A stretch of DNA of 64,000 bases, taken from positions 434,001 through 498,000 of the forward strand of contig NZ_QKVK01000003.1 in the NCBI RefSeq assembly GCF_003234965.1, given 5' to 3'. The position numbers were made by a program, and so were the translations under genes. Origin of the DNA: Aestuariivirga litoralis (GTDB lineage Bacteria; Pseudomonadota; Alphaproteobacteria; Rhizobiales; Aestuariivirgaceae). The first letter of the stretch is position 1. Every line of letters begins with the position of its first letter. Below the pieces are notes generated by a model. That model was not told the DNA's origin and did no database searches. It was given only the letters and a program-made list of their open reading frames with translations. Positions 1-64,000 of the stretch are shown here, piece after piece.

Positions 1-148
1 AATCCCTGACAAGCGGAATTTACAGCCAGAAAGGATGGTAAAAATCCTACCCTAATGGATGCCAAATGGCTGGTTTTCCGGGTGTTTTCAAACTGCACCC
101 ACCCGCCCATGGTGAATACAACACAACAGAACACATGGGAGAAACTCG

Positions 149-1342
149 ATGCCAGGACAACGCGGCCTCTTCATTCCGGGCCCGACCAACGTGCCGCAGG
201 CGGTCCGCCTCGCGATGGACATTTCCATGGAAGACCAGCGCGCGCCGGATCTTCCCTCCTTCACCCTGCCGCTCTTTGCCGACGTGAAGAAGGTGTTCAA
301 GACCGACACGGCCCAGGTCTTCCTGTTCCCGGCGTCCGGAACCGGCGGCTGGGAAGCCGCGATGACCAACACGCTGTCGCCCGGCGACAAGGTGCTGATC
401 GCCCGCTTCGGCCAGTTCTCGCTGCTCTGGGCCGACATGTGCACCCGCATGGGCCTCGAGGTCGACGTGGTCGACGTGCCGTGGGGCGAGGGCGTGCCGG
501 TCGAGATCTTCGCCGAGAAGCTCAAGGCCGACAAGGCGCATGCCTACAAGGCCGTGCTCGTCACCCACAATGAAACCGCAACGGGTGTGACCAGCGATGT
601 CGCCGGTGTGCGCAAGGCGATGGACGATGCGCATCACCCGGCACTCCTCTTCGTCGACGCGGTGAGCTCGCTCGCCTCGATCGACTTCCACATGGACGAG
701 TGGAAGGTCGACATCTGCGTGTCGGGCTCGCAGAAGGGCTTCATGATGCCCGCCGGCCTCGCGATCCTCGCCGTCTCCGAGAAGGCGCTGGCCGCACGCA
801 AGGCCGCCGGCATGCGCCGCTGCTACTTCGATTTCGAAGACATGATGAAGACCAACAAGGACGGCTTCTTCCCCTATACCCCGCCGCTCCACATGCTCCG
901 TGCACTGAGGGCCGCGACGGACCTCCTTCTCTCCGAGGGCCTGGAGAATGTCTTCGCCCGCCACCACCGCCTCGCCGAGGGCGTGCGCCAGGCGGTTTCC
1001 GCCTGGGGCCTCAGGCTCTGCGCCGCGGCGCCGAAGTGGCATTCCGACACGGTCAGCGCCATCCTGCTGCCCGAGGGCTTCGACAGCGCGGCACTCGTGC
1101 GCCATGCCTATACCAAGTATCACATGTCGCTCGGCATGGGCCTCAACAAGGTGGCCGGCAAGGTGTTCCGCATCGGTCACTTAGGCGACCTCAACGAGAT
1201 CATGTGCCTCCAGGCGCTCGCTGGCGCCGAGATGGCGATGCGCGATCTGGGCGTTCCGGTGACGGCGGGCTCGGGCGTGGGTGCAGCCATCGAATATTAT
1301 CGCGGTGCAACGGCCTCCTCGGCCCTCAAGAACGCCGCATAA
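149..1342 (+). CDS. sgaA: Serine--glyoxylate aminotransferase
   Basis: This PLP-dependent class V aminotransferase (397 aa) moves the amino group of serine to glyoxylate, giving hydroxypyruvate and glycine in the cytoplasmic serine cycle. The N-terminus starts with the family motif [11 protein letters not shown]. The PLP lysine is expected at about K196 in [10 protein letters not shown], and FVDAVSSL precedes it, as in alanine/serine-glyoxylate aminotransferases. The ATG at 149 has a GGGAGA ribosome site at 137-142. It heads an apparent operon with mtkA, mtkB and mcl, the classic methylotroph order. The 148 bases before it hold the presumed promoter; I see no gene there. Confidence 0.93.
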
Positions 1343-1353
1343 GGGAGGACCAA

Positions 1354-2553
1354 ATGGATATTCACGAGTACCAGGCCAAGGAAATCCTTGCCCGCTTCGG
1401 CGTAGCAACACCCAAGGGTGCGCTGGCCTACAGCCCCGAGCAGGCGGCCTACCGCGCCCGCGAGATCGGCGGCAAGCTCTGGGTCGTCAAGGCCCAGGTC
1501 CACACCGGCGGTCGCGGCAAGGCCGGGGGCGTGAAGCTGTGCCGGTCGGAAGACGAGGTGATGGATGCGGCTGACGAGCTGCTCGGCAAGAAGCTCGTTA
1601 CCCACCAGTCCGGGCCCGCGGGCAAGATCGTCGGCCGCCTCTACATCGAGGGCGGTGTCGCCATCGCCAAGGAACTCTATCTGGGCTTCGTTCTGGACCG
1701 GAAGTCCGAGCGCGTGATGGTCGTCGCCTCCTCCGAAGGCGGCATGGAGATCGAGGAGATCGCGGCGGAAAAGCCCGACTCGATCGTCAAGGTGAGCGTG
1801 GAGCCGGCGGTGGGCATGCAGGCCTTCCAGGCCCGCGAGATCGCCTTCGCCTTGGGCCTCAAGCCCTCGCAGATCCAGTCGGCGGTCAACGCCCTGATGG
1901 GCTGCTACCGCGCCTTCGAGGAACTTGATGCGACGATGCTGGAGATCAACCCGCTGATCGTCACCGAGGACGATCACGTCATGGCGCTCGACGCCAAGAT
2001 GACCTTCGACGACAACGCGCTGTTCCGCCACCCGGCGGTGGCCGAGCTCCGCGACAAGAGCCAGGAAGACCCGCGCGAGACCCACGCCAATGACCGTGGC
2101 CTCTCCTATGTCGGCCTCACCGGCAAGATCGGCTGCATCGTCAACGGTGCCGGCCTTGCCATGGCCACGATGGACATGATCAAGCTCGCCGGCGGCGAAC
2201 CTGCGAACTTCCTCGACATCGGCGGCGGTGCAACACCCGAGCGCGTGGCCAAGGCCTTCAAGCTCGTCACCATGGACAAGAACGTCGAGGCCATCCTCGT
2301 CAACATCTTCGCCGGCATCAACCGCTGCGACTGGGTTGCCGAAGGTGTGGTCCAGGCGCTGGAGAAGAGCCCCGTTGGCGTGCCGGTGATCGTGCGCCTT
2401 GCGGGGACCCATGTGGAGGAAGGCCGCCGCATCCTGGCGCGCTCAGGGCTTCCCATCATCCGCGCCAACACGCTGGCCGAAGCCGCCGAACGCGCGGTCG
2501 CGGCCTGGAAGAACAACGCCAACACCGTTGGCCTCAAGGTGGTGAACGCATGA
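1354..2553 (+). CDS. mtkA: Malate--CoA ligase (malate thiokinase) beta subunit
   Basis: This is the ATP-grasp beta subunit (399 aa) of an ADP-forming acyl-CoA ligase, here most likely malate thiokinase, which makes malyl-CoA from malate, CoA and ATP. The start [12 protein letters not shown] and the glycine-rich [13 protein letters not shown] segment are typical of SucC/MtkA, as are ATMLEINPL and [11 protein letters not shown]. Sequence alone does not separate it easily from succinyl-CoA synthetase; the choice rests on its place between sgaA and mcl. The open frame extends upstream into sgaA, but the ATG at 1354 follows a strong GGGAGGA site. It overlaps mtkB by 4 bases, implying translational coupling. 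Confidence 0.88.
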
Positions 2554-3437
2554 GCATCCTTCTCGACCGTACGACGCCGGTTCTGGTGCAGGGCATCACC
2601 GGCAAGATCGGCTCCTTCCACGCGAAGGAGATGCGCGAATATGGTACTAACCTGGTCGGCGGCGTCACGCCCGGCAAGGGCGGCACCACCATCGATGGCC
2701 TGCCGGTGTTCGACACCATGAAGGAAGCGGTGGAGAAGACCGGAGCCACCGCCTCGATCGTCTTCGTGCCGCCGCCCTTCGCGGCCGACTCGATCATGGA
2801 AGCAGCGGACGCCAACATCCGGCTCTGCGTCGCCATCACCGACGGCATTCCCTCGCAGGACATGATCCGCGTGAAGCGCTACATGCGCCGCTACCGCGCC
2901 GAGAACCGCATGCGCCTCATCGGCCCCAACTGTGCAGGTGTCATATCGCCCGGCAAGGCGATGATGGGCATCATGCCCGGCAACATCTATCTCCCTGGCA
3001 ATGTCGGCATCGTCGGCCGTTCGGGCACGCTCGGCTATGAAGCCGCGGCGCAGATGATGGAGCTCGGCATGGGTGTTTCCACCTCGGTGGGCATCGGCGG
3101 CGACCCGATCAACGGCTCCTCGTTCAAGGACATCCTCGAGCTCTTCGAGGCCGATCCCGAAACCCACGCCGTTGTCATGATCGGCGAGATCGGCGGCCCG
3201 CAGGAAGCGGAAGCGGCGGAATACATCCGCGACCACATGACCAAGCCGGTGATCGCCTATGTGGCGGGCCTCTCGGCCCCCAAGGGCCGCAAGATGGGCC
3301 ATGCCGGCGCCATCATCTCGGCTTTCGGCGAGGGTGCTTCGGAGAAGGTCGAGCTGCTCCGCGACGTGGGCGTGGCCATCGCGCCCACCCCTGCCGAAAT
3401 CGGCAGCACGGCGCACAAGGTCCTCAAGGCCGCGTAA
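2550..3437 (+). CDS. mtkB: Malate--CoA ligase (malate thiokinase) alpha subunit
   Basis: This alpha subunit (295 aa) carries the CoA-binding Rossmann domain ([16 protein letters not shown] near residues 9-24) and the phosphohistidine domain. The histidine expected to be phosphorylated is about H251 in [24 protein letters not shown] and [10 protein letters not shown] are also conserved in SucD/MtkB. Length matches the family. With the upstream beta subunit it would form the heteromeric malate thiokinase of the serine cycle. The start ATG overlaps the mtkA stop as ATGA. Confidence 0.88.
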
Positions 3438-3448
3438 GGGGTGAAGCC

Positions 3449-3796
3449 ATGAACCTGCCTCTGGAAACCCCGGTGCGCCTGGGGCGCAGCAGGACCGCGT
3501 CCGGTACCATCAACGTGGTGCCGGAGCTCCGCTCCTATCGCTACGATCCCAAGCCCTGCCGCCTCTCGGCCATGCAGATGCTGGTGCTGCAGCTCGTGTG
3601 CTGCGGGCTTGCCGACAAGGAGATCGCCTATCTCCTCGGCGTGTGCAGTGCGACGGTGAAGGCCCACATGTCCCGCGCCATCCGCGAGATGGGCCTCTAT
3701 CGCCGCCACCAGCTGGTGCGCTACGTGTTCGAGAACGGCCTCTTCGACCCCGAAGCGGCGCAGGCCGAAATCCTGCGCCGCCGCAAGGCCGCCTGA
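3449..3796 (+). CDS. Small LuxR-type helix-turn-helix protein in serine-cycle operon
   Basis: This 115-aa protein has a LuxR/GerE-type HTH in the middle (about residues 38-95). LSAMQMLVLQLVCCGLADKE reads as the first helices, and GVCSATVKAHMSRAIREMGL as the recognition helix and its continuation. There is no receiver or ligand-binding domain; the first 35 residues match nothing I know. It sits 11 bases after mtkB and 21 bases before mcl on the same strand, so it is probably cotranscribed. It occupies the place where many serine-cycle methylotrophs have ppc. It may be a local transcriptional regulator of the cluster; its target is unknown. Confidence 0.72.
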   Translation: MNLPLETPVRLGRSRTASGTINVVPELRSYRYDPKPCRLSAMQMLVLQLVCCGLADKEIAYLLGVCSATVKAHMSRAIREMGLYRRHQLVRYVFENGLFDPEAAQAEILRRRKAA

Positions 3797-3817
3797 CCCC
3801 TTCAGATTGGAATCATC

Positions 3818-4795
3818 ATGAGCTTCTTTAATGTCGAACAGGCCAAGCCGCGCCTGAACCGCAGCGAACTGGCCGTTCCCGGCAGCCAGCCCCAGATGTT
3901 CGAGAAGGCGGCGAAATCCGCCGCCGACGTCGTGTTCCTCGACCTCGAGGACGCGGTGGCCCCCGACGACAAGGCCCAGGCCCGCAAGAACATCATCCAG
4001 GCCATCGGCGACATCGACTGGGGCAACAAGTCCCTGTCGGTGCGCATCAACGGCCTCGATACACATTACATGTACCGCGACGTGGTGGACGTGCTGGAAC
4101 AGGCGAGCGACCGCCTCGACCTGATCATGATCCCCAAGGTCGGCACCGCGTCGGACGTCTATGCGGTGGACATGCTCGTGACCCAGATCGAGACCGCCAG
4201 GAACCGCAAGAAGCGCATCGGCTTCGAGATGATCATCGAGACCGCACTCGGCATGCAGAACGTGCACGAGATCGCGGCGGCGTCCAAGCGCAACGAGTCG
4301 CTGCATTTCGGTGTCGCCGACTATGCCGCGTCCACGCGCGCCCGCACCACCTCGATCGGTGGTGCCAATGCCGACTATGCTGTTCTCACCGAGCCCCTCG
4401 CCGACAATTCGCGCCAGGTGCACTGGGGCGACATGTGGCACTATGCGATCGCCCGCATGGTGGTGGCGGCGCGCGCCAATGGCCTGCGCCCCGTCGACGG
4501 GCCCTTCGGCAATTTCTCCGACCCCGATGCCTTCAAGGCCGCAGCCGCCCGCGCCGCGGTGCTGGGCTGCGAGGGCAAGTGGGCGATCCACCCCTCGCAG
4601 ATCGCCCTCGCCAACGAGGTGATGAGCCCGTCGGACGCGGAAGTGACACGCGCCCGGCGCATCCTCGAGGCGATGAAGGAGGCCGAGGCCCAGGGCAAGG
4701 GGGCGGTGTCGCTCGACGGCCGCCTCATCGACTATGCCTCGATCCGCCAGGCCCAGGTGCTGGTCGAGAAGGCCGCGCAGATCGCGGGGCACTGA
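3818..4795 (+). CDS. mcl: L-malyl-CoA / beta-methylmalyl-CoA lyase
   Basis: This CitE-like TIM-barrel lyase (325 aa) cleaves malyl-CoA to acetyl-CoA and glyoxylate, the last step of the serine cycle. Family motifs run in order: RSELAVPGSQPQMFEKAAKS, VFLDLEDAVAPDDK (metal and CoA region), the RING segment near SVRINGLDTHY, FEMIIETALGMQN with the metal-binding glutamate, LHFGVADYAAS, and the C-terminal WAIHPSQIALANEV. Length fits Mcl1 rather than shorter CitE paralogues. It follows sgaA-mtkAB on the same strand, and its products and substrates connect with both. Confidence 0.9.
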   Translation: MSFFNVEQAKPRLNRSELAVPGSQPQMFEKAAKSAADVVFLDLEDAVAPDDKAQARKNIIQAIGDIDWGNKSLSVRINGLDTHYMYRDVVDVLEQASDRLDLIMIPKVGTASDVYAVDMLVTQIETARNRKKRIGFEMIIETALGMQNVHEIAAASKRNESLHFGVADYAASTRARTTSIGGANADYAVLTEPLADNSRQVHWGDMWHYAIARMVVAARANGLRPVDGPFGNFSDPDAFKAAAARAAVLGCEGKWAIHPSQIALANEVMSPSDAEVTRARRILEAMKEAEAQGKGAVSLDGRLIDYASIRQAQVLVEKAAQIAGH

Positions 4796-4804
4796 CCCAA
4801 GAGT

Positions 4805-4918
4805 TCCCCTCCCCCTTGTGGGGAGGGGCAGGGGTGGGGGTGATGCTCGAGATGGTGTTTCACCATCGGACTCGCGGAACCACCCCCACACTTGGTCCCT
4901 CCCCACAAGGGGGAGGGA
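4805..4918. repeat. Nested inverted-repeat intergenic element (MITE/REP-like)
   Basis: Two imperfect inverted arms of about 38 bases, at 4805-4842 and 4881-4918, share the core CTCCCCCTTGTGGGGAGGG. Between them a second, perfect hairpin has a 7-bp stem (GATGGTG 4851-4857, CACCATC 4861-4867). The whole can fold into a cruciform or long stem. It lies in the 229-base gap after mcl. It could act as a transcription terminator or be a small non-autonomous mobile or REP-like palindrome. I recall similar C-rich/G-rich palindromes from Hyphomicrobiales intergenic regions, but cannot check copy number here. Confidence 0.7.
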
Positions 4919-5024
4919 AACGCACCTTCCATCCACATCGCGCTGCGTGCTCTCCGCAAAAATTCGGTTTCTGCACGCTGCTTTGCTGACCTATACTGCG
5001 GCCCTGCACCCGTTGGAGGGCTCG

Positions 5025-5939
5025 TTGAAGGATCCATACGAAACACTGGGCGTGGCCAAGACGGCCACTGCCGACGAGATCAGGTCGGCCTACCGCAAGC
5101 TGGCCAAGAAGCTGCATCCGGACTTGAACCCCGGCGACAAGTCGGCGGAAGAAAAGTTCAAGCAGGTGGCCGGCGCCTATGACCTGCTGTCGGACGAGGA
5201 AAAGCGCCGCCGCTTCGATGCGGGCGAGATCGACGCCTCCGGTGCCGAGCGCCAGCATGAGCGCTATTACCGCGACTATGCTCAGGACCCCGGCGGCCGC
5301 CGCTACCAGTACCAGAGCGCGGGCTCCGGCTTCGACGATTTCGCCTCGCAGGATGACTTCCTGGCCGAGCTCTTGCGCCGCCGCCAGGAACAGGCGCGCC
5401 GGGCGCCAGGCGCCGACCGCTCCTATGAGCTGGAGATCGACTTCCTCGATGCGGTGAATGGTGCGACGAAGCGCATCATGCTGCCCGATGGCGGCTCGCT
5501 CGACGTCACCATTCCGGCTGGCATCGAGGAGGGCCAGATCCTGCGGCTGCGCGGCAAGGGTGCGCCGTCACGCGGCGAGGGCCCGGCGGGGGATGCGCTG
5601 GTGGCCATCACCATCCGTCCGCACCGCTTCTTCAAGCGCGAGGGCGATGACATCCTGCTCGAGCTTCCCGTGACCATCCAGGAGGCGGTGCTGGGCGGCA
5701 AGGTGAAGGTGCCGACCACCACGGGCGCCGTCATGGCCACGGTGCCCAAGGGTTCCAACACCGGCACGACGCTGCGCCTCAAGGGCAAGGGCGTCGCGAA
5801 AAAGGGTGGCGGTGCCGGTGACGAGCTCGTCCGGCTCAAGGTCATGGTGCCGGCCGAGCCTGATGCCGCGCTTGAAAACTTCCTCTCCGGCTGGACGCCG
5901 GGTTCGAACTATGATCCGCGCCGGGACATGCAGTCATGA
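5025..5939 (+). CDS. DnaJ C-terminal-domain co-chaperone (CbpA/DnaJ-like)
   Basis: This Hsp40 co-chaperone (about 304 aa) would stimulate DnaK and hand over unfolded substrates. It has an N-terminal J domain (DPYETLGVAKTATADEIRSA, with HPD in KKLHPDLNPGD), then a G/F-poor linker with FDDFASQDDF. Two C-terminal substrate-binding beta domains follow, with repeated LRLRGKG and LRLKGKG. There is no zinc-finger domain, so it is type II. The frame runs far upstream, but no ATG or GTG fits; TTG at 5025 follows GGAGGG at 5015-5020 and starts exactly at the J domain. It overlaps cbpM by 4 bases. Confidence 0.83.
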   Translation: MKDPYETLGVAKTATADEIRSAYRKLAKKLHPDLNPGDKSAEEKFKQVAGAYDLLSDEEKRRRFDAGEIDASGAERQHERYYRDYAQDPGGRRYQYQSAGSGFDDFASQDDFLAELLRRRQEQARRAPGADRSYELEIDFLDAVNGATKRIMLPDGGSLDVTIPAGIEEGQILRLRGKGAPSRGEGPAGDALVAITIRPHRFFKREGDDILLELPVTIQEAVLGGKVKVPTTTGAVMATVPKGSNTGTTLRLKGKGVAKKGGGAGDELVRLKVMVPAEPDAALENFLSGWTPGSNYDPRRDMQS

Positions 5940-6211
5940 TCATCACCAAGAGCGAATTCCTTCTCCGCGCCCATCTCGACCAGCAGACGCTGGAGGTGTG
6001 GATCCAGGAAGAATGGCTGTCGCCCGACCAGGGCGATGCGGAGCCTGTCTTCTCCGAGGCCGATCTCGCCCGCGCCGGGCTGATCCGCGACCTGCAGGGC
6101 GATCTCGGCGTCAATCGCGAGGGCGTTGGCGTGATCCTCAACCTCGTCGACCAGATCCACAGCCTGCGCTGGGCGCTGGCGAACCGGATCGCGCCACCGC
6201 AGGACGAGTGA
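5936..6211 (+). CDS. cbpM: CbpM-type chaperone modulator
   Basis: This 91-aa protein resembles CbpM/YccW-like modulators with a MerR-type HTH fold. These bind the J domain of CbpA and inhibit its activity. Visible features are the N-terminal LLRAHLDQQTLEVWIQEEWL and the later FSEADLARAGLIRDLQGDLG, followed by VGVILNLVDQIHSLRWAL, a helix expected to be amphipathic. It starts within the stop of the DnaJ-like gene (ATGA overlap), so the pair is translationally coupled. The size and pairing are the usual ones for cbpA-cbpM. Confidence 0.8.
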   Translation: MIITKSEFLLRAHLDQQTLEVWIQEEWLSPDQGDAEPVFSEADLARAGLIRDLQGDLGVNREGVGVILNLVDQIHSLRWALANRIAPPQDE

Positions 6212-6223
6212 ACCCTTAAATCC

Positions 6224-6249
6224 GTCATCCCGGCGAAAGCCGGGATGAC
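6224..6249. terminator. Bidirectional hairpin between convergent genes
   Basis: A perfect 11-bp stem (GTCATCCCGGC / GCCGGGATGAC) with a GAAA tetraloop lies between the convergent cbpM and flavodoxin-like genes. No clear T run follows on either strand. It may terminate or stabilise both transcripts. The same kind of palindrome is common between genes in Hyphomicrobiales, so it may also be a dispersed repeat. Confidence 0.65.
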
Positions 6250-6265
6250 CGCAGAGGGGGGTGCA

Positions 6266-6832
6266 CTAGAACCAGGTCGCCCCCAGCTGCCGTGCCCGTT
6301 CCAGCAAGGTGTGGCGCGTCGCGTCGTTCTCCATGACGTCATACATCAGCTCGAGATGGGAGCGCGGGATGCCGCAATACTCCATCATGCCGGTGTTGAT
6401 CTGAACCCGCATCGCCTCGTCGTAGCCGCGTTTCGCATAGGTCTCCGGACCGGCCGAGGCCGTGCCGATGAGGAGCGCGGACTGGAGCTTCAGCTTGCGC
6501 GCGCCGTAGGCCCAGCCATTGTTCCACACCCGGTCGATCCAGCCCTTGGTGGTCGCCGGCACGGACCACCACCAGACGGGAAACACGAAGGCGATGGCCT
6601 GGTTGCGGACGATCCTCGCCTGCTCCGCCAGTACCTCGGCCGAATAGACCTTGTCGGGGTCATCCCAGTCCGGCTCGTCATCGACGGGAAGCCGCGGGTC
6701 GAAATCCTCGGCGCGGAGATTGGCGAATTCGGGCAGGTGGCCCGCGCTGCGCAGCCCCGCCATCAGACTGTCGGCCACCGCTCCGCAGAAGGAGTCGCGC
6801 CTGGGATGATCGAATACAACGAGCACCTTCAT
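6266..6832 (-). CDS. Flavodoxin-like NAD(P)H oxidoreductase
   Basis: This 188-aa protein belongs to the flavodoxin-2 fold family (NQO1/MdaB/KefF-like), using FMN or FAD to reduce quinones or related acceptors. The FMN phosphate loop is in MKVLVVFDHPRRDSFCGAVA. The conserved core FVFPVWWWSVPATTKGWIDR, with the following VWNNGWAYG, is characteristic. The C-terminal GIPRSHLELMYDV is also typical. It lies just downstream of the GlxA-type regulator on the same strand, with a 9-base gap, and is probably controlled with it. The physiological substrate is not evident. Confidence 0.82.
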   Translation of the reverse strand: MKVLVVFDHPRRDSFCGAVADSLMAGLRSAGHLPEFANLRAEDFDPRLPVDDEPDWDDPDKVYSAEVLAEQARIVRNQAIAFVFPVWWWSVPATTKGWIDRVWNNGWAYGARKLKLQSALLIGTASAGPETYAKRGYDEAMRVQINTGMMEYCGIPRSHLELMYDVMENDATRHTLLERARQLGATWF

Positions 6833-6841
6833 CGCCGTCTC

Positions 6842-7900
6842 CTATGTCTTCTTCGCCTGCTGCCGCAGCTTGAAGGATGGCACGGTTCCAAAGCGCTGCC
6901 GATAGGCCTTGCGCAACGCTGCCTGGGACTGGAAGCCGCAGGCCACCGCGATCTCCATCATCGACATGTCGGTCTCCGAGATCAGGCTGTGGGCCTGGTC
7001 GAGCCGGATGTCGCGCAGCCTGGCGGCAGGCGAGGTGTGGAGGCGGTCGTGGAACAGCCGCTCCATCTGGCGGCGGGACAGGCCGTGGCGGGCCGCCAGT
7101 TCCTCGACGTCGATGTCGCCCGCGAAGCCCGCACGCATGTCGTTGAGGATGGCGGAGAGCCTGGGGTGGCGAACACCCAGCTCGGCGGCGACGGAAAGGC
7201 GCTGCTTGTTGCCCTCGCCGCGCGGCATGCCGTGAAGGCACATCTCCGCCACCTTGGTGGCCAGCCCCGTGCCGTAATGCTCCTCGATGAGCGACACCAG
7301 CAGGTCGACCCCGGCGGCGCCGCCGCCGCAGGTGATGACCTGCCCGTCCCGGCACCAGATCTGGTTGGCGACGGGAAGCTCGGGAAAGATCTCCTCGAAG
7401 GCCGGCTGGTTCTCCCAGTGCAGCGTGAAGCGCTTGCCGGCGAGAAGCCCGGCGCGGGCCAGCGTGAAGGCGCCGGTGCACACGCCGCCCATGGTGCGCC
7501 CGTGGCGGGCCTGCTCGCGCAGCCAGGCGATGGTCCTGGGCGAGGCCGCGAGATAGCCATCGACGCCCGAGCATACGAAGACGGTGTCGCCGCTCCCGGT
7601 CTCGGTGAGGCCGCCGTCGACCACGATGGAGACCCCGTTGGAGCAGCGCACCGGCTGGCCATCCTCGGACAGCAGGTACCAGCGATAGAGGCACTTGCCG
7701 GTCAGCTGGTTGGCGATGCGCAGGGGTTCGACCGCCGCCGAGAAGGCCAGCATGGTCATCTTCGGCAGCATCATGAAATAGAAGTCGCGGGTGGTGACGG
7801 GCCGGTCGAGCGCGAAGGACGCCGCGCCCTTGCTGACGAAGCGGTCGCGGTCGGCCTCGCTCACGTCCCCTGTCGTCCGGTGCGGCGCGCGGTGTCCCAT
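6842..7900 (-). CDS. GlxA-type AraC-family transcriptional regulator
   Basis: This regulator (352 aa) has an N-terminal class I glutamine-amidotransferase-like (DJ-1/PfpI) domain and two C-terminal AraC HTHs. The sensor domain includes RDFYFMMLPKMTMLAFSAAV and MGGVCTGAFTLARAG, where the cysteine sits in the nucleophile-elbow position. The HTH part reads VEELAARHGLSRRQMERLFH and MMEIAVACGFQSQAALRKAY. Relatives control glycine betaine, carnitine or arginine use. I chose ATG 7900 by family length; an ATG at 7957 is possible. It is divergent from the GntR gene at 7985. Confidence 0.82.
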   Translation of the reverse strand: MGHRAPHRTTGDVSEADRDRFVSKGAASFALDRPVTTRDFYFMMLPKMTMLAFSAAVEPLRIANQLTGKCLYRWYLLSEDGQPVRCSNGVSIVVDGGLTETGSGDTVFVCSGVDGYLAASPRTIAWLREQARHGRTMGGVCTGAFTLARAGLLAGKRFTLHWENQPAFEEIFPELPVANQIWCRDGQVITCGGGAAGVDLLVSLIEEHYGTGLATKVAEMCLHGMPRGEGNKQRLSVAAELGVRHPRLSAILNDMRAGFAGDIDVEELAARHGLSRRQMERLFHDRLHTSPAARLRDIRLDQAHSLISETDMSMMEIAVACGFQSQAALRKAYRQRFGTVPSFKLRQQAKKT

Positions 7901-7984
7901 GGCATGATCTAGACGCGGGAGGCGGCGAGCGTCCACCCCTCTTTGCCGGCTTCCCATCGCGGCGGGCTGCGCTAGTATCGTGCC

Positions 7985-8716
7985 ATGGCAAAAACGGCGA
8001 AACGGGCCCCGAAGCGGGCAGGCACCTCCGACGAGCGGGTGCACCAGAACCTCTACAAGGCGATCATCGACCATCGCATCGCCCCTGGCACGCCCCTGCA
8101 GGAGGATGCGCTGGCCCAGGCCTTCGGCATCAGCCGCACGGTGATCCGCAAGGCGCTGCAGCGGCTGGCGCATGAGCGGCTGGTGGAACTCGTCCCCAAC
8201 AAGGGGGCCTTCGTCGCCAAGCCTTCCGCCGAGGAGGCCCGCCACGTGTTCGAGGCCAGGCGCGCCCTTGAACGGGTGCTGGTGGAGCGGGCGATCGAGC
8301 TCGGTTCCGACCGCGACATCGCCACGCTGGTCGATACCGCGCGGCAGGAGAAGAAGGCGGCGGAGACCGGCGACAAGGAGGAGCGCCTGAAGCTTTCGGG
8401 CACCTTCCACACGCAGCTGGCCCGCATCGGCGGCAACCCGGTGCTGACGGGCTTTCTCACCGAGCTCGTCTCCCGCAGCTCGCTGATCATCGCGCTTTAC
8501 GAGTCGCCCGGCGCCGTGCCCTGCTCGCATGGCGAACACCTGGAGATCGCCACCGCCATCCGCCAGCGCAACCGGGCGCGGGCGGTGCAGTACATGAACC
8601 ATCACCTGCAGCACATCGAGGCGCAGCTCGATCTTTCGAACGCCCTGGTGAATGTCGACTTTGACCGGCTGTTCAGCAAGGCCCCGCCACGGCGCGGCGC
8701 CAGCGCGGCGAAGTGA
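7985..8716 (+). CDS. GntR-family (FadR/FCD-type) transcriptional regulator
   Basis: This 243-aa protein has an N-terminal winged HTH (about residues 14-78, with LAQAFGISRTVIRKALQRL) and a C-terminal all-helical FCD ligand domain. The FCD metal-binding residues are suggested by FHTQLARIGGNPVL, CSHGEHLEIATAI and YMNHHLQHIE. FCD regulators often bind carboxylates or amino-acid-like ligands. It ends 3 bases before the convergent racemase gene, and a GntR-like TGTATACA palindrome lies in front of that racemase, making the racemase/transporter pair its likely target. Confidence 0.85.
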   Translation: MAKTAKRAPKRAGTSDERVHQNLYKAIIDHRIAPGTPLQEDALAQAFGISRTVIRKALQRLAHERLVELVPNKGAFVAKPSAEEARHVFEARRALERVLVERAIELGSDRDIATLVDTARQEKKAAETGDKEERLKLSGTFHTQLARIGGNPVLTGFLTELVSRSSLIIALYESPGAVPCSHGEHLEIATAIRQRNRARAVQYMNHHLQHIEAQLDLSNALVNVDFDRLFSKAPPRRGASAAK

Positions 8717-8719
8717 GGC

Positions 8720-9481
8720 TCAGCCCAGCTTGCGCGTGGGGGCGGGATTGCGGTCGGCGGGTGCATAGGCCGAGAGCGCACCCTTGTAGGGCTTGTGCAG
8801 CGGATAGGCGAGGTCGCCCCGCTTCGAGGTGCGAAGCCCCAGCGACACAAGGGCTTCGGCGAATTTCACCGCGGCGGTGACCCCGTCGATGACCGGCACG
8901 CCGAGCTTGTCCTCCAGCCAGGCATTGAGGTCCGCCATGCCGGCACAGCCCAGCACGATGGCGCCCGAGCCGTCCTCCACGATGGCGCGCTCGCATTCCT
9001 CGAGGATCAGCTTGCGGCAGTTGGAGTCGGGCTTCTCGAGCTCCAGCACCGGAATGTCGGTGGCGCGCACCCGGCGGCAGTGGTGCTCCATGCCGTAGTT
9101 GCGTACGAGGTGCTCGGCAATGATGCGGGTGCGCTCCAGGGTGGTGACGACGGAAAAGCCGGTGGCCACGAAACTCGCCGCATGCATGGCGGCCTCGGCG
9201 ATGCCCAGCACCGGCCCCGCCGCGATCTCGCGCGCCGCGAGCAGGCCCGGGTCGCCGAAGCAGGCGATGACGTGGGCATCCGCCACCGGGCCCTCGTTGA
9301 TGGCGTCGACGAGGCCGACGATGCTCATCGCCTCGTCGTAGTGCCCCTCGATCGACACGGCGCCGGATCGGGAGGTGATCGCGATAATCTCGGTTCCCGG
9401 CGATGCGACGGCCCGCGCCGCAGCTGCAATCGTTGCCGTCATCGAGGTGGTGGTATTGGGGTTGATGACCTTGATCTTCAT
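8720..9481 (-). CDS. Hydantoin/Asp-Glu racemase family protein
   Basis: This 253-aa protein belongs to the Asp/Glu/hydantoin racemase superfamily, cofactor-independent racemases with two cysteines as acid/base. Both are visible: about C74 in HVIACFGDPGL and C179 in AIVLGCAGMADL. The opening IKVINPNTTTSMT is the hallmark of hydantoin and allantoin racemases. I chose ATG 9481 because the family begins with this strand; longer in-frame starts reach into the promoter. It is divergent from a Liv-type importer and 3 bases from a convergent GntR gene. The substrate is likely a 5-substituted hydantoin or related ring compound; this is not proven. Confidence 0.8.
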   Translation of the reverse strand: MKIKVINPNTTTSMTATIAAAARAVASPGTEIIAITSRSGAVSIEGHYDEAMSIVGLVDAINEGPVADAHVIACFGDPGLLAAREIAAGPVLGIAEAAMHAASFVATGFSVVTTLERTRIIAEHLVRNYGMEHHCRRVRATDIPVLELEKPDSNCRKLILEECERAIVEDGSGAIVLGCAGMADLNAWLEDKLGVPVIDGVTAAVKFAEALVSLGLRTSKRGDLAYPLHKPYKGALSAYAPADRNPAPTRKLG

Positions 9482-9542
9482 GTCGCCGTTGATCCCGCAG
9501 GCGGCGTGACCAGCAATTGGGCAGGCTGCCTGAAACATAGCC

Positions 9543-9556
9543 AAGTGTATACAGTT
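9543..9556. promoter_or_regulatory. Candidate GntR-type operator
   Basis: The sequence AA-g-TGTATACA-g-TT is a dyad with an 8-bp perfect core in the 210-base divergent gap between the racemase and the transporter binding-protein gene. FadR-subfamily GntR regulators often bind cores of the TNGTATACNA type. The GntR gene at 7985-8716 is the nearest candidate. The site is 62 bases upstream of the racemase start and 136 upstream of the binding-protein start, so it could control both. Confidence 0.5.
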
Positions 9557-9691
9557 GTGTTTTTTCATTGCATGTTTCGGCATTCGAGTCCAACCTCAAA
9601 ATCAGACCGGCAGCCAGACGGAGACCGCAGGCCATGCGGCGCCGCCGGATCACTCGATGGGAAGAACGTCAGACCTGACAGGAGGAACACC

Positions 9692-10885
9692 ATGCTTATG
9701 ATTTCCCGCCGTGCCTTGATCGGTGCCGCCAGTGCGCTGGCCCTTTTCGCCGGAGCCCATGCGGCCTCCGCCGCCGACGCCAACCTCAAGATCGGCTTCG
9801 TCGGCGTGACCAGCGGCCCGGCCGCGGCCTGGGGCACGTCCAACGTGCGCTCCATGCAGACGCTCGCCGACTGGTACAATGAACTGGGCGGCGTGAAGAT
9901 CGGTGACAAGACCTACACGATCGAGATCGTCACCTTCGACGACCAGAAGGACCCCAAGCGCGCCGTCGAAGGCATGGAAAAGATGGCCCAGGAGGGCATC
10001 CACTACGTCGTGGGCCCGAACGTCGATGACGGTGCTGCCGCGGTGCGCCCGGTGGCCGAGAAGAACGGCATCATCTATTTCCCCTATGCCTTCCCGAAGG
10101 AACTCTACACCGCACCGGCGTCGAACGCCGTCCTCGGCATGATCGCCAACTACCAGTCGGGCCCCGCCATCTACAAGTACCTGATGGACAACAAGGGTGT
10201 GAAGAAGGTGGCCTTCGTCGCCGCCAACGAGTCCGATCCCCTAAGCCAGCGTGACTCAGGGGTCGCCGCCGCCAAGGCGCTGGGCCTCGAGGTCGTCGCC
10301 GACAAGGACACCTACCAGAACGACACGCGCGACTTCACGCCCGTTCTCACCCCCATCGTGGCACTGAAGCCGGACCTGCTGGTGCTCTCGGGTGTCGCTC
10401 CCGCCAATGCGCCGCTGCTCATCCGTGCGGCGCGCGAACTGGGCTATGAGGGCCTGATCTCCACCGAGACGGCGCAGGACGCCAAGGTGATCGAGGAAGG
10501 TGCGGGCGAGCTCGCCAACGGCTTCATCTCGGTCGGCGGCGCCTCGACACCCGAGATCGCGTCGGACCACATGAAGGAGTTCGTGGACCGCTACACCAAG
10601 AAGTTCGGTGAATACAACGACGAGTCCAACACCAAGGTCTATGCGCTCGACTACATCCTCGAGACCATCAAGGCCAACCCGGCCGCGATCGACAATGTCG
10701 AGGAGTTCAAGAAGACCATCGACAGCTTCGAGGCGGCGAACCCCTACCTGAAGGACCCGAACGCCAAGCTGAAATATGTCGGCTCCACCTCCTTCGGCCA
10801 GAAGCGCCAGGTGGCGGTGCCGATGGTGGTGAACGAGTACAAGGACGGCAAGTTCGAGACGCTTTTCGTCGGCACCGTCGACTGA
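9692..10885 (+). CDS. Liv-type ABC transporter substrate-binding protein (amide/amino-acid class)
   Basis: This periplasmic binding protein (397 aa) has a signal peptide (SRRALIGAASALALFAG then AHAASAAD) and the type I two-lobed fold of branched-chain amino acid/amide binders. Conserved segments include LKIGFVGVTSGPAAAWG, the start of the first lobe, and VVGPNVDDGAAAVRPVAEKN. ATG 9692 has a GGAGGA site at 9681-9686. It leads an operon of two permeases and two ATPases. With the divergent racemase, the ligand may be a hydantoin, carbamoyl amino acid or other amide; this is inference. Confidence 0.85.
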   Translation: MLMISRRALIGAASALALFAGAHAASAADANLKIGFVGVTSGPAAAWGTSNVRSMQTLADWYNELGGVKIGDKTYTIEIVTFDDQKDPKRAVEGMEKMAQEGIHYVVGPNVDDGAAAVRPVAEKNGIIYFPYAFPKELYTAPASNAVLGMIANYQSGPAIYKYLMDNKGVKKVAFVAANESDPLSQRDSGVAAAKALGLEVVADKDTYQNDTRDFTPVLTPIVALKPDLLVLSGVAPANAPLLIRAARELGYEGLISTETAQDAKVIEEGAGELANGFISVGGASTPEIASDHMKEFVDRYTKKFGEYNDESNTKVYALDYILETIKANPAAIDNVEEFKKTIDSFEAANPYLKDPNAKLKYVGSTSFGQKRQVAVPMVVNEYKDGKFETLFVGTVD

Positions 10886-10911
10886 TGCTCGCCTGACACG
10901 ACACGACACAG

Positions 10912-10934
10912 GGGGTCCGGCCTTGCCGGGCCCC
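10912..10934 (+). terminator. Intercistronic hairpin after binding-protein gene
   Basis: GGGGTCCGGC pairs with GCCGGGCCCC over 10 bp (one G:U pair) around a CTT loop. It lies in the 80-base gap between the binding-protein gene and the first permease gene. There is no T run, so it probably stabilises the upstream mRNA or attenuates rather than fully terminates, as is common after highly expressed binding-protein genes. Confidence 0.55.
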
Positions 10935-10965
10935 TCAGCCATTTCACGAAACTTGCGGGCGGCGG

Positions 10966-11832
10966 ATGGAACAGGTCATCGCAAACGGTCTCTATCTCGG
11001 GGCGCAATATGCCCTGATCGCGCTTGGGCTCACCCTCATCTTCGGCTTGATGAACGTGCTGAACTTCGCCCATGGCCAGATGTATGTCCTGGGCGGCTTC
11101 ATCACCTACACGGTCTATGGCCAGCTGGGCCTGCCCTTTGCCGTTGCCGTCATCTGCTCCGGCCTGACGCTGGCCGTCATCGGTGGCTTCATGGAGCGCT
11201 ACCTGTTCCGCACCGTGATCCGGCGCAGCCATCGCGAGGAGAGCACCATGCTGCTCGCCGCCGCCACTGCCTTCTTCTTCGATGCGGTGATGCTGCTGAT
11301 CTTCGGTGAGAAGCAGCGCGGCGTGCCGAAGATCGTCAAGGGCGTGTTCAACGACTATGGCATCATCCTGCCCTATGACCGCATCGTGGTGGGTGTCGTC
11401 GCCGCCGCGATGATCCTGTCCTTCATCGCCTTCATGAAATACACCAGGACCGGCCGCGCCATGCGGGCCCTGGCGCAGGACCGCGTGGCGGCCCAGCTGA
11501 TGGGCGTTCAGGTCGACCGCTACACCATGATCGGCTTTGCCATGGGCGCCATGCTGGCGGGCGTGGTTGGCGGGCTGCTCGTTTCCATCACCGGCGTGAA
11601 TTCGGGGATCGGCGGACCGATATCGGTCAAGGCCTTCATGATGATCATGATCGGCGGTGCCGGTGTGGTCGGCGGTGCCATCGCCGGCGGCTTCATCCTC
11701 GGCATGATGGAGTCGGTGGGCCTCACCGTGCTGCGCGAATATGGCGACGTCACCTATCTCGTCATCTTCGCGGCATTGATGGTCTTCCTCTCGATCAGGC
11801 CCAACGGCCTGATGGGCAAGCCCTGGGGTTGA
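10966..11832 (+). CDS. Liv-type ABC transporter permease (LivH-like)
   Basis: This 288-aa inner-membrane permease is of the LivH type with about eight hydrophobic segments. ALGLTLIFGLMNVLNFAHGQ at residues 20-39 is a LivH signature. The cytoplasmic loop RTGRAMRALAQDRVAAQLMG contains the expected ATPase-contact region. It pairs with the LivM-like permease that starts 5 bases after its stop, forming the membrane channel of the five-gene importer. Confidence 0.87.
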   Translation: MEQVIANGLYLGAQYALIALGLTLIFGLMNVLNFAHGQMYVLGGFITYTVYGQLGLPFAVAVICSGLTLAVIGGFMERYLFRTVIRRSHREESTMLLAAATAFFFDAVMLLIFGEKQRGVPKIVKGVFNDYGIILPYDRIVVGVVAAAMILSFIAFMKYTRTGRAMRALAQDRVAAQLMGVQVDRYTMIGFAMGAMLAGVVGGLLVSITGVNSGIGGPISVKAFMMIMIGGAGVVGGAIAGGFILGMMESVGLTVLREYGDVTYLVIFAALMVFLSIRPNGLMGKPWG

Positions 11833-11837
11833 GCGCC

Positions 11838-12800
11838 ATGACCAAGAAACTCACCGGGCTCGTCCTCTTCCTGATCACCGTCTTCATCCTTGTGCCGTGG
11901 CTCATCGCGGCGACGGGGCGGACGGACCTCTATTACGTCTTCACCTCGATCGGGCTGCTGTCGATCGCCAGTGCGGGCGTGTGGCTCACCTTCTTCATCG
12001 GCCGCATCAACATCGGGCAGGGTGCCTATGCGCTGATGGGTGGATATGTGTCGGCCATCCTCATCATGTATTACGGCTGGTCCTTCTGGCTGACGCTGCC
12101 GGTGGCCGGCCTGTTCTGCGCCGTGGCCTCGATCCTGATCGGCGTGCCGATCCTGCGCCTGCGCGGCGTCTATTTCGCGATGGTGACGCTGATCCTCACC
12201 GAGGTCATGCGGCTGCTCGCGCTGGCCGTGCCGATCACCAATGGCGCCAAGGGCATCACTTCCATCCCGCCGCCGGGGCCGATCTCGCTTTTCGGCCTCA
12301 CCCTGGTGCCTGACTTCGCAACGCTCGAGAACCCGCGCATCGCCTTCTACTACCTCTCCATGGTCTTGATGATCATGTGCTTCGCGCTGATGTATCGCCT
12401 CGTGCACTCGCGCATTGGCCACATCTGCATGTCGCTGCAGCAGAACGAGGAGCTGGCCTCCTCGATCGGCGTCAACATCGCGGCACTGCGCGTCATGGCC
12501 TATGCGATTTCCTCCTTCCTCGGCGGCATTGCGGGCGCGGTATTCATCGGCGCCACGCAGTCGATCTATCCCTCCAGCTTCACGGTGACCGACAGCGTGA
12601 ACTTCATGCTCAACTGCTTCCTCGGCGGGCTTGGCTACGTCTTCGGGCCGATGCTGGGCACACTGGTGCTCTATCTTGGCTGGAACCTGCTGTTCTCGAT
12701 GGAGAAGTACCAGCTGCTGATCTACTCCACCGCCATGATCGTGCTGATGCTGGTGTTGCCCAACGGGCTCCTCAGCCTCGGCGCGAAGCGGAAGGGCTGA
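11838..12800 (+). CDS. Liv-type ABC transporter permease (LivM-like)
   Basis: This 320-aa polytopic permease is of the LivM type. Typical segments are GRINIGQGAYALMGGYVSAI near the N-terminus, LRLRGVYFAMVTLILTEVMR, and the coupling loop SRIGHICMSLQQNEELASSI. A TTG three codons upstream is an alternative start, but ATG 11838 gives the normal N-terminus. It is the second channel subunit of the same importer. Confidence 0.87.
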   Translation: MTKKLTGLVLFLITVFILVPWLIAATGRTDLYYVFTSIGLLSIASAGVWLTFFIGRINIGQGAYALMGGYVSAILIMYYGWSFWLTLPVAGLFCAVASILIGVPILRLRGVYFAMVTLILTEVMRLLALAVPITNGAKGITSIPPPGPISLFGLTLVPDFATLENPRIAFYYLSMVLMIMCFALMYRLVHSRIGHICMSLQQNEELASSIGVNIAALRVMAYAISSFLGGIAGAVFIGATQSIYPSSFTVTDSVNFMLNCFLGGLGYVFGPMLGTLVLYLGWNLLFSMEKYQLLIYSTAMIVLMLVLPNGLLSLGAKRKG

Positions 12801-12803
12801 GGC

Positions 12804-13583
12804 ATGGGACAGATTCTCGAAGTCAGGGGACTGACCAAGCGCTTCGGCGGCCTCACCGCCGTCAATGACGTGAGTTTCGCGGTGAACGAGAAGGAGATCC
12901 TCTCGGTCATCGGTCCCAATGGTGCGGGCAAGTCGACGCTGTTCAAGCTGATCTCGTCCTTCCTCAAGCCGACGACGGGCGAGGTGACATTCCGCGGCGA
13001 GCGCATTTCCAACCAGGCGCCGCACATCGCGGCGCGCAAGGGCGTGGTGCGCACCTTCCAGGAAACGACGATCTTCCGCAACATGAGTGTGCGCGACAAC
13101 GTCATCGTGGCGCATCAACTGCGCGCCAGGGCCTCGCTGCTCGGCTTCTTCATGGGCTCGGCGGAGGCGCGGCGTGATGAAGCGCGCTTTGCTGAATCTG
13201 CGGACGAGATCCTCGCCTTCCTCGGCCTCGACGGCATCGGCAATGAACTGGCCCGCAACCTGCCGCATGGCCACCTTCGCGCCCTTGGCATCGCCATCGG
13301 GCTTGCCACCAACCCCACGGTGCTGCTGCTCGATGAGCCATTCGCGGGCATGAACCATGACGAGACGATGAAGGCCGTGGCCATGGTGCGCAAGCTGCGC
13401 GAGCGCGGCCTCACCGTGCTGCTGGTCGAGCATGACATGCCGGCGGTGATGAAGATCTCCGACCGCATCGTGGTGCTGAATTTCGGCGAGAAAATTGCCG
13501 AGGGCACGCCTTCCGAGATCCAGAACAACCAGCGCGTCATCGAGGCCTATCTGGGCGTCGAGGACGAAGCGATCGGACTTTAG
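12804..13583 (+). CDS. Liv-type ABC transporter ATP-binding protein (LivG-like)
   Basis: This 259-aa ATPase has Walker A in GPNGAGKST, Walker B in VLLLDEPFAGMNHDE, and the D/H regions up to LLVEHDMPAVM. RTFQETTIFRNMSV is the Q-loop region. The ABC signature, normally LPYGxQRRLEIA in LivG, reads LPHGHLRALGIA here, an unusual version that still keeps the helix. It drives the importer together with the LivF-like protein 3 bases downstream. Confidence 0.87.
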   Translation: MGQILEVRGLTKRFGGLTAVNDVSFAVNEKEILSVIGPNGAGKSTLFKLISSFLKPTTGEVTFRGERISNQAPHIAARKGVVRTFQETTIFRNMSVRDNVIVAHQLRARASLLGFFMGSAEARRDEARFAESADEILAFLGLDGIGNELARNLPHGHLRALGIAIGLATNPTVLLLDEPFAGMNHDETMKAVAMVRKLRERGLTVLLVEHDMPAVMKISDRIVVLNFGEKIAEGTPSEIQNNQRVIEAYLGVEDEAIGL

Positions 13584-13586
13584 ACG

Positions 13587-14309
13587 ATGAGCCAGATCCT
13601 CGACTTCCGCAACGTCGACCTCTTTTACGACCACGTCCATGCGCTGCGTGACGTGTCGCTGAGCGTCAACGAGGGCGAGACGGTGGCGCTCATCGGCGCC
13701 AATGGTGCCGGCAAGTCCTCGATCCTGCGCGCCATCACGGGGCTCCGCAAGATCCGCAAGGGCGAAATCTTCTACGCGGGCCAGCGCATCGACGGGAAGG
13801 ACCCGGCGGACCTCGTCAAGTCCGGTATCGCCATGGTGCCGGAGGGGCGGCGCGTGTTCCCCTACATGAGCGTCAAGGACAACCTGCTCATGGGCGCCTT
13901 TACCCGCACCGACAAGGCCGACATCGCCCGCACGCTGGAGAGCGTGCTGACGCGGTTTCCCCGCCTCAAGGAACGCTACACGCAGGCCGCGGGCACCATG
14001 AGCGGCGGCGAACAGCAGATGATGGTGATCGGCCGTGCCCTGATGGCGAAGCCGCGGCTGCTGCTGCTGGATGAGCCCTCGCTCGGCATCGCGCCCAAGC
14101 TGGTGCAGGACATCGCCCGTTCGATCGTCGCCATCAACAGGGACGAAAAGGTGAGCGTGCTGCTGGTCGAGCAGAATTCCCGCATGGCGCTGCGCATCTC
14201 GCAGCGCGCCTATGCACTGACCACCGGCAGCGTGGCGCTCTCCGGCAATTCGGCGGAGCTGCTGGCGGACGACCGCGTGAGGGCGCTCTATCTGGGTGGC
14301 GAGCTGTAG
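13587..14309 (+). CDS. Liv-type ABC transporter ATP-binding protein (LivF-like)
   Basis: This 240-aa ATPase has Walker A GANGAGKSS, signature MSGGEQQMMVIGRAL, Walker B LLLLDEPSLGIAPKL and H-loop VEQNSRMALR. VPEGRRVFPYMSVKDNL is typical of LivF. It closes the five-gene operon and ends 3 bases before the convergent Gfo/Idh gene, with no visible terminator between them. Confidence 0.88.
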   Translation: MSQILDFRNVDLFYDHVHALRDVSLSVNEGETVALIGANGAGKSSILRAITGLRKIRKGEIFYAGQRIDGKDPADLVKSGIAMVPEGRRVFPYMSVKDNLLMGAFTRTDKADIARTLESVLTRFPRLKERYTQAAGTMSGGEQQMMVIGRALMAKPRLLLLDEPSLGIAPKLVQDIARSIVAINRDEKVSVLLVEQNSRMALRISQRAYALTTGSVALSGNSAELLADDRVRALYLGGEL

Positions 14310-14312
14310 TGT

Positions 14313-15470
14313 CTATGGCCGCAGCGATGGCGGCCGGGCATCCACCCAGTCGCCGCCCTGCGCGGCGCTGTCGACCGCAGCCCTGATCGCCGCGATCGAG
14401 CGCAGGCCATCCACCGCTGTCGGATAATGGCAGGCCGCAGGGTCGGGGGCGCGGCCCTCGCGCCTGGCATGGATCGCTTCCGCGAGGTCGGCATAGATGT
14501 TGGCGAAGGCCACCAGCATGCCTTCCGAGTGCCCGGTGGCGATGCGCGTGGCGCGCGCTGCGTCGGCAGAGTCCGCCGCCCCGCGCTCGATCACCTGGGT
14601 GCGGCCGTTGAGCGGCGTCCAGTGCAGCTGGTCGGGCCATTGCTGGGCCCAGCGCAACCCACCCTGTTCGCCGAAGACGCGGATGTTGAGGCCATGGAAG
14701 CTGCCAACCGCGACGGAACTCGTCCACAGCCGGACCCGGGTGCCGCCATCCATGCGGATGTTCACCATGGCATCGTCCTCCAGCTTGCGGCTGGCGATGG
14801 CGGAGAGGAAGTCGGCCGAGAGTTCGCGTGCATTCTCGCCGGTGACGAAGCTCGCCATGTTGAGGGCATGGATGCCGCAATCGGCGAACTGGCCCGAAAG
14901 CCCGGCCTGGGCGGGGTCATAGCGCCAGCGCATCCGCGGGTTCTCGGCATCCGCGGCATCGGCGTGGAAGCCGTGGGAGAACTCGACGACGCAGAGCCGG
15001 ATGCGGCCAAGCTCGCCGCGCGCCACCATGGCCCGCATGTGGCGCACCAGCGGATAGCCGGTATAGCCGTAATTCACCGCGCAGATGGCGCCGGTGCGCG
15101 CCGAAGTGGCGGCAATGTCCTCGGCCTCTGCCACCGTCACCGTCATCGGCTTCTCGCACAGCACGTGGATGCCGGCCTCGAGGAAGGCCCTGGTGATCTC
15201 GTAATGCGTGGCATTGGGGGTGGCCACTGTGACGAGGTCGACCCGGTCCGGGCGGTTGCGTTCGCCTGCCAGCATCTCGCGCCAGTCGCCATAGGCGCGA
15301 TCGGGCGCGATGCCGATCTGCTGCGCGAAGGCGCGGCCCTTCTCCGGGTCGGCGTCGAGGGCACCCGCCCTGAGCGTGAAGAACCCGTCCATGGTGGCGC
15401 TGATGCGGTGCACGGGGCCGATCTGGCTCCCGTCGCCGCCGCCGATCATGCCCCAGTTCAGTCGTGTCAT
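14313..15470 (-). CDS. Gfo/Idh/MocA-family oxidoreductase
   Basis: This NAD(P)-dependent sugar or inositol dehydrogenase (385 aa) has an N-terminal Rossmann fold (LNWGMIGGGDGSQIGPVHR) and the family EKP motif in VLCEKPMTVTVAEAEDIA. The C-terminal alpha/beta substrate domain follows. I chose ATG 15470, 16 bases after the neighbouring dehydrogenase stop; a longer start would add residues with no homology. It lies in a two-gene arm divergent from kinase/iolB/aldolase genes, suggesting oxidation of an inositol or related polyol. Confidence 0.84.
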   Translation of the reverse strand: MTRLNWGMIGGGDGSQIGPVHRISATMDGFFTLRAGALDADPEKGRAFAQQIGIAPDRAYGDWREMLAGERNRPDRVDLVTVATPNATHYEITRAFLEAGIHVLCEKPMTVTVAEAEDIAATSARTGAICAVNYGYTGYPLVRHMRAMVARGELGRIRLCVVEFSHGFHADAADAENPRMRWRYDPAQAGLSGQFADCGIHALNMASFVTGENARELSADFLSAIASRKLEDDAMVNIRMDGGTRVRLWTSSVAVGSFHGLNIRVFGEQGGLRWAQQWPDQLHWTPLNGRTQVIERGAADSADAARATRIATGHSEGMLVAFANIYADLAEAIHARREGRAPDPAACHYPTAVDGLRSIAAIRAAVDSAAQGGDWVDARPPSLRP

Positions 15471-15486
15471 GCCGTGCCCCGTCTGT

Positions 15487-16596
15487 TCATGCCACATCCA
15501 CCCAGCCGCGCCGCTCATGCGACAGCCATGCTGCCGCGATCACCTGGTTCACCCGGTGCCCGTCGGCGAAGCTCGGCCAGCGCGGGCGGCCTTCAGAAAT
15601 GGCGGCAAGGAAGTCGCGCGCCTCGATGATGATCTGGTCCTGGTAGCCGGTGCCATGGCCCGGACCAAGGCAGAAGGCCTTGTAGTCCGGGTGCTCGGGG
15701 CCGGTCAGGATCCTGCTGAAGCCGCGCCGCCCCTCTGGCCCTTCGGCCTTGTAGAGCCATAGCGCATTCTGGTCCTCCTGGTCGAAGCGGATGGCCCCCC
15801 GGGTGCCATGCAGCTCATAGGCATAGCCCATCTTGCGGCCGGTCGCGACGCGGCTGATGAACAGGTGCCCCATGGCGCCGGAGGCGAAGCGGCACATGAT
15901 CTGCGCCTGGTCGTCATTGGTGACGGCCTCCGGCCCGGCAGGCGATGGCCGCGTGGCATGCACCGTCTCGATCTCGGCGCAGAGGCTGGCGATCGGGCCC
16001 ATGAAGGCCAGTGCCGCATTGATGATGTGCGGCGAGAGATCGCCCATGTTGCCGTTGGCGCGGCCGCGCGTGCGCCACGAGGCGGGTTGCGCCGGGTCGG
16101 CGCAGAAATCCTCGGTGTGCTCGGCGCGGAACCATGTCACCGCGCCGATCTCGCCATTGGCCAGGATCTGCCGCGCGAGCTGCGAGGCGGGCGTGCGGAT
16201 GTAGTTGAAGCCCGTCATGTGGATGCAGCCGCTGGCCTCGGCCGCTGCCAGCATCTCGGAACTCTCGGCCACGCCGAGGCCTAGGGGCTTCTCGCAGAAC
16301 ACGTGTTTGCCGGCGGCCAGCGCTGCCAGCGCAATCTCCCGGTGCGTGTGCTGCGGGCTGGCGATCACCACCGCATCGACCCTGGGGTCGGCAACGAGCT
16401 CGCGCCAGTCGGCGGTGGCGCGGGCGAAGCCAAACTGCCGGGCCTTCTCCGCCGCACCCTCGGGCGTGGTGGTGCAGATGACCTCGAGCGACGGACGGAG
16501 TGCCGTGTCGAACACGGGGCCCACGGCAGACATGGCCACCGCATGCGCCTTGCCCATGTAGCCGCCGCCGACGATGCCGATTCCGATGCGCGACAC
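15487..16596 (-). CDS. Gfo/Idh/MocA-family oxidoreductase (inositol-dehydrogenase-like)
   Basis: This is a second dehydrogenase of the family (369 aa), with IGIVGGGYMGKAHAVAMSA for the dinucleotide fold and HVFCEKPLGLGVAESSEML for the EKP motif. The start is GTG 16596, preceded by a GAGGTG ribosome site; the upstream frame extends into the operator and is not needed. It is the first gene of the leftward arm, only 17 bases from the LacI-type palindrome. Two different dehydrogenases fit epimer-specific oxidation (myo- and scyllo-inositol, for example), which is inference. Confidence 0.85.
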   Translation of the reverse strand: MSRIGIGIVGGGYMGKAHAVAMSAVGPVFDTALRPSLEVICTTTPEGAAEKARQFGFARATADWRELVADPRVDAVVIASPQHTHREIALAALAAGKHVFCEKPLGLGVAESSEMLAAAEASGCIHMTGFNYIRTPASQLARQILANGEIGAVTWFRAEHTEDFCADPAQPASWRTRGRANGNMGDLSPHIINAALAFMGPIASLCAEIETVHATRPSPAGPEAVTNDDQAQIMCRFASGAMGHLFISRVATGRKMGYAYELHGTRGAIRFDQEDQNALWLYKAEGPEGRRGFSRILTGPEHPDYKAFCLGPGHGTGYQDQIIIEARDFLAAISEGRPRWPSFADGHRVNQVIAAAWLSHERRGWVDVA

Positions 16597-16612
16597 GTGA
16601 AAACACCTCGCC

Positions 16613-16628
16613 TTGCAAGCGCTTGCAA
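16613..16628. promoter_or_regulatory. LacI-type operator in divergent promoter
   Basis: TTGCAAGCGCTTGCAA is a perfect 16-bp palindrome with the central CG typical of LacI/GalR-family operators. It lies between the divergent starts at 16596 (minus) and 16676 (plus). The LacI-family gene at 19327-20361 is part of the same cluster and is the obvious candidate regulator. Its position close to the leftward start suggests repression by blocking RNA polymerase. Confidence 0.8.
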
Positions 16629-16675
16629 CGAAACTACACACCACCTATCCTCACCCGTCAAGAACAGGCGGATGC

Positions 16676-17653
16676 ATGAACCGCACGCCACGCTCCCATA
16701 TGGCACAGATCGCCGCCAATGATTTTCTCGTGCTGGGCCGCGCCGGCATGGACCTCTATGCCGATCCGCCGGGCACGCGCGCCGAAGCGGCACGGAACTT
16801 CACGGCTGCATTGGGTGGCTCTGCCGCCAACATCGCGGCGGGCATCGTCAAGCTCGGCGGCACGGCGGCGCTCGTCACAACCCTGTCGGAGGATGCGGTG
16901 GGCCGCTTCGTGCGCAACGAACTGGCGCAGTATGGCGTGGGCCTGCAGCACGTGCTCGGCGCGGGCGGCGAAGCACGGACGTCACTCGCGGTGGTGGAAA
17001 CCCGCCTCGCCGATTGCCAGTCGGTCATCTACCGCAACGGCGCGGCGGACTTCGCCCTGCGGCCCGAGGACGTGGCGGCGATCGGCTTCGCAGACCATGG
17101 GGCCCTCATCGTCACCGGCACTGCCCTCGCCGTCGAACCCTCGCGCGCCGCCACCTTCCTTGCCATGCGCATGGCGCGTGCCGCCGGGCGGCCCGTCATC
17201 CTCGACATCGACTACCGCCCCTATTCCTGGGCGAACCCTGCCGAGGCCGCCGCCATCTGTGCCGATGCCGCGGGGTTGAGTGACGTGGTCGTGGGCAACG
17301 ACCTGGAATTCGACGTGCTCGCCGGTGGACCCGGCGGGCTAGACCATGCACGGCATCTGGCAGGAGACTGCACCGCCGTCATCTACAAGATGGGCGAGAG
17401 GGGTTCCGTCACCTTCTCCGGCGACGACAGTTTCGAAACACCCATCTTCCCCGTTGCGGCACTGAAGCCCACCGGAGCGGGCGATGCCTTCATGGCGGGC
17501 CTCGTCACCGGCCTGGCGCAGGGCCTTGGCCTGCCCGCCGCCGTGCGGCGTGGCACGGCTGCCGCCGCCATCACCGTCACCCGCGTGGGCTGTGCCCCCG
17601 CCTCGCCCGCCGCCGCCGAACTCGACGCCTTCATCTCGCGCCACGCGCCCTGA
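16676..17653 (+). CDS. iolC: PfkB-family sugar kinase, IolC-like (5-dehydro-2-deoxygluconokinase)
   Basis: This 325-aa PfkB/ribokinase-family kinase has the N-terminal GRAGMDLYADPPGTRAEA segment typical of IolC and the GGSAANIAAG substrate loop. The C-terminal ATP/catalytic motif is LKPTGAGDAFMAGL. IolC phosphorylates 5-dehydro-2-deoxygluconate in inositol breakdown. I chose ATG 16676; the frame extends back into the operator. It is followed 7 bases later by iolB and then by an aldolase, the expected next enzymes. Another 2-keto sugar acid kinase role remains possible. Confidence 0.82.
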   Translation: MNRTPRSHMAQIAANDFLVLGRAGMDLYADPPGTRAEAARNFTAALGGSAANIAAGIVKLGGTAALVTTLSEDAVGRFVRNELAQYGVGLQHVLGAGGEARTSLAVVETRLADCQSVIYRNGAADFALRPEDVAAIGFADHGALIVTGTALAVEPSRAATFLAMRMARAAGRPVILDIDYRPYSWANPAEAAAICADAAGLSDVVVGNDLEFDVLAGGPGGLDHARHLAGDCTAVIYKMGERGSVTFSGDDSFETPIFPVAALKPTGAGDAFMAGLVTGLAQGLGLPAAVRRGTAAAAITVTRVGCAPASPAAAELDAFISRHAP

Positions 17654-17660
17654 GGACAGC

Positions 17661-18503
17661 ATGCACATTCCACCCTTCAACAATCGCAACGCGCCGATCG
17701 TCGGCATCGACGATGCGCGCGTGCCGCTCAACTACTTCAACATCGTCAAGCTCGGCCGCGGCGTGTCCTTCGAGTATCGCGTGCCCGGCTACGAGACGGC
17801 GGTGGTGCCTGCCACGGGCACGCTCGACGTCGACGCCGGGGGCGAGCGCTTCGCCGCCATCGGCAACCGCGGCCTCGACGTGTGGGATGGCGAACCGGAG
17901 GGCGTGTTCGTGCCGCCGGGCACGAGGGCGCGCTTCACCTGCCTCTCCGAGACGGCCGAAGTGTTCATCGCCGGCGCTCGCTTCGATGGCGGCGGCGAAC
18001 CCTTCGCGGTGCGCAGCGCCGACATCGACGTGGTGCAATATGGCTCCGACGACACCAAGACGCACCGCAAGATCAAGCACATCCTCGGCGCCAAGTACCG
18101 CGACCGGGTGGGCCGCCTGCTGGTGTCGGAGCTCTTCACGGTGGGGGCGGGCGGCTGGTCCGGCTTTCCGCCGCACAAGCATGATACCGACCGGCTGCCG
18201 GACGAGACCCGCCATGACGAGACCTACAACTTCCGTTTCCGCCCGGCGCACGGCTTCGGCCTGCAGCTGGTGCAGCGGGAGGACGGCAAGGTGGGCGATG
18301 CCTATCATATCATCGATGGCTCCACGGTCGTCCTCGACCGGGGCTATCACCCTTGCGTCGCGGCGCCGGGCTACGAGATGTACTACTTCACCATCCTCGG
18401 GGGCTTGAGCCAGCGCCCGCTGGTGCAGTTCTTCCAGCCCGAACACGCCTACCAGGTCGAGACCATCCCCGGCATCAAGGACATGATCGCGAAGTTCAAA
18501 TGA
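17661..18503 (+). CDS. iolB: 5-deoxy-glucuronate isomerase
   Basis: This bicupin isomerase (280 aa) converts 5-deoxy-glucuronate to 5-dehydro-2-deoxygluconate. The metal-binding histidines and glutamate are expected in FPPHKHDTDRLPDE and the following RHDETYNFRF. The C-terminal HPCVAAPGYEMYYFTILGG is characteristic of IolB. The ATG at 17661 is 7 bases after the kinase stop. The aldolase gene starts within its last codons (4-base overlap). Confidence 0.9.
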   Translation: MHIPPFNNRNAPIVGIDDARVPLNYFNIVKLGRGVSFEYRVPGYETAVVPATGTLDVDAGGERFAAIGNRGLDVWDGEPEGVFVPPGTRARFTCLSETAEVFIAGARFDGGGEPFAVRSADIDVVQYGSDDTKTHRKIKHILGAKYRDRVGRLLVSELFTVGAGGWSGFPPHKHDTDRLPDETRHDETYNFRFRPAHGFGLQLVQREDGKVGDAYHIIDGSTVVLDRGYHPCVAAPGYEMYYFTILGGLSQRPLVQFFQPEHAYQVETIPGIKDMIAKFK

Positions 18504-19330
18504 CGGTCGCAACGCTGCGCGAGATTCTGGATGTCGCCCGGGCCGGTAGCTTCGGCGTGGCTGGGCTCGTGGTGCTCGGCTGGGAGGATGCCCGGGCCTT
18601 CGCCGAGGCGGCGGACGAAACGGGCCTTCCCATCGTGCTGCAGGCCGGGCCGGGTGCGCGCCGCCACACGCCCGTAGCCGTGCTCGGGGCGATGTTCCGC
18701 CACGTCGCGGAAAATGCGCGGGTCCCGGTTGCCTGCCACATCGATCATGCGACAACGCTGGACGAGTGCCTCCGGGGCATCGAGGCGGGGTTCACCTCTG
18801 TGATGATCGACGGATCGTCCCTGCCGCTTGCCGAGAACATTGCGCTCACCCGCCGCGTGGTCGAGGCCGCGCGGGCTTCCGGTGTCTCGGTCGAGGGCGA
18901 GGTCGGCTACGTGGGCTATGCGGGTGGCCCGGCCTCTGCCTTCACCGCGCCAGACGATGCCGTGCGCTTCGCGGCCGAGACGGAGGTCGACGCCCTGGCG
19001 GTGTCCGTCGGCAATGTGCACCTGCAGACCGAGAAGACGCGGGGCATCGACATGGCCGCGCTGGGTGCCATCGCGGCGGTGACGCAGGTTCCGCTGGTGC
19101 TGCATGGCGGCAGCGGCATCGACCCCGTGACGCGGCGGTTGCTCGCACGCCAGTACCGCGTGGCGAAGTTCAACATCGGCACGGAACTCCGGCAGGCCTT
19201 CGGCGGCGCCTTGCGTCAGGTGCTGGCGGAGCATCCCGAACGCTTCGACCGAAACGAGATATTGTCGGCGACGATTCCCGGCCTGCGCGCCGCGGCCCGT
19301 GACGTGATCACAAACCTTGGGCCGGACTAG
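18500..19330 (+). CDS. Class II aldolase (IolJ/fructose-bisphosphate aldolase-like)
   Basis: This zinc-dependent class II aldolase (276 aa) fits the last carbon-carbon cleavage of inositol catabolism (6-phospho-5-dehydro-2-deoxygluconate to DHAP and malonic semialdehyde). Zinc ligands and catalytic residues lie in VACHIDHATTLDECLRG, VEGEVGYVGYAGG, VGNVHLQTE and LVLHGGSGIDP. The gene overlaps iolB by 4 bases, and its end overlaps the convergent LacI gene by 4 bases. A tagatose- or fructose-bisphosphate substrate cannot be excluded from sequence alone. Confidence 0.84.
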   Translation: MTVATLREILDVARAGSFGVAGLVVLGWEDARAFAEAADETGLPIVLQAGPGARRHTPVAVLGAMFRHVAENARVPVACHIDHATTLDECLRGIEAGFTSVMIDGSSLPLAENIALTRRVVEAARASGVSVEGEVGYVGYAGGPASAFTAPDDAVRFAAETEVDALAVSVGNVHLQTEKTRGIDMAALGAIAAVTQVPLVLHGGSGIDPVTRRLLARQYRVAKFNIGTELRQAFGGALRQVLAEHPERFDRNEILSATIPGLRAAARDVITNLGPD

Positions 19331-20361
19331 CGCTTCCGCCTGAGCGACGTGCGCTCCACCAGCGAACAGGCAAACCGCCGAGACACGGCAGGCCTGCCGT
19401 CCTCGACCATGCCGGAGATCATTTCCACAGCGGCGCCGATGATCTCGGCCAGGGGCTGGCGGATGGTGGTGAGGCCATAGGATGTCCACCCCGCCATGGC
19501 GATGTCGTTGAAGCCGAGGATGCCGATCCGGCGCGGAACCTCGATGCCTTTCGCGACACAGGCATCGAGTGCGCCGATGGCGAGAATGTCATCGCCGCAG
19601 AACACCGCATCGAAACTCCCACGGCCAAGAAGCTGCTGCATCAGAGCCTGTCCTGTCTCATGGGAGTAGGATGCGCCGAACATGGCCTCGCAGGGCGCGA
19701 GTCCATGTTCGGCAAGACCGGCACACAGCCCGGAGAGCCTGTCGACCGTCGAGGAGGCCGCTTCCGGGCCGCCGAGAAAGGCGATCCGCCGGTAGCCGCG
19801 CTCGACCAGTGTCCGGGCGGCGAGCTTGCCGCCGGCCCGGTTGTCCACGCCCGCCACCGCAATGCCCCGAGCCGTCCGCGCCCGGCCGAAGGCGTGGACG
19901 ACCGGAAGGCCGGCGGCGCGACAGCCCTCGAGGAATGACTGCGGTAACGTGGACGAGGCGATGATGACCCCGTCGACATTGTATTGCAGCAGCATGTCGA
20001 GGGCCGCGGCGGACTCCGTCTGCCCGGAAAGATTGGCAAGCAGGGGACGAAGCCCCCGCTGCTGCAGCAGGCGCGTGAAGTGATCGAAGATCTCCATGAA
20101 GGCGGGATTGTCGAAGTTGTTGGACACCAGCCCGATGAGCTTCGTCCGCCCGGTCATCAGGCTCTGGGCCAGCAGGTTGGGCCGGTAGCCCAGCTCGCGC
20201 GCTGCCGCAAGCACGCGCTGGCGGGTGGCCGGCGACACGCTGGCGCCGGCGGTGAAGGTGCGCGACACGGCCGATACGGAAACACCGGCGCGCGCCGCGA
20301 CCTCGCGTGCCGTCAGCCGGCGGGCGGAAATGCGGGGCATGTCTGCAGGCACATGTTTCAC
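19327..20361 (-). CDS. LacI-family transcriptional regulator
   Basis: This 344-aa repressor has an N-terminal LacI HTH and hinge (LTAREVAARAGVSVSAVSRT, then TRQRVLAAARELGYRPN). A periplasmic-binding-protein-like ligand domain follows, from KLIGLVSNNFDNPAF to the C-terminus. The start is GTG 20361 or ATG 20340. It is convergent with the aldolase gene and most likely controls the inositol-like regulon through the palindrome at 16613-16628, with a pathway intermediate as inducer. Confidence 0.88.
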   Translation of the reverse strand: MKHVPADMPRISARRLTAREVAARAGVSVSAVSRTFTAGASVSPATRQRVLAAARELGYRPNLLAQSLMTGRTKLIGLVSNNFDNPAFMEIFDHFTRLLQQRGLRPLLANLSGQTESAAALDMLLQYNVDGVIIASSTLPQSFLEGCRAAGLPVVHAFGRARTARGIAVAGVDNRAGGKLAARTLVERGYRRIAFLGGPEAASSTVDRLSGLCAGLAEHGLAPCEAMFGASYSHETGQALMQQLLGRGSFDAVFCGDDILAIGALDACVAKGIEVPRRIGILGFNDIAMAGWTSYGLTTIRQPLAEIIGAAVEMISGMVEDGRPAVSRRFACSLVERTSLRRKR

Positions 20362-20431
20362 GGCGCAGCCTCGCCTGCATTGCTAGCCGCTGTTCGGCCC
20401 TCAGGCAATGCGGCGGGAGGGGGCATGAGGC

Positions 20432-21340
20432 TCAATTTCCGGCACCCCCGAAGGACAGGCTCATGAACTCGTGGAAGGTGCGGGCGGCCGGGCTCTGGTC
20501 CCGCGAGGGGTTCCAGGCCAGTCCAACGTCCATGGTGGGGATATCCGCCACGATGTTGCGCAGCTCGATGCGCTGCCCCTCCAGCGACCACGGGCGGTAG
20601 ACCATGTCCGAGAGGATGGTCACCCCCATGCCGTCAGCCACCATGGAACGCACCGCCTCGACCGAGGAGGTGGTGAAGATGACGCCGGGCCGCAGCCCCG
20701 TCGGCTTCCAGTAGCGCCCCGCCGTCTGGTGGGCTTCGTCCACCGTCAGCATCACATAGGGTTCCGCCGCCACGTCCTCGAGCGTGATGGTGTCGGCGGC
20801 GAGCAACCGATGCTCCACGGGAAGCCACAACCGGCGTCGGGAGCGGATGAGCGTCTCATAGGCCAGGCGTTTGCGGTCCTGCAGGTTTGAGACGAGCATC
20901 ACGGCGAGGTCCAGCGAGCCATCCTTCAACCCGCCTTCGATGGCGTTGCGGGGAAGTTCATAGAGCTCGGCCCGGATGCGCGGGTAGCTCCGCGCGAAGC
21001 GGGTGTAGTGGCGCGGCAGGAAATAACCCGCGACCGTGTAGGACACCCCGATCCGCACCGTGCCGGTGATGGCGGTGTCCTCGGTGAGGGGGGCATGCTG
21101 CGCTGCATTCACCGCGGCCATGATGTTGCGGGCGTGCTGCAGGAAGCGCGCCCCCTCGGCGGTGAGGGAGACCCCCGTGGGCAGCCGCTTGAACAGGGCG
21201 ACGCCCGTGTCGTCCTCCAGCTGCTTGATCGCCGCCGTCACGGCTGACTGCGAGACGTTGAGCTCGATTGCCGCCTGGCTCACCTGGCCCGCATCCGCCG
21301 TGGCGATGAAATAGCGGACCTGCTTGAGCGAAAGTGGCAT
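20432..21340 (-). CDS. LysR-family transcriptional regulator of the pxp cluster
   Basis: This 302-aa LysR regulator begins PLSLKQVRYFIATADAGQVS, and its HTH continues QAAIELNVSQSAVTAAIKQL. A two-subdomain effector-binding region follows (GTVRIGVSYTVAGYFL, GMGVTILSDMVYR). ATG 21340 gives the standard N-terminus; longer in-frame starts lie in the promoter. It is divergent from pxpA with 117 bases between them. That gap contains a direct repeat and an inverted repeat that could be its binding sites. It probably senses the cluster's substrate. Confidence 0.88.
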   Translation of the reverse strand: MPLSLKQVRYFIATADAGQVSQAAIELNVSQSAVTAAIKQLEDDTGVALFKRLPTGVSLTAEGARFLQHARNIMAAVNAAQHAPLTEDTAITGTVRIGVSYTVAGYFLPRHYTRFARSYPRIRAELYELPRNAIEGGLKDGSLDLAVMLVSNLQDRKRLAYETLIRSRRRLWLPVEHRLLAADTITLEDVAAEPYVMLTVDEAHQTAGRYWKPTGLRPGVIFTTSSVEAVRSMVADGMGVTILSDMVYRPWSLEGQRIELRNIVADIPTMDVGLAWNPSRDQSPAARTFHEFMSLSFGGAGN

Positions 21341-21341
21341 A

Positions 21342-21380
21342 TCTGATTTTCCGATAGCGGGATGCAGTTTTTCTGATTTT
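21342..21380. repeat. Direct repeats TCTGATTTT in LysR/pxpA promoter region
   Basis: TCTGATTTT occurs at 21342-21350 and again at 21372-21380, exactly 30 bases apart, or about three helical turns on one DNA face. They lie in the AT-rich part of the divergent promoter. They may be activator half-sites or simply promoter AT boxes. Confidence 0.4.
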
Positions 21381-21392
21381 ACAATATTTGCG

Positions 21393-21416
21393 TTGTCCCG
21401 CAAGCTCTTGGGACAA
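21393..21416. promoter_or_regulatory. Inverted repeat upstream of pxpA
   Basis: TTGTCCC and GGGACAA form a perfect 7-bp inverted repeat around 10 bases, ending 41 bases before the pxpA start. It is a candidate operator for the adjacent LysR regulator or for another factor. A structured leader RNA is also possible. Confidence 0.45.
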
Positions 21417-21457
21417 GATGGCGCTTAAGCGCAGGACGCACAGGGCAGGAGGTTCAG

Positions 21458-22186
21458 GTGACAGTCATCAACTGTGACATGGGCGAGGCGTTCGGCCTCT
21501 ACAAGATGGGCGACGATGCGGGATTGATGCCGCTGATCGACGTGGCCAACGTGGCCTGCGGCTTCCATGGCTCCGACTTCAACCACATGCGCACCACCGT
21601 GCAGCTCGCCAGGAAGCATGGCGTGAAGGTGGGCGCGCATCCCTCGCTCCCTGACCTGCAGGGCTTCGGCCGGCGCGAGATGAAGATGGGACGCGACGAG
21701 CTCACCAACTGCATCATCTACCAGGTGGGGGCGCTCAAGGGCTTCCTCGAGGCCGAGGGCATGACCCTCAACCACATCAAGCCCCATGGCTCGCTCTACG
21801 GCATGGCGGCGCGGATGGAGGAGGTGGCGCAGGCCGTGGCCGATGCGGCTGACGTCTTCAAGGTGCCGCTGATGGGCATGATCAACACCTTCCACGAGAA
21901 GGTCTACACCGCGCGCGGCCACAAATTCATCGCCGAATTCTATGCCGATCTCGACTACCGCGACGATGGCTCCCTCATCATCACCCGCGAGCATGAGGCG
22001 AAGGACCCGGCCCATGCGGCCGCACTCTGCCTGCGCGCCATTCGCGAGGGCAAGGTGAGGGGCGTGGGCGGCGGTGACGTCACGGTGCGCGCCGATGCGA
22101 TCTGCGTCCACTCCGATACGCCCAATGCGGTCGCTATTGCGCAGGCCGTGCGCGACGCCGTGAAGCCCTATATCGACGCCGCCTGA
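21458..22186 (+). CDS. pxpA: LamB/YcsF family protein, 5-oxoprolinase subunit A-like
   Basis: This 242-aa LamB/YcsF protein is homologous to PxpA, which acts with PxpB and PxpC in ATP-dependent opening of 5-oxoproline. Family motifs are INCDMGEAFGLYKMGDD, the NVACGFHGSDFNHM segment, GAHPSLPDLQGFGRREM and IKPHGSLYGMAARM. The start is GTG 21458, preceded by an AGGAGG site at 21447-21452. It leads an operon with a biotin carrier, a biotin carboxylase, pxpB and pxpC. The substrate may be 5-oxoproline or another lactam/amide. Confidence 0.85.
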   Translation: MTVINCDMGEAFGLYKMGDDAGLMPLIDVANVACGFHGSDFNHMRTTVQLARKHGVKVGAHPSLPDLQGFGRREMKMGRDELTNCIIYQVGALKGFLEAEGMTLNHIKPHGSLYGMAARMEEVAQAVADAADVFKVPLMGMINTFHEKVYTARGHKFIAEFYADLDYRDDGSLIITREHEAKDPAHAAALCLRAIREGKVRGVGGGDVTVRADAICVHSDTPNAVAIAQAVRDAVKPYIDAA

Positions 22187-22212
22187 CATTTTTACAGAAA
22201 CGAGGACAGACA

Positions 22213-22443
22213 ATGGCCCAGCTTCTCTCGCCCCTCCCCGGAACCTTCTACAGGAAGCCGGCGCCCGACAAGCCCGCCTACAAGAATGACGGCGACAAGG
22301 TCGCCAAGGGCGACGTCATCGGGCTGATCGAGGTGATGAAGTCCTTCACCGAGGTGAAGGCCGATGCCGCCGGCAAGATCAAGTTCGTGGCCGACAACGA
22401 GGAGCCGGTGATGGCCGGGCAACCGCTGGCGGAGATAGGCTGA
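22213..22443 (+). CDS. Biotin carboxyl carrier protein (minimal biotinyl domain)
   Basis: This 76-aa protein is little more than a biotinyl domain. The biotin attachment lysine is about K43 in IEVMKSFTEV, matching the usual E-[AV]-M-K motif. It is half the size of a typical AccB and lacks the N-terminal linker. It sits between pxpA and a biotin carboxylase gene in one operon, so it would carry carboxybiotin between that carboxylase and the PxpBC-like carboxyltransferase. Annotating it as a general acetyl-CoA carboxylase subunit would be misleading here. Confidence 0.85.
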   Translation: MAQLLSPLPGTFYRKPAPDKPAYKNDGDKVAKGDVIGLIEVMKSFTEVKADAAGKIKFVADNEEPVMAGQPLAEIG

Positions 22444-22445
22444 GC

Positions 22446-23813
22446 ATGGCCATCCGGAAGCTCCTCATCGCCAATCGCGGCGAGATCGCGGTGCGCATCA
22501 TCCGCGCGGCGCGGGAGCTCGGGCTCAGGACCGTGCAGGTGCATTCGGCGGCGGACGCCGAGATGCTGGCGGTGAAGATGGCCGACGAGGCGGTGAACAT
22601 CGGCCCGCCACATGCCGCCAAATCCTATCTCAACATCGAAAACATCCTGAAGGCCGCGAAGGAGACGGGCGCCGACGCCGTGCACCCCGGCTATGGCTTC
22701 CTTGCCGAAAATGCGGGCTTTGCCGATGCGGTGGAGGCTGCGGGGCTGGTCTTCGTCGGACCCAAGGGCGATTCCATCCGCGTCATGGGCGACAAGGTGG
22801 CGGCGCGGGTCGCGGCGGAGGCGGCGGGTGTTCCCGTGGTTCCCGGCTCCGACGGCCGCGTGGATGACCCGGAACACGCCAGGCACATCGCCATGGCGAT
22901 CGGCTTTCCGGTCATGATCAAGGCCGCGGCGGGCGGTGGCGGGCGCGGCATCCGCATCGCCCATGACATGGCGGAATTCGAGACGCTGATGCCGCAGGCC
23001 TCCGCCGAGGCCAAGGCGGCCTTCGGTGACGGCGGTCTCTACATCGAGAAGGTGATCGAGCGGGCGCGCCACATCGAGGTGCAGATCCTCGGCGACGGCC
23101 AGCGCGCCATCCACTGCTTCGAGCGCGAATGCTCGCTGCAGCGCCGCCGCCAGAAGGTGTGGGAAGAAGCACCCTCCGCCGTGCTGCCGCAGACGGTGCG
23201 CGAGAAGCTCTGCGAGTCTGCCGTGGCACTGGCTGAGGCGGTGAACTACCGCGGCGCCGGCACGCTCGAATATCTCTATGACGACGTGACGCATCACTTC
23301 TACTTCATCGAGATGAACACCCGCATCCAGGTGGAGCATCCGGTCACCGAGATGATCACCGGCATCGACCTGGTGCGCGAGATGATCCGTATTGCCGGTG
23401 GCGAGCCCCTGTCGATCCGACAGGAAGACGTGCGGATCAACGGCCACGCCATCGAGGTGCGCATCAATGCCGAGGACCCGGCGAAGAACTTCCAGCCCGC
23501 CCCCGGCACGGTGACGGCGCTGCGCGTTCCCGGCGGGCCCGGCACGCGCTTCGACACCATGCTCTACCAGGGCTACCAGGTGCCGCCCTTCTATGATTCG
23601 CTTCTGGGCAAGCTGATCGTCTGGGACACGACGCGCGCGGGCGCCATCGCCCGCATGGCGCGGGCCCTCGATGAACTCGCGGTCGAGGGCCTGTCCACCA
23701 CCAAGCCGCTGCACCAGTTGCTGGCGCAGGACGAGAGTGTCGCGAAGGCGGATTTCCACACGCGCTGGCTCGAGCCCTGGCTCGAGGCCAATGCCCACAG
23801 ACTGAATTCATGA
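22446..23813 (+). CDS. accC: Biotin carboxylase
   Basis: This 455-aa ATP-grasp biotin carboxylase begins IRKLLIANRGEIAVRIIRAA. It has the glycine-rich ATP loop IKAAAGGGGRGIRIAH and the catalytic EMNTRIQVEHPVTEMITG region. Length and motifs match AccC and the BC domain of urea carboxylase. It starts 2 bases after the carrier protein gene and is followed by pxpB and pxpC. It would carboxylate the biotin on the adjacent carrier, probably for a dedicated amide/lactam carboxylation rather than for fatty acid synthesis. Confidence 0.88.
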   Translation: MAIRKLLIANRGEIAVRIIRAARELGLRTVQVHSAADAEMLAVKMADEAVNIGPPHAAKSYLNIENILKAAKETGADAVHPGYGFLAENAGFADAVEAAGLVFVGPKGDSIRVMGDKVAARVAAEAAGVPVVPGSDGRVDDPEHARHIAMAIGFPVMIKAAAGGGGRGIRIAHDMAEFETLMPQASAEAKAAFGDGGLYIEKVIERARHIEVQILGDGQRAIHCFERECSLQRRRQKVWEEAPSAVLPQTVREKLCESAVALAEAVNYRGAGTLEYLYDDVTHHFYFIEMNTRIQVEHPVTEMITGIDLVREMIRIAGGEPLSIRQEDVRINGHAIEVRINAEDPAKNFQPAPGTVTALRVPGGPGTRFDTMLYQGYQVPPFYDSLLGKLIVWDTTRAGAIARMARALDELAVEGLSTTKPLHQLLAQDESVAKADFHTRWLEPWLEANAHRLNS

Positions 23814-23829
23814 GGAGGATGGCGCAGCA

Positions 23830-24705
23830 ATGAAGACGCGGTATTCCTATGGAGGCGACGAGCACATCTTCGTCGAGTGCGACGAGGAAATGTCACTCGA
23901 AGCCTTCTTCAAGTCGCTGTCCATGGCGACGGCGATCAAGAAGGCGAAGATCAAGGGCGTAACCGAGATCTGCCCGGCCAACGCCTCGATGCAGGTGAAG
24001 TTCGATCCGGACGTCATCAAGCCCGCCGACATGCTGAAGGAGCTGAAGGCGATCGAGAAGGCGGCGGCCAAGGCCAAGCCCGTCATCAAGTCGCGCATCA
24101 TCGAGATCCCGGTGCTCTACAACGATCCGTGGACGCACGAGACGCTGATGCGCTTCCGCGAACGCCACCAGGACCCGAAATCGACCGACATCGAATATAC
24201 CGCGCGCATCAACAATCTCGATGGCGTGGACGGCTTCATCAAGGCGCATTCGGGCGCACCCTGGTTCGTTTCCATGGTGGGCTTCGTGGCGGGGCTGCCC
24301 TTCCTCTACCAGATGGTGGACCGCAAGCGGCAGATCCAGTCACCCAAATATCTCCGCCCACGGACGGATACGCCCAAGCTCACCGTGGGCCATGGCGGCT
24401 GCTTCGGCTGCATCTATTCGGTGCGGGGTGCGGGCGGCTACCAGATGTTCGGCATCACGCCGGTGCCAATTTATGACCCCAACCAGAAGATCAAGCACCT
24501 GAAGGACTTCATGTGCCTGTTCCGGCCGGGCGATATCGTCAAGTGGAAGCCCATCGACCGCGCGGAATATGACGCCACGGTCGCTGCGGTGGAGAAGGGC
24601 AAGTTCAATCTGAAAATGAAGGACGTGACCTTCGACCTGTCCGAATTCAAGAAGGACATGGATGGTTACAACGCCAAGCTGATGGGGGCGCTCAATGGCC
24701 GTTAA
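23830..24705 (+). CDS. pxpB: 5-oxoprolinase subunit B-like / carboxyltransferase (KipI-type)
   Basis: This 291-aa protein has the KipI/PxpB cyclophilin-like domain. The C-terminal half shows GFVAGLPFLYQM, then a proline/arginine-rich stretch and the GCIYSVRGAGGYQMFGITPV segment seen in PxpB and in the N-terminal half of the urea carboxylase CT domain. At 291 aa it is clearly longer than typical PxpB (about 220), because the N-terminal 80 residues and the C-terminus (after about residue 235) are extended. It overlaps pxpC by 11 bases. It would form the catalytic carboxyltransferase with PxpC. Confidence 0.82.
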   Translation: MKTRYSYGGDEHIFVECDEEMSLEAFFKSLSMATAIKKAKIKGVTEICPANASMQVKFDPDVIKPADMLKELKAIEKAAAKAKPVIKSRIIEIPVLYNDPWTHETLMRFRERHQDPKSTDIEYTARINNLDGVDGFIKAHSGAPWFVSMVGFVAGLPFLYQMVDRKRQIQSPKYLRPRTDTPKLTVGHGGCFGCIYSVRGAGGYQMFGITPVPIYDPNQKIKHLKDFMCLFRPGDIVKWKPIDRAEYDATVAAVEKGKFNLKMKDVTFDLSEFKKDMDGYNAKLMGALNGR

Positions 24706-25663
24706 CGTCATCAAGCCCGGCCTTTCCACCACGGTGCAGGACTTGGGCCGGCCCGGCTACTACAATATCGGCATCCCGCTGTCGGGCGGCATGGACCGCT
24801 ATGCGCTGAAGGCCGCCAACCTGCTGGTCGGCAACAAGGAAGGTGCTGCCGTTCTGGAGGCCGTGTTCATGGGGCCTGAGCTCAAGTTCACCGAGGATGC
24901 GACGGTGGCCGTGACGGGTGCCGAGCTTCCGCCGCGTGTCGACGGTGACCCGCGCGACACCTGGACCTCCTTCAAGGTGAAGAAGGGCCAGACGCTGTCC
25001 TTCGACTTCCTGAAGAAGGGCGCGCGCGCCTATATCGCCGTCTCGGGCGGCATCGATGTTCCGCTCGTGCTGGGCTCGCGCTCCACCTACACGCTGGGAG
25101 CGCTCGGCGGCTTCAAGGGCCGCAAGCTCGAGGCGGGCGACAAGCTGCCCGTCGGCAAGGGCAGGGGGGCCAGGGAAGGCCGCACCATCCCCGAGAAGCT
25201 GCGCCGCGCGCCCGGCGCGCCGGCTGAACTGCGCATGCTGCCGGGCCTCTACTGGCACCGCATCACGGCGGATGCAGGCAAGCACTTCTTCGCCGACACC
25301 TGGAAGGTGGCGCCGGAGGCGGACCGCATCGGCTATCGCTTCCGCGGCGGGCGCCCGCTGGACTTCGTTCCGCGCGAGCAGCCCTTCGGTGCTGGCTCGG
25401 ACCCCTCCAACATCGTCGATGCCTGCTATCCTTACGGCTCCATCCAGGTGCCGGGTGGCACGGAGCCGATCGTGCTGCATCGCGATGCGGTGTCGGGCGG
25501 CGGCTATTTCATGGTCGGCACCGTGATCTCCGCCGACATGGACCTGATCGGGCAGTTGCAGCCCCACACGCCGGCCCGCTTCGTGGAAGTGACCATGGCG
25601 CAGGCGCTGAAGGCCCGGAAGGACCAGGCGAAGCTCTACGACAAGCTGAAGGCATCTCTGTGA
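24695..25663 (+). CDS. pxpC: 5-oxoprolinase subunit C-like / biotin-dependent carboxyltransferase (KipA-type)
   Basis: This 322-aa KipA/PxpC protein opens VIKPGLSTTVQDLGRPGYYN, a strong family signature. It continues with GIPLSGGMDRYALKAANLLV and ISGGIDVPLVLGSRST-type segments (here VSGGIDVPLVLGSRSTYTLG). The C-terminus has the NIVDACYPYGSIQVPGG region. In urea carboxylase the homologous half contacts carboxybiotin, so its coupling to a carrier/carboxylase pair here makes sense. It follows pxpB with an 11-base overlap and precedes bioY. Confidence 0.86.
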   Translation: MAVNVIKPGLSTTVQDLGRPGYYNIGIPLSGGMDRYALKAANLLVGNKEGAAVLEAVFMGPELKFTEDATVAVTGAELPPRVDGDPRDTWTSFKVKKGQTLSFDFLKKGARAYIAVSGGIDVPLVLGSRSTYTLGALGGFKGRKLEAGDKLPVGKGRGAREGRTIPEKLRRAPGAPAELRMLPGLYWHRITADAGKHFFADTWKVAPEADRIGYRFRGGRPLDFVPREQPFGAGSDPSNIVDACYPYGSIQVPGGTEPIVLHRDAVSGGGYFMVGTVISADMDLIGQLQPHTPARFVEVTMAQALKARKDQAKLYDKLKASL

Positions 25664-25674
25664 GGATCATGCAG

Positions 25675-26226
25675 ATGAACACAAACCTGTTCTCGACCGC
25701 CTTCCCGAAATCCCAGGCGCTGCACAAGGCGGCGGCCGTGGGGCTCGGCGTCGTCATCCTCACGCTGGCCTCCAAGGTGCAGGTGCCCTTCTGGCCGGTG
25801 CCGATGACGCTGCAGACCCTGGCCGTGCTGATGATCGGCGCCACCGCGGGCATGCGCCTCGGCGGAGGCACGGTGCTCGCCTGGCTGGGCCTCGGCGCCG
25901 TTGGTGCGCCCGTCTTCGCCACTGGTGCCGGCCTTGCCTATATGGCCGGCCCGACGGGTGGCTATCTCGCAGGCTTCCTGCTGGCGGCACTGGTGGTCGG
26001 CTATCTCGCCGACAGAGGCCATGGCCGCACGGTTGTCTCGGCGCTCGCCATGCTTCTGGTGGGTCTGGTCGCGATCTATGCGCTGGGCCTCGGCTGGCTC
26101 TCGCTGCTGATCGGCGCGCCGAAGGCCATGGCGGCGGGCCTCGTGCCCTTCATCCCGGCGGAAATCCTGAAGCTCGCCCTGGGCACGGCCATTCTCACCG
26201 CCGCCTGGAAGCAGGCGACACGCTGA
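25675..26226 (+). CDS. bioY: Biotin uptake S component (BioY)
   Basis: This 183-aa integral membrane protein is a BioY biotin-binding S subunit. Signature pieces are VQVPFWPVPMTLQTLAVLMI, the start of the substrate loop, and GAVGAPVFATGAGLAYMAGP. I preferred ATG 25675 because GAGG at 25662-25665 is well spaced from it; ATG 25669 is possible. No ECF ATPase or T subunit is nearby, so it would act alone or with a shared module. Its presence right after biotin-dependent genes supports a real need for biotin in this operon. Confidence 0.88.
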   Translation: MNTNLFSTAFPKSQALHKAAAVGLGVVILTLASKVQVPFWPVPMTLQTLAVLMIGATAGMRLGGGTVLAWLGLGAVGAPVFATGAGLAYMAGPTGGYLAGFLLAALVVGYLADRGHGRTVVSALAMLLVGLVAIYALGLGWLSLLIGAPKAMAAGLVPFIPAEILKLALGTAILTAAWKQATR

Positions 26227-26231
26227 TGGCA

Positions 26232-27200
26232 CTAGCCGTGGGCAGGAGACTTCAGTCTGGCCTGCTCACGGTACTCCTTGGGCGGAACACCGAAATGCGC
26301 CTTGAAGGCCCGCGAGAACTGCGCCTGGTCGCTGAAACCCCAGCGATAGGCGATCTCGGCCACCGTCTGGCGGTTGGAGCCGTCGCGCAACGCCTCGCGG
26401 CAGGCTTCGAGCCGCTGGTCGCGGATCCAGCTGCCCAGCGTCTGGTTGGTGTCGCGGAACAGTTCGTGCAGATAACGGGTGGAGATGCCGCAACCGCGCG
26501 CAATGGCCTCGGGGTCGAGCTCCGGGTCACCCATGTTGCGGCGGACGAAGGCTTCGATGCGCGTGAGGTGCGCCGTGCGAACGGTGGAATTGCCGGTGGT
26601 GAGCGTGCGCTCGTCGGCCTTGAGCGCCAGCACCAGCAGGTCGACCAGCTGCTGGCCCACCGTGGCGCGGGTTTCCGGGCTCATGGCGTCGAAGCGGTTG
26701 GGGATCAGGTGCAGCATGTCGGTGAACAACCCGCCCGCACCTTCCGTCGCATTGAACTGCAGCGAGCAGAAGCGGTCCGGCTGGCGGATGCGGCCACCCA
26801 GCGCCTTGGCCTCGACCTTCATCACCCACAGGTCCGCCGCCTCGGCATGGCTGAACTCATAGGGCTCGTGGCTGCGCTCGAGGATGAAGCCGCCGGGATT
26901 GCAGCGCACGTCCTTGCCGCATTGCGAGAAGAAGACCTCCGAGCGGGCCGGGACGGTGACGAGAAAATGCTCCTCGCGCTCCACCTTGAAGTGCTGCGGC
27001 AGGCGGCGGTACTGCAGCGCCTCCGAGGTGAGGCGGGAGAGCGAGACATCCCCCAACGTCCACAGCGTCAGGTCTCCCGCGAAGTGGTCGGGGTTCTTGA
27101 ATTGCAGGTCGAGCGGGAAATAGGCCGTCGCAATGGCGTCATGCCAGTGGCGGCTGCGGTCATGGGCAGGCGTTTCGGACGTGGTGATCGTCGTCTTCAT
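26232..27200 (-). CDS. AraC-family transcriptional regulator
   Basis: This 322-aa regulator has an N-terminal AraC-binding-like cupin domain (WHDAIATAYFPLDLQF and following strands) and a C-terminal AraC HTH pair. The latter reads PEAIARGCGISTRYLHELF and VAEIAYRWGFSDQAQFSRAF. The layout resembles FeaR/NitR-type regulators of amine or nitrile use. It is convergent with bioY (5-base gap) and divergent from the hydantoinase operon across 242 bases, so that operon is the likely target. Confidence 0.86.
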   Translation of the reverse strand: MKTTITTSETPAHDRSRHWHDAIATAYFPLDLQFKNPDHFAGDLTLWTLGDVSLSRLTSEALQYRRLPQHFKVEREEHFLVTVPARSEVFFSQCGKDVRCNPGGFILERSHEPYEFSHAEAADLWVMKVEAKALGGRIRQPDRFCSLQFNATEGAGGLFTDMLHLIPNRFDAMSPETRATVGQQLVDLLVLALKADERTLTTGNSTVRTAHLTRIEAFVRRNMGDPELDPEAIARGCGISTRYLHELFRDTNQTLGSWIRDQRLEACREALRDGSNRQTVAEIAYRWGFSDQAQFSRAFKAHFGVPPKEYREQARLKSPAHG

Positions 27201-27239
27201 GGTCGCGTCCCGTCAGGTGCACGAAGCTTAGGCACAGGG

Positions 27240-27274
27240 CGCAGCCTGCGCAACCGGTTCCGCAGCCTGTGCGC
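27240..27274. promoter_or_regulatory. 21-base-spaced direct repeat, candidate AraC-type site
   Basis: CGCAGCCTG occurs at 27240-27248 and 27261-27269. Extended to 12 bases the copies differ at one position. A 21-base period (two helical turns) is the classical arrangement of AraC-family half-sites. The site is 40 bases from the AraC gene start and about 170 bases upstream of the hydantoinase gene. The rest of this 242-base gap shows no gene. Confidence 0.45.
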
Positions 27275-27442
27275 CAGAAATCAAATGAGCGTTCCGGCCC
27301 TGCAAAGACGGGAGGCCGGAAAGCCACATAAGGTCCAAGCTCGGAAAGGTGCGCAAGACACCGCAAAGGGGAGGGTCAGGCTCGGTCAGGGTCCGCTGCC
27401 CCTTGCGCGCAATCTTGCGCTCCCCGCAACAGCGAGGACAGC

Positions 27443-29260
27443 ATGATGGCCCAGGTAGCGAAAAAGGCAGCGAAAAAGGCAGCGAAGAAGCCGGCAAGGA
27501 AGCCCGCGCGCAGGGCGGTGAAGGTGGACCCCATCACCCTCTCGGTGGTCCGCGGCGTGCTGGAGACGACCCAGCGCGAGATGACCCTGTCGCTCGAAAA
27601 GACAGCGCGCTCCTCGGTGTTCAACCTGGCGCATGACTATTCGACGGCGCTGTTCAACGCGAAGCCGGAGATGATCCTGCAGGGCCAGGACATTCCGATC
27701 CATCTCGGCTCGCTCATCCCCGCCATGAAGTCGGTCGCCAAGTTCTTCGAGGGCGACATCCACGAGGGCGACCTGATCCTCCACAACGACCCGGCCTTCG
27801 GCGGCAGCCATGCCATCGACACCTGCATGTACAAGCCGGTCTTCTACAAGGGCAAGCTCGTCTACTGGACGGTCTGCAAGGGCCACCTGACCGACATCGG
27901 CGGCCCGGTGCCCGCAGGTTACAATCCCAATGCCAAGGAGATCTATGCCGAGTGCCTGCGCATTCCGCCGGTGAAGATCTGGGATCGCGGCAAGCCGCGC
28001 CACGACGTGCTCAACATGATCCTCACCAACATGCGCGCGCGGCGCGACCAGGAGGGCGACTTCAACGCCCTGATCGGCGCCTGCCAGGTGGGCGAGCGCA
28101 ACCTCATCGCCATGCTCGACAAATATGGCCAGCCCACCGTCGATGCCTGCATCAACGAGCTTCTCGACATGGCCGACCGCCACATGCGCGGCCTGATCAA
28201 GACCGTTCCCGACGGCACCTATGAAGGCGTTGCCATCCTCGAGGATGCGGGCCACGGCTTCGGCGATTTCGAGATCAAAGCCAAGGTGACGATCAAGGGC
28301 GATTCCTGCCACATCGCCATCACGTCGCCGCCGCAGATTCCCTATTTCATCAATTCCTACGAGGGCAATTCGCATTCCGGCGTCTATCTCGGCCTCATGA
28401 TGTTCGCGGCCCTGCCGCCACCCTACAACGAGGGTCTCTACCGCTGCGTCTCGGTCGATTTCGGCCCCAAGGGCACGATCTGCAATGCGCAGGAGCCGGC
28501 CCCGCACATGAACTGCACCACGACGCCGATGGAAACCTTGACCGACGCGGTGCGCCTTGCCTTCGAGAAGGCCATGCCCTCCAAGGTGGCGGCCAGCTGG
28601 GGCCATGCCAATGGCCTCAACATCGCCGGCTGGGACTCGCGCACCAACGAGGAATTCGTGACCATGGTACTGGCCACCATCATCTCGGGCGGCGGCGCCA
28701 CGCCGCAGCAGGATGGCTGGCATGCGGTCGGCCCCGAATGCTGCTTCGGCGCGCTGACTTCGGGTGACGTCGAGCTGCTCGAATATTCCTACCCGATCAT
28801 CATCCACAAATACTCATTGATGACCGACTCGGGCGGTGCGGGAAAGTTCCGCGGCGGCTCCGGCACGGCCTGGGAGGTGGAGCCCCTGGACAAGGAAATG
28901 CTCTGCATCGGCTTCGGCGAGGGCCGCCGCATTCCGGCCATGGGAGCGGCAGGGGCCAAGTCGACGGACGTCGATTCCAAGGTCGGCCGCGTGAAGCTGA
29001 CGCGCGGCGGCAAGGCGGAAGTCAAGCGCACCAACATCATGGAGACCATCAAGCCGGGCGAAACCGTCACCAACATGAACCCGGGAGGCGGCGGTTACGG
29101 CAACCCCTATGAACGCCCCATCGAAAAGGTGGTGTGGGACGTCAAGAACGGCCTCGTCTCGATCAAGGGCGCCAGGGATGACTATGGCGTGGTGATCTCG
29201 AACCCCGAAACCCTCGATGTCGACGTGGCCGCCACCCGGCGGCTGCGGTCGGCGGCGTAA
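27443..29260 (+). CDS. Hydantoinase B / oxoprolinase family protein
   Basis: This 605-aa HyuB-type subunit acts with HyuA in ATP-dependent opening of hydantoin or 5-oxoproline rings. Family segments are DPITLSVVRGVLETTQREM, GDLILHNDPAFGGSHAIDT, YYRPY-like C-terminal strands and PGGGGYGNPYERP. The N-terminal 28 residues form an unusual Lys/Ala-rich tail of AAKK/PARK repeats before the normal start of the fold; a GTG at 27518 would remove it. A GAGGA site precedes ATG 27443. The hyuA gene follows after 20 bases. Confidence 0.87.
   Translation: MMAQVAKKAAKKAAKKPARKPARRAVKVDPITLSVVRGVLETTQREMTLSLEKTARSSVFNLAHDYSTALFNAKPEMILQGQDIPIHLGSLIPAMKSVAKFFEGDIHEGDLILHNDPAFGGSHAIDTCMYKPVFYKGKLVYWTVCKGHLTDIGGPVPAGYNPNAKEIYAECLRIPPVKIWDRGKPRHDVLNMILTNMRARRDQEGDFNALIGACQVGERNLIAMLDKYGQPTVDACINELLDMADRHMRGLIKTVPDGTYEGVAILEDAGHGFGDFEIKAKVTIKGDSCHIAITSPPQIPYFINSYEGNSHSGVYLGLMMFAALPPPYNEGLYRCVSVDFGPKGTICNAQEPAPHMNCTTTPMETLTDAVRLAFEKAMPSKVAASWGHANGLNIAGWDSRTNEEFVTMVLATIISGGGATPQQDGWHAVGPECCFGALTSGDVELLEYSYPIIIHKYSLMTDSGGAGKFRGGSGTAWEVEPLDKEMLCIGFGEGRRIPAMGAAGAKSTDVDSKVGRVKLTRGGKAEVKRTNIMETIKPGETVTNMNPGGGGYGNPYERPIEKVVWDVKNGLVSIKGARDDYGVVISNPETLDVDVAATRRLRSAA
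27458..27493 (+). repeat. 12-base tandem repeat encoding Lys/Ala tail
   Basis: The unit GCGAAAAAGGCA is repeated exactly at 27458-27469 and 27470-27481, with a partial third copy to 27493. It encodes the AKKA repeats at the start of the HyuB-type protein. The A5 runs and tandem layout make it prone to strand slippage in steps of 12 bases, or to frameshifts in the A runs. Confidence 0.7.
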
Positions 29261-29280
29261 GCGAGAGAGGGAGAACGGAC

Positions 29281-31365
29281 ATGCGCACCACCTATCGTCT
29301 CGGCATCGATGCCGGCGGCACCTTCACCGATTTCGTCGTCGCCAACCGCAACACGGGCGACGTCAAGCTGTTCAAGGCACTCTCGACGCCGTCTGACCCC
29401 ACCAAGGCCATCGAGAATGGCTTGAAGCTGATCGCGGATGATTTCGGCATCACGCCGGCCGACCTCGTCTCCGACTGTGATCTCTGCATCAACGGCACCA
29501 CCGTGGGCCTCAATGCGCTGATCACGCACCGCGGCGGCAAGACGGGTCTGATCTGCACCGCGGGCCACGAGGACTCGATCGAGATCCGCAACGGCCACAA
29601 GGAAGACGGCTTCCGCTATGACCCGGAATATCCCGCCGCAACCATGTTGGTGCCGCGCTACCTCCGCAAGGGCGTGCGCGAGCGCGTGCTGTCAGATGGC
29701 TCGGTGCGCGTCAGGATGGAGGAGGCGGATGTCCGCGCCGCCTGCGAGCTCTTCGCCAAGGAAGGCGTTGAAACGGTTGCCATCTCTTTCGTCTGGTCGG
29801 TGCTGAACCCGGAGCATGAACGGCGCGCGGCGGAGATCGTGCGCAAGATGCTGCCCGATGCGATCCTCACCGTGGGCTCGGAGCTCTATCCGCAGGTGCG
29901 CGAGTATACCCGCACCTCGACGGCAGTGGTGAATGCCTATCTGGCTCCCGTGATGCGGAAATACGTGAAGGCGGTGGATGCCTATTTCCGCTCGCTGGGT
30001 GCGAAGCAGCCGGTGCGCTACTTCCAGTCCAATGGCGGCCTTGCCATCGGCCAGGCGATGACGGACCGTTCGGTCTATGCCATCAACTCAGGCCCTGCCT
30101 CGGCGCCGCAGGCGGGCCTCTATGTCTCCGCCCCGTTCAAGAAGAAGAACGTGATCACGGTGGACATGGGCGGCACCTCCTTCGACATCACGCTGACCAA
30201 GGACGGCCAGACTAACCTCAACAAGAACATCGACTTCCTGCGCTATCGCATCGGCGTGCCGATGATCCAGGTGGAGACGCTGGGCGCGGGCGGCGGGTCA
30301 ATCGGCTGGATCGACTCGCTGGGCCTCATCCAGGTTGGCCCGCAGTCGGCAGGCTCCGAGCCCGGCCCCGCCTGCTACGGCCAGGGCGGCACGGAGCCGA
30401 CGACGTCGGACGCGAACCTCGTGCTGGGCTATCTCAATCCCGATGGCCTGCTGGGCGGCAAGCTGCCGCTCGACCTCGAGAAGGCGAAGAAGGCCATCAA
30501 GACCAGGGTTGCGGACAAGCTCGGCATCTCGGTCGAGCGCGCGGCCTATGGCATGTACACCATCGTCAACAACAACATGGTGAACGGCATCCGCCGCGTC
30601 TCGGTGGAGCGCGGCTATGACCCGCGTGACTTCGTGCTGGTGGGGGCGGGCGGCGCCACCGCGGCCCACATCACCGCACTCGCGCGTGAGATGGGGATCG
30701 ACACCATCATCCTCCCCAAGCTCGCCTCCGGACTCTGCGCCTTCGGCCAGATCATCTCCGACGTGAAATACAACTACATGGCCACCGCTCCTTTGCGGCT
30801 CGACAATGCCGCGGCCTACAAGCGCATCGACACGCTGTTCGGCGAGATCGAGAAGCAGGGCGTGGCGCATCTCAAGACCGACGGCTTCAAGCAGGGCCAG
30901 ATCGACGTGAAGCGCAGCCTCGACATGCGCTATGTCGGCCAGGTGCATGAATGCACGGTCGACATCGGCACCTTCCCGATCAACGAGAAGACCATCGAGA
31001 AGGTGAAGGATGCCTTCCACCGCCGCCACGAGGAACTCTACACATACTCCGAGCGCCACAATGCGGTGGAGGTCGTCAATATCGAGTCCACGCTTTATGG
31101 CCGTATCGACAAGCCGAAGGCGCCGAAGCTGAAGAAGGGCATTCCGGTCTCCAAGGCGCTGAAGGGCCATCGCAAGGCGATCTTCGAGGCCTCCGGAAAA
31201 TCGACCAAGACTCCGATCTATGATGGTGCCAGACTGGGGGCGGGCGCGAGCATCGCCGGCCCTGCCATCATCGAGGAGGTGACGACCACCATCGTCATCG
31301 AGCCGGGCTGGACCGCGACGCTCGATGCCAGCGGCTCCTACGTCATCACGCGCAAGAAAAGATAA
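29281..31365 (+). CDS. Hydantoinase A / oxoprolinase family protein
   Basis: This 694-aa HyuA-type subunit has an ASKHA-fold ATPase. It opens with RLGIDAGGTFTDFVVANR (phosphate 1 loop), continues with INGTTVGLNALITHRGGKTG and contains VITVDMGGTSFDITLTKDG (phosphate 2 region). The late VEVVNIESTLYGRIDKP and C-terminal IEEVTTTIVIEPGW also fit. No third subunit like acetone carboxylase gamma is present, so hydantoinase/oxoprolinase is the better call. It is followed 9 bases later by a complete Liv-type importer. Confidence 0.88.
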   Translation: MRTTYRLGIDAGGTFTDFVVANRNTGDVKLFKALSTPSDPTKAIENGLKLIADDFGITPADLVSDCDLCINGTTVGLNALITHRGGKTGLICTAGHEDSIEIRNGHKEDGFRYDPEYPAATMLVPRYLRKGVRERVLSDGSVRVRMEEADVRAACELFAKEGVETVAISFVWSVLNPEHERRAAEIVRKMLPDAILTVGSELYPQVREYTRTSTAVVNAYLAPVMRKYVKAVDAYFRSLGAKQPVRYFQSNGGLAIGQAMTDRSVYAINSGPASAPQAGLYVSAPFKKKNVITVDMGGTSFDITLTKDGQTNLNKNIDFLRYRIGVPMIQVETLGAGGGSIGWIDSLGLIQVGPQSAGSEPGPACYGQGGTEPTTSDANLVLGYLNPDGLLGGKLPLDLEKAKKAIKTRVADKLGISVERAAYGMYTIVNNNMVNGIRRVSVERGYDPRDFVLVGAGGATAAHITALAREMGIDTIILPKLASGLCAFGQIISDVKYNYMATAPLRLDNAAAYKRIDTLFGEIEKQGVAHLKTDGFKQGQIDVKRSLDMRYVGQVHECTVDIGTFPINEKTIEKVKDAFHRRHEELYTYSERHNAVEVVNIESTLYGRIDKPKAPKLKKGIPVSKALKGHRKAIFEASGKSTKTPIYDGARLGAGASIAGPAIIEEVTTTIVIEPGWTATLDASGSYVITRKKR

Positions 31366-31374
31366 CGGAGGGTC

Positions 31375-32118
31375 ATGGCCCAGTCGCTTTCAGCAACGGA
31401 TGTCTCGGTCGCCTTCGAGGGGCTGCGCGCCCTCTCGCATGTGACCCTCGACGTGCCGCGCGAGACGGTGACGGGCCTGATCGGCCCCAATGGCGCGGGC
31501 AAGACCACGCTGGTCAATGTATTGACCGGCTTCCAGAAGCCGACCGATGGCACGGTGAGCCTCGACGGCGAGAGCATCGCCGGCGTACCGCCCTACAAGG
31601 TCCGGCAGAAGGGGATCGCCCGCACCTTCCAGTCGGGCCGGCTGTTCTCCGACCTCTCGGTGCTCGACAATCTGGAAGTGACGGGTGTGGGCCTCGGCCT
31701 TTCCCGCCGCGAGGCCGCGAAGAAGGCCGACGAGATGCTGGACTGGATCGGCATCTCGCATTTGGCCGAGCGCACCGCGGGTGGGCTCCCCTATACGGAT
31801 GAGCGCCGCGTCGCCATCGGCCGCGCCCTGATGCTGGAACCGAAATACCTCCTGCTCGACGAGCCCGCAGCCGGCATGTCGGCGGAGGAGGCGAATGACC
31901 TCGCCCAGCTGATCCGCAGCATCATCGCAGAGGTGAAATGCGGCGTGCTGCTCATCGAACACAATATCGGGCTGGTGCTCACCATCTGCGACCATATCCA
32001 CGTGCTCGATTCGGGCGAGGTGATCGAGGTGGGTCCACCCGCCGCCATCAAGGCCTCGGAGCGCGTGCGCCATGCCTACATGGGCACCCAGGCCGAGGCG
32101 GAAGGAGCGGTGCTGTGA
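31375..32118 (+). CDS. Liv-type ABC transporter ATP-binding protein (LivG-like), second system
   Basis: This 247-aa ATPase has Walker A GPNGAGKTT, Q-loop region ARTFQSGRLFSDLSV, Walker B YLLLDEPAAGMSAEEAN and H-loop LIEHNIGLVL. The LivG signature region reads GLPYTDERRVAIGRAL. It is the first transporter gene after hyuA, and the operon order suggests import of the ring compound opened by HyuAB. It overlaps the next ATPase gene by 4 bases (GTGA). Confidence 0.87.
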   Translation: MAQSLSATDVSVAFEGLRALSHVTLDVPRETVTGLIGPNGAGKTTLVNVLTGFQKPTDGTVSLDGESIAGVPPYKVRQKGIARTFQSGRLFSDLSVLDNLEVTGVGLGLSRREAAKKADEMLDWIGISHLAERTAGGLPYTDERRVAIGRALMLEPKYLLLDEPAAGMSAEEANDLAQLIRSIIAEVKCGVLLIEHNIGLVLTICDHIHVLDSGEVIEVGPPAAIKASERVRHAYMGTQAEAEGAVL

Positions 32119-32837
32119 GCCTCCTCGCCGTCGAGAATATTTCCGTGCGCTACGGCCAGCTCACCGCACTGCGCAAGGCCTCGATCAAGGTGGACGAGGG
32201 CGAGACGCTGTTCGTCACCGGCCCCAATGGTGCGGGCAAGTCGACGCTGCTCAAGGCCATCGCCGGCGTCGTCACGCCGCGCGAGGGCTTCATCCAGTTC
32301 GCCGGCCAGCACATCGCCGGCAGGGCGCCCGAGGATATCGCGCGCCTCGGCTTTTCCATGGTGCCGGAAGGCCGCGAGGTGTTTGGCGGCCTCACCATCG
32401 AGGAGAACCTGCGGCTGGGCACCGGCATGCGCGCTGACAAGGACCAGGTGGCGAAGGACCTCGAGCAGGTCTACGCCGTTTTCCCGATCCTCAAGGACCG
32501 CAAGGACCAGCAGGCGGGCGTCCTGTCGGGCGGCCAGCAGCAGATGCTGGTCATCGGCCGTGCGCTGATGGCCGGGCCGCGCCTCATCGCCATCGACGAA
32601 CCGTCGCTGGGCCTGGCGCCCAAGGTGATCGACGACGTCTATGCAACCTTGATCCGCCTGCGCGACAGCCGCGGCCTCACGCTGCTGATCGTCGAGCAGA
32701 GTGCGACGCGGGCCAGCCTCACCGGCGGGCGCATGGTGCTGATGCGCTCCGGCGAGGTGGCGCTCGAAGGCGACGCGCGCGAGCTGGTCAAGGGCGAGGC
32801 ACTACGCCAGGCCTATTTCGGCTATGGGGAGCATTGA
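32115..32837 (+). CDS. Liv-type ABC transporter ATP-binding protein (LivF-like), second system
   Basis: This 240-aa ATPase has Walker A GPNGAGKST, signature LSGGQQQMLVIGRALMAGPR, Walker B (LIAIDEPSLGLAPKV) and the H-loop replaced by VEQSATRASL. FSMVPEGREVFGGLTIEENL is typical of LivF. The start is GTG 32115, inside the preceding stop (GTGA overlap); a longer reading of the frame would lie within the LivG-like gene. It powers the second importer. Confidence 0.87.
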   Translation: MSLLAVENISVRYGQLTALRKASIKVDEGETLFVTGPNGAGKSTLLKAIAGVVTPREGFIQFAGQHIAGRAPEDIARLGFSMVPEGREVFGGLTIEENLRLGTGMRADKDQVAKDLEQVYAVFPILKDRKDQQAGVLSGGQQQMLVIGRALMAGPRLIAIDEPSLGLAPKVIDDVYATLIRLRDSRGLTLLIVEQSATRASLTGGRMVLMRSGEVALEGDARELVKGEALRQAYFGYGEH

Positions 32838-32838
32838 G

Positions 32839-33753
32839 ATGACGGCGCTGCTGCAGGTCCTCTTCGATGCACTCAGCCTCGGCAGCCTCTATGCGCTGGG
32901 CGCGCTTGGCATCGCACTGATCTTCGGCGTCATGCGGCTCGTCAACTTCGCCCATGGCGACTACATCGCCTTCTGCGTCTTCGCCATGCTGTGGCCGTCA
33001 ATCGACGCGGCGGCCATCGTCTTTGCGGGCAACCTGCCTACCTACCTCCTCATCCCCTTCATCCTCGCTGTGGGGGCGGGGCTGTCGGTGCTCTCCGAAA
33101 TCGTGGTGTTTCGCCGCTTCCGCAATGCCAATCCGGCCACCATGATGATCGCCTCCTTCGCACTGGGCTTCGTCATCAAGTATTTCCTGCTGATGCTCTA
33201 TTCGAGCCGGCCGAAGTCCATCGACCTGTGGTCCAACCTCACCCAGCAGATCGAGATCGCGGGGGCGCGCATCCCGCCGCTGCAGGTCATCACCATCGGC
33301 GTCACCATCGTCATCCTGATCGCCCTCACAGCCTTCCTGAAGCGCACGCGCTTTGGCCTCGAGATGCGGGCAGCGGCGGAGAACTTCACCATGGCGCGCA
33401 TGCTGGGCGTGCGCGCCAACCGCGTCATCATGCTGGCCTTCGCGGTGTCGGGCATGCTGGCGGCCGCCGTCGGCCTCATCCTCGTCACCCAGACCGGCAC
33501 GGTCGACATCAACATGGGTGCCAACCTCATGCTGGTGGCCTTCGTCGCCACCGTCATCGGCGGCCTGGGCAGCCTGCCGGGCGCGGTGCTGGCGGGCTAT
33601 CTCATTGGCGCCGCCACCGTCATCATGCAGGTGGTGCTGCCGCCCGACGCGCGGCCTTTCCGCGATGCCTTCGTCTATGGCGCGGTCATCGCCATGCTCA
33701 TCTGGCGGCCGAACGGATTGTTCGCCTCCAAGGCCGCGAAACAGAGGGTGTGA
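32839..33753 (+). CDS. Liv-type ABC transporter permease (LivH-like), second system
   Basis: This 304-aa polytopic permease has LYALGALGIALIFGVMRLVN near the N-terminus, followed by FAHGDYIAF, the LivH signature. The coupling loop reads KRTRFGLEMRAAAENFTMAR. It starts one base after the preceding stop, with a GGGGAG site upstream. Its C-terminus overlaps no other gene, and the LivM-like partner follows 2 bases later. Confidence 0.86.
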   Translation: MTALLQVLFDALSLGSLYALGALGIALIFGVMRLVNFAHGDYIAFCVFAMLWPSIDAAAIVFAGNLPTYLLIPFILAVGAGLSVLSEIVVFRRFRNANPATMMIASFALGFVIKYFLLMLYSSRPKSIDLWSNLTQQIEIAGARIPPLQVITIGVTIVILIALTAFLKRTRFGLEMRAAAENFTMARMLGVRANRVIMLAFAVSGMLAAAVGLILVTQTGTVDINMGANLMLVAFVATVIGGLGSLPGAVLAGYLIGAATVIMQVVLPPDARPFRDAFVYGAVIAMLIWRPNGLFASKAAKQRV

Positions 33754-33755
33754 TC

Positions 33756-34826
33756 ATGGCCGACCGCCCCTCGATCCTCGCCCGCACCTGGTCCACTCCG
33801 GTCATCCTGATCGTCATTCTCGCTGCCTTGCAGGTCGCGGCCCTGGCCGTCGGCTCCGGGCCTTTCAACCAGACCATCATCGAGATCTTCATCCGTGTCG
33901 TGCTGGTGGTGGGTCTCTACGTCTTCATCGGCAACTCCGGCGTCATCAGCTTCGGCCATATCGGCTTCACCTGCCTGGGTGCCTACATGACGGCCTGGCT
34001 CACCATGCTGCCCGCCATCAAGAAGTCGAAGCTCAAGGGCCTGCCGGACATCATCCTCAACAACAAGTTGGCCTATGGCTGGGGCCTGCTGGCGGCGGTG
34101 ATCTTCGCAGCGCTTGCCGCCTACATCGTCGGCAAGGTGCTGATGCGGCTGTCCGGCATCGCGGCGTCGATCGCCACCTTCGCGGTGCTGGCCGTCATCA
34201 TCCAGGTCTATTCCAACTGGGACAGCGTGACGGGCGCGCAAAGCTCGGTCGTCGGCATTCCCATCGTGCGCGTGGTCTGGCCCTATTTCCTCTGCGCAAT
34301 CGTGGTCGTGCTGGTGGCCTATGCCCACCAGATCTCGCGCTCCGGCCTCGCCCTGCGGGCAGCACGCGACGAGGCGACGGCAGCGGCCGCCTCGGGCGTC
34401 AACATTCCGCGCGAGCGGCTCATCGCCTTCACGATTTCGGGCGGCATCATGGGGTTGGGCGGCGCGCTCTTCGCGCACTCCGTCGGCGTCGTGACACCCG
34501 ACACCTTCTATCTCGGTCTCACCTTCATCACCCTGTCGATGCTCGTGGTCGGCGGCATGAATTCGCTGTCCGGCGCGGTGCTGGGTGTCGTTATCCTCTC
34601 CATCATCATCCAGCTCCTGCGCTGGATGGAGAAGGGGGTTGACGTCGGCGGCACCAGCTTCGCCCTGCCGCTGGGCGTGCAGGAAATCGCCATCGGTGTC
34701 GTCATGATCGTGATCCTGATGTACCGGCCCTCCGGCCTCACCAAGAACCGTGAGCTGGTGTGGCCGTCGCGCAAGCTTTCGCCGAAGGGCAGGCCAGCTG
34801 CCCCGGCGGATGGGAAGACTGCATAA
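33756..34826 (+). CDS. Liv-type ABC transporter permease (LivM-like), second system
   Basis: This 356-aa permease has about nine hydrophobic segments. VFIGNSGVISFGHIGFTCLG near residue 53 is the LivM signature, and SGLALRAARDEATAAAASGV is the coupling loop. The C-terminal tail (RELVWPSRKLSPKGRPAAPA) is hydrophilic and cytosolic. ATG 33756 gives the normal N-terminus; the same frame is open far upstream inside the previous gene. It completes the channel of the second importer. Confidence 0.86.
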   Translation: MADRPSILARTWSTPVILIVILAALQVAALAVGSGPFNQTIIEIFIRVVLVVGLYVFIGNSGVISFGHIGFTCLGAYMTAWLTMLPAIKKSKLKGLPDIILNNKLAYGWGLLAAVIFAALAAYIVGKVLMRLSGIAASIATFAVLAVIIQVYSNWDSVTGAQSSVVGIPIVRVVWPYFLCAIVVVLVAYAHQISRSGLALRAARDEATAAAASGVNIPRERLIAFTISGGIMGLGGALFAHSVGVVTPDTFYLGLTFITLSMLVVGGMNSLSGAVLGVVILSIIIQLLRWMEKGVDVGGTSFALPLGVQEIAIGVVMIVILMYRPSGLTKNRELVWPSRKLSPKGRPAAPADGKTA

Positions 34827-34845
34827 ACTCAAGAGGAGGACGTCA

Positions 34846-36042
34846 ATGAAGAGCTTTCTGCAAGTAGGAATGGGCGCAGCGCTCGGCGCGCTGATGCTCG
34901 CAGCGCCAATGGCCATGGCGGATGACGACAAGATCATCGTCGGCTTCGCCACGGCCCAGTCTGGCTTCATGCAGGCCTATGACAAGCCGGCCGAGGATGC
35001 GGCCAAGATCCGCATCGACGAGATCAACAAGGCCGGTGGCCTGCTCGGCAAGCAGATCGAGTTTGTCGCCGCCGACACCAAGACCGACCGCGCCGAGGGC
35101 GCCAAGGCCGGTCTCGAGGTGATCGACAAGGGCGCCGACCTGGTGGTCGTGTCCTGCGACTACGACTTCGGCGCACCGGCGGCGCTTGCCGCGGAAGCGG
35201 CGGGCAAGGTGTCCTTCTTCCTCTGCGCCGAGTCGATCAAGGCCGGCATCCAGGGCGTGGGTCCGCATTCCTTCTCGGCCTCGGTCTTGGCGGCCGTGCA
35301 GGGCGCCACCATGGCGGAATGGGCCTATACCAAGAAGAACGCCCGCACCTTCTATCGCCTGCTCGACACCTGGACCGAGTACAACAAGGGCATCTGCGAC
35401 GGCTTCGACTGGGAGTTGCCGAAGCTGAAGGACGCGAAGCTCGTCGGCGAGGACACGTTCAAGAACGACGATGCCTCGATCGCCGCGCAGATCACCCGCA
35501 TCAAGAGCCTGCCGCAGGAGCCGGACGCCATCATGCTCTGCACCATGATGCCGGGCGGCGTCTCGGCCGTGAAGCAGATCCGGGCTGCCGGCATCAAGTC
35601 GATGATCCTCAACGGCTCCGGCATGTCCGGCAGCTACTGGCTCTCGGCCACGCCGGAACTCTCCAACTTCTTCGTGCCTGACCAGGGCTCGGTGCATGGC
35701 GATGACCCGAACCCGAAGGTCAACGAGTTCAACGCCAAGTACAAGGCCGCGACCGGTGGCGATCCCTCGAGCCAGTATGTCTATCCCGGCTACGTGATGA
35801 TCGACGTCTGGGCCAAGGCCGTGGAGCGCGCCGGCTCGACCGATGCCGATGCGGTCGTGGCCGAGCTCGAGAAGATGAAGGACGAGCCGACACTCTTCGG
35901 GCCGCGCACCTTCACCGCCGACCTGCACCACCAGAACAAGGGCCGCTACCTGATCACCGAGGTTGACAACGGCAAGGCCAAGGTGGTGGACGAGTGGACG
36001 ATTTCGGAGCCGATCCCGGTCGACTATCTCGCCAGCAAGTAA
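34846..36042 (+). CDS. Liv-type ABC transporter substrate-binding protein, second system
   Basis: This 398-aa periplasmic binding protein has a clear signal peptide (KSFLQVGMGAALGALMLAAP, cleavage after AMA). The mature part starts KIIVGFATAQSGFMQAYDKP. It has the type I fold with PAALAAEAAGKVSFFLCAES in the ligand cleft region. An AGGAGG site precedes ATG 34846. Unlike the first system, this gene comes last in the operon. A hairpin terminator follows at 36065. Its ligand is unknown; operon context suggests a hydantoin or oxoproline-like compound. Confidence 0.85.
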   Translation: MKSFLQVGMGAALGALMLAAPMAMADDDKIIVGFATAQSGFMQAYDKPAEDAAKIRIDEINKAGGLLGKQIEFVAADTKTDRAEGAKAGLEVIDKGADLVVVSCDYDFGAPAALAAEAAGKVSFFLCAESIKAGIQGVGPHSFSASVLAAVQGATMAEWAYTKKNARTFYRLLDTWTEYNKGICDGFDWELPKLKDAKLVGEDTFKNDDASIAAQITRIKSLPQEPDAIMLCTMMPGGVSAVKQIRAAGIKSMILNGSGMSGSYWLSATPELSNFFVPDQGSVHGDDPNPKVNEFNAKYKAATGGDPSSQYVYPGYVMIDVWAKAVERAGSTDADAVVAELEKMKDEPTLFGPRTFTADLHHQNKGRYLITEVDNGKAKVVDEWTISEPIPVDYLASK

Positions 36043-36064
36043 CGCTGAAACCTGCATGACGAGG

Positions 36065-36087
36065 CGGCCGCTCCCCCGGGGCGGCCG
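36065..36087 (+). terminator. Hairpin terminator after second Liv operon
   Basis: CGGCCGC at 36065-36071 pairs with GCGGCCG at 36081-36087 around a C-rich loop, followed by TCTTGCATTT. It lies between the convergent binding-protein gene and the BMP-system permease gene, so it can serve as an intrinsic terminator for the long rightward operon. Confidence 0.6.
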
Positions 36088-36108
36088 TCTTGCATTTCGG
36101 AAGCTGGG

Positions 36109-37047
36109 TCACTCGCGCCTGTAACTGACGCCGAGCATCGCTGGCGCCCCGGCATGGCGGCGGCGCACGGCCAGCGCCAGGATCGCCACCACATAGGGGA
36201 GCGCCAGCATGAGCTGGTAGGGGATGGCGATGCCGATGCCCTGGATCTGCAGCTGCAGCGCATCGAGGAAGGAGAAGACCAGCGTGGCGACGAGGATGGG
36301 TACCGGCCGCCACATGCCGGCGATGACGATGACGATCGCGAGCCAGCCGCGGCCATTGGTCATTTCCGGCGCGAAGCGCGAGGCCGAGGCCACCGTGAGG
36401 AAGGCGCCGCCCAGCGCCGCCATGGCACCGCCGAACACCACCGCGCCATATTGCCGGGCGGCGATGGACAGGCCCTTGATGTCCAGCGCCCTGGGGTTCT
36501 CGCCGGCGCAGCGCAGGTCGAGCCCGGGCCTGGTGCGATAGAGGAACCACCACACCGCGGGCACCGAAAGCAACGCCAGATAGGTGAGTGCCTTCTGGTC
36601 GAACAGCACGGGGCCGATGACGGGGAGCTCGCTGAGGAAGGGGATCGGCACATTGTCGAAGATCGGCGTGGCCGGGATCTGGCTCTGGCCCTTGAAGGCG
36701 GCGCGCAGCCAGTAGACCGAGAGGCCGGAGCCCAGCAGGTTCATGGCCAGCCCGGTGACGATCTGCTCAACCTGCAGCGTGATGACCAGGAAAGCAAAGA
36801 GCAGGCTCATCAGCGCGCCGGTCGTCAGCGCCGCGAAAACGCCCACCCACAGGCTGCCGCTGGCGTCCGCCGCGAGATAGGCGGTGAGCGCGCCCATCAG
36901 CATGGTGCCCTCGAGGCCCATGTTGTAGACGCCACTGCGTTCCGCCACCAGTTCACCGATGGCGGCGAGCAGCAAGGGCGTCGCGATCCGCACCGTGGCG
37001 GCGAGCAGGCTGACGATGACGGTGGTCTGGAACAGGTCAGCCAGCAT
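36109..37047 (-). CDS. BMP-type ABC transporter permease (YufQ/NupQ-like)
   Basis: This 312-aa inner-membrane permease of the simple-sugar/nucleoside class has ERSGVYNMGLEGTMLMGA near residue 36, the hallmark of the second permease in purine-nucleoside ABC importers. RTRPGLDLRCAGENPRALDI is the coupling loop. It is the last gene of a leftward operon: adenine deaminase paralogue, BMP binding protein, ATPase, permease, permease. It overlaps the upstream permease by 11 bases. Confidence 0.86.
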   Translation of the reverse strand: MLADLFQTTVIVSLLAATVRIATPLLLAAIGELVAERSGVYNMGLEGTMLMGALTAYLAADASGSLWVGVFAALTTGALMSLLFAFLVITLQVEQIVTGLAMNLLGSGLSVYWLRAAFKGQSQIPATPIFDNVPIPFLSELPVIGPVLFDQKALTYLALLSVPAVWWFLYRTRPGLDLRCAGENPRALDIKGLSIAARQYGAVVFGGAMAALGGAFLTVASASRFAPEMTNGRGWLAIVIVIAGMWRPVPILVATLVFSFLDALQLQIQGIGIAIPYQLMLALPYVVAILALAVRRRHAGAPAMLGVSYRRE

Positions 37048-38119
37048 GGGCCACCCGTTTCAGCCGGAAGCGCGCCGCCGCCCAGCCCGCCAGATAGCAC
37101 AGCAGCAGGATCGCCTCGACGGCATAGATGAGGGCCGACGGCACGCCGGTCTTCACCTGCATGAAGGTGGCGCCGGTGACCAGCGCCCCGAACACGATGG
37201 CCGCCGCCACGACGCCCCAGGGCTTCAGCTGCCCGAGAATGGCGACGATGATGCCGGTATAGCCGTAGCCGGTCAGGGCGCCCGCCTTGAGCCGGTAGTG
37301 CACGCCATAGACCTGCGCCACGCCGGCGAGCCCGGCAAGGGCCCCCGAAATCATCATCACCATGAGGATGACGCGGGCCGGGCTGGTGCCCTGCACTTTG
37401 AGCGCCCGGAGGTTAGAACCCGCGGCGCGGATCTCGTAGCCCACCGGGGTGCGCGTCATGATCACCTGCACGACGGCCGCTGCCGCCACTGCCAGCAGGA
37501 AGCCCGCATGAAGCCGCGAGCCACCCGAGAGCAGCGGCAGCAGGCTGCCGGGATCCATCTTCGCCGACTGTTCGAAGAAGGCGCCGGGCTCGCTCCACGG
37601 TCCCTGCAGCAGGAGAAGCGAGAGGGCATAGACGATGATGTAGTTGAGCATCACCGTGGAGATCACCTCATCGACGTTGAAGCGCGTCTTCAGGATAGCG
37701 GCGAGGCCCGCATAAAGCCCGCCGCCGGCAAGGCCGCCGAGCACGATGACGGGAAGCTGGATCGCGGGCGAAAAGCCCGCCAGCCCGTGCTGGCACCAGT
37801 AGGCGAACATCGCACCGGCGAAGACCTGGCCCTCCGCCCCGATGTTCCAGATGCGGGCGCGGAAGGCCACCGCGGTCGCCAATCCGGTGAAGATCAAGGG
37901 CGTCGCCGCCACCAGTGTTTCGGATGCCGTGCGCCAGGAGCCGAAGGCGCCCTTGAGCAGGGCCGCAAAGGCAGCGGCGGGGCTGGCGCCTGCGGCCTCG
38001 AACAGCAGGGCGCTGAGCAGCACCGCCAGCAGCAACGATGCGCTGACCCAGACTGCGGTGCGGGCAGGGCTGGCATCAGCGCGCACCACGCGCCAGCCCA
38101 GATGCTCCAGCATCCTCAT
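37037..38119 (-). CDS. BMP-type ABC transporter permease (YufP/NupP-like)
   Basis: This 360-aa permease has a long N-terminal hydrophobic start (VWVSASLLLAVLLSALLFEA). It contains RARIWNIGAEGQVFAGAMFA, diagnostic of the first permease of nucleoside importers, and the coupling loop TPVGYEIRAAGSNLRALKVQ. It starts 4 bases inside the ATPase gene end and runs 11 bases into the second permease. Together the two permeases would form the channel for purine or nucleoside uptake. Confidence 0.86.
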   Translation of the reverse strand: MRMLEHLGWRVVRADASPARTAVWVSASLLLAVLLSALLFEAAGASPAAAFAALLKGAFGSWRTASETLVAATPLIFTGLATAVAFRARIWNIGAEGQVFAGAMFAYWCQHGLAGFSPAIQLPVIVLGGLAGGGLYAGLAAILKTRFNVDEVISTVMLNYIIVYALSLLLLQGPWSEPGAFFEQSAKMDPGSLLPLLSGGSRLHAGFLLAVAAAAVVQVIMTRTPVGYEIRAAGSNLRALKVQGTSPARVILMVMMISGALAGLAGVAQVYGVHYRLKAGALTGYGYTGIIVAILGQLKPWGVVAAAIVFGALVTGATFMQVKTGVPSALIYAVEAILLLCYLAGWAAARFRLKRVAHAG

Positions 38120-39633
38120 GCGGCGCGCGCCCCGGCCATCAGGCGGCCGATCGCCGTCTTGTCGAAGGCGCCGCGCCGGACTTCGCCCATCACCTCGTTG
38201 CGGAACATCACGATGATGCGGTCGCTCAAGGCAAAGAGATCGTCGAGCTCCTCGCTGACGAGAATGACGGCGCAGCCCTGGTCACGCTTGGCCAGCACTT
38301 CCGCGTGAATGAATTCGATGGCGCCCACATCGACGCCACGCGTCGGCTGGTTCAGCAGCAGCAAATGCTGCGCCTTGGCGAATTCGCGCGCGATGATCAC
38401 CTTCTGCGCATTGCCGCCGGAGAGGCGCCCACTCGGCTGCTCCGGACCTGTCGTGGCAATGGCGTAGCGCGCGATGGCGTCTTGCCCGTTGGCTGCCATC
38501 GCCGCGCGGTCGAGCAGCGGGCCCTTGCGCCAGCGACGGAGCCATTGCTGGCCCAGTATCAGGTTCTCGGCGATGGTGAAATCGCGTGCCAGGCCGTCGC
38601 GGAAGCGATCGCTCGGCACATGGCCCACGCCGCGGCCTGCAACCTCTGCCGCGCCGAGGCTGGACATGGGTTCACCCCGCAGCGTGATGGTGCCGGCGCG
38701 CGGGGCGCGGATTCCGGCGATGGTTTCGAGCAGTTCATCCTGGCCGTTGCCCGCCACGCCGGCGATGCCGAGGATTTCGCCCGGTGCCACGTCGAGGTCG
38801 ATTGCCTGGATGAGGCTGCCGCGCGGGGCGGAGAGCGTGAGGCCGCGCACCGACAGGCTTGCGCCCTGTGAGGCTGCAATGTGGCGCGCCTCGATTGTTG
38901 CCACGCTGCGCCCCACCATCAGCTCCGTGAGCGCGTCCCGCGTCGTGTCGGCGGTGGTCAGCGTGGCAACGAGGCGGCCCTTGCGAAGGACGCTCACCCG
39001 GTCGGAGCGCATCACCTCGTTCATCTTGTGGGTGATCAGGATGATCGCGATGCCCGAGCCCTTGAGCTCGGCGATGAGCGCGAAGAGGCGCTCGGACTCC
39101 TGCGGGGTGAGCACCGCCGTCGGCTCATCGAGGATCAGCAGCCTTGCGCCGAGGTAGAGCGACTTGACGATCTCCACCCACTGCATCTCACCCACCGAGA
39201 GGCTGTCGACCCGGCGGTCGAGGTCGATGTCGAGGTGGAGCCTGGCGCAGAGATCGGTGATGCGGCCGCGTGCCGCTGCAAGGTCGAGGCGGAGGCCGGA
39301 ACCGGTACCCACCACGATGTTCTCGAGCACGGTGAAGCGCGGCACCAGCACGAAATGCTGGTGCACCATGCCGATGCCGGCGGCGATCGCATCCGCCGGG
39401 CTGCGCAGGTCGAGGCGCTGGCCGTCGACGAGGATCTCGCCCATATCGGATACGGCGAGGCCATAAATGCAGGCCGACAGCGTGGACTTGCCCGCACCGT
39501 TTTCGCCGAGAAGGCAGTGCAGCTCTGCCGGTGCCACGGCAAGCGAGATATCGTCGTTGGCGAGCACGGGGCCGTAGCGTTTGCTCAGGCCCCGCACCTC
39601 CAGTCGCGGTGTCTCACCTTGCGTGGCGGACAA
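38116..39633 (-). CDS. Sugar/nucleoside-type ABC transporter ATPase (two nucleotide-binding domains)
   Basis: This 505-aa protein fuses two ABC domains, as in RbsA and YufO/NupO. The first has Walker A LLGENGAGKST, signature LSVGEMQWVEIVKSL and LLILDEPTAVLTPQES. The second has the degenerate Walker A GVAGNGQDELLE, signature LSGGNAQKVIIAREF and LLLLNQPTRGVDVGA. One canonical and one degenerate site is normal for this class. It is 6 bases after the binding-protein gene in the leftward operon. Confidence 0.89.
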   Translation of the reverse strand: MSATQGETPRLEVRGLSKRYGPVLANDDISLAVAPAELHCLLGENGAGKSTLSACIYGLAVSDMGEILVDGQRLDLRSPADAIAAGIGMVHQHFVLVPRFTVLENIVVGTGSGLRLDLAAARGRITDLCARLHLDIDLDRRVDSLSVGEMQWVEIVKSLYLGARLLILDEPTAVLTPQESERLFALIAELKGSGIAIILITHKMNEVMRSDRVSVLRKGRLVATLTTADTTRDALTELMVGRSVATIEARHIAASQGASLSVRGLTLSAPRGSLIQAIDLDVAPGEILGIAGVAGNGQDELLETIAGIRAPRAGTITLRGEPMSSLGAAEVAGRGVGHVPSDRFRDGLARDFTIAENLILGQQWLRRWRKGPLLDRAAMAANGQDAIARYAIATTGPEQPSGRLSGGNAQKVIIAREFAKAQHLLLLNQPTRGVDVGAIEFIHAEVLAKRDQGCAVILVSEELDDLFALSDRIIVMFRNEVMGEVRRGAFDKTAIGRLMAGARAA

Positions 39634-39639
39634 TGCCGG

Positions 39640-40656
39640 TCAGTCCGACTTCACTTCGCTGAGGTCGAGTTCCACCTGCTTGGCACCGCTCTTGATGGCG
39701 GCGATCGAGTCGTCCATCATCTTCTTGACGTCCTCGGGGAGCTTCGCCGCCCAGCCCTGGCCGACCACCACATCGCCCGAACCTTCCTTCCAGGTGAACC
39801 ACTTCGGGTCCTTCGGCGCATCGAACTTCGCACCCGTGGTCTTGGCGTTCCACCACTGGTCGATCACCCAGTCGATCTGCGGATCCCAGTTCACGGTGGC
39901 CGAGGCGACCACGGATTTCGGCGCGAAGGCCGACATGTCGACATAATTGCCGAAGCAGCCGATCTCCTTCTGCTCGCAGACCTCGAAGGTGCCGGACATC
40001 TGGTAGATCATGTCGGCGCCCGCCGCGATCTGCGCCGAGGTGGCCTCGTTGGCCTTGGTCGGGTCATACCAGGACTGGATATAGGTGATCTTCTGCTTGA
40101 CGTTCGGGTTCACCGACTTGGCGCCGGCGAAGAAGGCATTGAGCTGGTCGTTGGTGTCTTCCGCCGGATAGGTGGAGACAGCACCCACGACATTGGACTT
40201 GGTCAGCTTGCCCGCCATCTCGCCCATCACGAAGGCTGGCTCATGGGCGTGCACGAAAACCCAGTAGGCATTGTCGCCCAGCCCGCGGTTGCCCGAGCCC
40301 GACATGACGAACATGATGTTGGGGAAGTCGCCCTTCACCTTCTCGATCGCATCGGCATAGGCGGTGTCGCCGAAGATGATGTCGTATTCGCCGGTTTCGG
40401 CATAGGTGCGGAACACCTGCTCGGCATTGTCATAGACGTTCTCGGTATACTCGACCTCGACGTCGAGGCCATGCGGCCGCGCCGCGATCACCCGGTTCAT
40501 CGAGTTGATGAAGGAGGTCTCCCACGGCGCTTCCTTGCCGGCGGAGAGCACGCCGGCGATCTTCACCTTGGTGGGGTTTTCCGCTTGCGCGGCGGCAGCC
40601 ATCAGGACGAGGGCCGAAAGGCCCCCGAACAGCGCGGTCGTGAACTTGCCAGGCAT
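39640..40656 (-). CDS. BMP/PnrA-family substrate-binding protein
   Basis: This 338-aa binding protein has a signal peptide ending LMAAAAQAEN and the BMP/PnrA fold. The first lobe starts VKIAGVLSAGKEAPWETSFI. Later segments are FPNIMFVMSGSGNRGLGDN and HEPAFVMGEMAGKLTKSN. PnrA-type proteins bind purine nucleosides. A strong AAGGAGGA site precedes ATG 40656. It is encoded between an adenine deaminase paralogue and its ABC ATPase, which supports a purine base or nucleoside ligand. Confidence 0.87.
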   Translation of the reverse strand: MPGKFTTALFGGLSALVLMAAAAQAENPTKVKIAGVLSAGKEAPWETSFINSMNRVIAARPHGLDVEVEYTENVYDNAEQVFRTYAETGEYDIIFGDTAYADAIEKVKGDFPNIMFVMSGSGNRGLGDNAYWVFVHAHEPAFVMGEMAGKLTKSNVVGAVSTYPAEDTNDQLNAFFAGAKSVNPNVKQKITYIQSWYDPTKANEATSAQIAAGADMIYQMSGTFEVCEQKEIGCFGNYVDMSAFAPKSVVASATVNWDPQIDWVIDQWWNAKTTGAKFDAPKDPKWFTWKEGSGDVVVGQGWAAKLPEDVKKMMDDSIAAIKSGAKQVELDLSEVKSD

Positions 40657-40680
40657 GGTGTCCTCCTTGTTGTGTGTCGT

Positions 40681-42450
40681 TCAGAACGGGGCATAGACCG
40701 GATCGACCACCTTGAGGTCGATGCAGTCGATGGCGCCGAGATCGGTGATGGCATAATCCGGAATGGCGGTGATCTGCAGCACGAACATGTACATGAAGGG
40801 CCAGGGCAGGGCGCAGCCCAGCGCGCGCGCCGCAGCGTCGAGTTCGGTTTCGCGCTGTGCCATGTCCTGCGGCTCGAGGTCGGAGACGATGCCGCCGATG
40901 GGCAGCGGCAGGAAGCTCGTGACCTTGCCCTTGTCCACCACCACCTGGCCGCCATTCCCGGCGATGATGTGGTTGATGGCCACCGCCATGTCCTCCGGAT
41001 TGGTGCCGACGCAGACGATGTTGTTGTCATCCGGTGCGGTGGACGTGGCGAGTGCGCCTGACCTGAGGCCGAAGCCGGAGATGAAGGCAACCGGGCGGTT
41101 GCGGGTGCGGCCGTAGCGCTCGACAACGGTCACGTACTGCACGTCCTGCGCCGGGTCGGCGAGGATGATGCCGTCCTTCGCGGCCAGCGTCACGTCGCGG
41201 CGCTTCCGCACGAAGATCTTTTCCGGCGTCACCGCCATGGCCATGACCTTGGCCTTGGCGCCCTCGCCCTTGCCGTGCACCAGGAGTTCCTCCGGCTTCA
41301 CCGGATCGACCTTGAAGGTGCGCATCAGCCGGTCGGAGCGCGGCGGCGGATCGAGGCGACCAAGGATGCGGCCGTTCTCGGCCACCATCTTTCCATTGGT
41401 CATCACCCGCTTCACGCGGAAGTCGCGCAGGTCGTCGACGAACAGGATGTCGGCGGAGCGGCCCGGCGCGATGAGGCCCACCTTGTGATCGATGCGCAGC
41501 GCCTCGGCCGCGTTGATGGTAGCCATCTGGATCGCCGCCATGGGCGAAATCCCGATGCCGATGGCCATCCTCACCATGTTGTCGAGGTGGCCGCGAACCA
41601 GAATGTCGCTCGCCACCACGTCATCGGTGCAGAAGCTGATGCGGCGCGTGGCCTTGATGCCCATTTCGGTGACGATGCGCAGGTTCTCGGTGAGGAAATG
41701 CGAGATCGAGGATTCGCGGATCACCACATGCATGCCGTTCCGCAGCTTCTCGAGGAACTCGTCGGCCGTGTAGCTTTCATGGTCGGCGCGCACGCCGGAC
41801 TGGAGATATGAATTAAGCTTCGTGCCCCGCGCCATCGGGCTGCAACCAAGCACGGGCAGGCGGCTTGCCTGAGCGATTTCGAGGGCGGAGAGCACCTTCT
41901 CGTCCATCTCCTGGATGAACTCGCGCACCGTTTCCCAGATGCCCACGCATTCCGGCCAGTGGTGCGTGGCGCGGTGATCGTCAGGCCCGAAATAATGGCC
42001 GACATTGGAAACGGGCAACGTGTAGGGCGTCTTGCAGGGCGCGCCCCAGAAGACCTTGAGCGGACTCTTCGCCGCCTCGTCGAGGAATTCGCGCGCGCCC
42101 TCGTTGCCCGCCGCCACGAGGATCTGGTCGAGGCCGGAGACGATCGCCGTGGTGCCCAGCGGCACCACCGCCTTGGCGAAGCTGGTGATCGACATCTTCG
42201 AGCATTCGACATGGAGGTGCCCATCGATCATGCCGGGGCAGAGATAGGCGCCGGCGGCGTCGATCACCTCGGTGTCCTTGCCGAGATAGGGGGTGACGTC
42301 GCCCAGCGCCATGATGCGCTCGCCATAGATGGCGATGTCTGCGGGGTAGATCTCCTCCGAGGCGACATTGACCAGCTTGCCGTTGCGGATCACCCGGTCG
42401 GCCTTGATCTCGGCGCGGCCAGCTTTGATGTAGTCGCGAAGCGTGGGCAA
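40681..42450 (-). CDS. ade: Adenine deaminase family amidohydrolase, divergent paralogue
   Basis: This 589-aa amidohydrolase is full length for adenine deaminase. It has the first metal pair at H78/H80 (GMIDGHLHVE), a glutamate near E172, H224 (VRADHES) and an aspartate near D276 (FCTDD). The histidine normally in GHAP is C203 (LGCSPMARG), by eye alignment. The adenine-deaminase DPHEIANV segment is also replaced by SGLDQILVAAG. A changed metal site or another purine-like substrate is therefore likely. The start is TTG 42450 with AAGGAG upstream. It leads the BMP importer operon. Confidence 0.78.
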   Translation of the reverse strand: MPTLRDYIKAGRAEIKADRVIRNGKLVNVASEEIYPADIAIYGERIMALGDVTPYLGKDTEVIDAAGAYLCPGMIDGHLHVECSKMSITSFAKAVVPLGTTAIVSGLDQILVAAGNEGAREFLDEAAKSPLKVFWGAPCKTPYTLPVSNVGHYFGPDDHRATHHWPECVGIWETVREFIQEMDEKVLSALEIAQASRLPVLGCSPMARGTKLNSYLQSGVRADHESYTADEFLEKLRNGMHVVIRESSISHFLTENLRIVTEMGIKATRRISFCTDDVVASDILVRGHLDNMVRMAIGIGISPMAAIQMATINAAEALRIDHKVGLIAPGRSADILFVDDLRDFRVKRVMTNGKMVAENGRILGRLDPPPRSDRLMRTFKVDPVKPEELLVHGKGEGAKAKVMAMAVTPEKIFVRKRRDVTLAAKDGIILADPAQDVQYVTVVERYGRTRNRPVAFISGFGLRSGALATSTAPDDNNIVCVGTNPEDMAVAINHIIAGNGGQVVVDKGKVTSFLPLPIGGIVSDLEPQDMAQRETELDAAARALGCALPWPFMYMFVLQITAIPDYAITDLGAIDCIDLKVVDPVYAPF

Positions 42451-42534
42451 GGCGGGCTCCTTCGTCTTCTCTCTTGCGCGGGCTCATCCTGTAAGAATAT
42501 TGTCGTTCAATCAATCGGGTAATCCTGCCTGTTT

Positions 42535-42553
42535 CTTGGACAGATTGTCCAAG
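42535..42553. promoter_or_regulatory. LysR-type operator in divergent promoter
   Basis: CTTGGACA-gat-TGTCCAAG is a perfect 8-bp inverted repeat with a 3-base spacer in the 117-base gap between the adenine deaminase paralogue (minus) and the LysR gene (plus). It ends 14 bases before the LysR ATG, a place that fits autoregulation plus control of the leftward purine operon. Confidence 0.62.
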
Positions 42554-42567
42554 AATTGGAACAAGTA

Positions 42568-43521
42568 ATGGATCTGGCGGCGATCGACTGTTTCGTGAAG
42601 GTGGCGGAGGCGCGTTCGCTGTCGGAGGCGTCCAAGCTCTGGCGCCTGCCCAAGTCGACCCTGAGCCACAAGATCCGCCAACTGGAGGACCAGCTCGCGG
42701 TGGCCCTTTTCGTACGCGAGGGGCGCGACATGGTGCTGACGGATGCAGGGGCGGAATTCCTCACCCATGCCCACCGCATCCAGGAAAGCTGCGACAATGC
42801 CGAGGCGGCCGTCACCGCGATGCGCCAGGACGTGGGTGGCACGCTGACCATCGGGTCCACGGGCGAGTTCGGTACCTCCTTCACCTCCGAGCTGCTCTTC
42901 GCCTTCCGCGAGCGTTACCCGCAGGTGCGCATCGACGTGATCTTTCTCTCCGAGGGCTTCCTCTTCGCACCGGAGCGGCTGAAGGCCTTCGACGGCATCT
43001 TCTATTGGGGCCAGCCCTCGCTGGTCGATTACGTGGCAAGGAAGCTCACCGACGCCTCCTTCGGCCTCTATGCCAGCCCCGTCTATCTCGAGCGCCATGG
43101 CACGCCACGGACCCCAGCCGAGCTGAACGATCACCGCGGCATCGCCTTCCGGCTGCCCACCGGCCTGCAGAACTGGCATCTCGTGAGTGGCGAAGAGCAG
43201 ACCGACATCTTCCCCGCCTCCAGCTGCACGGCGAATGACTACTGGATGATCAAGTATTTCGCCGTGGCGGGCGAGGGGATCGCCTATCTTCCCGGCTTCT
43301 TCACCGAAACCGAATGCGAGCGCGGCAACCTTGTGCCGGTGCTATCACAGTGGCGCTCGCCCGCCGTGCCGGTGAACCTGCTCTATCCGCGCCGCCGCTT
43401 CGTCTCGCGCAAGTTCGAGGCTTTCCAGACCTTCTGCACCGAATATTACGAGCACCGCTCGCAGCATTATGTGCCGAGCTATTGCGTCGAAGTCGTCAGC
43501 TTCCCGAAATTCCAGTCCTGA
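42568..43521 (+). CDS. LysR-family transcriptional regulator of purine locus
   Basis: This 317-aa LysR regulator starts MDLAAIDCFVKVAEARSLSE, and its HTH continues ASKLWRLPKSTLSHKIRQLE. An effector domain follows. ATG 42568 was chosen over a TTG four codons earlier. It is divergent from the adenine deaminase/BMP operon and lies directly upstream of the second adenine deaminase gene, so it could control both arms, with a purine as likely effector. An inverted repeat sits just before it. Confidence 0.87.
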   Translation: MDLAAIDCFVKVAEARSLSEASKLWRLPKSTLSHKIRQLEDQLAVALFVREGRDMVLTDAGAEFLTHAHRIQESCDNAEAAVTAMRQDVGGTLTIGSTGEFGTSFTSELLFAFRERYPQVRIDVIFLSEGFLFAPERLKAFDGIFYWGQPSLVDYVARKLTDASFGLYASPVYLERHGTPRTPAELNDHRGIAFRLPTGLQNWHLVSGEEQTDIFPASSCTANDYWMIKYFAVAGEGIAYLPGFFTETECERGNLVPVLSQWRSPAVPVNLLYPRRRFVSRKFEAFQTFCTEYYEHRSQHYVPSYCVEVVSFPKFQS

Positions 43522-43532
43522 TGGAGACCCAC

Positions 43533-45320
43533 ATGCTGAAGTCATGGCCCGAGACCGCCCACCGCCTGATCGCCGTCGCCATGGGGCGGGAGAAGGCCGA
43601 CATGGTGATCCGCAAGGGCCGCTGGGTGAACGTGCACTCGGGCGAGATCATCCCTGCGACCGACGTCGCCATCGCCGGCGGCCGCTTCGCCTATGTCGGG
43701 CCCGATGCCAGCCACTGCATCGGCAAGGACACCCGGGTGATCGAGGCCGATGGCCGCTATCTCGTGCCGGGCCTGTGCGATGCGCACATGCATGTCGAAA
43801 GCGGCATGGTGACGGTCACCGAGTTCGTGCGCGCCGTGGTGCCGCACGGCACCACCTCGATGTTCATCGACCCGCACGAGATCGCCAATGTGCTGGGGCT
43901 TCCGGGCGTGCGGCTGATGCATGACGAGGCGATGGCCATGCCGGTCAACGTCTTCGTGCAGATGCCCTCCTGCGTGCCCAGTGCACCGGGCCTCGAGAAC
44001 CCGGGAGCGACGCTGGGACCCGACGAGGTGCGCGAGGCCATGCAGTGGCCCAACATCATCGGGCTCGGCGAGATGATGAACTTCCCCGGCGTGATCGCCG
44101 GCGACGACAAGATGCTGGCGGAGATCGCCGCCACCCAGAATGCGGGCAAGACGGTGGGCGGGCATTACGCTTCGCCTGATCTCGGGCTTCCCTTCCACGC
44201 CTATGTGGCCGGTGGTCCTGCCGACGACCATGAGGGCACGCGCGCCGAGGATGCGATTGCGCGCGTCCGCCAGGGCATGCGCGCCATGCTCAGGCTCGGC
44301 TCCGCCTGGTTCGACGTGGCGGCCCAGGTGAAGGCCATCACCGAACAAGGGCTCGACCCGCGCAGCTTCGTTCTGTGCACGGATGATTCGCATTCCGGCA
44401 CGCTGGTGAATGACGGGCACATGAACCGCGTCGTCCGCCATGCCATCGCGCAGGGCCTGAAGCCCATCACGGCGATCCAGATGGCGACACTGAACACTGC
44501 GCAGCATTTCGGGCTGGAGCGCGAGCTGGGATCGATCACGCCCGGCCGGCGCGCGGACCTGATCCTCACCTCCGACATCACCACGCTTCCGATCGAGATC
44601 GTGATCGCGCGCGGGGTCGTCCAGGCGGAGAACGGCAAGCTCATCGCCGATATTCCGGCCTTCACCTATCCGGAAGCCGCCCGCCGCACGATGAACATGA
44701 AACGCTACCTCGCCGCGAAGGACTTTGACCTTGCAGCACCTGCCGGGCGCAACCAGGTGGACGTCCGCGTCATCGGTGTGATCGAGAACCAGGCGCCCAC
44801 CAAGGCCCTGCAGAAGACGCTGAAGGTCCAGTCGGGCCTGGTCGAGATGGACCGCGCAAACGACGTCTGCCAGATCGCCCTGGTCGAGCGCCACAAGGCG
44901 ACGGGCAAGGTGGTGAACGCCTTCGTCTCGGGCTTCGGCTACACCAGGGACTGCGCGCTGGCTTCCACGGTGGCCCATGACAGCCATCACATGATCGTGG
45001 TGGGCACCAACAAGGAGGACATGGCGCAGGCCGCGAACATCCTCAAGGATATCGGCGGAGGACTTGTGCTGGTCTCGGAAGGCAAGGAACTGGCCCGTGT
45101 CGAGATGCCGATCGCCGGGCTGATGTCGGATGAGCGGGCCGAAATCGTGGCGGAGAAGGCCGGCAGGCTGGTCGCTGCCATGAAAGCTTGCGGCTGCAAC
45201 CTCAACAACGCCAACATGCAGCACTCGCTTCTGGCGCTGGTCGTCATTCCGGAGCTGCGCATTTCCGACGAAGGGCTGATCGACGTGACCACCTTCCAGA
45301 AGGTCGACGTTTTCGTCTAG
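43533..45320 (+). CDS. ade: Adenine deaminase (canonical motifs)
   Basis: This 595-aa adenine deaminase hydrolyses adenine to hypoxanthine and ammonia. Predicted metal ligands are all present: H85/H87 (LCDAHMHVES), E180 (GLGEMMN), H211 (GGHYASPDLG), H233 (DDHEGT) and D284 (LCTDDSHSG). FIDPHEIANVLGLPG is the characteristic loop. I chose ATG 43533 since GGAG at 43523-43526 is well spaced; ATG 43521, overlapping the LysR stop, would add four residues. It is probably cotranscribed with LysR, and an HDAC-like gene follows 23 bases later. Confidence 0.9.
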   Translation: MLKSWPETAHRLIAVAMGREKADMVIRKGRWVNVHSGEIIPATDVAIAGGRFAYVGPDASHCIGKDTRVIEADGRYLVPGLCDAHMHVESGMVTVTEFVRAVVPHGTTSMFIDPHEIANVLGLPGVRLMHDEAMAMPVNVFVQMPSCVPSAPGLENPGATLGPDEVREAMQWPNIIGLGEMMNFPGVIAGDDKMLAEIAATQNAGKTVGGHYASPDLGLPFHAYVAGGPADDHEGTRAEDAIARVRQGMRAMLRLGSAWFDVAAQVKAITEQGLDPRSFVLCTDDSHSGTLVNDGHMNRVVRHAIAQGLKPITAIQMATLNTAQHFGLERELGSITPGRRADLILTSDITTLPIEIVIARGVVQAENGKLIADIPAFTYPEAARRTMNMKRYLAAKDFDLAAPAGRNQVDVRVIGVIENQAPTKALQKTLKVQSGLVEMDRANDVCQIALVERHKATGKVVNAFVSGFGYTRDCALASTVAHDSHHMIVVGTNKEDMAQAANILKDIGGGLVLVSEGKELARVEMPIAGLMSDERAEIVAEKAGRLVAAMKACGCNLNNANMQHSLLALVVIPELRISDEGLIDVTTFQKVDVFV

Positions 45321-45343
45321 CCTGCTACCGGGGGATCTGGCCC

Positions 45344-46381
45344 ATGCGCATCTTTCATTCCGACGAACACCGCGGCCATGCCGGCGCAAAGGAGATGCGC
45401 TATGACGAGCTGATCCCCATGTGCGAGAGCCCGGACCGCATCGATACCATCCTTGCCGCATTGCGCGAGCAGGGCCACCGCGACGTCATGCAGGCATCCC
45501 GCTTCGATCTGGCACCTGTCCTGCGGGTCCACACGCCGGGCTTCGTCGATTTCCTGCAACGCTGCTGGCCGCTGTGGGAGGCGGAGTTCGGACCGCGGGG
45601 TTTCGCCACCGCCTACATGTTCGGCATGCGCGGCATGGACCAGGTGCCGAACGGCAGCGTCCATTCCATGCTGTCCTGCTACACCTTCGATGTCTGCGTC
45701 CCCTTCGTTGCCGGAACCTGGGCTGCGATCAGGTCGGCCGTCGACGTCACGCTGTCGGCGGCGCAGCACGTCGCGGATGGGGCGGACGCCGCCTTCGCCC
45801 TGTGCCGGCCGCCAGGCCACCATGCATCGGCCGATCTCGCCGGCGGCTACTGCTACGTCAACAATGCCGCGGTGGCGGCACAGAAGCTGCTCGATGGCGG
45901 CGCGTCGCGCATCGCCATTCTCGATGTCGACTATCACCATGGCAACGGCACGCAGAGCATCTTCTACGACCGGGATGACGTGCTCTATGCCTCGCTGCAT
46001 GCCACGCCGGAGCGCGAATACCCCTTCCTGCTCGGCTATGCGCGGGAGACCGGAAAGGGGCGCGGCGAAGGTTTCAATTTCAACCAGCCACTGCCCCTCG
46101 GCACCAGGATCGACGCCTATCGTCCGGCGCTCGCCACTGCCCTGGCGCGTGTGCGCGCCCATGCGCCGGATGTGCTGGTCGTGTCGCTGGGTGTCGACAG
46201 CTACATCCGCGATCCGGTGGGCGGCTTCGCACTTGAAAGTGACGACTTCCCGACCATCGGGGCCGACATTGCCGCGCTCGGCCTGCCCACCCTCTTCGTC
46301 ATGGAAGGCGGCTATGCCATCGCCGAACTGGGCGTCAACACGGCGAATGTCATCACCGGATTCGCGCAGGCGCGGGGCTGA
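45344..46381 (+). CDS. Histone-deacetylase-family protein (acetylpolyamine amidohydrolase-like)
   Basis: This 345-aa zinc hydrolase of the HDAC superfamily has the catalytic histidine pair in CRPPGHHASADLAGGYCYVN and the zinc-site motif ILDVDYHHGNGTQ (D196/H198). A further aspartate is in GVDSYIRDPVGGF. Bacterial relatives deacetylate acetylpolyamines, which fits the polyamine-type binding protein gene that converges on it 4 bases away. A role on another small acetylated amine, or in purine degradation with the upstream gene, is possible. Confidence 0.84.
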   Translation: MRIFHSDEHRGHAGAKEMRYDELIPMCESPDRIDTILAALREQGHRDVMQASRFDLAPVLRVHTPGFVDFLQRCWPLWEAEFGPRGFATAYMFGMRGMDQVPNGSVHSMLSCYTFDVCVPFVAGTWAAIRSAVDVTLSAAQHVADGADAAFALCRPPGHHASADLAGGYCYVNNAAVAAQKLLDGGASRIAILDVDYHHGNGTQSIFYDRDDVLYASLHATPEREYPFLLGYARETGKGRGEGFNFNQPLPLGTRIDAYRPALATALARVRAHAPDVLVVSLGVDSYIRDPVGGFALESDDFPTIGADIAALGLPTLFVMEGGYAIAELGVNTANVITGFAQARG

Positions 46382-46385
46382 ACCG

Positions 46386-47510
46386 TCAGCCCTGCGTCGT
46401 GACCGCGATCACCTTCTTCATGCGGGCGTCGAGAGCCTCCCAGTTGGCGCCGAAGATCGCCCAGCCCTGAAGGCTGAACAGGTTGAACATGCGCTCCATG
46501 TCGGCATTGGATTTCGGATAGTTCACCCAATGCGCCGGCGCCACGAGGTCGGAGCGCGACATGAAGTCGGTGGAGACATCGAGGAAGCGCTGCTGGGTAT
46601 CCTTCTCGAGCAGGTAGGACTGGAACAGGTCGGCCAGGTCTGCGTGCTTCGTGCCGCGCACCTTCATGAACCAGTTGGTATATGAGGCCGTGCCCTCGAC
46701 AGGAATGGCGGCCGAAAATTCCTCGCCATGGTCCTTGATGAAGCCATAGGCGTCGGCGGAATACATCATTGCCACCTCGGCCTCCTGCTGCAGCATGAGA
46801 TTGGCGAGTTCGGCGCCATCCTTGTACCATTTCGGCATGCGCAGCTTCTCGAGTTCGACGAAGAGCGGCTCCATCTCCGCAGGCGTGCCAAACACTTCCT
46901 CGATGCCGGGCTTGGTCTTGGAGAGGATCGCCGGAATGCACAGGTCCCAGTAGAAGGCGGCTGCATCCATGGTGGTCTTGCCGCGCACCTTAGGGTCCCA
47001 GAAATGGGACCAGCTGTCGGGTCCCAGCCCGGCACTCTTTGCCGTGAGCATCCACAGCGAGCCGCCGCCGAAGGGCACGCCATATTTCTTCGCCTCGCCG
47101 CGCGTCGCATCGAACCACGGGTATATGGCCTCAAATCCCTTGATCTTGCTGCGGTCGGTTTCGAGGAACAGGTTCTCGGCAAGACCGGCCGACGTCGTGT
47201 ACTCGTCGGCGATGGTGATGTCGAAGGGCGGATTGTCGGCGGGTGCTGCCACGATCTGCGACACCATCTGGTCCCAGCCGCCCACCGTTTCGACCTTGGT
47301 GCCGTACTGCGCGTTGAACGGCTCGACCACCGCCTGGCGGAAGCTCAGCTCGTGATTGCCCGACCATGAGACAACGATCAGTCCCTCGCCTTCGAACGCC
47401 GCTTGCGCGCTGGACACCATGGCGCGCCCGACGAGCGCCGGCATGGCGAGGCCGATCGCTGCCTGGCCGAGAAAGCGCCTGCGGGACTTGCTGGTGAGCT
47501 TGGTCGTCAT
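46386..47510 (-). CDS. Polyamine-type ABC transporter substrate-binding protein, orphan paralogue
   Basis: This 374-aa PotD-class periplasmic binding protein has a twin-arginine-type signal (SRRRFLGQAAIGLAMPALVG). The mature part starts AFEGEGLIVVSWSGN. It contains GGWDQMVSQIVAAPADNPPF and WFMKVRGTKHADLADLF, which recur nearly unchanged in the protein encoded at 51341-52468. No permease or ATPase gene adjoins it, so it may share the transporter encoded at 52.6-55.3 kb. It converges on the HDAC-like gene. Confidence 0.85.
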   Translation of the reverse strand: MTTKLTSKSRRRFLGQAAIGLAMPALVGRAMVSSAQAAFEGEGLIVVSWSGNHELSFRQAVVEPFNAQYGTKVETVGGWDQMVSQIVAAPADNPPFDITIADEYTTSAGLAENLFLETDRSKIKGFEAIYPWFDATRGEAKKYGVPFGGGSLWMLTAKSAGLGPDSWSHFWDPKVRGKTTMDAAAFYWDLCIPAILSKTKPGIEEVFGTPAEMEPLFVELEKLRMPKWYKDGAELANLMLQQEAEVAMMYSADAYGFIKDHGEEFSAAIPVEGTASYTNWFMKVRGTKHADLADLFQSYLLEKDTQQRFLDVSTDFMSRSDLVAPAHWVNYPKSNADMERMFNLFSLQGWAIFGANWEALDARMKKVIAVTTQG

Positions 47511-47589
47511 CGGTCTGATCCTTCACAAGTTGAGGGTCGAAAGCCGGATAGGATCACTTCGGCATGGGGCTGGCAAGTCGTGACCTCGC

Positions 47590-48414
47590 TCACCACAGTG
47601 CGCCGCCCGTGATCTGGATGTTTTCCGCGGTAATGCCACGTGCGTCGTCGCGGCAGAGGTAGGCTGCGAGCGCTGCGACCTCGGAGGGCTGGATGATGCG
47701 CTGCTGGGGGTTCGCAGCCGCGATGTCCGCCATGGCGTCCTCCGGCGTGCGGCCCTTGCCCTCGCGGGCCACCAGCTGCGCCACGTTGCGCCGCATCAGC
47801 TCGGTCTCGACCCAGGTGGGCGATATCATCACACAGCTGACGCCGCGCGACGCTCCCTCCAGCGCCACGCAACGGGTGAGTCCGAGCAACCCGGCCTTCG
47901 AGGCGCAATAGGCGGGATTGTCCTTCCAGCCGACGCTGGCGGCGGTGGACCCGATGTTGATGATGCGGCCCCAGCCGCGCGCCATCATCCCCGGCAGCAC
48001 TGCGCGGATCATGCGGAATGAGCCGGTCAGGTTGGTGTCGATGATCTTGTGCCACAAGGCGTCGGAATGGCCGGCGACCGGCTGTTCGGCAGTGGTGCCG
48101 GCGGCATTGACCAGAATGTCGATGGTGCCGCAACGGGCCTCGGCGGCCGCGATGAAGCCGGCAATGCTGTCGTCGTCGCGCACGTCGAGGTGCCCGGCAT
48201 GGACGCGTGCCGCCTCCGTCTCCAGCGACCGTCTCACCCGCGCCACTTCTGCCTCCTCGGGATAGGCCGCGGCATCGCCCAGCCGCGCGCCGCTGCCCAC
48301 ATAGGACCCGACGGCCACATGCGCGCCCTCTGCCACCAGGGCGCGGGCAATGGCATAGCCCTGGCCGGTAAGGCCGCCGGTGACGAGCGCGCATCGGCCG
48401 CGGAGTGAGGTCAT
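47590..48414 (-). CDS. Short-chain dehydrogenase/reductase
   Basis: This 274-aa SDR has the NAD(P) loop ALVTGGLTGQGYAIARALV, the NAAGT strand and the catalytic Ser in NIGSTAASVG. The YCASK motif gives Tyr and Lys. ATG 48414 is the natural family start; the frame is open further upstream without homology. It lies upstream of the orphan binding-protein gene on the same strand (79-base gap), and divergent from a LuxR-type regulator across 169 bases. The substrate is unknown. Confidence 0.85.
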   Translation of the reverse strand: MTSLRGRCALVTGGLTGQGYAIARALVAEGAHVAVGSYVGSGARLGDAAAYPEEAEVARVRRSLETEAARVHAGHLDVRDDDSIAGFIAAAEARCGTIDILVNAAGTTAEQPVAGHSDALWHKIIDTNLTGSFRMIRAVLPGMMARGWGRIINIGSTAASVGWKDNPAYCASKAGLLGLTRCVALEGASRGVSCVMISPTWVETELMRRNVAQLVAREGKGRTPEDAMADIAAANPQQRIIQPSEVAALAAYLCRDDARGITAENIQITGGALW

Positions 48415-48441
48415 GGCAATGGCTCCATCAGTTTCGCGGGG

Positions 48442-48461
48442 CTGCCACCTTGCCGTGGCAG
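48442..48461. promoter_or_regulatory. 20-bp dyad in SDR/LuxR divergent promoter
   Basis: CTGCCAC and GTGGCAG form a perfect 7-bp inverted repeat with a 6-base spacer, 28 bases upstream of the SDR start. Size resembles a LuxR-type box, but the conserved CT/AG spacing of lux boxes is not matched. It could be an operator or an RNA hairpin in the SDR leader. Confidence 0.35.
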
Positions 48462-48583
48462 GCCGGGGCGGCCAGTATGCGGCAGTGCGAACATGGGGTT
48501 CCCGCGGTGCTTGCTTGATGACGGAAAACGCTAGATGAGGTGGCGTCCCGCTGCCATGTGCCCGTGGGTACAGGAGATCATCC

Positions 48584-49366
48584 TTGTCCTCTCTTGCTGA
48601 AGCGGCGCAAGCGCAGGCTCTGGCGGCCGCGATCGACGCCGTAGGCTCCGATGCGCACGTCGACAGGCTGGTCGATGTCATCGGCGGGCTCGTGCCGCAC
48701 GACCTCGTGACGGTGGTGCGCTACTCGCTGAGCGAGCGGCCGGAATTCGTGACCCACCGCAACTACTCAGATGCGATGATCGCGGCCTATCTGGATCGCT
48801 ACTATCCCCATGATCCCTTCTACCGCCAGTGGCGGGAGGAACAGCGGCCTGGCGTCGTTCGCCTGCAGGCCGCGGCGCCGGTCCAGTATGTGTCGGAATT
48901 CCTGGTGCAGTCGGTGATCACCGACGAGCTCGGCGTGCTGCTCGCCGACGGGCCGGGCTGGTGCCTCGGCATCTTCCTCGACCGGCGCAAGGGGCGGTTC
49001 AGTCCGGCGGAAATGTCACGCCTGGAGGCACAGTACCCGGTGCTCGCCGCCTTGCACGGGCTCGACACCCGCTCGCGCCAGCCGAACTTCCGTCGCACCG
49101 CGCAACCTCCGGTGACCGGCCAGCATCCTGCACAATCGCCCGGCGCCGCCGCCCAGGATCGTGTGTGGCCAAGCCTCAGCGCCCGCGAGAGGGACATCGT
49201 CGGGCTCATCCTCGCTGGCCATCCGACAGCCGGGATCGCTGCAAAACTCGGGCTCGCCCGGGGCACCGTCAAAAATCACCGGCGCAGCATCTACACCAAG
49301 CTCGACATCACCTCCGAACGTGAACTCTTCCTGCAATACCTCGATGCAACCCGGCGGCGTTCTTGA
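48584..49366 (+). CDS. LuxR-type transcriptional regulator (possible LuxR solo)
   Basis: This 260-aa protein has an N-terminal sensor region with PHDLVTVVRYSLSERPEF and YYPHDPFYRQWREEQRPGVV. These might be an autoinducer-binding-like or GAF-like fold. The C-terminal LuxR HTH reads SLSARERDIVGLILAGHPTA, then GTVKNHRRSIYTKL. A proline/glutamine-rich linker joins them. The start is TTG 48584 with AGGAG at 48572-48576. No luxI-type synthase gene is in the window, so any signal would come from elsewhere. It lies 67 bases before the desaturase gene. Confidence 0.78.
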   Translation: MSSLAEAAQAQALAAAIDAVGSDAHVDRLVDVIGGLVPHDLVTVVRYSLSERPEFVTHRNYSDAMIAAYLDRYYPHDPFYRQWREEQRPGVVRLQAAAPVQYVSEFLVQSVITDELGVLLADGPGWCLGIFLDRRKGRFSPAEMSRLEAQYPVLAALHGLDTRSRQPNFRRTAQPPVTGQHPAQSPGAAAQDRVWPSLSARERDIVGLILAGHPTAGIAAKLGLARGTVKNHRRSIYTKLDITSERELFLQYLDATRRRS

Positions 49367-49433
49367 CAGGGCGGTTCACGATTCATAACTTGATGAGCAT
49401 CCAGTTTTTTGGATAAGTCTTCAGTGGGGTCTC

Positions 49434-50330
49434 ATGGATCACGCAGCATCGACTGTCCGGCAGGAAGCAGAGGTAGGCCGGCGGCACACGCCGGATTTCG
49501 GCGGCCGCACGCTTCTGCTCGAACTCGAGCTCTTCGCGCTGTTCTTCGTGTCGACCGGCCTCGCCGTCACGGGTGTCATCCCGCTGTGGCTGGGTGCCGT
49601 TGGCAACACCGTGTTTCTCTACGCCCTCTACACGGTGGTGCACGAGGCGGTTCACGCCAACATCAGTTCGCGCCGCAAGAACCTGCGCTGGGTCGATACG
49701 CTGGCGGGCGTCATCGCCTGCGCACCCCTGTGGCTGAACTACCACCAGCACAGACGTCAGCACATGGCACACCATGCCCACACCAACGAGGACGAGGATC
49801 CGGACATCTATGCCCGTGGCAGCTTCGGGGGATGGCTGTTCCTGCGCCTGCCTCTAGCGCTCATCAACTACTTCAACCCCGTGCAGCAATATCGTGATTG
49901 TCGGCGCTTCGGCTGCACCCGCCGCGAATATGCCTTCACTGCCGCCAGCTTCACGGCCCATGCGCTGATCGTGCTGGGGCTCCTGGCGCTTGGCTACTGG
50001 CGCGAGGTACTGTTCCTGTGGTTCGTTCCGTGGTGGATCGGCCAGACGGTGATGCTCACCTTCTTCACCTGGACGCCGCATCACGACCATCACGAGACGG
50101 GCCGCTACCGCAACACCCGCGTGTCACTGTTTCCGCTGGCCAACTTTCTCCTGCAGGGCCAGAACTATCACCTCATCCATCACATGATGCCGGCCATTCC
50201 CTATTACCGCTACAAGCCGGTGTTCGATGAACTGCGGCCCATTCTCGAAGCGAAGGGAGTCCGGATCGAGGGCCTGGTGCCGGATCCGCGCCATGAGCAC
50301 CCGGTGCTCAGCGGCGAAGCACCTCGATGA
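49434..50330 (+). CDS. Fatty acid desaturase family protein (membrane di-iron)
   Basis: This 298-aa membrane-bound di-iron enzyme has all histidine boxes: HEAVH (70-74), HRRQHMAHH (106-114), HHDHH (216-220) and HLIHH (246-250). Hydrophobic stretches around residues 28-67 and 165-212 would span the membrane. The set resembles desaturases and CrtR/CrtW-like carotenoid oxygenases, and it may act on lipids or carotenoids. It follows the LuxR-type gene, and its 3' end overlaps the convergent DMT transporter gene by 23 bases. Confidence 0.83.
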   Translation: MDHAASTVRQEAEVGRRHTPDFGGRTLLLELELFALFFVSTGLAVTGVIPLWLGAVGNTVFLYALYTVVHEAVHANISSRRKNLRWVDTLAGVIACAPLWLNYHQHRRQHMAHHAHTNEDEDPDIYARGSFGGWLFLRLPLALINYFNPVQQYRDCRRFGCTRREYAFTAASFTAHALIVLGLLALGYWREVLFLWFVPWWIGQTVMLTFFTWTPHHDHHETGRYRNTRVSLFPLANFLLQGQNYHLIHHMMPAIPYYRYKPVFDELRPILEAKGVRIEGLVPDPRHEHPVLSGEAPR

Positions 50331-51192
50331 GGCCTGCACTCACGATCAATGCCGTGCCGATGCCCTCGGCAAGGGTGAAGGGCTGACCTGACAGAAATGC
50401 TGCCGACAGCGTGCCGAACAGCACCTCCGTCATCAGCAGGATGCCGACCCGTGCCGAATCGATCCGCTGTGCCGCCCACAGCACCAGGAAATTGGGCGGC
50501 ACGAAGATGATGAGGCCGAGCAGCATGATCCACGGCAGCATCGCCCACAGCTGCCCGGGCGCCGCCAGCGGCAGACCCAGCACTGCGGCGGCAGCGAGAA
50601 TGACGGCGGAGGACAGAAGCCCGCCGAAGGAGAAAGTGAAGACCGGCAACGCCACCCTGCGGGTGGGGCGGTGGAAACTGCGCAGCGTGCCGGCGGCCCA
50701 CAACATGCCGCTGATCAGCGCCAGCCCGTCACCCCAGTTGCGCGGCAGCGGAATGCCCTCCTTCACACCAAGCACCGCGGCGAGCCCGGCGAAGCCCAGC
50801 GCCATCGCCAGCAGCCGGCTGGCGCTCAGCCGCTCTCCCAGGAACAGCCGCCCCGCCAGCGTGCTCCATACCGGCGTGAGGTAGAACAGCAGGATCGCAT
50901 GGACGACGTCGGTCAGCACAAGGCTGACGGTGTAGAGCGAGAATGCCGTGCCCAGCAGCAGGCCGTTCACCGCCTGGTCGGCGAAGCCTTCCCAGGCACT
51001 GCGACGCAGCAGGAACGGCAGGGCGGAGGCCACCGCCATGGCATTGAACAGCAGCGATACCCAGGCGCCGCCAACCCCGGCGGAGCCGAACCAGTGGAGC
51101 GGAACCCAGAACACGCCCCACATGGCGCCGCACAAGGCTACCGCTACGGCAGGCAGGAGATGCGCCTGCGATGTCCGGACTGCGATGGTCAT
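50308..51192 (-). CDS. EamA/DMT-superfamily transporter
   Basis: This 294-aa protein has about ten hydrophobic helices in two EamA repeats. The first repeat contains LLFYLTPVWSTLAGRLFLGE, the usual EamA end motif, and the second VGILLMTEVLFGTLSAAFLS. Such proteins export amino acids or other metabolites. It is divergent from the polyamine-type ABC operon across 148 bases, and its end overlaps the convergent desaturase gene. The substrate is unknown. Confidence 0.83.
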   Translation of the reverse strand: MTIAVRTSQAHLLPAVAVALCGAMWGVFWVPLHWFGSAGVGGAWVSLLFNAMAVASALPFLLRRSAWEGFADQAVNGLLLGTAFSLYTVSLVLTDVVHAILLFYLTPVWSTLAGRLFLGERLSASRLLAMALGFAGLAAVLGVKEGIPLPRNWGDGLALISGMLWAAGTLRSFHRPTRRVALPVFTFSFGGLLSSAVILAAAAVLGLPLAAPGQLWAMLPWIMLLGLIIFVPPNFLVLWAAQRIDSARVGILLMTEVLFGTLSAAFLSGQPFTLAEGIGTALIVSAGLIEVLRR

Positions 51193-51259
51193 GGCGTGCT
51201 TATGCTGGCCCCTGCCGCCCCTTGCAATGTGACTGCGGGCACGTGGCCCGGATATCTTC

Positions 51260-51289
51260 TTGACCGGGTGGGAAAAGCGGTTTGATTAT
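51260..51289 (+). promoter_or_regulatory. Candidate sigma-70-type promoter of polyamine ABC operon
   Basis: TTGACC at 51260-51265 and GATTAT at 51284-51289, 18 bases apart, resemble -35 and -10 boxes. They lie 52 bases before the binding-protein ATG. The rest of the 148-base gap has no gene. Confidence 0.4.
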
Positions 51290-51340
51290 GTCCACACCAG
51301 CCAGGCGCATAAGAACAGAAACGACTCCAGGGAGCAAACG

Positions 51341-52468
51341 ATGAACAGGAATGTCAGCATACTGAGCAAGGGGCGGCGCAGGTTCCTCAAGGGAGCGGCA
51401 CTTGCCGTTGCCATGCCTGCGATCATCGGCAGGGCCTGCGTCAGCACGGCCAAGGCCGCCTTCGAAGGCGAGAGCCTCATCGCCGTGTCGTGGTCCGGCA
51501 ATTATGAGCAGGTCTTCCGCGAAACCGTCATCAATCCCTTCAACGCCAAATACAACACCAAGGCCGAGACGGTGGGCGGCTGGGACCAGATCGTCAGCCA
51601 GATCAAGGCCGCCCCCGCGGATAATCCACCCTTCGACGTGACGGTGGCCGAGGAATATATTTCGTCCTCGGGCCTGGCCGAGAACCTCTACATGAAGACC
51701 GACCGGTCGAAGATCCCGAACCTCGATGCCGTCTACCCGTGGTTCTACGAGACCCGGCCCGACAAGGCGAAGGATTATGGCATTCCCTTCGGCGGTGGAA
51801 CCTGCATGCTGCTCATCCGCAAGAACCTCGGCATTGCACCCGACAGCTGGGGCCTGCTGTGGGACGACCGGCTGGCCGGCAAGACGACGGCCGACAGTGC
51901 GGCATGGTGGTGGACGCTGTCGGTGCCGGCGGTGATGGACCAGACCTCGCCCGGCCTCGACGAGATGTATGACATGAAGACCGCCGAGCCGCTGTTCGCG
52001 CAACTCGACAAGCTCAAGGTCGCCAAATGGTTCAAGGACGGCGCCGAGCAGGCGAACCTGCTGAACCAGGGCGAGGCCGACGCCGCGATGAGCTATTCCT
52101 CCGACGCCTACACCTTCATGACCCAGAGCCCGGACGAGTATTCCGTTGCCGTGCCGAAGGAAGGTGCCTCGGCCTGGGCCGACTGGTACTTCAAGGTGCG
52201 CGGCACCAAGCACAATGATCTCGCCGACCTGTTCATGAACTACATGCTGGACAAGGAAACCCAGGACCGCTTCCTGTCCCAGTCGCTGATCTTCATGGCC
52301 CGCAAGGATGTCACCGTTCCGGCCCACTGGAATGGTTACCCGACGTCCAACGAGGACTATCACAAGATGTTCCAGATCATCACCATGGATGGCTGGGACA
52401 AGATCAATGCGAACTACCAGGCCTATGACGATCGCATGAAGCAGACGATCGCCAGAACGGCCGGCTGA
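51341..52468 (+). CDS. Polyamine-type ABC transporter substrate-binding protein
   Basis: This 375-aa PotD-class protein has a Tat-type signal (GRRRFLKGAALAVAMPAIIG) and a mature start AFEGESLIAVSWSGN. It is a close paralogue of the protein encoded at 46386-47510. ATG 51341 follows a GGGAG site; the frame is open upstream without homology. It heads the operon with an ATPase and two permeases. A perfect hairpin separates it from the ATPase gene. Putrescine/spermidine or a betaine-like amine is the likely ligand class. Confidence 0.87.
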   Translation: MNRNVSILSKGRRRFLKGAALAVAMPAIIGRACVSTAKAAFEGESLIAVSWSGNYEQVFRETVINPFNAKYNTKAETVGGWDQIVSQIKAAPADNPPFDVTVAEEYISSSGLAENLYMKTDRSKIPNLDAVYPWFYETRPDKAKDYGIPFGGGTCMLLIRKNLGIAPDSWGLLWDDRLAGKTTADSAAWWWTLSVPAVMDQTSPGLDEMYDMKTAEPLFAQLDKLKVAKWFKDGAEQANLLNQGEADAAMSYSSDAYTFMTQSPDEYSVAVPKEGASAWADWYFKVRGTKHNDLADLFMNYMLDKETQDRFLSQSLIFMARKDVTVPAHWNGYPTSNEDYHKMFQIITMDGWDKINANYQAYDDRMKQTIARTAG

Positions 52469-52476
52469 TCGCCGCT

Positions 52477-52504
52477 GCCGGGCCCGTGCTGGTGCGGGCC
52501 CGGC
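52477..52504 (+). terminator. Intercistronic hairpin after binding-protein gene
   Basis: GCCGGGCCCG pairs perfectly with CGGGCCCGGC (10 bp) around an 8-base loop, 8 bases after the binding-protein stop. There is no T run. It probably stabilises the binding-protein mRNA and lowers expression of the downstream transporter genes. Confidence 0.6.
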
Positions 52505-52559
52505 CATCCTCTCTCCAGCATGGGTGGCTCATGAAGGTGTATCGGCAAGGGGCTCGCGG

Positions 52560-53609
52560 GTGACGGCACCGGCGGCGCTCGAGCTTCAGAACGTGGTGCG
52601 GCGCTTCGGTGCCGTGGTCGCCGTCAACAATGTGTCGCTCACCGTCGGCAAGGGGGAGTTCGTCACGCTGCTGGGACCCTCCGGCTCCGGCAAGACCTCC
52701 ACCTTGCGGCTAGTCGGCGGCTTCGAGGAACTCGATGGTGGCGCCATCCTGCTCGACGGCCAGCGCATCGATCATCTGCCCGCCTACCGCCGCGACACGG
52801 CGACGATCTTCCAGTCAGGCGCGCTGTTTCCGCACAAGACGGTGGCCGAGAACGTCGCCTATGGCCTGCGCATGCGCAAGGTGCCGAAGGACGAGATCGG
52901 CCGGCGCATTGCCGAAGCCCTCGACGTCGTGCGGCTCAAGGGCTTCGAGGCGCGCTACCCCGCACAGCTGTCGGGCGGGCAGAAGCAGCGCGTGGCGCTG
53001 GCCCGTTCGCTGGCGGTGCGGCCCGCCATCCTGCTCTTCGACGAGCCGCTCTCCGCGCTCGACCTGTCGCTCCGCCTGCAGCTGCGCGCCGAGATCAAGC
53101 GCCTGCATGACGAGCTGAAGTTCAGCGCCATCTACGTCACCCACGACCAGGGCGAGGCCATGGCCATGTCCAGCCGGGTGGCTGTCATGAACGCCGGTGC
53201 AATCGAACAGATCGATACGCCGGAGACCGTGTTCCATGCGCCGTCGAGCGAGTTCGTCTATACCTTCATCGGCGAGAGCTGCTGCCTGCCGCTGCGCATC
53301 GACGGGCCTGATCTTCGCGACAGGGCAGGCAACCCGGTGCCGCTCGCGCTGGGTGAACGCCCGGCGGATGGCGAATGCCGTCTCTATGTGCGGCCCTCGC
53401 GGCTCCGGCTGGCAGGCGAGGCCGCGTCGCTTCCCAACCGCCTCGAGGCGCGCATTCACTTCATCGAATTCCTCGGCGACGTCTACCGCTATCACCTCAA
53501 GGCCGGAGCCCTCGAACTCGCCGCCGACCATGCGGGCTCGATCGGCCACGGCGTGGGCGATGTCATCGCCATCGGCTGGCGCAACGAGGACATGAGGCTG
53601 TTCCGGTGA
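52560..53609 (+). CDS. Polyamine-type ABC transporter ATP-binding protein (PotA-like)
   Basis: This 349-aa ATPase has Walker A LLGPSGSGKTS, the Q-loop region (TATIFQSGALFPHKTV), signature LSGGQKQRVALARSL and Walker B ILLFDEPLSALDLSL. The H-loop is in YVTHDQGEAMAMS. A C-terminal TOBE domain follows from about residue 265. The start is GTG 52560 with AAGGGG upstream; a GTG 12 codons earlier is possible. The first permease gene starts in its stop (4-base overlap). Confidence 0.88.
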   Translation: MTAPAALELQNVVRRFGAVVAVNNVSLTVGKGEFVTLLGPSGSGKTSTLRLVGGFEELDGGAILLDGQRIDHLPAYRRDTATIFQSGALFPHKTVAENVAYGLRMRKVPKDEIGRRIAEALDVVRLKGFEARYPAQLSGGQKQRVALARSLAVRPAILLFDEPLSALDLSLRLQLRAEIKRLHDELKFSAIYVTHDQGEAMAMSSRVAVMNAGAIEQIDTPETVFHAPSSEFVYTFIGESCCLPLRIDGPDLRDRAGNPVPLALGERPADGECRLYVRPSRLRLAGEAASLPNRLEARIHFIEFLGDVYRYHLKAGALELAADHAGSIGHGVGDVIAIGWRNEDMRLFR

Positions 53610-54517
53610 CGGCCGCCGCGCGCAGCGATGACGCGGCCTTCGCCGCCCAGCGCGCCGCGCAGGAGCGGCGCAAGGCGCTGGCGCCATGGCTGCTCATGCT
53701 GCCGGCACTCATCATCGTCCTGCTCTTCTTCGGCCTGCCCACGCTCTACATGGTGCGGATGAGTTTCAACCTGCACTTCGACCAGCGGCTCTATGTGCCG
53801 GGCTTCACCTTCGAGCATTACATCAACCTGTTCTCCAACCCGCTCTTCACCGGGGCCATCCTCACCACGGTCAAGCTGGCGCTGGTTGCCTCGCTCGCCA
53901 CCGTTGCCATCGGCTATTGCTTCGCGCTTCTCGTCTGGCTGAAGCCGGCGCGCTGGCGGCTGCTGTTCATCGGGCTGGCGCTGGCGCCGCTGCTCATTTC
54001 CGAGATCGCCATCATCTTCGGCTGGTGGATGTTCTTTCCCAAGAACGGCCTGCTCAGCTATGCCCTGCTGTCCGCCGGGCTGATCCATGACAAGGTCAGC
54101 CTGATGTACACCGAGTTCGCGGCCTTCGTCGGCCTCGTCTACGTTACCTTGCCATATTGCTTCTTCATCCTGCTGTCGATCTTCGACGGCATCGACAAGC
54201 GCCTGCTGGAGGCCAGCGCCGATCTCGGTGCACCGCCCGTCAGGACCTTCCGCGAGGTGATGCTGCCGCTGACCTGGACCGGCATTCTCGTGGCCTTTTC
54301 GCAGTCCTTCATCTGGACCATGGGCACCTATGCCACGCCCTCGGCGCTGGGGCCCGACACGCTCTGGACCATGGGCTTCCTCATCCAGGAGCAGATGCTG
54401 GGCAAGCACAACTGGCCAATGGCCTCGGCACTCGCCGTCGTGCTGGTGGCCGGAGTGGCCGCGGTGATGATCCTCACGCGCAGCATGCAGTCGGAGCGGA
54501 ACTCCTTCCATGTCTGA
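53606..54517 (+). CDS. Polyamine-type ABC transporter permease (PotB-like)
   Basis: This 303-aa permease starts with a hydrophilic arm (residues 1-24) and then PWLLMLPALIIVLLFFGLPT. It has six hydrophobic segments and the EAA coupling loop in LLEASADLGAPPVRTFREVM. It starts at GTG 53606 inside the ATPase stop and overlaps the next permease by 8 bases. Together they form the channel of the importer. Confidence 0.87.
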   Translation: MTAAARSDDAAFAAQRAAQERRKALAPWLLMLPALIIVLLFFGLPTLYMVRMSFNLHFDQRLYVPGFTFEHYINLFSNPLFTGAILTTVKLALVASLATVAIGYCFALLVWLKPARWRLLFIGLALAPLLISEIAIIFGWWMFFPKNGLLSYALLSAGLIHDKVSLMYTEFAAFVGLVYVTLPYCFFILLSIFDGIDKRLLEASADLGAPPVRTFREVMLPLTWTGILVAFSQSFIWTMGTYATPSALGPDTLWTMGFLIQEQMLGKHNWPMASALAVVLVAGVAAVMILTRSMQSERNSFHV

Positions 54518-55346
54518 GCGCGCCCCCCGCAGTGCTGAACCCCTGCTGCTGAAGGCGCTGGCGCTGGCCTTCACCATCTTCATCATCGGCTACATCCTGG
54601 TGCCGATCCTCGTCACCGTTGTCATGTCGTTCAACGGCGCGGCGATGATCCGTTTTCCGATCACCGCATGGTCGACGCGCTGGTATGCCGATTTCCTCGG
54701 CAGCCCGCAGTGGATGGATGCGCTGAAGAACAGCATCCTCATCGCCTTCGGCACCGCCGCCATTTCCACCACTGCGGGGGTGCTCTGCGCCTGGGCCTTC
54801 CAGCGTTTCCACATTCCCTTCCGCGACGGCTGGTACATCCTGATCATGATGCCGCTGTTCATGCCGGGCGTGGTGCTGGGGCTGGGTGTGGCCATTGCCT
54901 TCGGCGGCATCTCCTTCGGCGGCTATGCACTTTACGGCTCGCGGGAGCTGGTGATGATCTCGCATTCGCTGTGGGCCATGCCGCTGGTCTTCATGCTCAT
55001 GGAGGCCACGTTCAAGACACTCGACTACCGCGTTGTCGAGGCCTCGCATGATCTCGGCGGCGGACCCCTTCGCACCTTCTTCGAAGTGGTGCTGCCGATG
55101 GTGTCGACCGGCATCGTGTCGTCGCTGCTCTTCGCCTTCGTCATCTCGCTCAATGAATTCGTCATGGCGCTGTTCCTCACCGACCGCGACACGCAGACCC
55201 TGCCGGTGCTCATGTGGCTGAGCCTGCGCTCGGCGGGCACGCCGCGCCTCGCCGTCGCCTCGGTGATCCTCGCCCTCACCGTCTTCGCCTGCCTCACCAT
55301 CATCATGCTGTGGTATGTGCGCCAGCTCCGAAAGGTTGCCCGATGA
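54510..55346 (+). CDS. Polyamine-type ABC transporter permease (PotC-like)
   Basis: This 278-aa second permease has LALAFTIFIIGYILVPILVT as its first helix and VEASHDLGGGPLRTFFEVVL as the EAA coupling loop. It overlaps the PotB-like gene by 8 bases at its start and the oxidoreductase gene by 4 bases at its end, so the operon continues. The SBP-ATPase-permease-permease order is normal for this class. Confidence 0.87.
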   Translation: MSERAPRSAEPLLLKALALAFTIFIIGYILVPILVTVVMSFNGAAMIRFPITAWSTRWYADFLGSPQWMDALKNSILIAFGTAAISTTAGVLCAWAFQRFHIPFRDGWYILIMMPLFMPGVVLGLGVAIAFGGISFGGYALYGSRELVMISHSLWAMPLVFMLMEATFKTLDYRVVEASHDLGGGPLRTFFEVVLPMVSTGIVSSLLFAFVISLNEFVMALFLTDRDTQTLPVLMWLSLRSAGTPRLAVASVILALTVFACLTIIMLWYVRQLRKVAR

Positions 55347-56344
55347 AAATCAAGGCTGTCGTTGCTACGCAAAAGGGCGGAGCCGAAGTGCTCAAGCTCA
55401 CCGAGGTCGAGCTCGCCTGGCCGCAGGGCCCGCGGGACGTGCTGGTGGAACTGCGCGCTGCCGCGCTCAATCCGGCCGATATCTTCTTCCGCGAACTCGG
55501 CGGCTACGTCGCGGGTCCGCTCCCCTTCGTGCCGGGGCATGATGGCATGGGCGTGGTCACGGCGGTCGGGCCGGAGGTCACGCTGGTGAAGCCGGGTGAC
55601 CGTGTCTGCTTCTGCAACGGCGGCATCGGCGGCACCTACGGCACCTATGCCGAAGCCGCGGTGGTGCCCGAGTGGCAGCTCGCCCGGGTGCCGGACGCGG
55701 TGGACGATGTCACGGCCGCGGCCCTTCCGCTCGTCGCCATCACCTGCTGGGAATCCCTCTACGAGCGTGCGGCGGTCGAGCCCGGCGAATTCGTTCTCGT
55801 CCATGGCGGGGCGGGCGGCACCGGGCATGTCGCGGTGCAGCTCGCCGCCTTGCGTGGTGCGCGCGTCGCCGCCACCGTCAGTTCGGCCCGGAAGGCCGAC
55901 ATCGTCTCTGGCCTCGGCGCCGAATTGCCCATCAATTACCGCGAGGTCGACTTCGCCGAAGCGGCGTTGCACTGGTCCGGCGGACTCCACGTTGCCTTCG
56001 ACAATGCCGGCGCCGAGGTGATGCAGAAGACCTATCGTGCCATGGCGCCCTATGGCCGCGTCGTCACGCTGATGGGCGTGGCACCTGACGACGCCGATCT
56101 CAATGCCTATAATCTCAACCTCACGCTCCACAACGTCATGATGCTCACCCCGATGTGGAAGGGGCTCGCCGCGGGCCTGCAGCACCAGGCGGAGATCGTG
56201 GCGCAGGCCCTGGCCCTGGTGGCGGAAGGCCGGCTCAGGCTGCGCCTGTCGGAAAGCTTCCCGCTGGCGGATGCCGGCAAGGCGCAGACCTTCCTCGAGT
56301 CCGGCGACGCCATCGGCAAGGTGACCCTGACCATGGGTGACTGA
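55343..56344 (+). CDS. Quinone oxidoreductase-type (zinc-independent MDR) NADPH dehydrogenase
   Basis: This 333-aa medium-chain reductase has a GroES-like N-terminus (LRAAALNPADIFFRELGG, PGHDGMGVVTAVGP). Its NADPH-binding core is FVLVHGGAGGTGHVAVQLAA. No zinc-binding cysteine cluster is seen, which places it with quinone oxidoreductases. It is translationally coupled to the transporter genes upstream and overlaps the TetR gene by 8 bases, so it may act on a breakdown product of the imported amine. Confidence 0.83.
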   Translation: MKIKAVVATQKGGAEVLKLTEVELAWPQGPRDVLVELRAAALNPADIFFRELGGYVAGPLPFVPGHDGMGVVTAVGPEVTLVKPGDRVCFCNGGIGGTYGTYAEAAVVPEWQLARVPDAVDDVTAAALPLVAITCWESLYERAAVEPGEFVLVHGGAGGTGHVAVQLAALRGARVAATVSSARKADIVSGLGAELPINYREVDFAEAALHWSGGLHVAFDNAGAEVMQKTYRAMAPYGRVVTLMGVAPDDADLNAYNLNLTLHNVMMLTPMWKGLAAGLQHQAEIVAQALALVAEGRLRLRLSESFPLADAGKAQTFLESGDAIGKVTLTMGD

Positions 56345-56930
56345 CGTGGCCGCCACACGCACCAGCATCGAAAAGATCCGCCGTCAGGACCTGATCGAGG
56401 CGGCCTACCAGACGTTCCTGGAACATGGCTTCACCGGCATGACGGTGGTGCGCATCGGCGAGCGTGCGGGCATGTCGCACGGTATCGTCAACTATTATTT
56501 CAAGTCGAAGGATGAGCTGGTCTCGGCCGTCGTGCGCAAGGCCAATTTCCTGATCATGCAGGACACAGCGAGGCGGCTGCGTGCGGCGCGCTCGGCGCGG
56601 CAGCGGGTGAGCGCCGTCATCGCCGGCAACTTCCCGCCCGATCTCTTCACCCGCGAGATTGCCCGGGCCTGGGTCAGCTATTATGCAGCACTCGGCCGGC
56701 GCGACGACCTTGACCGGATGCAGAGGGCCGTCGATGCGCGCCTCGCCAGCAATCTCTTGCATGCGCTGGTACAGCTGGTCAGCCGTGACGAGGCCCGGCG
56801 CATCGCCTCCTACATCGCCGTGCTGATCGATGGCTACTGGCTGCGCCACACCAAGCCAGGCGACACCGTGGACGCTGCGAGGGCGATCGCTGCGATCGAA
56901 AGCTTCGTCGATTCGCAGTTGCCGGCGTGA
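56337..56930 (+). CDS. TetR-family regulator (BetI-like)
   Basis: This 197-aa TetR regulator has an N-terminal HTH (RQDLIEAAYQTFLEHGFTGM, then GERAGMSHGIVNYYFKSKDE). The first part, IEKIRRQDLIEAA, and GIVNYYFKSK resemble BetI, repressor of choline-betaine genes. The start is GTG 56337, overlapping the oxidoreductase end. As the last gene of the polyamine-type operon it is a plausible autoregulator and sensor of the transported quaternary or polyamine compound. Confidence 0.84.
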   Translation: MTDVAATRTSIEKIRRQDLIEAAYQTFLEHGFTGMTVVRIGERAGMSHGIVNYYFKSKDELVSAVVRKANFLIMQDTARRLRAARSARQRVSAVIAGNFPPDLFTREIARAWVSYYAALGRRDDLDRMQRAVDARLASNLLHALVQLVSRDEARRIASYIAVLIDGYWLRHTKPGDTVDAARAIAAIESFVDSQLPA

Positions 56931-56955
56931 CCCCGCGAGGAAACGTGCCGCCTGC

Positions 56956-57762
56956 TCAGGGCGCCTGTTCTGCCACCCAGGCCGCGGGGTCGCCAAGCCG
57001 CTGGCCGCCGGCGAGATAGCAGTCGATCAGCTCGTGCAGGCGCTCGCGCCCGAAGGAGTTTTCGTGGCCGGCATGAACCTGTTCCACTGCCAGCTCCTTC
57101 AGGCGGCGCAGCGAGTCCTCGTAGGCTGGGGCATCGGAATGCCAGGCATTGTCGATCAGCATGCCGTCATAGATCACATCGCCGCTGAACAGGGTCCGCG
57201 TCGCCTTCTCGTAAAGTGCGATGGAGCCCGGTGAATGGCCGGGCAGGTGCAGCACGCTGAACACCCGGTCGCCGGTGTCCAGCACGTCTCCCTCGTCCAG
57301 ATGTCCCGTGAGGGGCGCGGGCGTGAGGCGGAAATTCTTGAGCTCGTAACCTTCATGCGGAAGTGCCGTCAGCAGTTCGGCGCCGATCCAGCTGCTGGCG
57401 CAGCTGCGCACGAGGTCCGGTGTGGCATAGTCCATCGCTTCCGCGGCGTGGCCAAGCCGGTGGTCGAACTCATGCGCGCAGCCGATGTGGTCGAAGTGGC
57501 AATGGGTGCAGACGGCGGTGACAGGCTTTTCGCCCAGCGCGGCGATCTCGGGCTTGATGGGTCGCAGGCCCATGCCGGTGTCGATCAGCAGGTTGGTGTC
57601 GCGGCCATGGATGAGCCACATGTTGCACCTCATCCAGGGCGCCACGTGCCGTTCCACGATGTGGCTGAGGCCAGGACCCGCAGGGCGAAGTTCATACCAT
57701 GGGCCATCGGCAACCCGCATCACACGCCAGGCCCCGCCGCACGGCTCACGGTTCCACGGCAT
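56956..57762 (-). CDS. Metallo-beta-lactamase-fold hydrolase
   Basis: This 268-aa MBL-fold protein has the metal motif HxHxDH in VCTHCHFDHIGCAHEF, VLHLPGHSPGSIALY for the next histidine, and LFSGDVIYDG for the bridging aspartate. It resembles the glyoxalase II/lactonase-like MBL group. Possible starts are ATG 57762 and ATG 57720; the first 14 residues are Pro/Trp-rich and less typical. It is convergent with the BetI-like gene and has no obvious partner. The substrate is unknown. Confidence 0.82.
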   Translation of the reverse strand: MPWNREPCGGAWRVMRVADGPWYELRPAGPGLSHIVERHVAPWMRCNMWLIHGRDTNLLIDTGMGLRPIKPEIAALGEKPVTAVCTHCHFDHIGCAHEFDHRLGHAAEAMDYATPDLVRSCASSWIGAELLTALPHEGYELKNFRLTPAPLTGHLDEGDVLDTGDRVFSVLHLPGHSPGSIALYEKATRTLFSGDVIYDGMLIDNAWHSDAPAYEDSLRRLKELAVEQVHAGHENSFGRERLHELIDCYLAGGQRLGDPAAWVAEQAP

Positions 57763-58077
57763 GACATTCGCATCACATCTATCCTGTCGCTGATCCGACG
57801 TGACCGCAGAATGGCAGATGCCGCGGACGCGTCCAAATGCTTTTCGAAACCCTGGAGCGCAGTTGCAGCCCGGATCGCTTCTGGCCCGGCACGGGTCGGC
57901 GAGGTCGATCGGAGCCGGTTCCCTTCGCGCCGCCTGCTTCCGGGTCGTGAGGCCACCCGCAAGTTGCCGTTTCGATGCCTCATGGGAGAGTGTGAGACTA
58001 AGGATATTTACGAAGGTTATTGACTCAAAAATTGTGCAATGAACTTTCGATACTTCGTAAGTGCCGGATACTGAAAA
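57763..58077. other. 315-base intergenic region before collagen-like gene
   Basis: I see no convincing gene here. The last 80 bases are AT-rich compared with the rest of the window. They contain TTGACT at 58020-58025, which could be a -35 box, but no good -10 at 16-19 bases. It probably holds the promoters of the divergent MBL hydrolase and collagen-like genes. No Shine-Dalgarno sequence is evident before 58078. Confidence 0.5.
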
Positions 58078-60759
58078 ATGCGCATGCCTTGCAGGTCTCT
58101 CCTCGCCGGATCGGCTCTCCTGTTTACTGTTGCCGGTGCCAATGCCACCACGATGAACTATCTGGACACTTGGCTCAGCACGACGAGTTATGCCAAGGGC
58201 TCCGTCGTCATTCGAAGCAACGAAGTCTACTACGCGGTCGCGCCCAGCCTGAACGTGCCGCCGTCACCCGATTCCCCGGCCTGGCGGCTCATCGGCCGAA
58301 ACGGCATGGACTTCAAGGGCGCCTGGAACGGCACGACGGCATATCAGGTTGGCTCGGTGGTCAGCTATAGCGGGCAAAACTACTATTCACTGCTCGCCAA
58401 CAACATCAATCAGAACCCGACCGTGCAGACGGCCTACTGGGTCCTTGTCGGAACCAACGGAAACACCATCAAGTCCGGTGCCGGAGCTCCGCTCTCGACC
58501 CAAGGTGCCGTGGGCGATTTCTGGATCGATACCACCAGCAAGGTTGTCTATGGCCCCAAGACAGCTTCCGGATGGCCGCTGCTGGGAACCTCGATGATCG
58601 GTCCCCAGGGCGCGAAGGGTTCGACGGGTCCCGCGGGTGCGACGGGCGCGCCGGGCAGCACGGGCGCCGCCGGTGCGACGGGTGCCAAGGGCAACACCGG
58701 ACCGGCAGGCGCGACGGGCCTGAACGGGGTTGCCGGTCCGGTCGGGCCGACGGGGGCCAGCGGTGTCGCTGGAGCAACAGGCCCCAAGGGCAATACGGGT
58801 GCAACGGGTCCAGCGGGGCCGACCGGCGCCAAGGGAGACGCCGGAGCAACCGGTCTAGCAGGTGCCACGGGTGCAGCCGGCGCAATGGGCTCCACGGGCG
58901 CCCCTGGCGTTGCTGGACCGGAAGGAGCAACGGGTGCCAAGGGAAATACGGGTGCCACCGGTCCTGCCGGGGCAACGGGTGCGGCCGGCACAGTTGGGCA
59001 GACGGGTGCCAGAGGTGAGACAGGAGCAACCGGTGCCGCGGGCGCTGCAGGCCCGGTAGGTCCCACTGGGGCTGGCGGCTCGACCGGGCCCGCAGGGGCA
59101 ACTGGTGCGAAGGGCAATACGGGCGCCACCGGCCCAGCAGGTGCAACCGGAGCAATCGGTGCGGCCGGCCCGACCGGTGCCAGAGGCGACACGGGCTCCG
59201 CAGGTGCCGCAGGTGCGGCAGGTCCGGCCGGTCCCAAGGGCGATACGGGCGCAGTGGGTGCAACCGGGCCAGAAGGACCTGTCGGCGCCAAGGGAGACAC
59301 CGGCGCGACAGGTGCAGCGGGCGCAACGGGATCCATGGGGGCGGCGGGCGCCACGGGCGTCACTGGTGCTGCGGGCCCCGAGGGGGCGACGGGCCCCCAA
59401 GGTGCCACCGGAGCAACCGGAGCAACCGGAGCGGCTGGGGACACAGGCCCGGCCGGTCCGGCGGGTACACAGGGCCTGCCTGGCACGCAGGGAGACACGG
59501 GTCCGGAAGGGCCGCAGGGCATGACGGGACCGGCGGGGGACACGGGTCCCGCCGGCAGTACGGGCGCAGCCGGCATCATCGGTCTTGAAGGCCAGGCCTG
59601 CAGCGACGGTGCCTTCGTCACTGGCTTTGGAACCGGCGGCGAACTGGCCTGTTCGTCGGTGTCTGTGACGCACAGCTATGAGTATGTCTATGATCCCGGC
59701 ATCAGCTGGGTCGAAGCCAGCAATCGCGCGCTGGCCAGGAGCACCGCCACCGCGCAGTGCTATCTCGCCACCATCACGACCCAGGCCGAACTCGATCTCA
59801 TCGAGGGCCTGACGGCACCGTCCGGCGCGCTCGTGTCCAGTCTTCCGAACATCTACATCGGAAGCGAGAAGACGCAGGGCACCACCGACGAGTGGTCATG
59901 GGCATTCGGCCCGGAGAAGGGCACCGTCTTCTGGCGCAATGGCAGTGCCGTCGGCAACAACTTCCCCGGCTGGGATCCCAATGCCATCTATCGCCGGGAA
60001 GCCCGCGCCGATCATCACGGCGGCGCCATCAACAATTACTACCGGCCCTATGTCACCGCCATCTACGGCGATGCGATCTCCTCGATCGGCGGCGGCGGCA
60101 ACAGCGGCTACATCCTCGAGTGCACATCCGCGACGGGTGGCTTGCAAGGCCCGGCGGGTGCAACAGGTCCTCAGGGACCGGCGGGCGAACAGGGCCCGGC
60201 GGGCCCAGCGGGGCCTGCAGGTGCGACGGGCGCTGCCGGCGCCATGGGCGCTGCTGGCGCCACGGGTGCACAGGGCTCACCCGGCGCTGCAGGCGCCACC
60301 GGCCCCGCCGGCCCGGCGGGCCTGTCGCAATCCCAGGCCAGCCGCTGTGCATCTGGCGGCAACATCGTAGGATTCTATGCCGATGGCAACATTCTCTGCA
60401 GCAACGGACCGGCGGACTACACGAGCAGCAACTGGAGCCTCAAGGTCTACAATGTCGACGATAACCTGAACGTCTATGTCAATGGCACGCTCCGCGCGAC
60501 CTGTGCCTTTGCAACCGGCGTGACAGGCTGCACCTACAACTTGAACTCATGGATGGTGACAGGTGCGAACAGCGTCAGGATTGAACTTGTCAACTCCGGC
60601 TCCGGCTATACCTACGCCTACCGCCTCCTGAACAATGGTGTCACGCAACAGGAGTATGAGTGCGGCGTCTGGAACCAGGGCTGGTGTGACGCTGGCGACG
60701 GTGGCCTCAAGACGGGCGTGGTGATGACCAAGTCCTGGTCGCTGCTCTACAAGCCCTGA
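58078..60759 (+). CDS. Secreted collagen-like protein with lectin-like and carbohydrate-binding-like modules
   Basis: This 893-aa modular exoprotein has a signal peptide (about 1-24) and two related modules at 26-73 and 78-124 with YxxGxVV...YY...W spacing, like CBM5/12 chitin-binding folds. A Gly-X-Y collagen-like tract of about 110 triplets follows (175-506), rich in GAT, GPA, GAK and GNT. Next come a C-type-lectin-like domain (about 530-683, four cysteines in view with WxxA, NIYIGS and WSWAFG) and a second collagen tract (688-749). A C-terminal Cys-containing beta domain closes the protein. It may be a surface or matrix adhesin. No secretion or anchor genes adjoin it. Confidence 0.85.
58600..59595 (+). 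repeat. Collagen-like Gly-X-Y coding repeats
   Basis: About 110 consecutive GGN-NNN-NNN units encode the main collagen tract. A shorter run of about 20 units lies at 60139-60324. Units vary at synonymous positions, so the DNA is only loosely repetitive. Such tracts can change length by recombination. Confidence 0.8.
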
Positions 60760-60770
60760 CCGCGATGATC

Positions 60771-60798
60771 CATGGCGCCTGCACCCGCTGGCGCCGTG
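60771..60798 (+). terminator. Hairpin after collagen-like gene
   Basis: CATGGCGCC pairs with GGCGCCGTG (9 bp, one G:U) around a 10-base loop, 12 bases after the stop codon. No T run follows, so it is at most a weak or Rho-assisted terminator. Confidence 0.4.
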
Positions 60799-60848
60799 GC
60801 CCCGCTGTCTGCTAGCCTCCGCGGGAGCGAGGCAAGGAGGCCAGCGAA

Positions 60849-61460
60849 GTGGAGACCGGACACAGGTTGAAGGGCGTGCCGAAGCAGAGGCTGGATGCCT
60901 TGACCGACGGCGTCTTCGCCTTCGCCATGACGCTTCTCGTCATCAGCCTCGACCTTCCCTCCGATGCGCAGGTGACGAATGCGGGCCAGCTCCTTGGCCT
61001 GCTTGCGCAGTTGCAGGACACGCTCCTCGTCTATGTCATCTCCTTCGTGGTCCTCGGCGCGCGCTGGATCCGCAATGCGAAGGATCATGGCTCAGAGACC
61101 TGGTGCAGCTACGGCTATGCCTGGGCGGTGATCATCCACCTGTTCTTCGTCACGCTCATTCCCTTCTCGACCAAGCTGGTGGGCCTTTATGGCGAGTTCT
61201 GGCCGGCCGTCTGCCTCTATGCCGCCAACACCATCCTGACCGCGCTGTCCTCGATGCGCGCGGCAGACCTCCTCGCAAAGGAGGAGCAGGAGCCGAAGCC
61301 GCTGGATGCCAGGCTCGACCTCACGGTGCTGATCGTCACGGCGCTGCTATCCTGCGCGCTGGCCTTCTTGGCGCCCGGCTACAGCATGTATGCCTATCTG
61401 CTGAATGCCGGCAGCCCGTTCCTCAGGCGCGCCCTGCATCGGCCCCATCACGGCTCATGA
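60849..61460 (+). CDS. TMEM175-family (DUF1211) membrane protein, putative potassium channel
   Basis: This 203-aa protein has about six hydrophobic helices and the RLDALTDGVFAFAMTLLVI motif at residues 14-32. This matches the F-S/T-D-G-V-F-A signature of prokaryotic TMEM175 channels. The start is GTG 60849 with AAGGAGG upstream. Its last 6 bases overlap the end of the convergent MerR gene. Ion selectivity cannot be read from the sequence. Confidence 0.83.
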   Translation: METGHRLKGVPKQRLDALTDGVFAFAMTLLVISLDLPSDAQVTNAGQLLGLLAQLQDTLLVYVISFVVLGARWIRNAKDHGSETWCSYGYAWAVIIHLFFVTLIPFSTKLVGLYGEFWPAVCLYAANTILTALSSMRAADLLAKEEQEPKPLDARLDLTVLIVTALLSCALAFLAPGYSMYAYLLNAGSPFLRRALHRPHHGS

Positions 61461-61895
61461 AGCGGGAGGACTGCGGCCGCGCCTCTTCACCCTGGCCCGG
61501 CGCCTGGCGCGCCTTCCGGCAAGCTCCATCAGCCGCCTGAAGGTCGGGCACTCCAGGTGCGAAGGCGCCCGGCACTGCGCCACGTGGCGCAGCAGGATGC
61601 TGAGTGTCGTTAGCTCCCGGATCTGCCGGTCGATGTCGTCGGCCCGCTGGTGCATGGCAGAGCGCGGCAGTTGCAGCCCGTCGCCCCCGAACATCCCGGC
61701 AATCTCGTCGAGCGTGAATCCCGCCGATTTTCCCATGGCGATCAGCTTCAGCTGCATCAGCACCTGCGGGTCGAACTGCCGGCGCAGGCCATGCCGTGTC
61801 ACGGCGCTGATCAGCCCCGCGTCTTCGTAGTGGCGCAGGGCGGAAGGTTGCAGGCCGCTCCTCTTCGCCACCTCCCCGATATCCAGCAATTTCAT
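61455..61895 (-). CDS. MerR-family transcriptional regulator
   Basis: This 146-aa MerR-family regulator has an N-terminal winged HTH (MKLLDIGEVAKRSGLQPSAL, then RHYEDAGLISA). A coiled-coil dimerisation helix follows (MHQRADDIDRQIRELTTLSI). The C-terminal part has two cysteines in QCRAPSHLECP, which could sense a ligand or redox state; it lacks the four-Cys cluster of SoxR. ATG 61895 is the natural start. It is divergent from an MFS exporter gene with an operator-like dyad between. Confidence 0.86.
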   Translation of the reverse strand: MKLLDIGEVAKRSGLQPSALRHYEDAGLISAVTRHGLRRQFDPQVLMQLKLIAMGKSAGFTLDEIAGMFGGDGLQLPRSAMHQRADDIDRQIRELTTLSILLRHVAQCRAPSHLECPTFRRLMELAGRRARRRARVKRRGRSPPAS

Positions 61896-61900
61896 GCTTG

Positions 61901-61920
61901 ACCTCAAGTGAACTTGAAGT
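61901..61920. promoter_or_regulatory. MerR/SoxR-type operator in MFS promoter
   Basis: AC-c-TCAAGT-GA-ACTTGA-a-GT is a 20-bp dyad with one mismatched pair. It overlaps TTGACC at 61898-61903, which reads as a -35 box, while a weak -10 (CACCCT) would lie 19 bases on. The long spacer and dyad placement match MerR/SoxR-type activated promoters. It lies 6 bases upstream of the MerR start. Confidence 0.65.
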
Positions 61921-61964
61921 GGCACCCTGCGCGCAGTTTCCATTCCATGCAAGAGGAGCGCGCC

Positions 61965-63197
61965 ATGACGACGCCGAAGGATCGAGATCAGACACCCGCG
62001 ACACCGGTCACCACGCTGGCCCTCTCACTCGCCATGCTGCTGGCCGCGCTGGGAACCAGCATCGCCAACATCGCGCTGCCGTCGCTGGCGCAGGCCTTCG
62101 AAGCACCTTTCCACGCGGTGCAGGCGGTTGTCGTTGCCTATCTCGCGGCCCTCACGGCTGCGGTGGTCTTCGCCGGCCGGCTGGGCGACAGCCGGGGGCT
62201 GAAGCCCATGCTGGTCACCGGCCTTGCGCTGTTCTCCCTGTCCTCGCTGCTCTGCGCGCTGGCCCCCAGCCTCGTGCTGCTGGTTGCGGCGCGCGCCTTG
62301 CAGGGCATCGGGGCTGCCTTTCTGATGACCCTCGCCATGGCCTTGATGCGCCAGACCGCGAGCCCCGCCGGCATGGGCCGTGCCATGGGCCTGCTCGGCA
62401 CCGTGTCAGCCATCGGTACGGCACTCGGCCCCACACTGGGGGGCGTGCTGATCCCGCTCACCGGCTGGCGTGGCGTGTTCTGGGTGCAGGTGCCGCTGGC
62501 GGTGCTCACCCTCGTGCTGGTGGCGGTGGCGCTGCCGGGTGATGTCGCCCGTGGCGCGCGCCGCCCTGTCCGCCTATGGCCGGTGCTGGACGGGGTACTG
62601 CTGCCCGCGCTCTTCGCCAATGTCATGGTGGCCGCCATCATGATGGCATCCCTGGTCGTCGGGCCCTTCTATCTCACCCTGGCCTTGGGCCTGAAGCCCG
62701 CTGTGGTGGGCATCGTCATGGCTGTCGGCCCGGTGATCTCGATGGTGAGCGGCGTTCCCTCCGGCCACCTGGTGGACCGCCTGGGCAGTGACCGCGTCAT
62801 TCTCCTCGGCCTCCTCCTCCTGGCTTCGGGCGCAATGTTCATGGCAGTGCTCCCCGGCTTCATGGGCCTTGCGGGGTTCCTGTTCGCCGTCACCGCGCTC
62901 ACGCCGGGCTATCAGCTGTTCCAGGCCGCCAACAACACGGCGGCCTTGGCAGACGTCGCGCCCGACCGGCGCGGCACGGTCTCCGGCCTGCTGAGCCTGT
63001 CACGCAACATCGGGCTTGTCGCCGGGGCCTCTGCCATGGGTGCCGTGTTTGCCATGGGCGTTGGTTCGGATGACTTTGCCCGGGCCGCGGCACCGGCCAT
63101 CGAGGCCGGCCTGCGGCTCACCTTCATCGTCGCGGCGGGAATGATGCTTCTCACCTTGGCCCTGGCAGGCCGGAGAATGGCTTCTGAAGCCGGATGA
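61965..63197 (+). CDS. Major facilitator superfamily transporter (multidrug-type)
   Basis: This 410-aa MFS protein has about 12 or more hydrophobic helices and starts LALSLAMLLAALGTSIANIA. The loop motif A region is FAGRLGDSRGLKPMLVTGLA and motif C is in VSAIGTALGPTLGGVLIP. The set resembles DHA-type drug/H+ antiporters. ATG 61965 has a GAGGAG site at 61952-61957. It is probably activated by the divergent MerR regulator when a toxic compound is present. Confidence 0.87.
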   Translation: MTTPKDRDQTPATPVTTLALSLAMLLAALGTSIANIALPSLAQAFEAPFHAVQAVVVAYLAALTAAVVFAGRLGDSRGLKPMLVTGLALFSLSSLLCALAPSLVLLVAARALQGIGAAFLMTLAMALMRQTASPAGMGRAMGLLGTVSAIGTALGPTLGGVLIPLTGWRGVFWVQVPLAVLTLVLVAVALPGDVARGARRPVRLWPVLDGVLLPALFANVMVAAIMMASLVVGPFYLTLALGLKPAVVGIVMAVGPVISMVSGVPSGHLVDRLGSDRVILLGLLLLASGAMFMAVLPGFMGLAGFLFAVTALTPGYQLFQAANNTAALADVAPDRRGTVSGLLSLSRNIGLVAGASAMGAVFAMGVGSDDFARAAAPAIEAGLRLTFIVAAGMMLLTLALAGRRMASEAG

Positions 63198-63232
63198 AGG
63201 GACCTAAGAGCTGAAATGCCCCGCGGCCTTCA

Positions 63233-64000
63233 TCACGGGATGAGCACGAAGTTGCCGACATGCTGCTTGCGCAGGAATTCGCGCTGCGCATCGGCAATCC
63301 GCGCGAGGGGGAAGGTACCGGCCAGCAGCGGCCTGATGGCGCCTGCTTCGATGCAGGAGACCAGGTTCGGGAACACCGGCTCATCCCATGCGGTGCAGCC
63401 GATGAGCGTCAGGTCCTTCAGGTAGACGTCGCGGATGTCGAAGCTGACGATGGGTCCGCCAATGGCCCCCGAGGACACGTAGCGGCCGCCACGCCGCAGG
63501 AGCTTCGGCATCACACCGAAGTGCGGGCCGGCCACATTGTCGACAACGAGGTCGATGCTGCCCTCGCCGAGCACGGCGGGCAGATCGGCGCTGCGGTCGA
63601 GAACCGTTTCGCACCCGAGCTGCCTCACGGCCTCGGCCTTGTCGTGGCTCGTCACGGCCACGACGCGGGCGCCCCGGTGCCTGGCGAGCTGGATCGCCGC
63701 CGAGCCGACGCCGCCCGATGCGCCCGTGACCAGCACCCGTTCCCCGGCGCGAAGAGCGGCGCGGTGAAGCATGTTCTCCGCCGTTCCATAGGCGCAGGGA
63801 ATGGTGGCGAGTTCGGCGTCGCTCCAGTCGCAGTTCACCGCAAAGGCTTCCGAGGCCGGAACCTTGACGAATTCCGCGAAAGCCCCGTCGAAGTCCGAGC
63901 CCATCCAGATGGTCTCGTGGGAGGAGAACCCATCCGGCCGCATGCAGGCGCGCACCAGCACGCGGCGGCCAAGAAGCTGGCGGTCCGCTGCCCTTCCGGC
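63233..64000 (-). CDS. Zinc-type alcohol dehydrogenase/quinone oxidoreductase, N-terminus cut by window edge
   Basis: The visible 255 codons include ILVTGASGGVG-like VLVTGASGGVGSAAIQLARH for the NAD(P) fold and GSDFDGAFAEFVKVPASEAF from the GroES-like part. The frame stays open past 63961 to the window edge, where residues such as GRRVLVRACMRP fit the expected continuation, so the real start lies outside. It is convergent with the MFS gene across 35 bases. The substrate is not evident. Confidence 0.8.
   Translation of the reverse strand, partial: AGRAADRQLLGRRVLVRACMRPDGFSSHETIWMGSDFDGAFAEFVKVPASEAFAVNCDWSDAELATIPCAYGTAENMLHRAALRAGERVLVTGASGGVGSAAIQLARHRGARVVAVTSHDKAEAVRQLGCETVLDRSADLPAVLGEGSIDLVVDNVAGPHFGVMPKLLRRGGRYVSSGAIGGPIVSFDIRDVYLKDLTLIGCTAWDEPVFPNLVSCIEAGAIRPLLAGTFPLARIADAQREFLRKQHVGNFVLIP

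Follow-up and report, generated by a model that had tools for sequence, protein, structure and literature searches.

Known amide-opening enzymes and the layout of the cluster

The gene cluster described here shares parts with several characterized enzymes. Like it, urea carboxylase and urea amidolyase (K. lactis KlUC, 3va7, and KlUA, 5i8i) combine a biotin carboxylase (BC), a biotin carrier, and a carboxyltransferase (CT) of the same family, with a conserved lysine (Lys1605) and tyrosine, and, as in the reaction that we propose, the amide is carboxylated before it is hydrolyzed; a passage of PMC5770610 names Lys1605 as the likely general base. PxpABC 5-oxoprolinase (E. coli YbgJKL, B. subtilis, and C. 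glutamicum) shares with the cluster a LamB/YcsF hydrolase and two CT-like subunits, and its ATP-linked amide opening resembles the proposed one, although it is described without biotin in the relevant part of PMC13274462. Caprolactamase CapAB (6yra), a member of the hydantoinase A/B family that does not use biotin, opens a lactam, as proposed for the cluster. According to a passage of PMC8453981, opening the caprolactam ring is endergonic and requires ATP and bicarbonate when catalyzed by CapAB, so lactam hydrolysis needs to be driven. Whether the products of stand-alone UCT genes pair with other biotin carboxylases or catalyze another reaction was a question that Lombard and Moreira (2011; PMC3199775) did not decide.

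The cluster occupies positions 21458–26226 of the window (the whole 64,000-nucleotide stretch of Aestuariivirga litoralis DNA that was analyzed) and consists of six genes on the + strand, with intergenic gaps of −11 to +26 bases. It encodes, in order, a LamB/YcsF protein resembling the PxpA hydrolase (21458..22186; PF03746, 294 bits), a 76-aa biotin carboxyl carrier protein (22213..22443; NF005457, 112.7 bits against a cut-off of 87), a 455-aa BC (22446..23813; NF009471, NF006367, and TIGR00514 above cut-off), the PxpB-like CT subunit C/D (23830..24705; PF02682), the PxpC-like CT subunit A/B (24695..25663; PF02626, with TIGR00724 above cut-off), and a BioY biotin uptake protein (25660..26226; PF02632, 124 bits). 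The main Pfam domains exceed their cut-offs, and these domains and the open reading frame coordinates agree with the positions, order, single strand, and tight spacing given in the original prediction. A BC with an ATP-grasp domain, a carrier with an MK motif, and a CT, the general components of a biotin-dependent carboxylase, are thus all present, as five separate proteins with the LamB/YcsF protein in place of the allophanate hydrolase of urea amidolyase. The single-chain urea carboxylase model TIGR02712 (cut-off 1304 bits) is not reached, each separate gene matching only its own segment.

Several flanking genes were not part of the original prediction. A LysR-type regulator (20432..21403, − strand; Pfam and NCBIfam) diverges from the cluster, and 24 of 41 related loci have a LysR-like match no more than 7 kb away. 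An AraC-family regulator (26232..27200, − strand; Pfam) stands between two enzyme blocks, the second of which encodes hydantoinase family proteins B (27443..29260, + strand) and A (29281..31365, + strand). Behind them, on the + strand, three genes (31375–32118, 32121–32837, and 32824–33753) encode parts of an ABC transporter of the branched-chain amino acid/urea type, with NCBIfam matches to LivG, LivF, LivH or UrtD, UrtE, UrtB under the equivalog cut-offs. A periplasmic binding protein (34750..36042, + strand; Peripla_BP_6, PF13458, 178 bits; weak UrtA/LivJ-like NCBIfam matches) is probably part of the same transporter.

Conservation of the five-gene linkage

The original prediction had proposed searching genomes for the order LamB/YcsF (PxpA)–carrier–BC–CT(C/D)–CT(A/B); we found it on one strand in 78 of 84 related loci, far beyond chance. 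Four of the six exceptions are truncated at a contig end, one carries PxpA in the opposite orientation about 5 kb off, and one, archaeal, is rearranged. The set compared with 24 canonical pxpB loci comprised 41 loci, of which 30 had been dereplicated at 85% and 11, from plasmids, were included unfiltered. BC is found no more than 7 kb from CT subunit A/B in 36/41 of these versus 1/24 (Fisher p 9e-12), the carrier in 34/41 versus 0/24, and LamB/YcsF, the most constant partner, in 38/41. The family spans Alpha-, Beta-, and Gammaproteobacteria, Actinobacteria, and Haloarchaea; at least 558 stretches encode a C/D-subunit relative in one scan, of which the best 80 of 558 were examined. The parts are rearranged yet linked in Haladaptatus, Natrialba, Rubrobacter, and Rhodococcus. 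Incomplete sets also occur: neither BC nor carrier was found in the 20-kb stretches that hold PxpA and the two CT genes in genomes G344 and G237 (L140 and L141), nor in 25 kb of a Paenarthrobacter stretch; BC is absent between carrier and CT in L279; and a Natribaculum stretch has the CT pair and carrier, with PxpA and BC absent in its 19 kb.

The surrounding pathways vary, with molybdenum hydroxylase large-subunit matches within 7 kb in 10/41 loci and TorT-like binding proteins in 13/41. Such variety would suit a carboxylase that keeps its product, in an anabolic or truly CO2-fixing step on an N- or C-nucleophile, and a LamB protein that works earlier or elsewhere in the path. The constancy of the LamB/YcsF partner argues against this, as does its described relative, PxpA; urea amidolyase, the closest mechanistic relative, discards its CO2. 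We regard product retention as quite unlikely.

Affinities of the carboxyltransferase subunits

Both CT subunits fall below the curated 5-oxoprolinase models: subunit C/D scores 71.2 bits against the PxpB equivalog TIGR00370 (cut-off 145.55), compared with 134.5 bits for urea_carbox, and subunit A/B scores 226.2 bits against the PxpC equivalog NF045499 (cut-off 500). Comparisons with NCBIfam and PDB and a fold search all place subunit C/D nearest to urea carboxylase. Its K173 (codon 24346–24348) corresponds in the alignment to Lys1605, the likely general base of K. lactis urea amidolyase, and is K in 100/100 members of the cluster family and 20/20 urea carboxylases, versus R in 24/24 PxpB; Y204, in the GGY motif, is likewise Y in the family and in urea carboxylases and W in PxpB. 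A further 18/18 family members agree with this signature. The family shares with urea carboxylase 13 + 11 positions that are rare among pxp loci, the 11 being in subunit A/B. The best solved match of that subunit is E. coli YbgK (PxpC), at 173 bits, with urea carboxylase at 151 bits, which places it about equally near the two. The AlphaFold models of both subunits are poor around the active site. The labels pxpB and pxpC need correcting for these genes, which fall below the curated models, and the earlier description of the cluster as joined to 5-oxoprolinase parts is not supported.

The K173 signature is not a strict tracker of biotin parts, because CT pairs of the R/W type also adjoin BC in two loci (L159, with a carrier too, and L229) and other biotin-linked systems have pairs of the R/W or pxpB type. 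PDB 9yx5, which we compared through its chain lists, one alignment, and its title (Mycobacterium smegmatis long chain acyl-CoA carboxylase with MSMEG_0435-MSMEG_0436), has a PxpB/PxpC-like pair bound to a biotinylated BC-carrier subunit, much as proposed for the cluster; in contrast to the cluster, its pair is of the R/W type, with AccA3 in place of a dedicated carrier and BC. A Lactiplantibacillus plasmid cluster (L233; pxpB-CT-carrier-BC-hydro-lyase-PxpA-NRAMP) also encodes the carrier, BC, both CT subunits, and a LamB protein separately within one cluster, but in another order and with other partners, and its C/D subunit, named PxpB in the record, is a 21% match. Related CT pairs with other biotin links exist, and a biotin-linked CT pair is therefore not in itself new.

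We considered whether the cluster encodes a PxpABC-like 5-oxoprolinase that has gained biotin parts and converts 5-oxoproline to glutamate. The LamB/YcsF protein retains 33 residues common to PxpA of ordinary pxp loci and is labeled 5-oxoprolinase subunit PxpA by database annotators; it passes the subfamily cut-offs NF003814 and NF003816 but not the PxpA equivalogs. No second CT_C_D gene was found in the A. litoralis genome, which therefore has no canonical PxpB, and the YbgK match of subunit A/B points the same way. Against this stand the sub-cut-off scores of both CT subunits, the K/Y signature in place of R/W, and the dedicated carrier and BC, which PxpABC lacks; the genes near a few members are of the GABA type rather than the glutamate type. 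PxpB-tier matches also coexist with the family in 6 of 15 other genomes having it (G331, G159, G344, G314, G237, and G307), making plain 5-oxoproline a weak guess as substrate. On balance, this alternative seems unlikely.

Origin of the biotin parts

In the BC tree, the enzyme of the cluster falls on the AccC side, and a single clade with urea carboxylase BC was rejected (AU p 0.000117), which argues that the cluster is not a fission product of urea carboxylase; the carrier is also AccB-like. The term split urea carboxylase, used in the original prediction, therefore describes the parts and not their history. The catalytic motif strings of a biotin-dependent carboxylase are present. Carrier K43 (codon 22339–22341), the lysine of the VMK motif, is invariant in 4 aligned carriers and is the predicted biotinylation site; an MK motif occurs in 108/108 carrier-like matches in a 156-locus database that includes the control loci.

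Automatic names would make the set a second acetyl-CoA carboxylase: BC and carrier exceed the cut-offs of NF009471, TIGR00514, and NF005457, and BC belongs with AccC. The CT pair, however, is CT_A_B/CT_C_D, another family than AccA/AccD, and a LamB/YcsF hydrolase is linked to the set. The genome also holds a second carrier (C23:75876) and second BC (C23:77110) side by side, which would be the housekeeping accBC, and accA on C1; the cluster is thus not the sole accB/accC pair; had it been, this would have counted against the original prediction. An acetyl-CoA carboxylase is scarcely credible here.

A urea carboxylase in separate pieces, acting on urea (or guanidine or a ureide) in nitrogen use and yielding an allophanate-like product, would account for the affinity of subunit C/D and for the adjoining transporter, which resembles UrtB/D/E; amidase-family genes, known from annotation only, lie 3–13 kb off in three plasmid loci. 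The hydrolase partner, however, is LamB/YcsF, and allophanate hydrolase TIGR02713 is not reached in the genome, where the best of six amidase-like matches scores 193 of 511 bits. Residue 180 of subunit C/D is D in 100/100 family members, whereas among 20 urea carboxylases 18 have W and 2 have Y, and BC is not of urea-carboxylase descent. Section 14 of PMC10308929 guesses urea for a marine relative, with no test given in that section. We consider this reading very unlikely.

A candidate lactam-opening reaction and its gene context

The best reading, which we hold with slightly better than even confidence, is a five-protein biotin-dependent enzyme that would open a lactam (cyclic amide) by N-carboxylation followed by ring opening by the LamB protein. 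To this extent the earlier proposal is supported: an enzyme that depends on biotin, combines carboxylase and hydrolase functions, differs from acetyl-CoA carboxylase, has urea-carboxylase-like CT parts, and perhaps takes a lactam as substrate fits best. The sequences show the parts, their conserved linkage, the urea-carboxylase signature, and the separate origin of BC; from there we infer biotin use, N-carboxylation, the order of steps, and the substrate. With ATP and bicarbonate, BC would carboxylate the biotin attached to K43; the CT pair would pass that carboxyl group on to the substrate's amide nitrogen in the way that urea carboxylase does with urea, K173 serving as general base; and the LamB/YcsF protein would hydrolyze the activated N-carboxy-lactam. 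The resulting N-carboxy-amino acid would lose CO2, so that bicarbonate would act catalytically and the net reaction would be ATP-driven hydrolysis of a lactam to an omega-amino acid. Such a cycle would follow the logic of urea amidolyase with allophanate hydrolase replaced by LamB/YcsF. We found no functional test of the five-gene set in the literature.

Neighboring genes hint at a lactam. The hydantoinase B and A genes exceed the NCBIfam caprolactamase cut-offs of 1000 bits for CapB (NF050157, 1099 bits) and CapA (NF050156, 1258 bits), and the best solved relative of the CapA-like protein is 6yra (874 bits, versus 442 for N-methylhydantoinase). HyuA/HyuB-like genes, diverged ones at 32–36% included, occur in 11/41 loci versus 0/24; they may serve a substrate other than that of the cluster. 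A few relatives carry molybdenum hydroxylase or GABA-type genes: the GABA transaminase equivalog is found in L061 and Ruegeria, and succinate-semialdehyde dehydrogenase in Ruegeria and L267. GABA-type genes are rare near the cluster, however: of the three GABA transaminase BLAST matches that the 41 loci have within 7 kb, the Ruegeria gene alone is a true one, and the succinate-semialdehyde dehydrogenase matches at this distance are generic aldehyde dehydrogenases (31–37%). Lactams like 2-pyrrolidone, with GABA as product, are a plausible substrate class.

More tentatively, and with the balance against the full combination, carboxylation may be only a temporary activation, in which CO2 is placed on the lactam nitrogen and lost after opening by LamB/YcsF, biotin thereby driving an otherwise uphill hydrolysis such as that of 2-pyrrolidone to GABA, by a system assembled independently of urea carboxylase from AccC-side biotin parts and a urea-carboxylase-type CT. 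If the lactam reading is right, ATP-driven opening of lactams would have a biotin-based form beside CapAB, one that might be useful in lactam and nylon-monomer chemistry. Many genomes carry the set under names like acetyl-CoA carboxylase, allophanate hydrolase, and 5-oxoprolinase, which are probably wrong. In this family the CT subunits have their own BC and carrier, of another origin, and five small genes bring the question of Lombard and Moreira within reach of a test.

BioY would supply biotin to the cluster enzyme. It lies within 7 kb in 7/41 loci versus 0/24 controls; no bioB above cut-off was found in the A. litoralis genome, which has two BioY, and in Acidiphilium, bioB is the next listed gene beside the cluster.

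Gene content and conservation of the cluster

We found six genes on the plus strand at 21458-26226 of the window, itself part of a 4.23-Mb genome, carrying in order the Pfam domains LamB_YcsF, Biotin_lipoyl, Biotin_carb_N/CPSase_L_D2/Biotin_carb_C, CT_C_D, CT_A_B and BioY. The genes agree with the original prediction, which had read them as a split urea-carboxylase-like machine joined to 5-oxoprolinase parts and had proposed a biotin-dependent carboxylase/hydrolase. A divergent LysR frame lies 54 bases ahead of the cluster. On the downstream side, beyond an AraC gene on the opposite strand, come HyuB and HyuA genes that score above the NCBIfam thresholds for caprolactamase CapB and CapA, and then genes for an ABC transporter of the branched-chain amino acid/urea type. 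The best solved relative of HyuA is a caprolactamase (6yra). Upstream, window positions 17661-20361 hold genes for an IolB-like isomerase and a class II aldolase together with a frame resembling a LacI regulator, an operon of sugar or inositol type. A second ABC transporter, on the minus strand at 36109-40656, has weak likeness to a putative B6/BMP-type uptake system. No Rfam family reached its gathering score in 20000-36500.

A search of genomes for the five-gene order, as the original prediction had proposed, showed that PxpA, carrier, biotin carboxylase (BC), CT(C/D) and CT(A/B) follow one another in 78 of 84 loci; of the other six, four run into contig ends, PxpA is displaced in one, and one (Haladaptatus) is rearranged. 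These loci comprise the 80 best-scoring from a genome scan, among which close relatives are over-represented because the best were taken, and four plasmid loci. We then counted genes within 7 kb of CT(A/B) in 41 loci: 30 left after dereplication at 85% identity, one of them (L144) of an intermediate kind described below, and 11 plasmid loci without that filter. This gave PxpA in 38, carrier in 34, BC in 36, LysR in 24, a TorT-like binding protein in 13, HyuA in 11, HyuB in 11, a molybdenum hydroxylase large subunit in 10 and BioY in 7; the count scores a gene as absent where a contig end truncates the locus or where a short carrier falls under the BLAST threshold, as do the carriers of Haladaptatus and L139, which are present on inspection. 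The same count in 24 canonical pxpB control loci, hand-picked and non-random from the tier below 78 bits (4 from genomes also carrying the family, 20 others), gave PxpA in 24, BC in 1, molybdenum hydroxylase in 1, and no carrier, Hyu or BioY genes (Fisher p: BC 9e-12, carrier 7e-12, HyuA 0.005, molybdenum hydroxylase 0.044, BioY 0.041, with related loci non-independent). Among 18 further loci from a class-level sample, PxpA and carrier were present in all 18 and BC in 17. Rhodococcus, Natrialba and Rubrobacter have the genes in other arrangements yet still within about 11 kb, a persistence of linkage that is hard to explain without shared function.

Some family members have no biotin carboxylase nearby (L140, L141, L279 and L199). 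The loci of G344 and G237 (L140, L141) encode PxpA and both carboxyltransferase subunits, with no BC or carrier found in the 20 kb fetched; L279 has a carrier directly before the carboxyltransferase and lacks BC; Paenarthrobacter has neither BC nor carrier among the genes listed in 25 kb; and Natribaculum has the subunit pair and carrier, with PxpA and BC absent from the genes listed in 19 kb. Such members may borrow another BC, as the complex 9yx5, discussed below, suggests for mycobacteria. On an Acidiphilium plasmid, bioB comes next after the five genes among those listed in an incomplete gene table. On pRHL2 of Rhodococcus jostii RHA1 (L194), the cluster adjoins a bacterial microcompartment locus that includes genes for aminotransferase and aldehyde dehydrogenase.

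By CT(C/D) likeness, the family is a distinct one. Among 398 Pseudomonadota genomes, 16, including A. litoralis, have stand-alone CT(C/D) frames of at least 467 bits; one match scored 217 bits, urea-carboxylase-sized frames (>1100 aa) scored 95-126 and all others fell below 78. A 385-genome sample of the class held the family in 20 genomes and only the intermediate form, at 174-234 bits, in a further 5. By tblastn with CT(C/D), 89 of 72,556 plasmid records matched at E below 1e-60, with about 44% to 75% identity among the matches listed; 21 of the 89 are typed conjugative. In a wider search (543 records), named urea carboxylases showed about 24-27% identity and PxpB-like or urea amidolyase-like proteins about 21-29%, in both cases among 30 matches listed along the ranking. 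The nearest CT(C/D) relatives among matches listed are Hyphomicrobiales-type MAGs (97-98%), two of them named Aestuariivirga; named members also occur in Diaphorobacter, Rubrobacter, Rhodococcus, Paenarthrobacter and several Haloarchaea, with a gammaproteobacterial one in Ventosimonas gracilis (L090). A scan of viral contigs found no relatives.

The intermediate carboxyltransferases (172-234 bits; L284-L295 and L144, in genomes G569, G699, G467, G726, G655 and G249) occur in several copies per genome within a single alphaproteobacterial family; PxpA and BC accompany some copies, others are bare subunit pairs, and on some contigs two pairs lie close together. This group looks like a substrate-diversified expansion.

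Relationships of the carboxyltransferase and biotin carboxylase

Lys1605 of Kluyveromyces lactis urea amidolyase is described as the most likely general base in carboxyl transfer, its replacement (K1605A) lowering turnover to about 10% (PMC5770610). The aligned CT(C/D) position, 173, is lysine in all 100 family members, the one intermediate and all 20 urea carboxylases compared, the last from loci hand-picked as the controls were, and arginine in 24/24 PxpB proteins; position 204 is tyrosine in the first three groups and tryptophan in PxpB. The next set likewise had lysine and tyrosine in 18/18 family members and 16/16 intermediates. Positions common to family and urea carboxylase but rare in PxpB loci number 13 in CT(C/D) and 11 in CT(A/B). 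A CT(C/D) tree separates PxpB from a side that holds the family, the intermediate and urea carboxylase (100/99, with a program warning of long branches). The proposed 5-oxoprolinase parts were not borne out: with lysine and tyrosine where PxpB has arginine and tryptophan, the set is probably not a biotin version of PxpBC. CT(A/B) is less clear in its affinity: among solved structures it matches E. coli YbgK best (173 bits) and urea carboxylase next (151). Structure predictions had mean pLDDT of 63.8 for CT(C/D), from a 14-row alignment, and 59.8 for CT(A/B), from 13 rows, with active-site stretches below 50 in both; a fold search with the low-confidence CT(C/D) model lends weak support to the urea carboxylase likeness.

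The cluster might then be a urea carboxylase broken into parts. In a 59-row BC tree, with row kinds assigned from protein size and neighbours, family BCs lie on the AccC side and urea carboxylase BCs with acyl-CoA carboxylase alpha chains, a starred branch (100/98) running between them; the tree supports this side, not a sister relation to AccC. Support for the main group, 19 members with the intermediate, is 94/92 (unstarred), and archaeal and Rubrobacter BCs branch apart from it. A constraint uniting 19 proteobacterial/rhodococcal members and the intermediate with 10 urea carboxylases in one clade was rejected (p-AU 0.000117). We therefore reject fission: of the "split urea carboxylase" first proposed, the urea-carboxylase-like carboxyltransferase stands and the broken-up origin does not. 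The carrier is also AccB-like (64.7 bits to BCCP vs 18 to urea carboxylase), and together these affinities imply that BC was joined to a carboxyltransferase of this kind on at least two separate occasions, a point left open by Lombard and Moreira 2011 (PMC3199775).

In NCBIfam the carrier and BC already fall under acetyl-CoA carboxylase families, but the cluster is not the housekeeping carboxylase. A second carrier (C23:75876) adjoins a second BC (C23:77110) in the same genome, accA lies at C1:764720, and a 667-aa frame on C5 combines a third BC with a carrier domain; with a separate carrier-BC pair and accA elsewhere, acetyl-CoA carboxylase identity is rejected. CT_C_D occurs once in the genome, which thus lacks a canonical pxpB. 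No bioB passed its cut-off in the genome and BioY occurs twice, once inside the cluster, so the organism probably imports biotin, with an importer gene in the cluster itself. The best available reading is a urea-carboxylase-like machine of independent assembly, paired with a LamB/YcsF hydrolase, and a predicted biotin-dependent carboxylase/hydrolase, the core of the original prediction, is retained.

Biotin coupling beyond the family

Lysine at 173 is not by itself a sufficient mark of biotin use, and arginine/tryptophan pairs cannot be taken as biotin-free. PxpB/PxpC pairs of the arginine/tryptophan type lie beside BC, carrier and PxpA in one Pseudomonadota locus (L159) and beside BC and PxpA in another (L229), and PDB 9yx5, titled as a Mycobacterium smegmatis long chain acyl-CoA carboxylase complex with MSMEG_0435-MSMEG_0436 bound, contains such a pair with AccA3. 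The pairs of L159 and L229 resemble the mycobacterial one. On a Lactiplantibacillus plasmid (L233), a cluster annotated as pxpB-type includes carrier, BC, PxpA, hydro-lyase and NRAMP genes. Biotin coupling of such pairs thus extends beyond the family, and the general idea is already known.

The genes themselves have been seen before. A marine rhodopsin cluster paper reports biotin-dependent carboxyltransferase and carboxylase genes with a PxpA-like gene and guesses urea (PMC10308929), and an account of Lactiplantibacillus pentosus notes an additional carrier-BC pair and, as a finding apart from it, pxpB/pxpC (PMC12427679). A limited literature search found no functional assignment of the gene set.

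Candidate substrates

Urea is disfavoured because no allophanate hydrolase passed its cut-off in the genome. CT(C/D) residue 180 is aspartate in the family, W (18) or Y (2) in the 20 urea carboxylases and W (15) or F (1) in intermediates, and the substrate pocket may therefore differ from that of urea carboxylase. The LamB/YcsF protein retains 33 residues common to PxpA of ordinary pxp loci. Caprolactamase-like Hyu genes adjoin the cluster; caprolactam hydrolysis is reported to be endergonic, with CapAB requiring ATP and bicarbonate (PMC8453981). Ruegeria and L061 each encode a 4-aminobutyrate transaminase equivalog, in the former some 6 kb from CT(A/B) and in the latter behind HyuA; a succinate-semialdehyde dehydrogenase, passing the subfamily but not the equivalog cut-off, adjoins the transaminase in Ruegeria and follows BioY in L267. 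In L273, HyuA is followed by an aminotransferase, and Paenarthrobacter has aminotransferase, aldehyde dehydrogenase and glutamine-synthetase-like genes beside PxpA. In these few loci, most others having no such genes, the neighbours hint at a lactam substrate with an omega-amino acid product such as GABA. Prediction of the substrate from transporters failed, as Liv/Urt-type, TorT-type and NCS1-like permeases all occur among the loci.

A molybdenum hydroxylase (xanthine/CO dehydrogenase-like large subunit) is encoded near the cluster in loci of Rubrobacter, Diaphorobacter, Sulfitobacter and others (L195, L197, L198, L032 and L136), joined in L197 and L198 by genes for FAD and 2Fe-2S subunits; such an enzyme could produce a lactam from an N-heterocycle.
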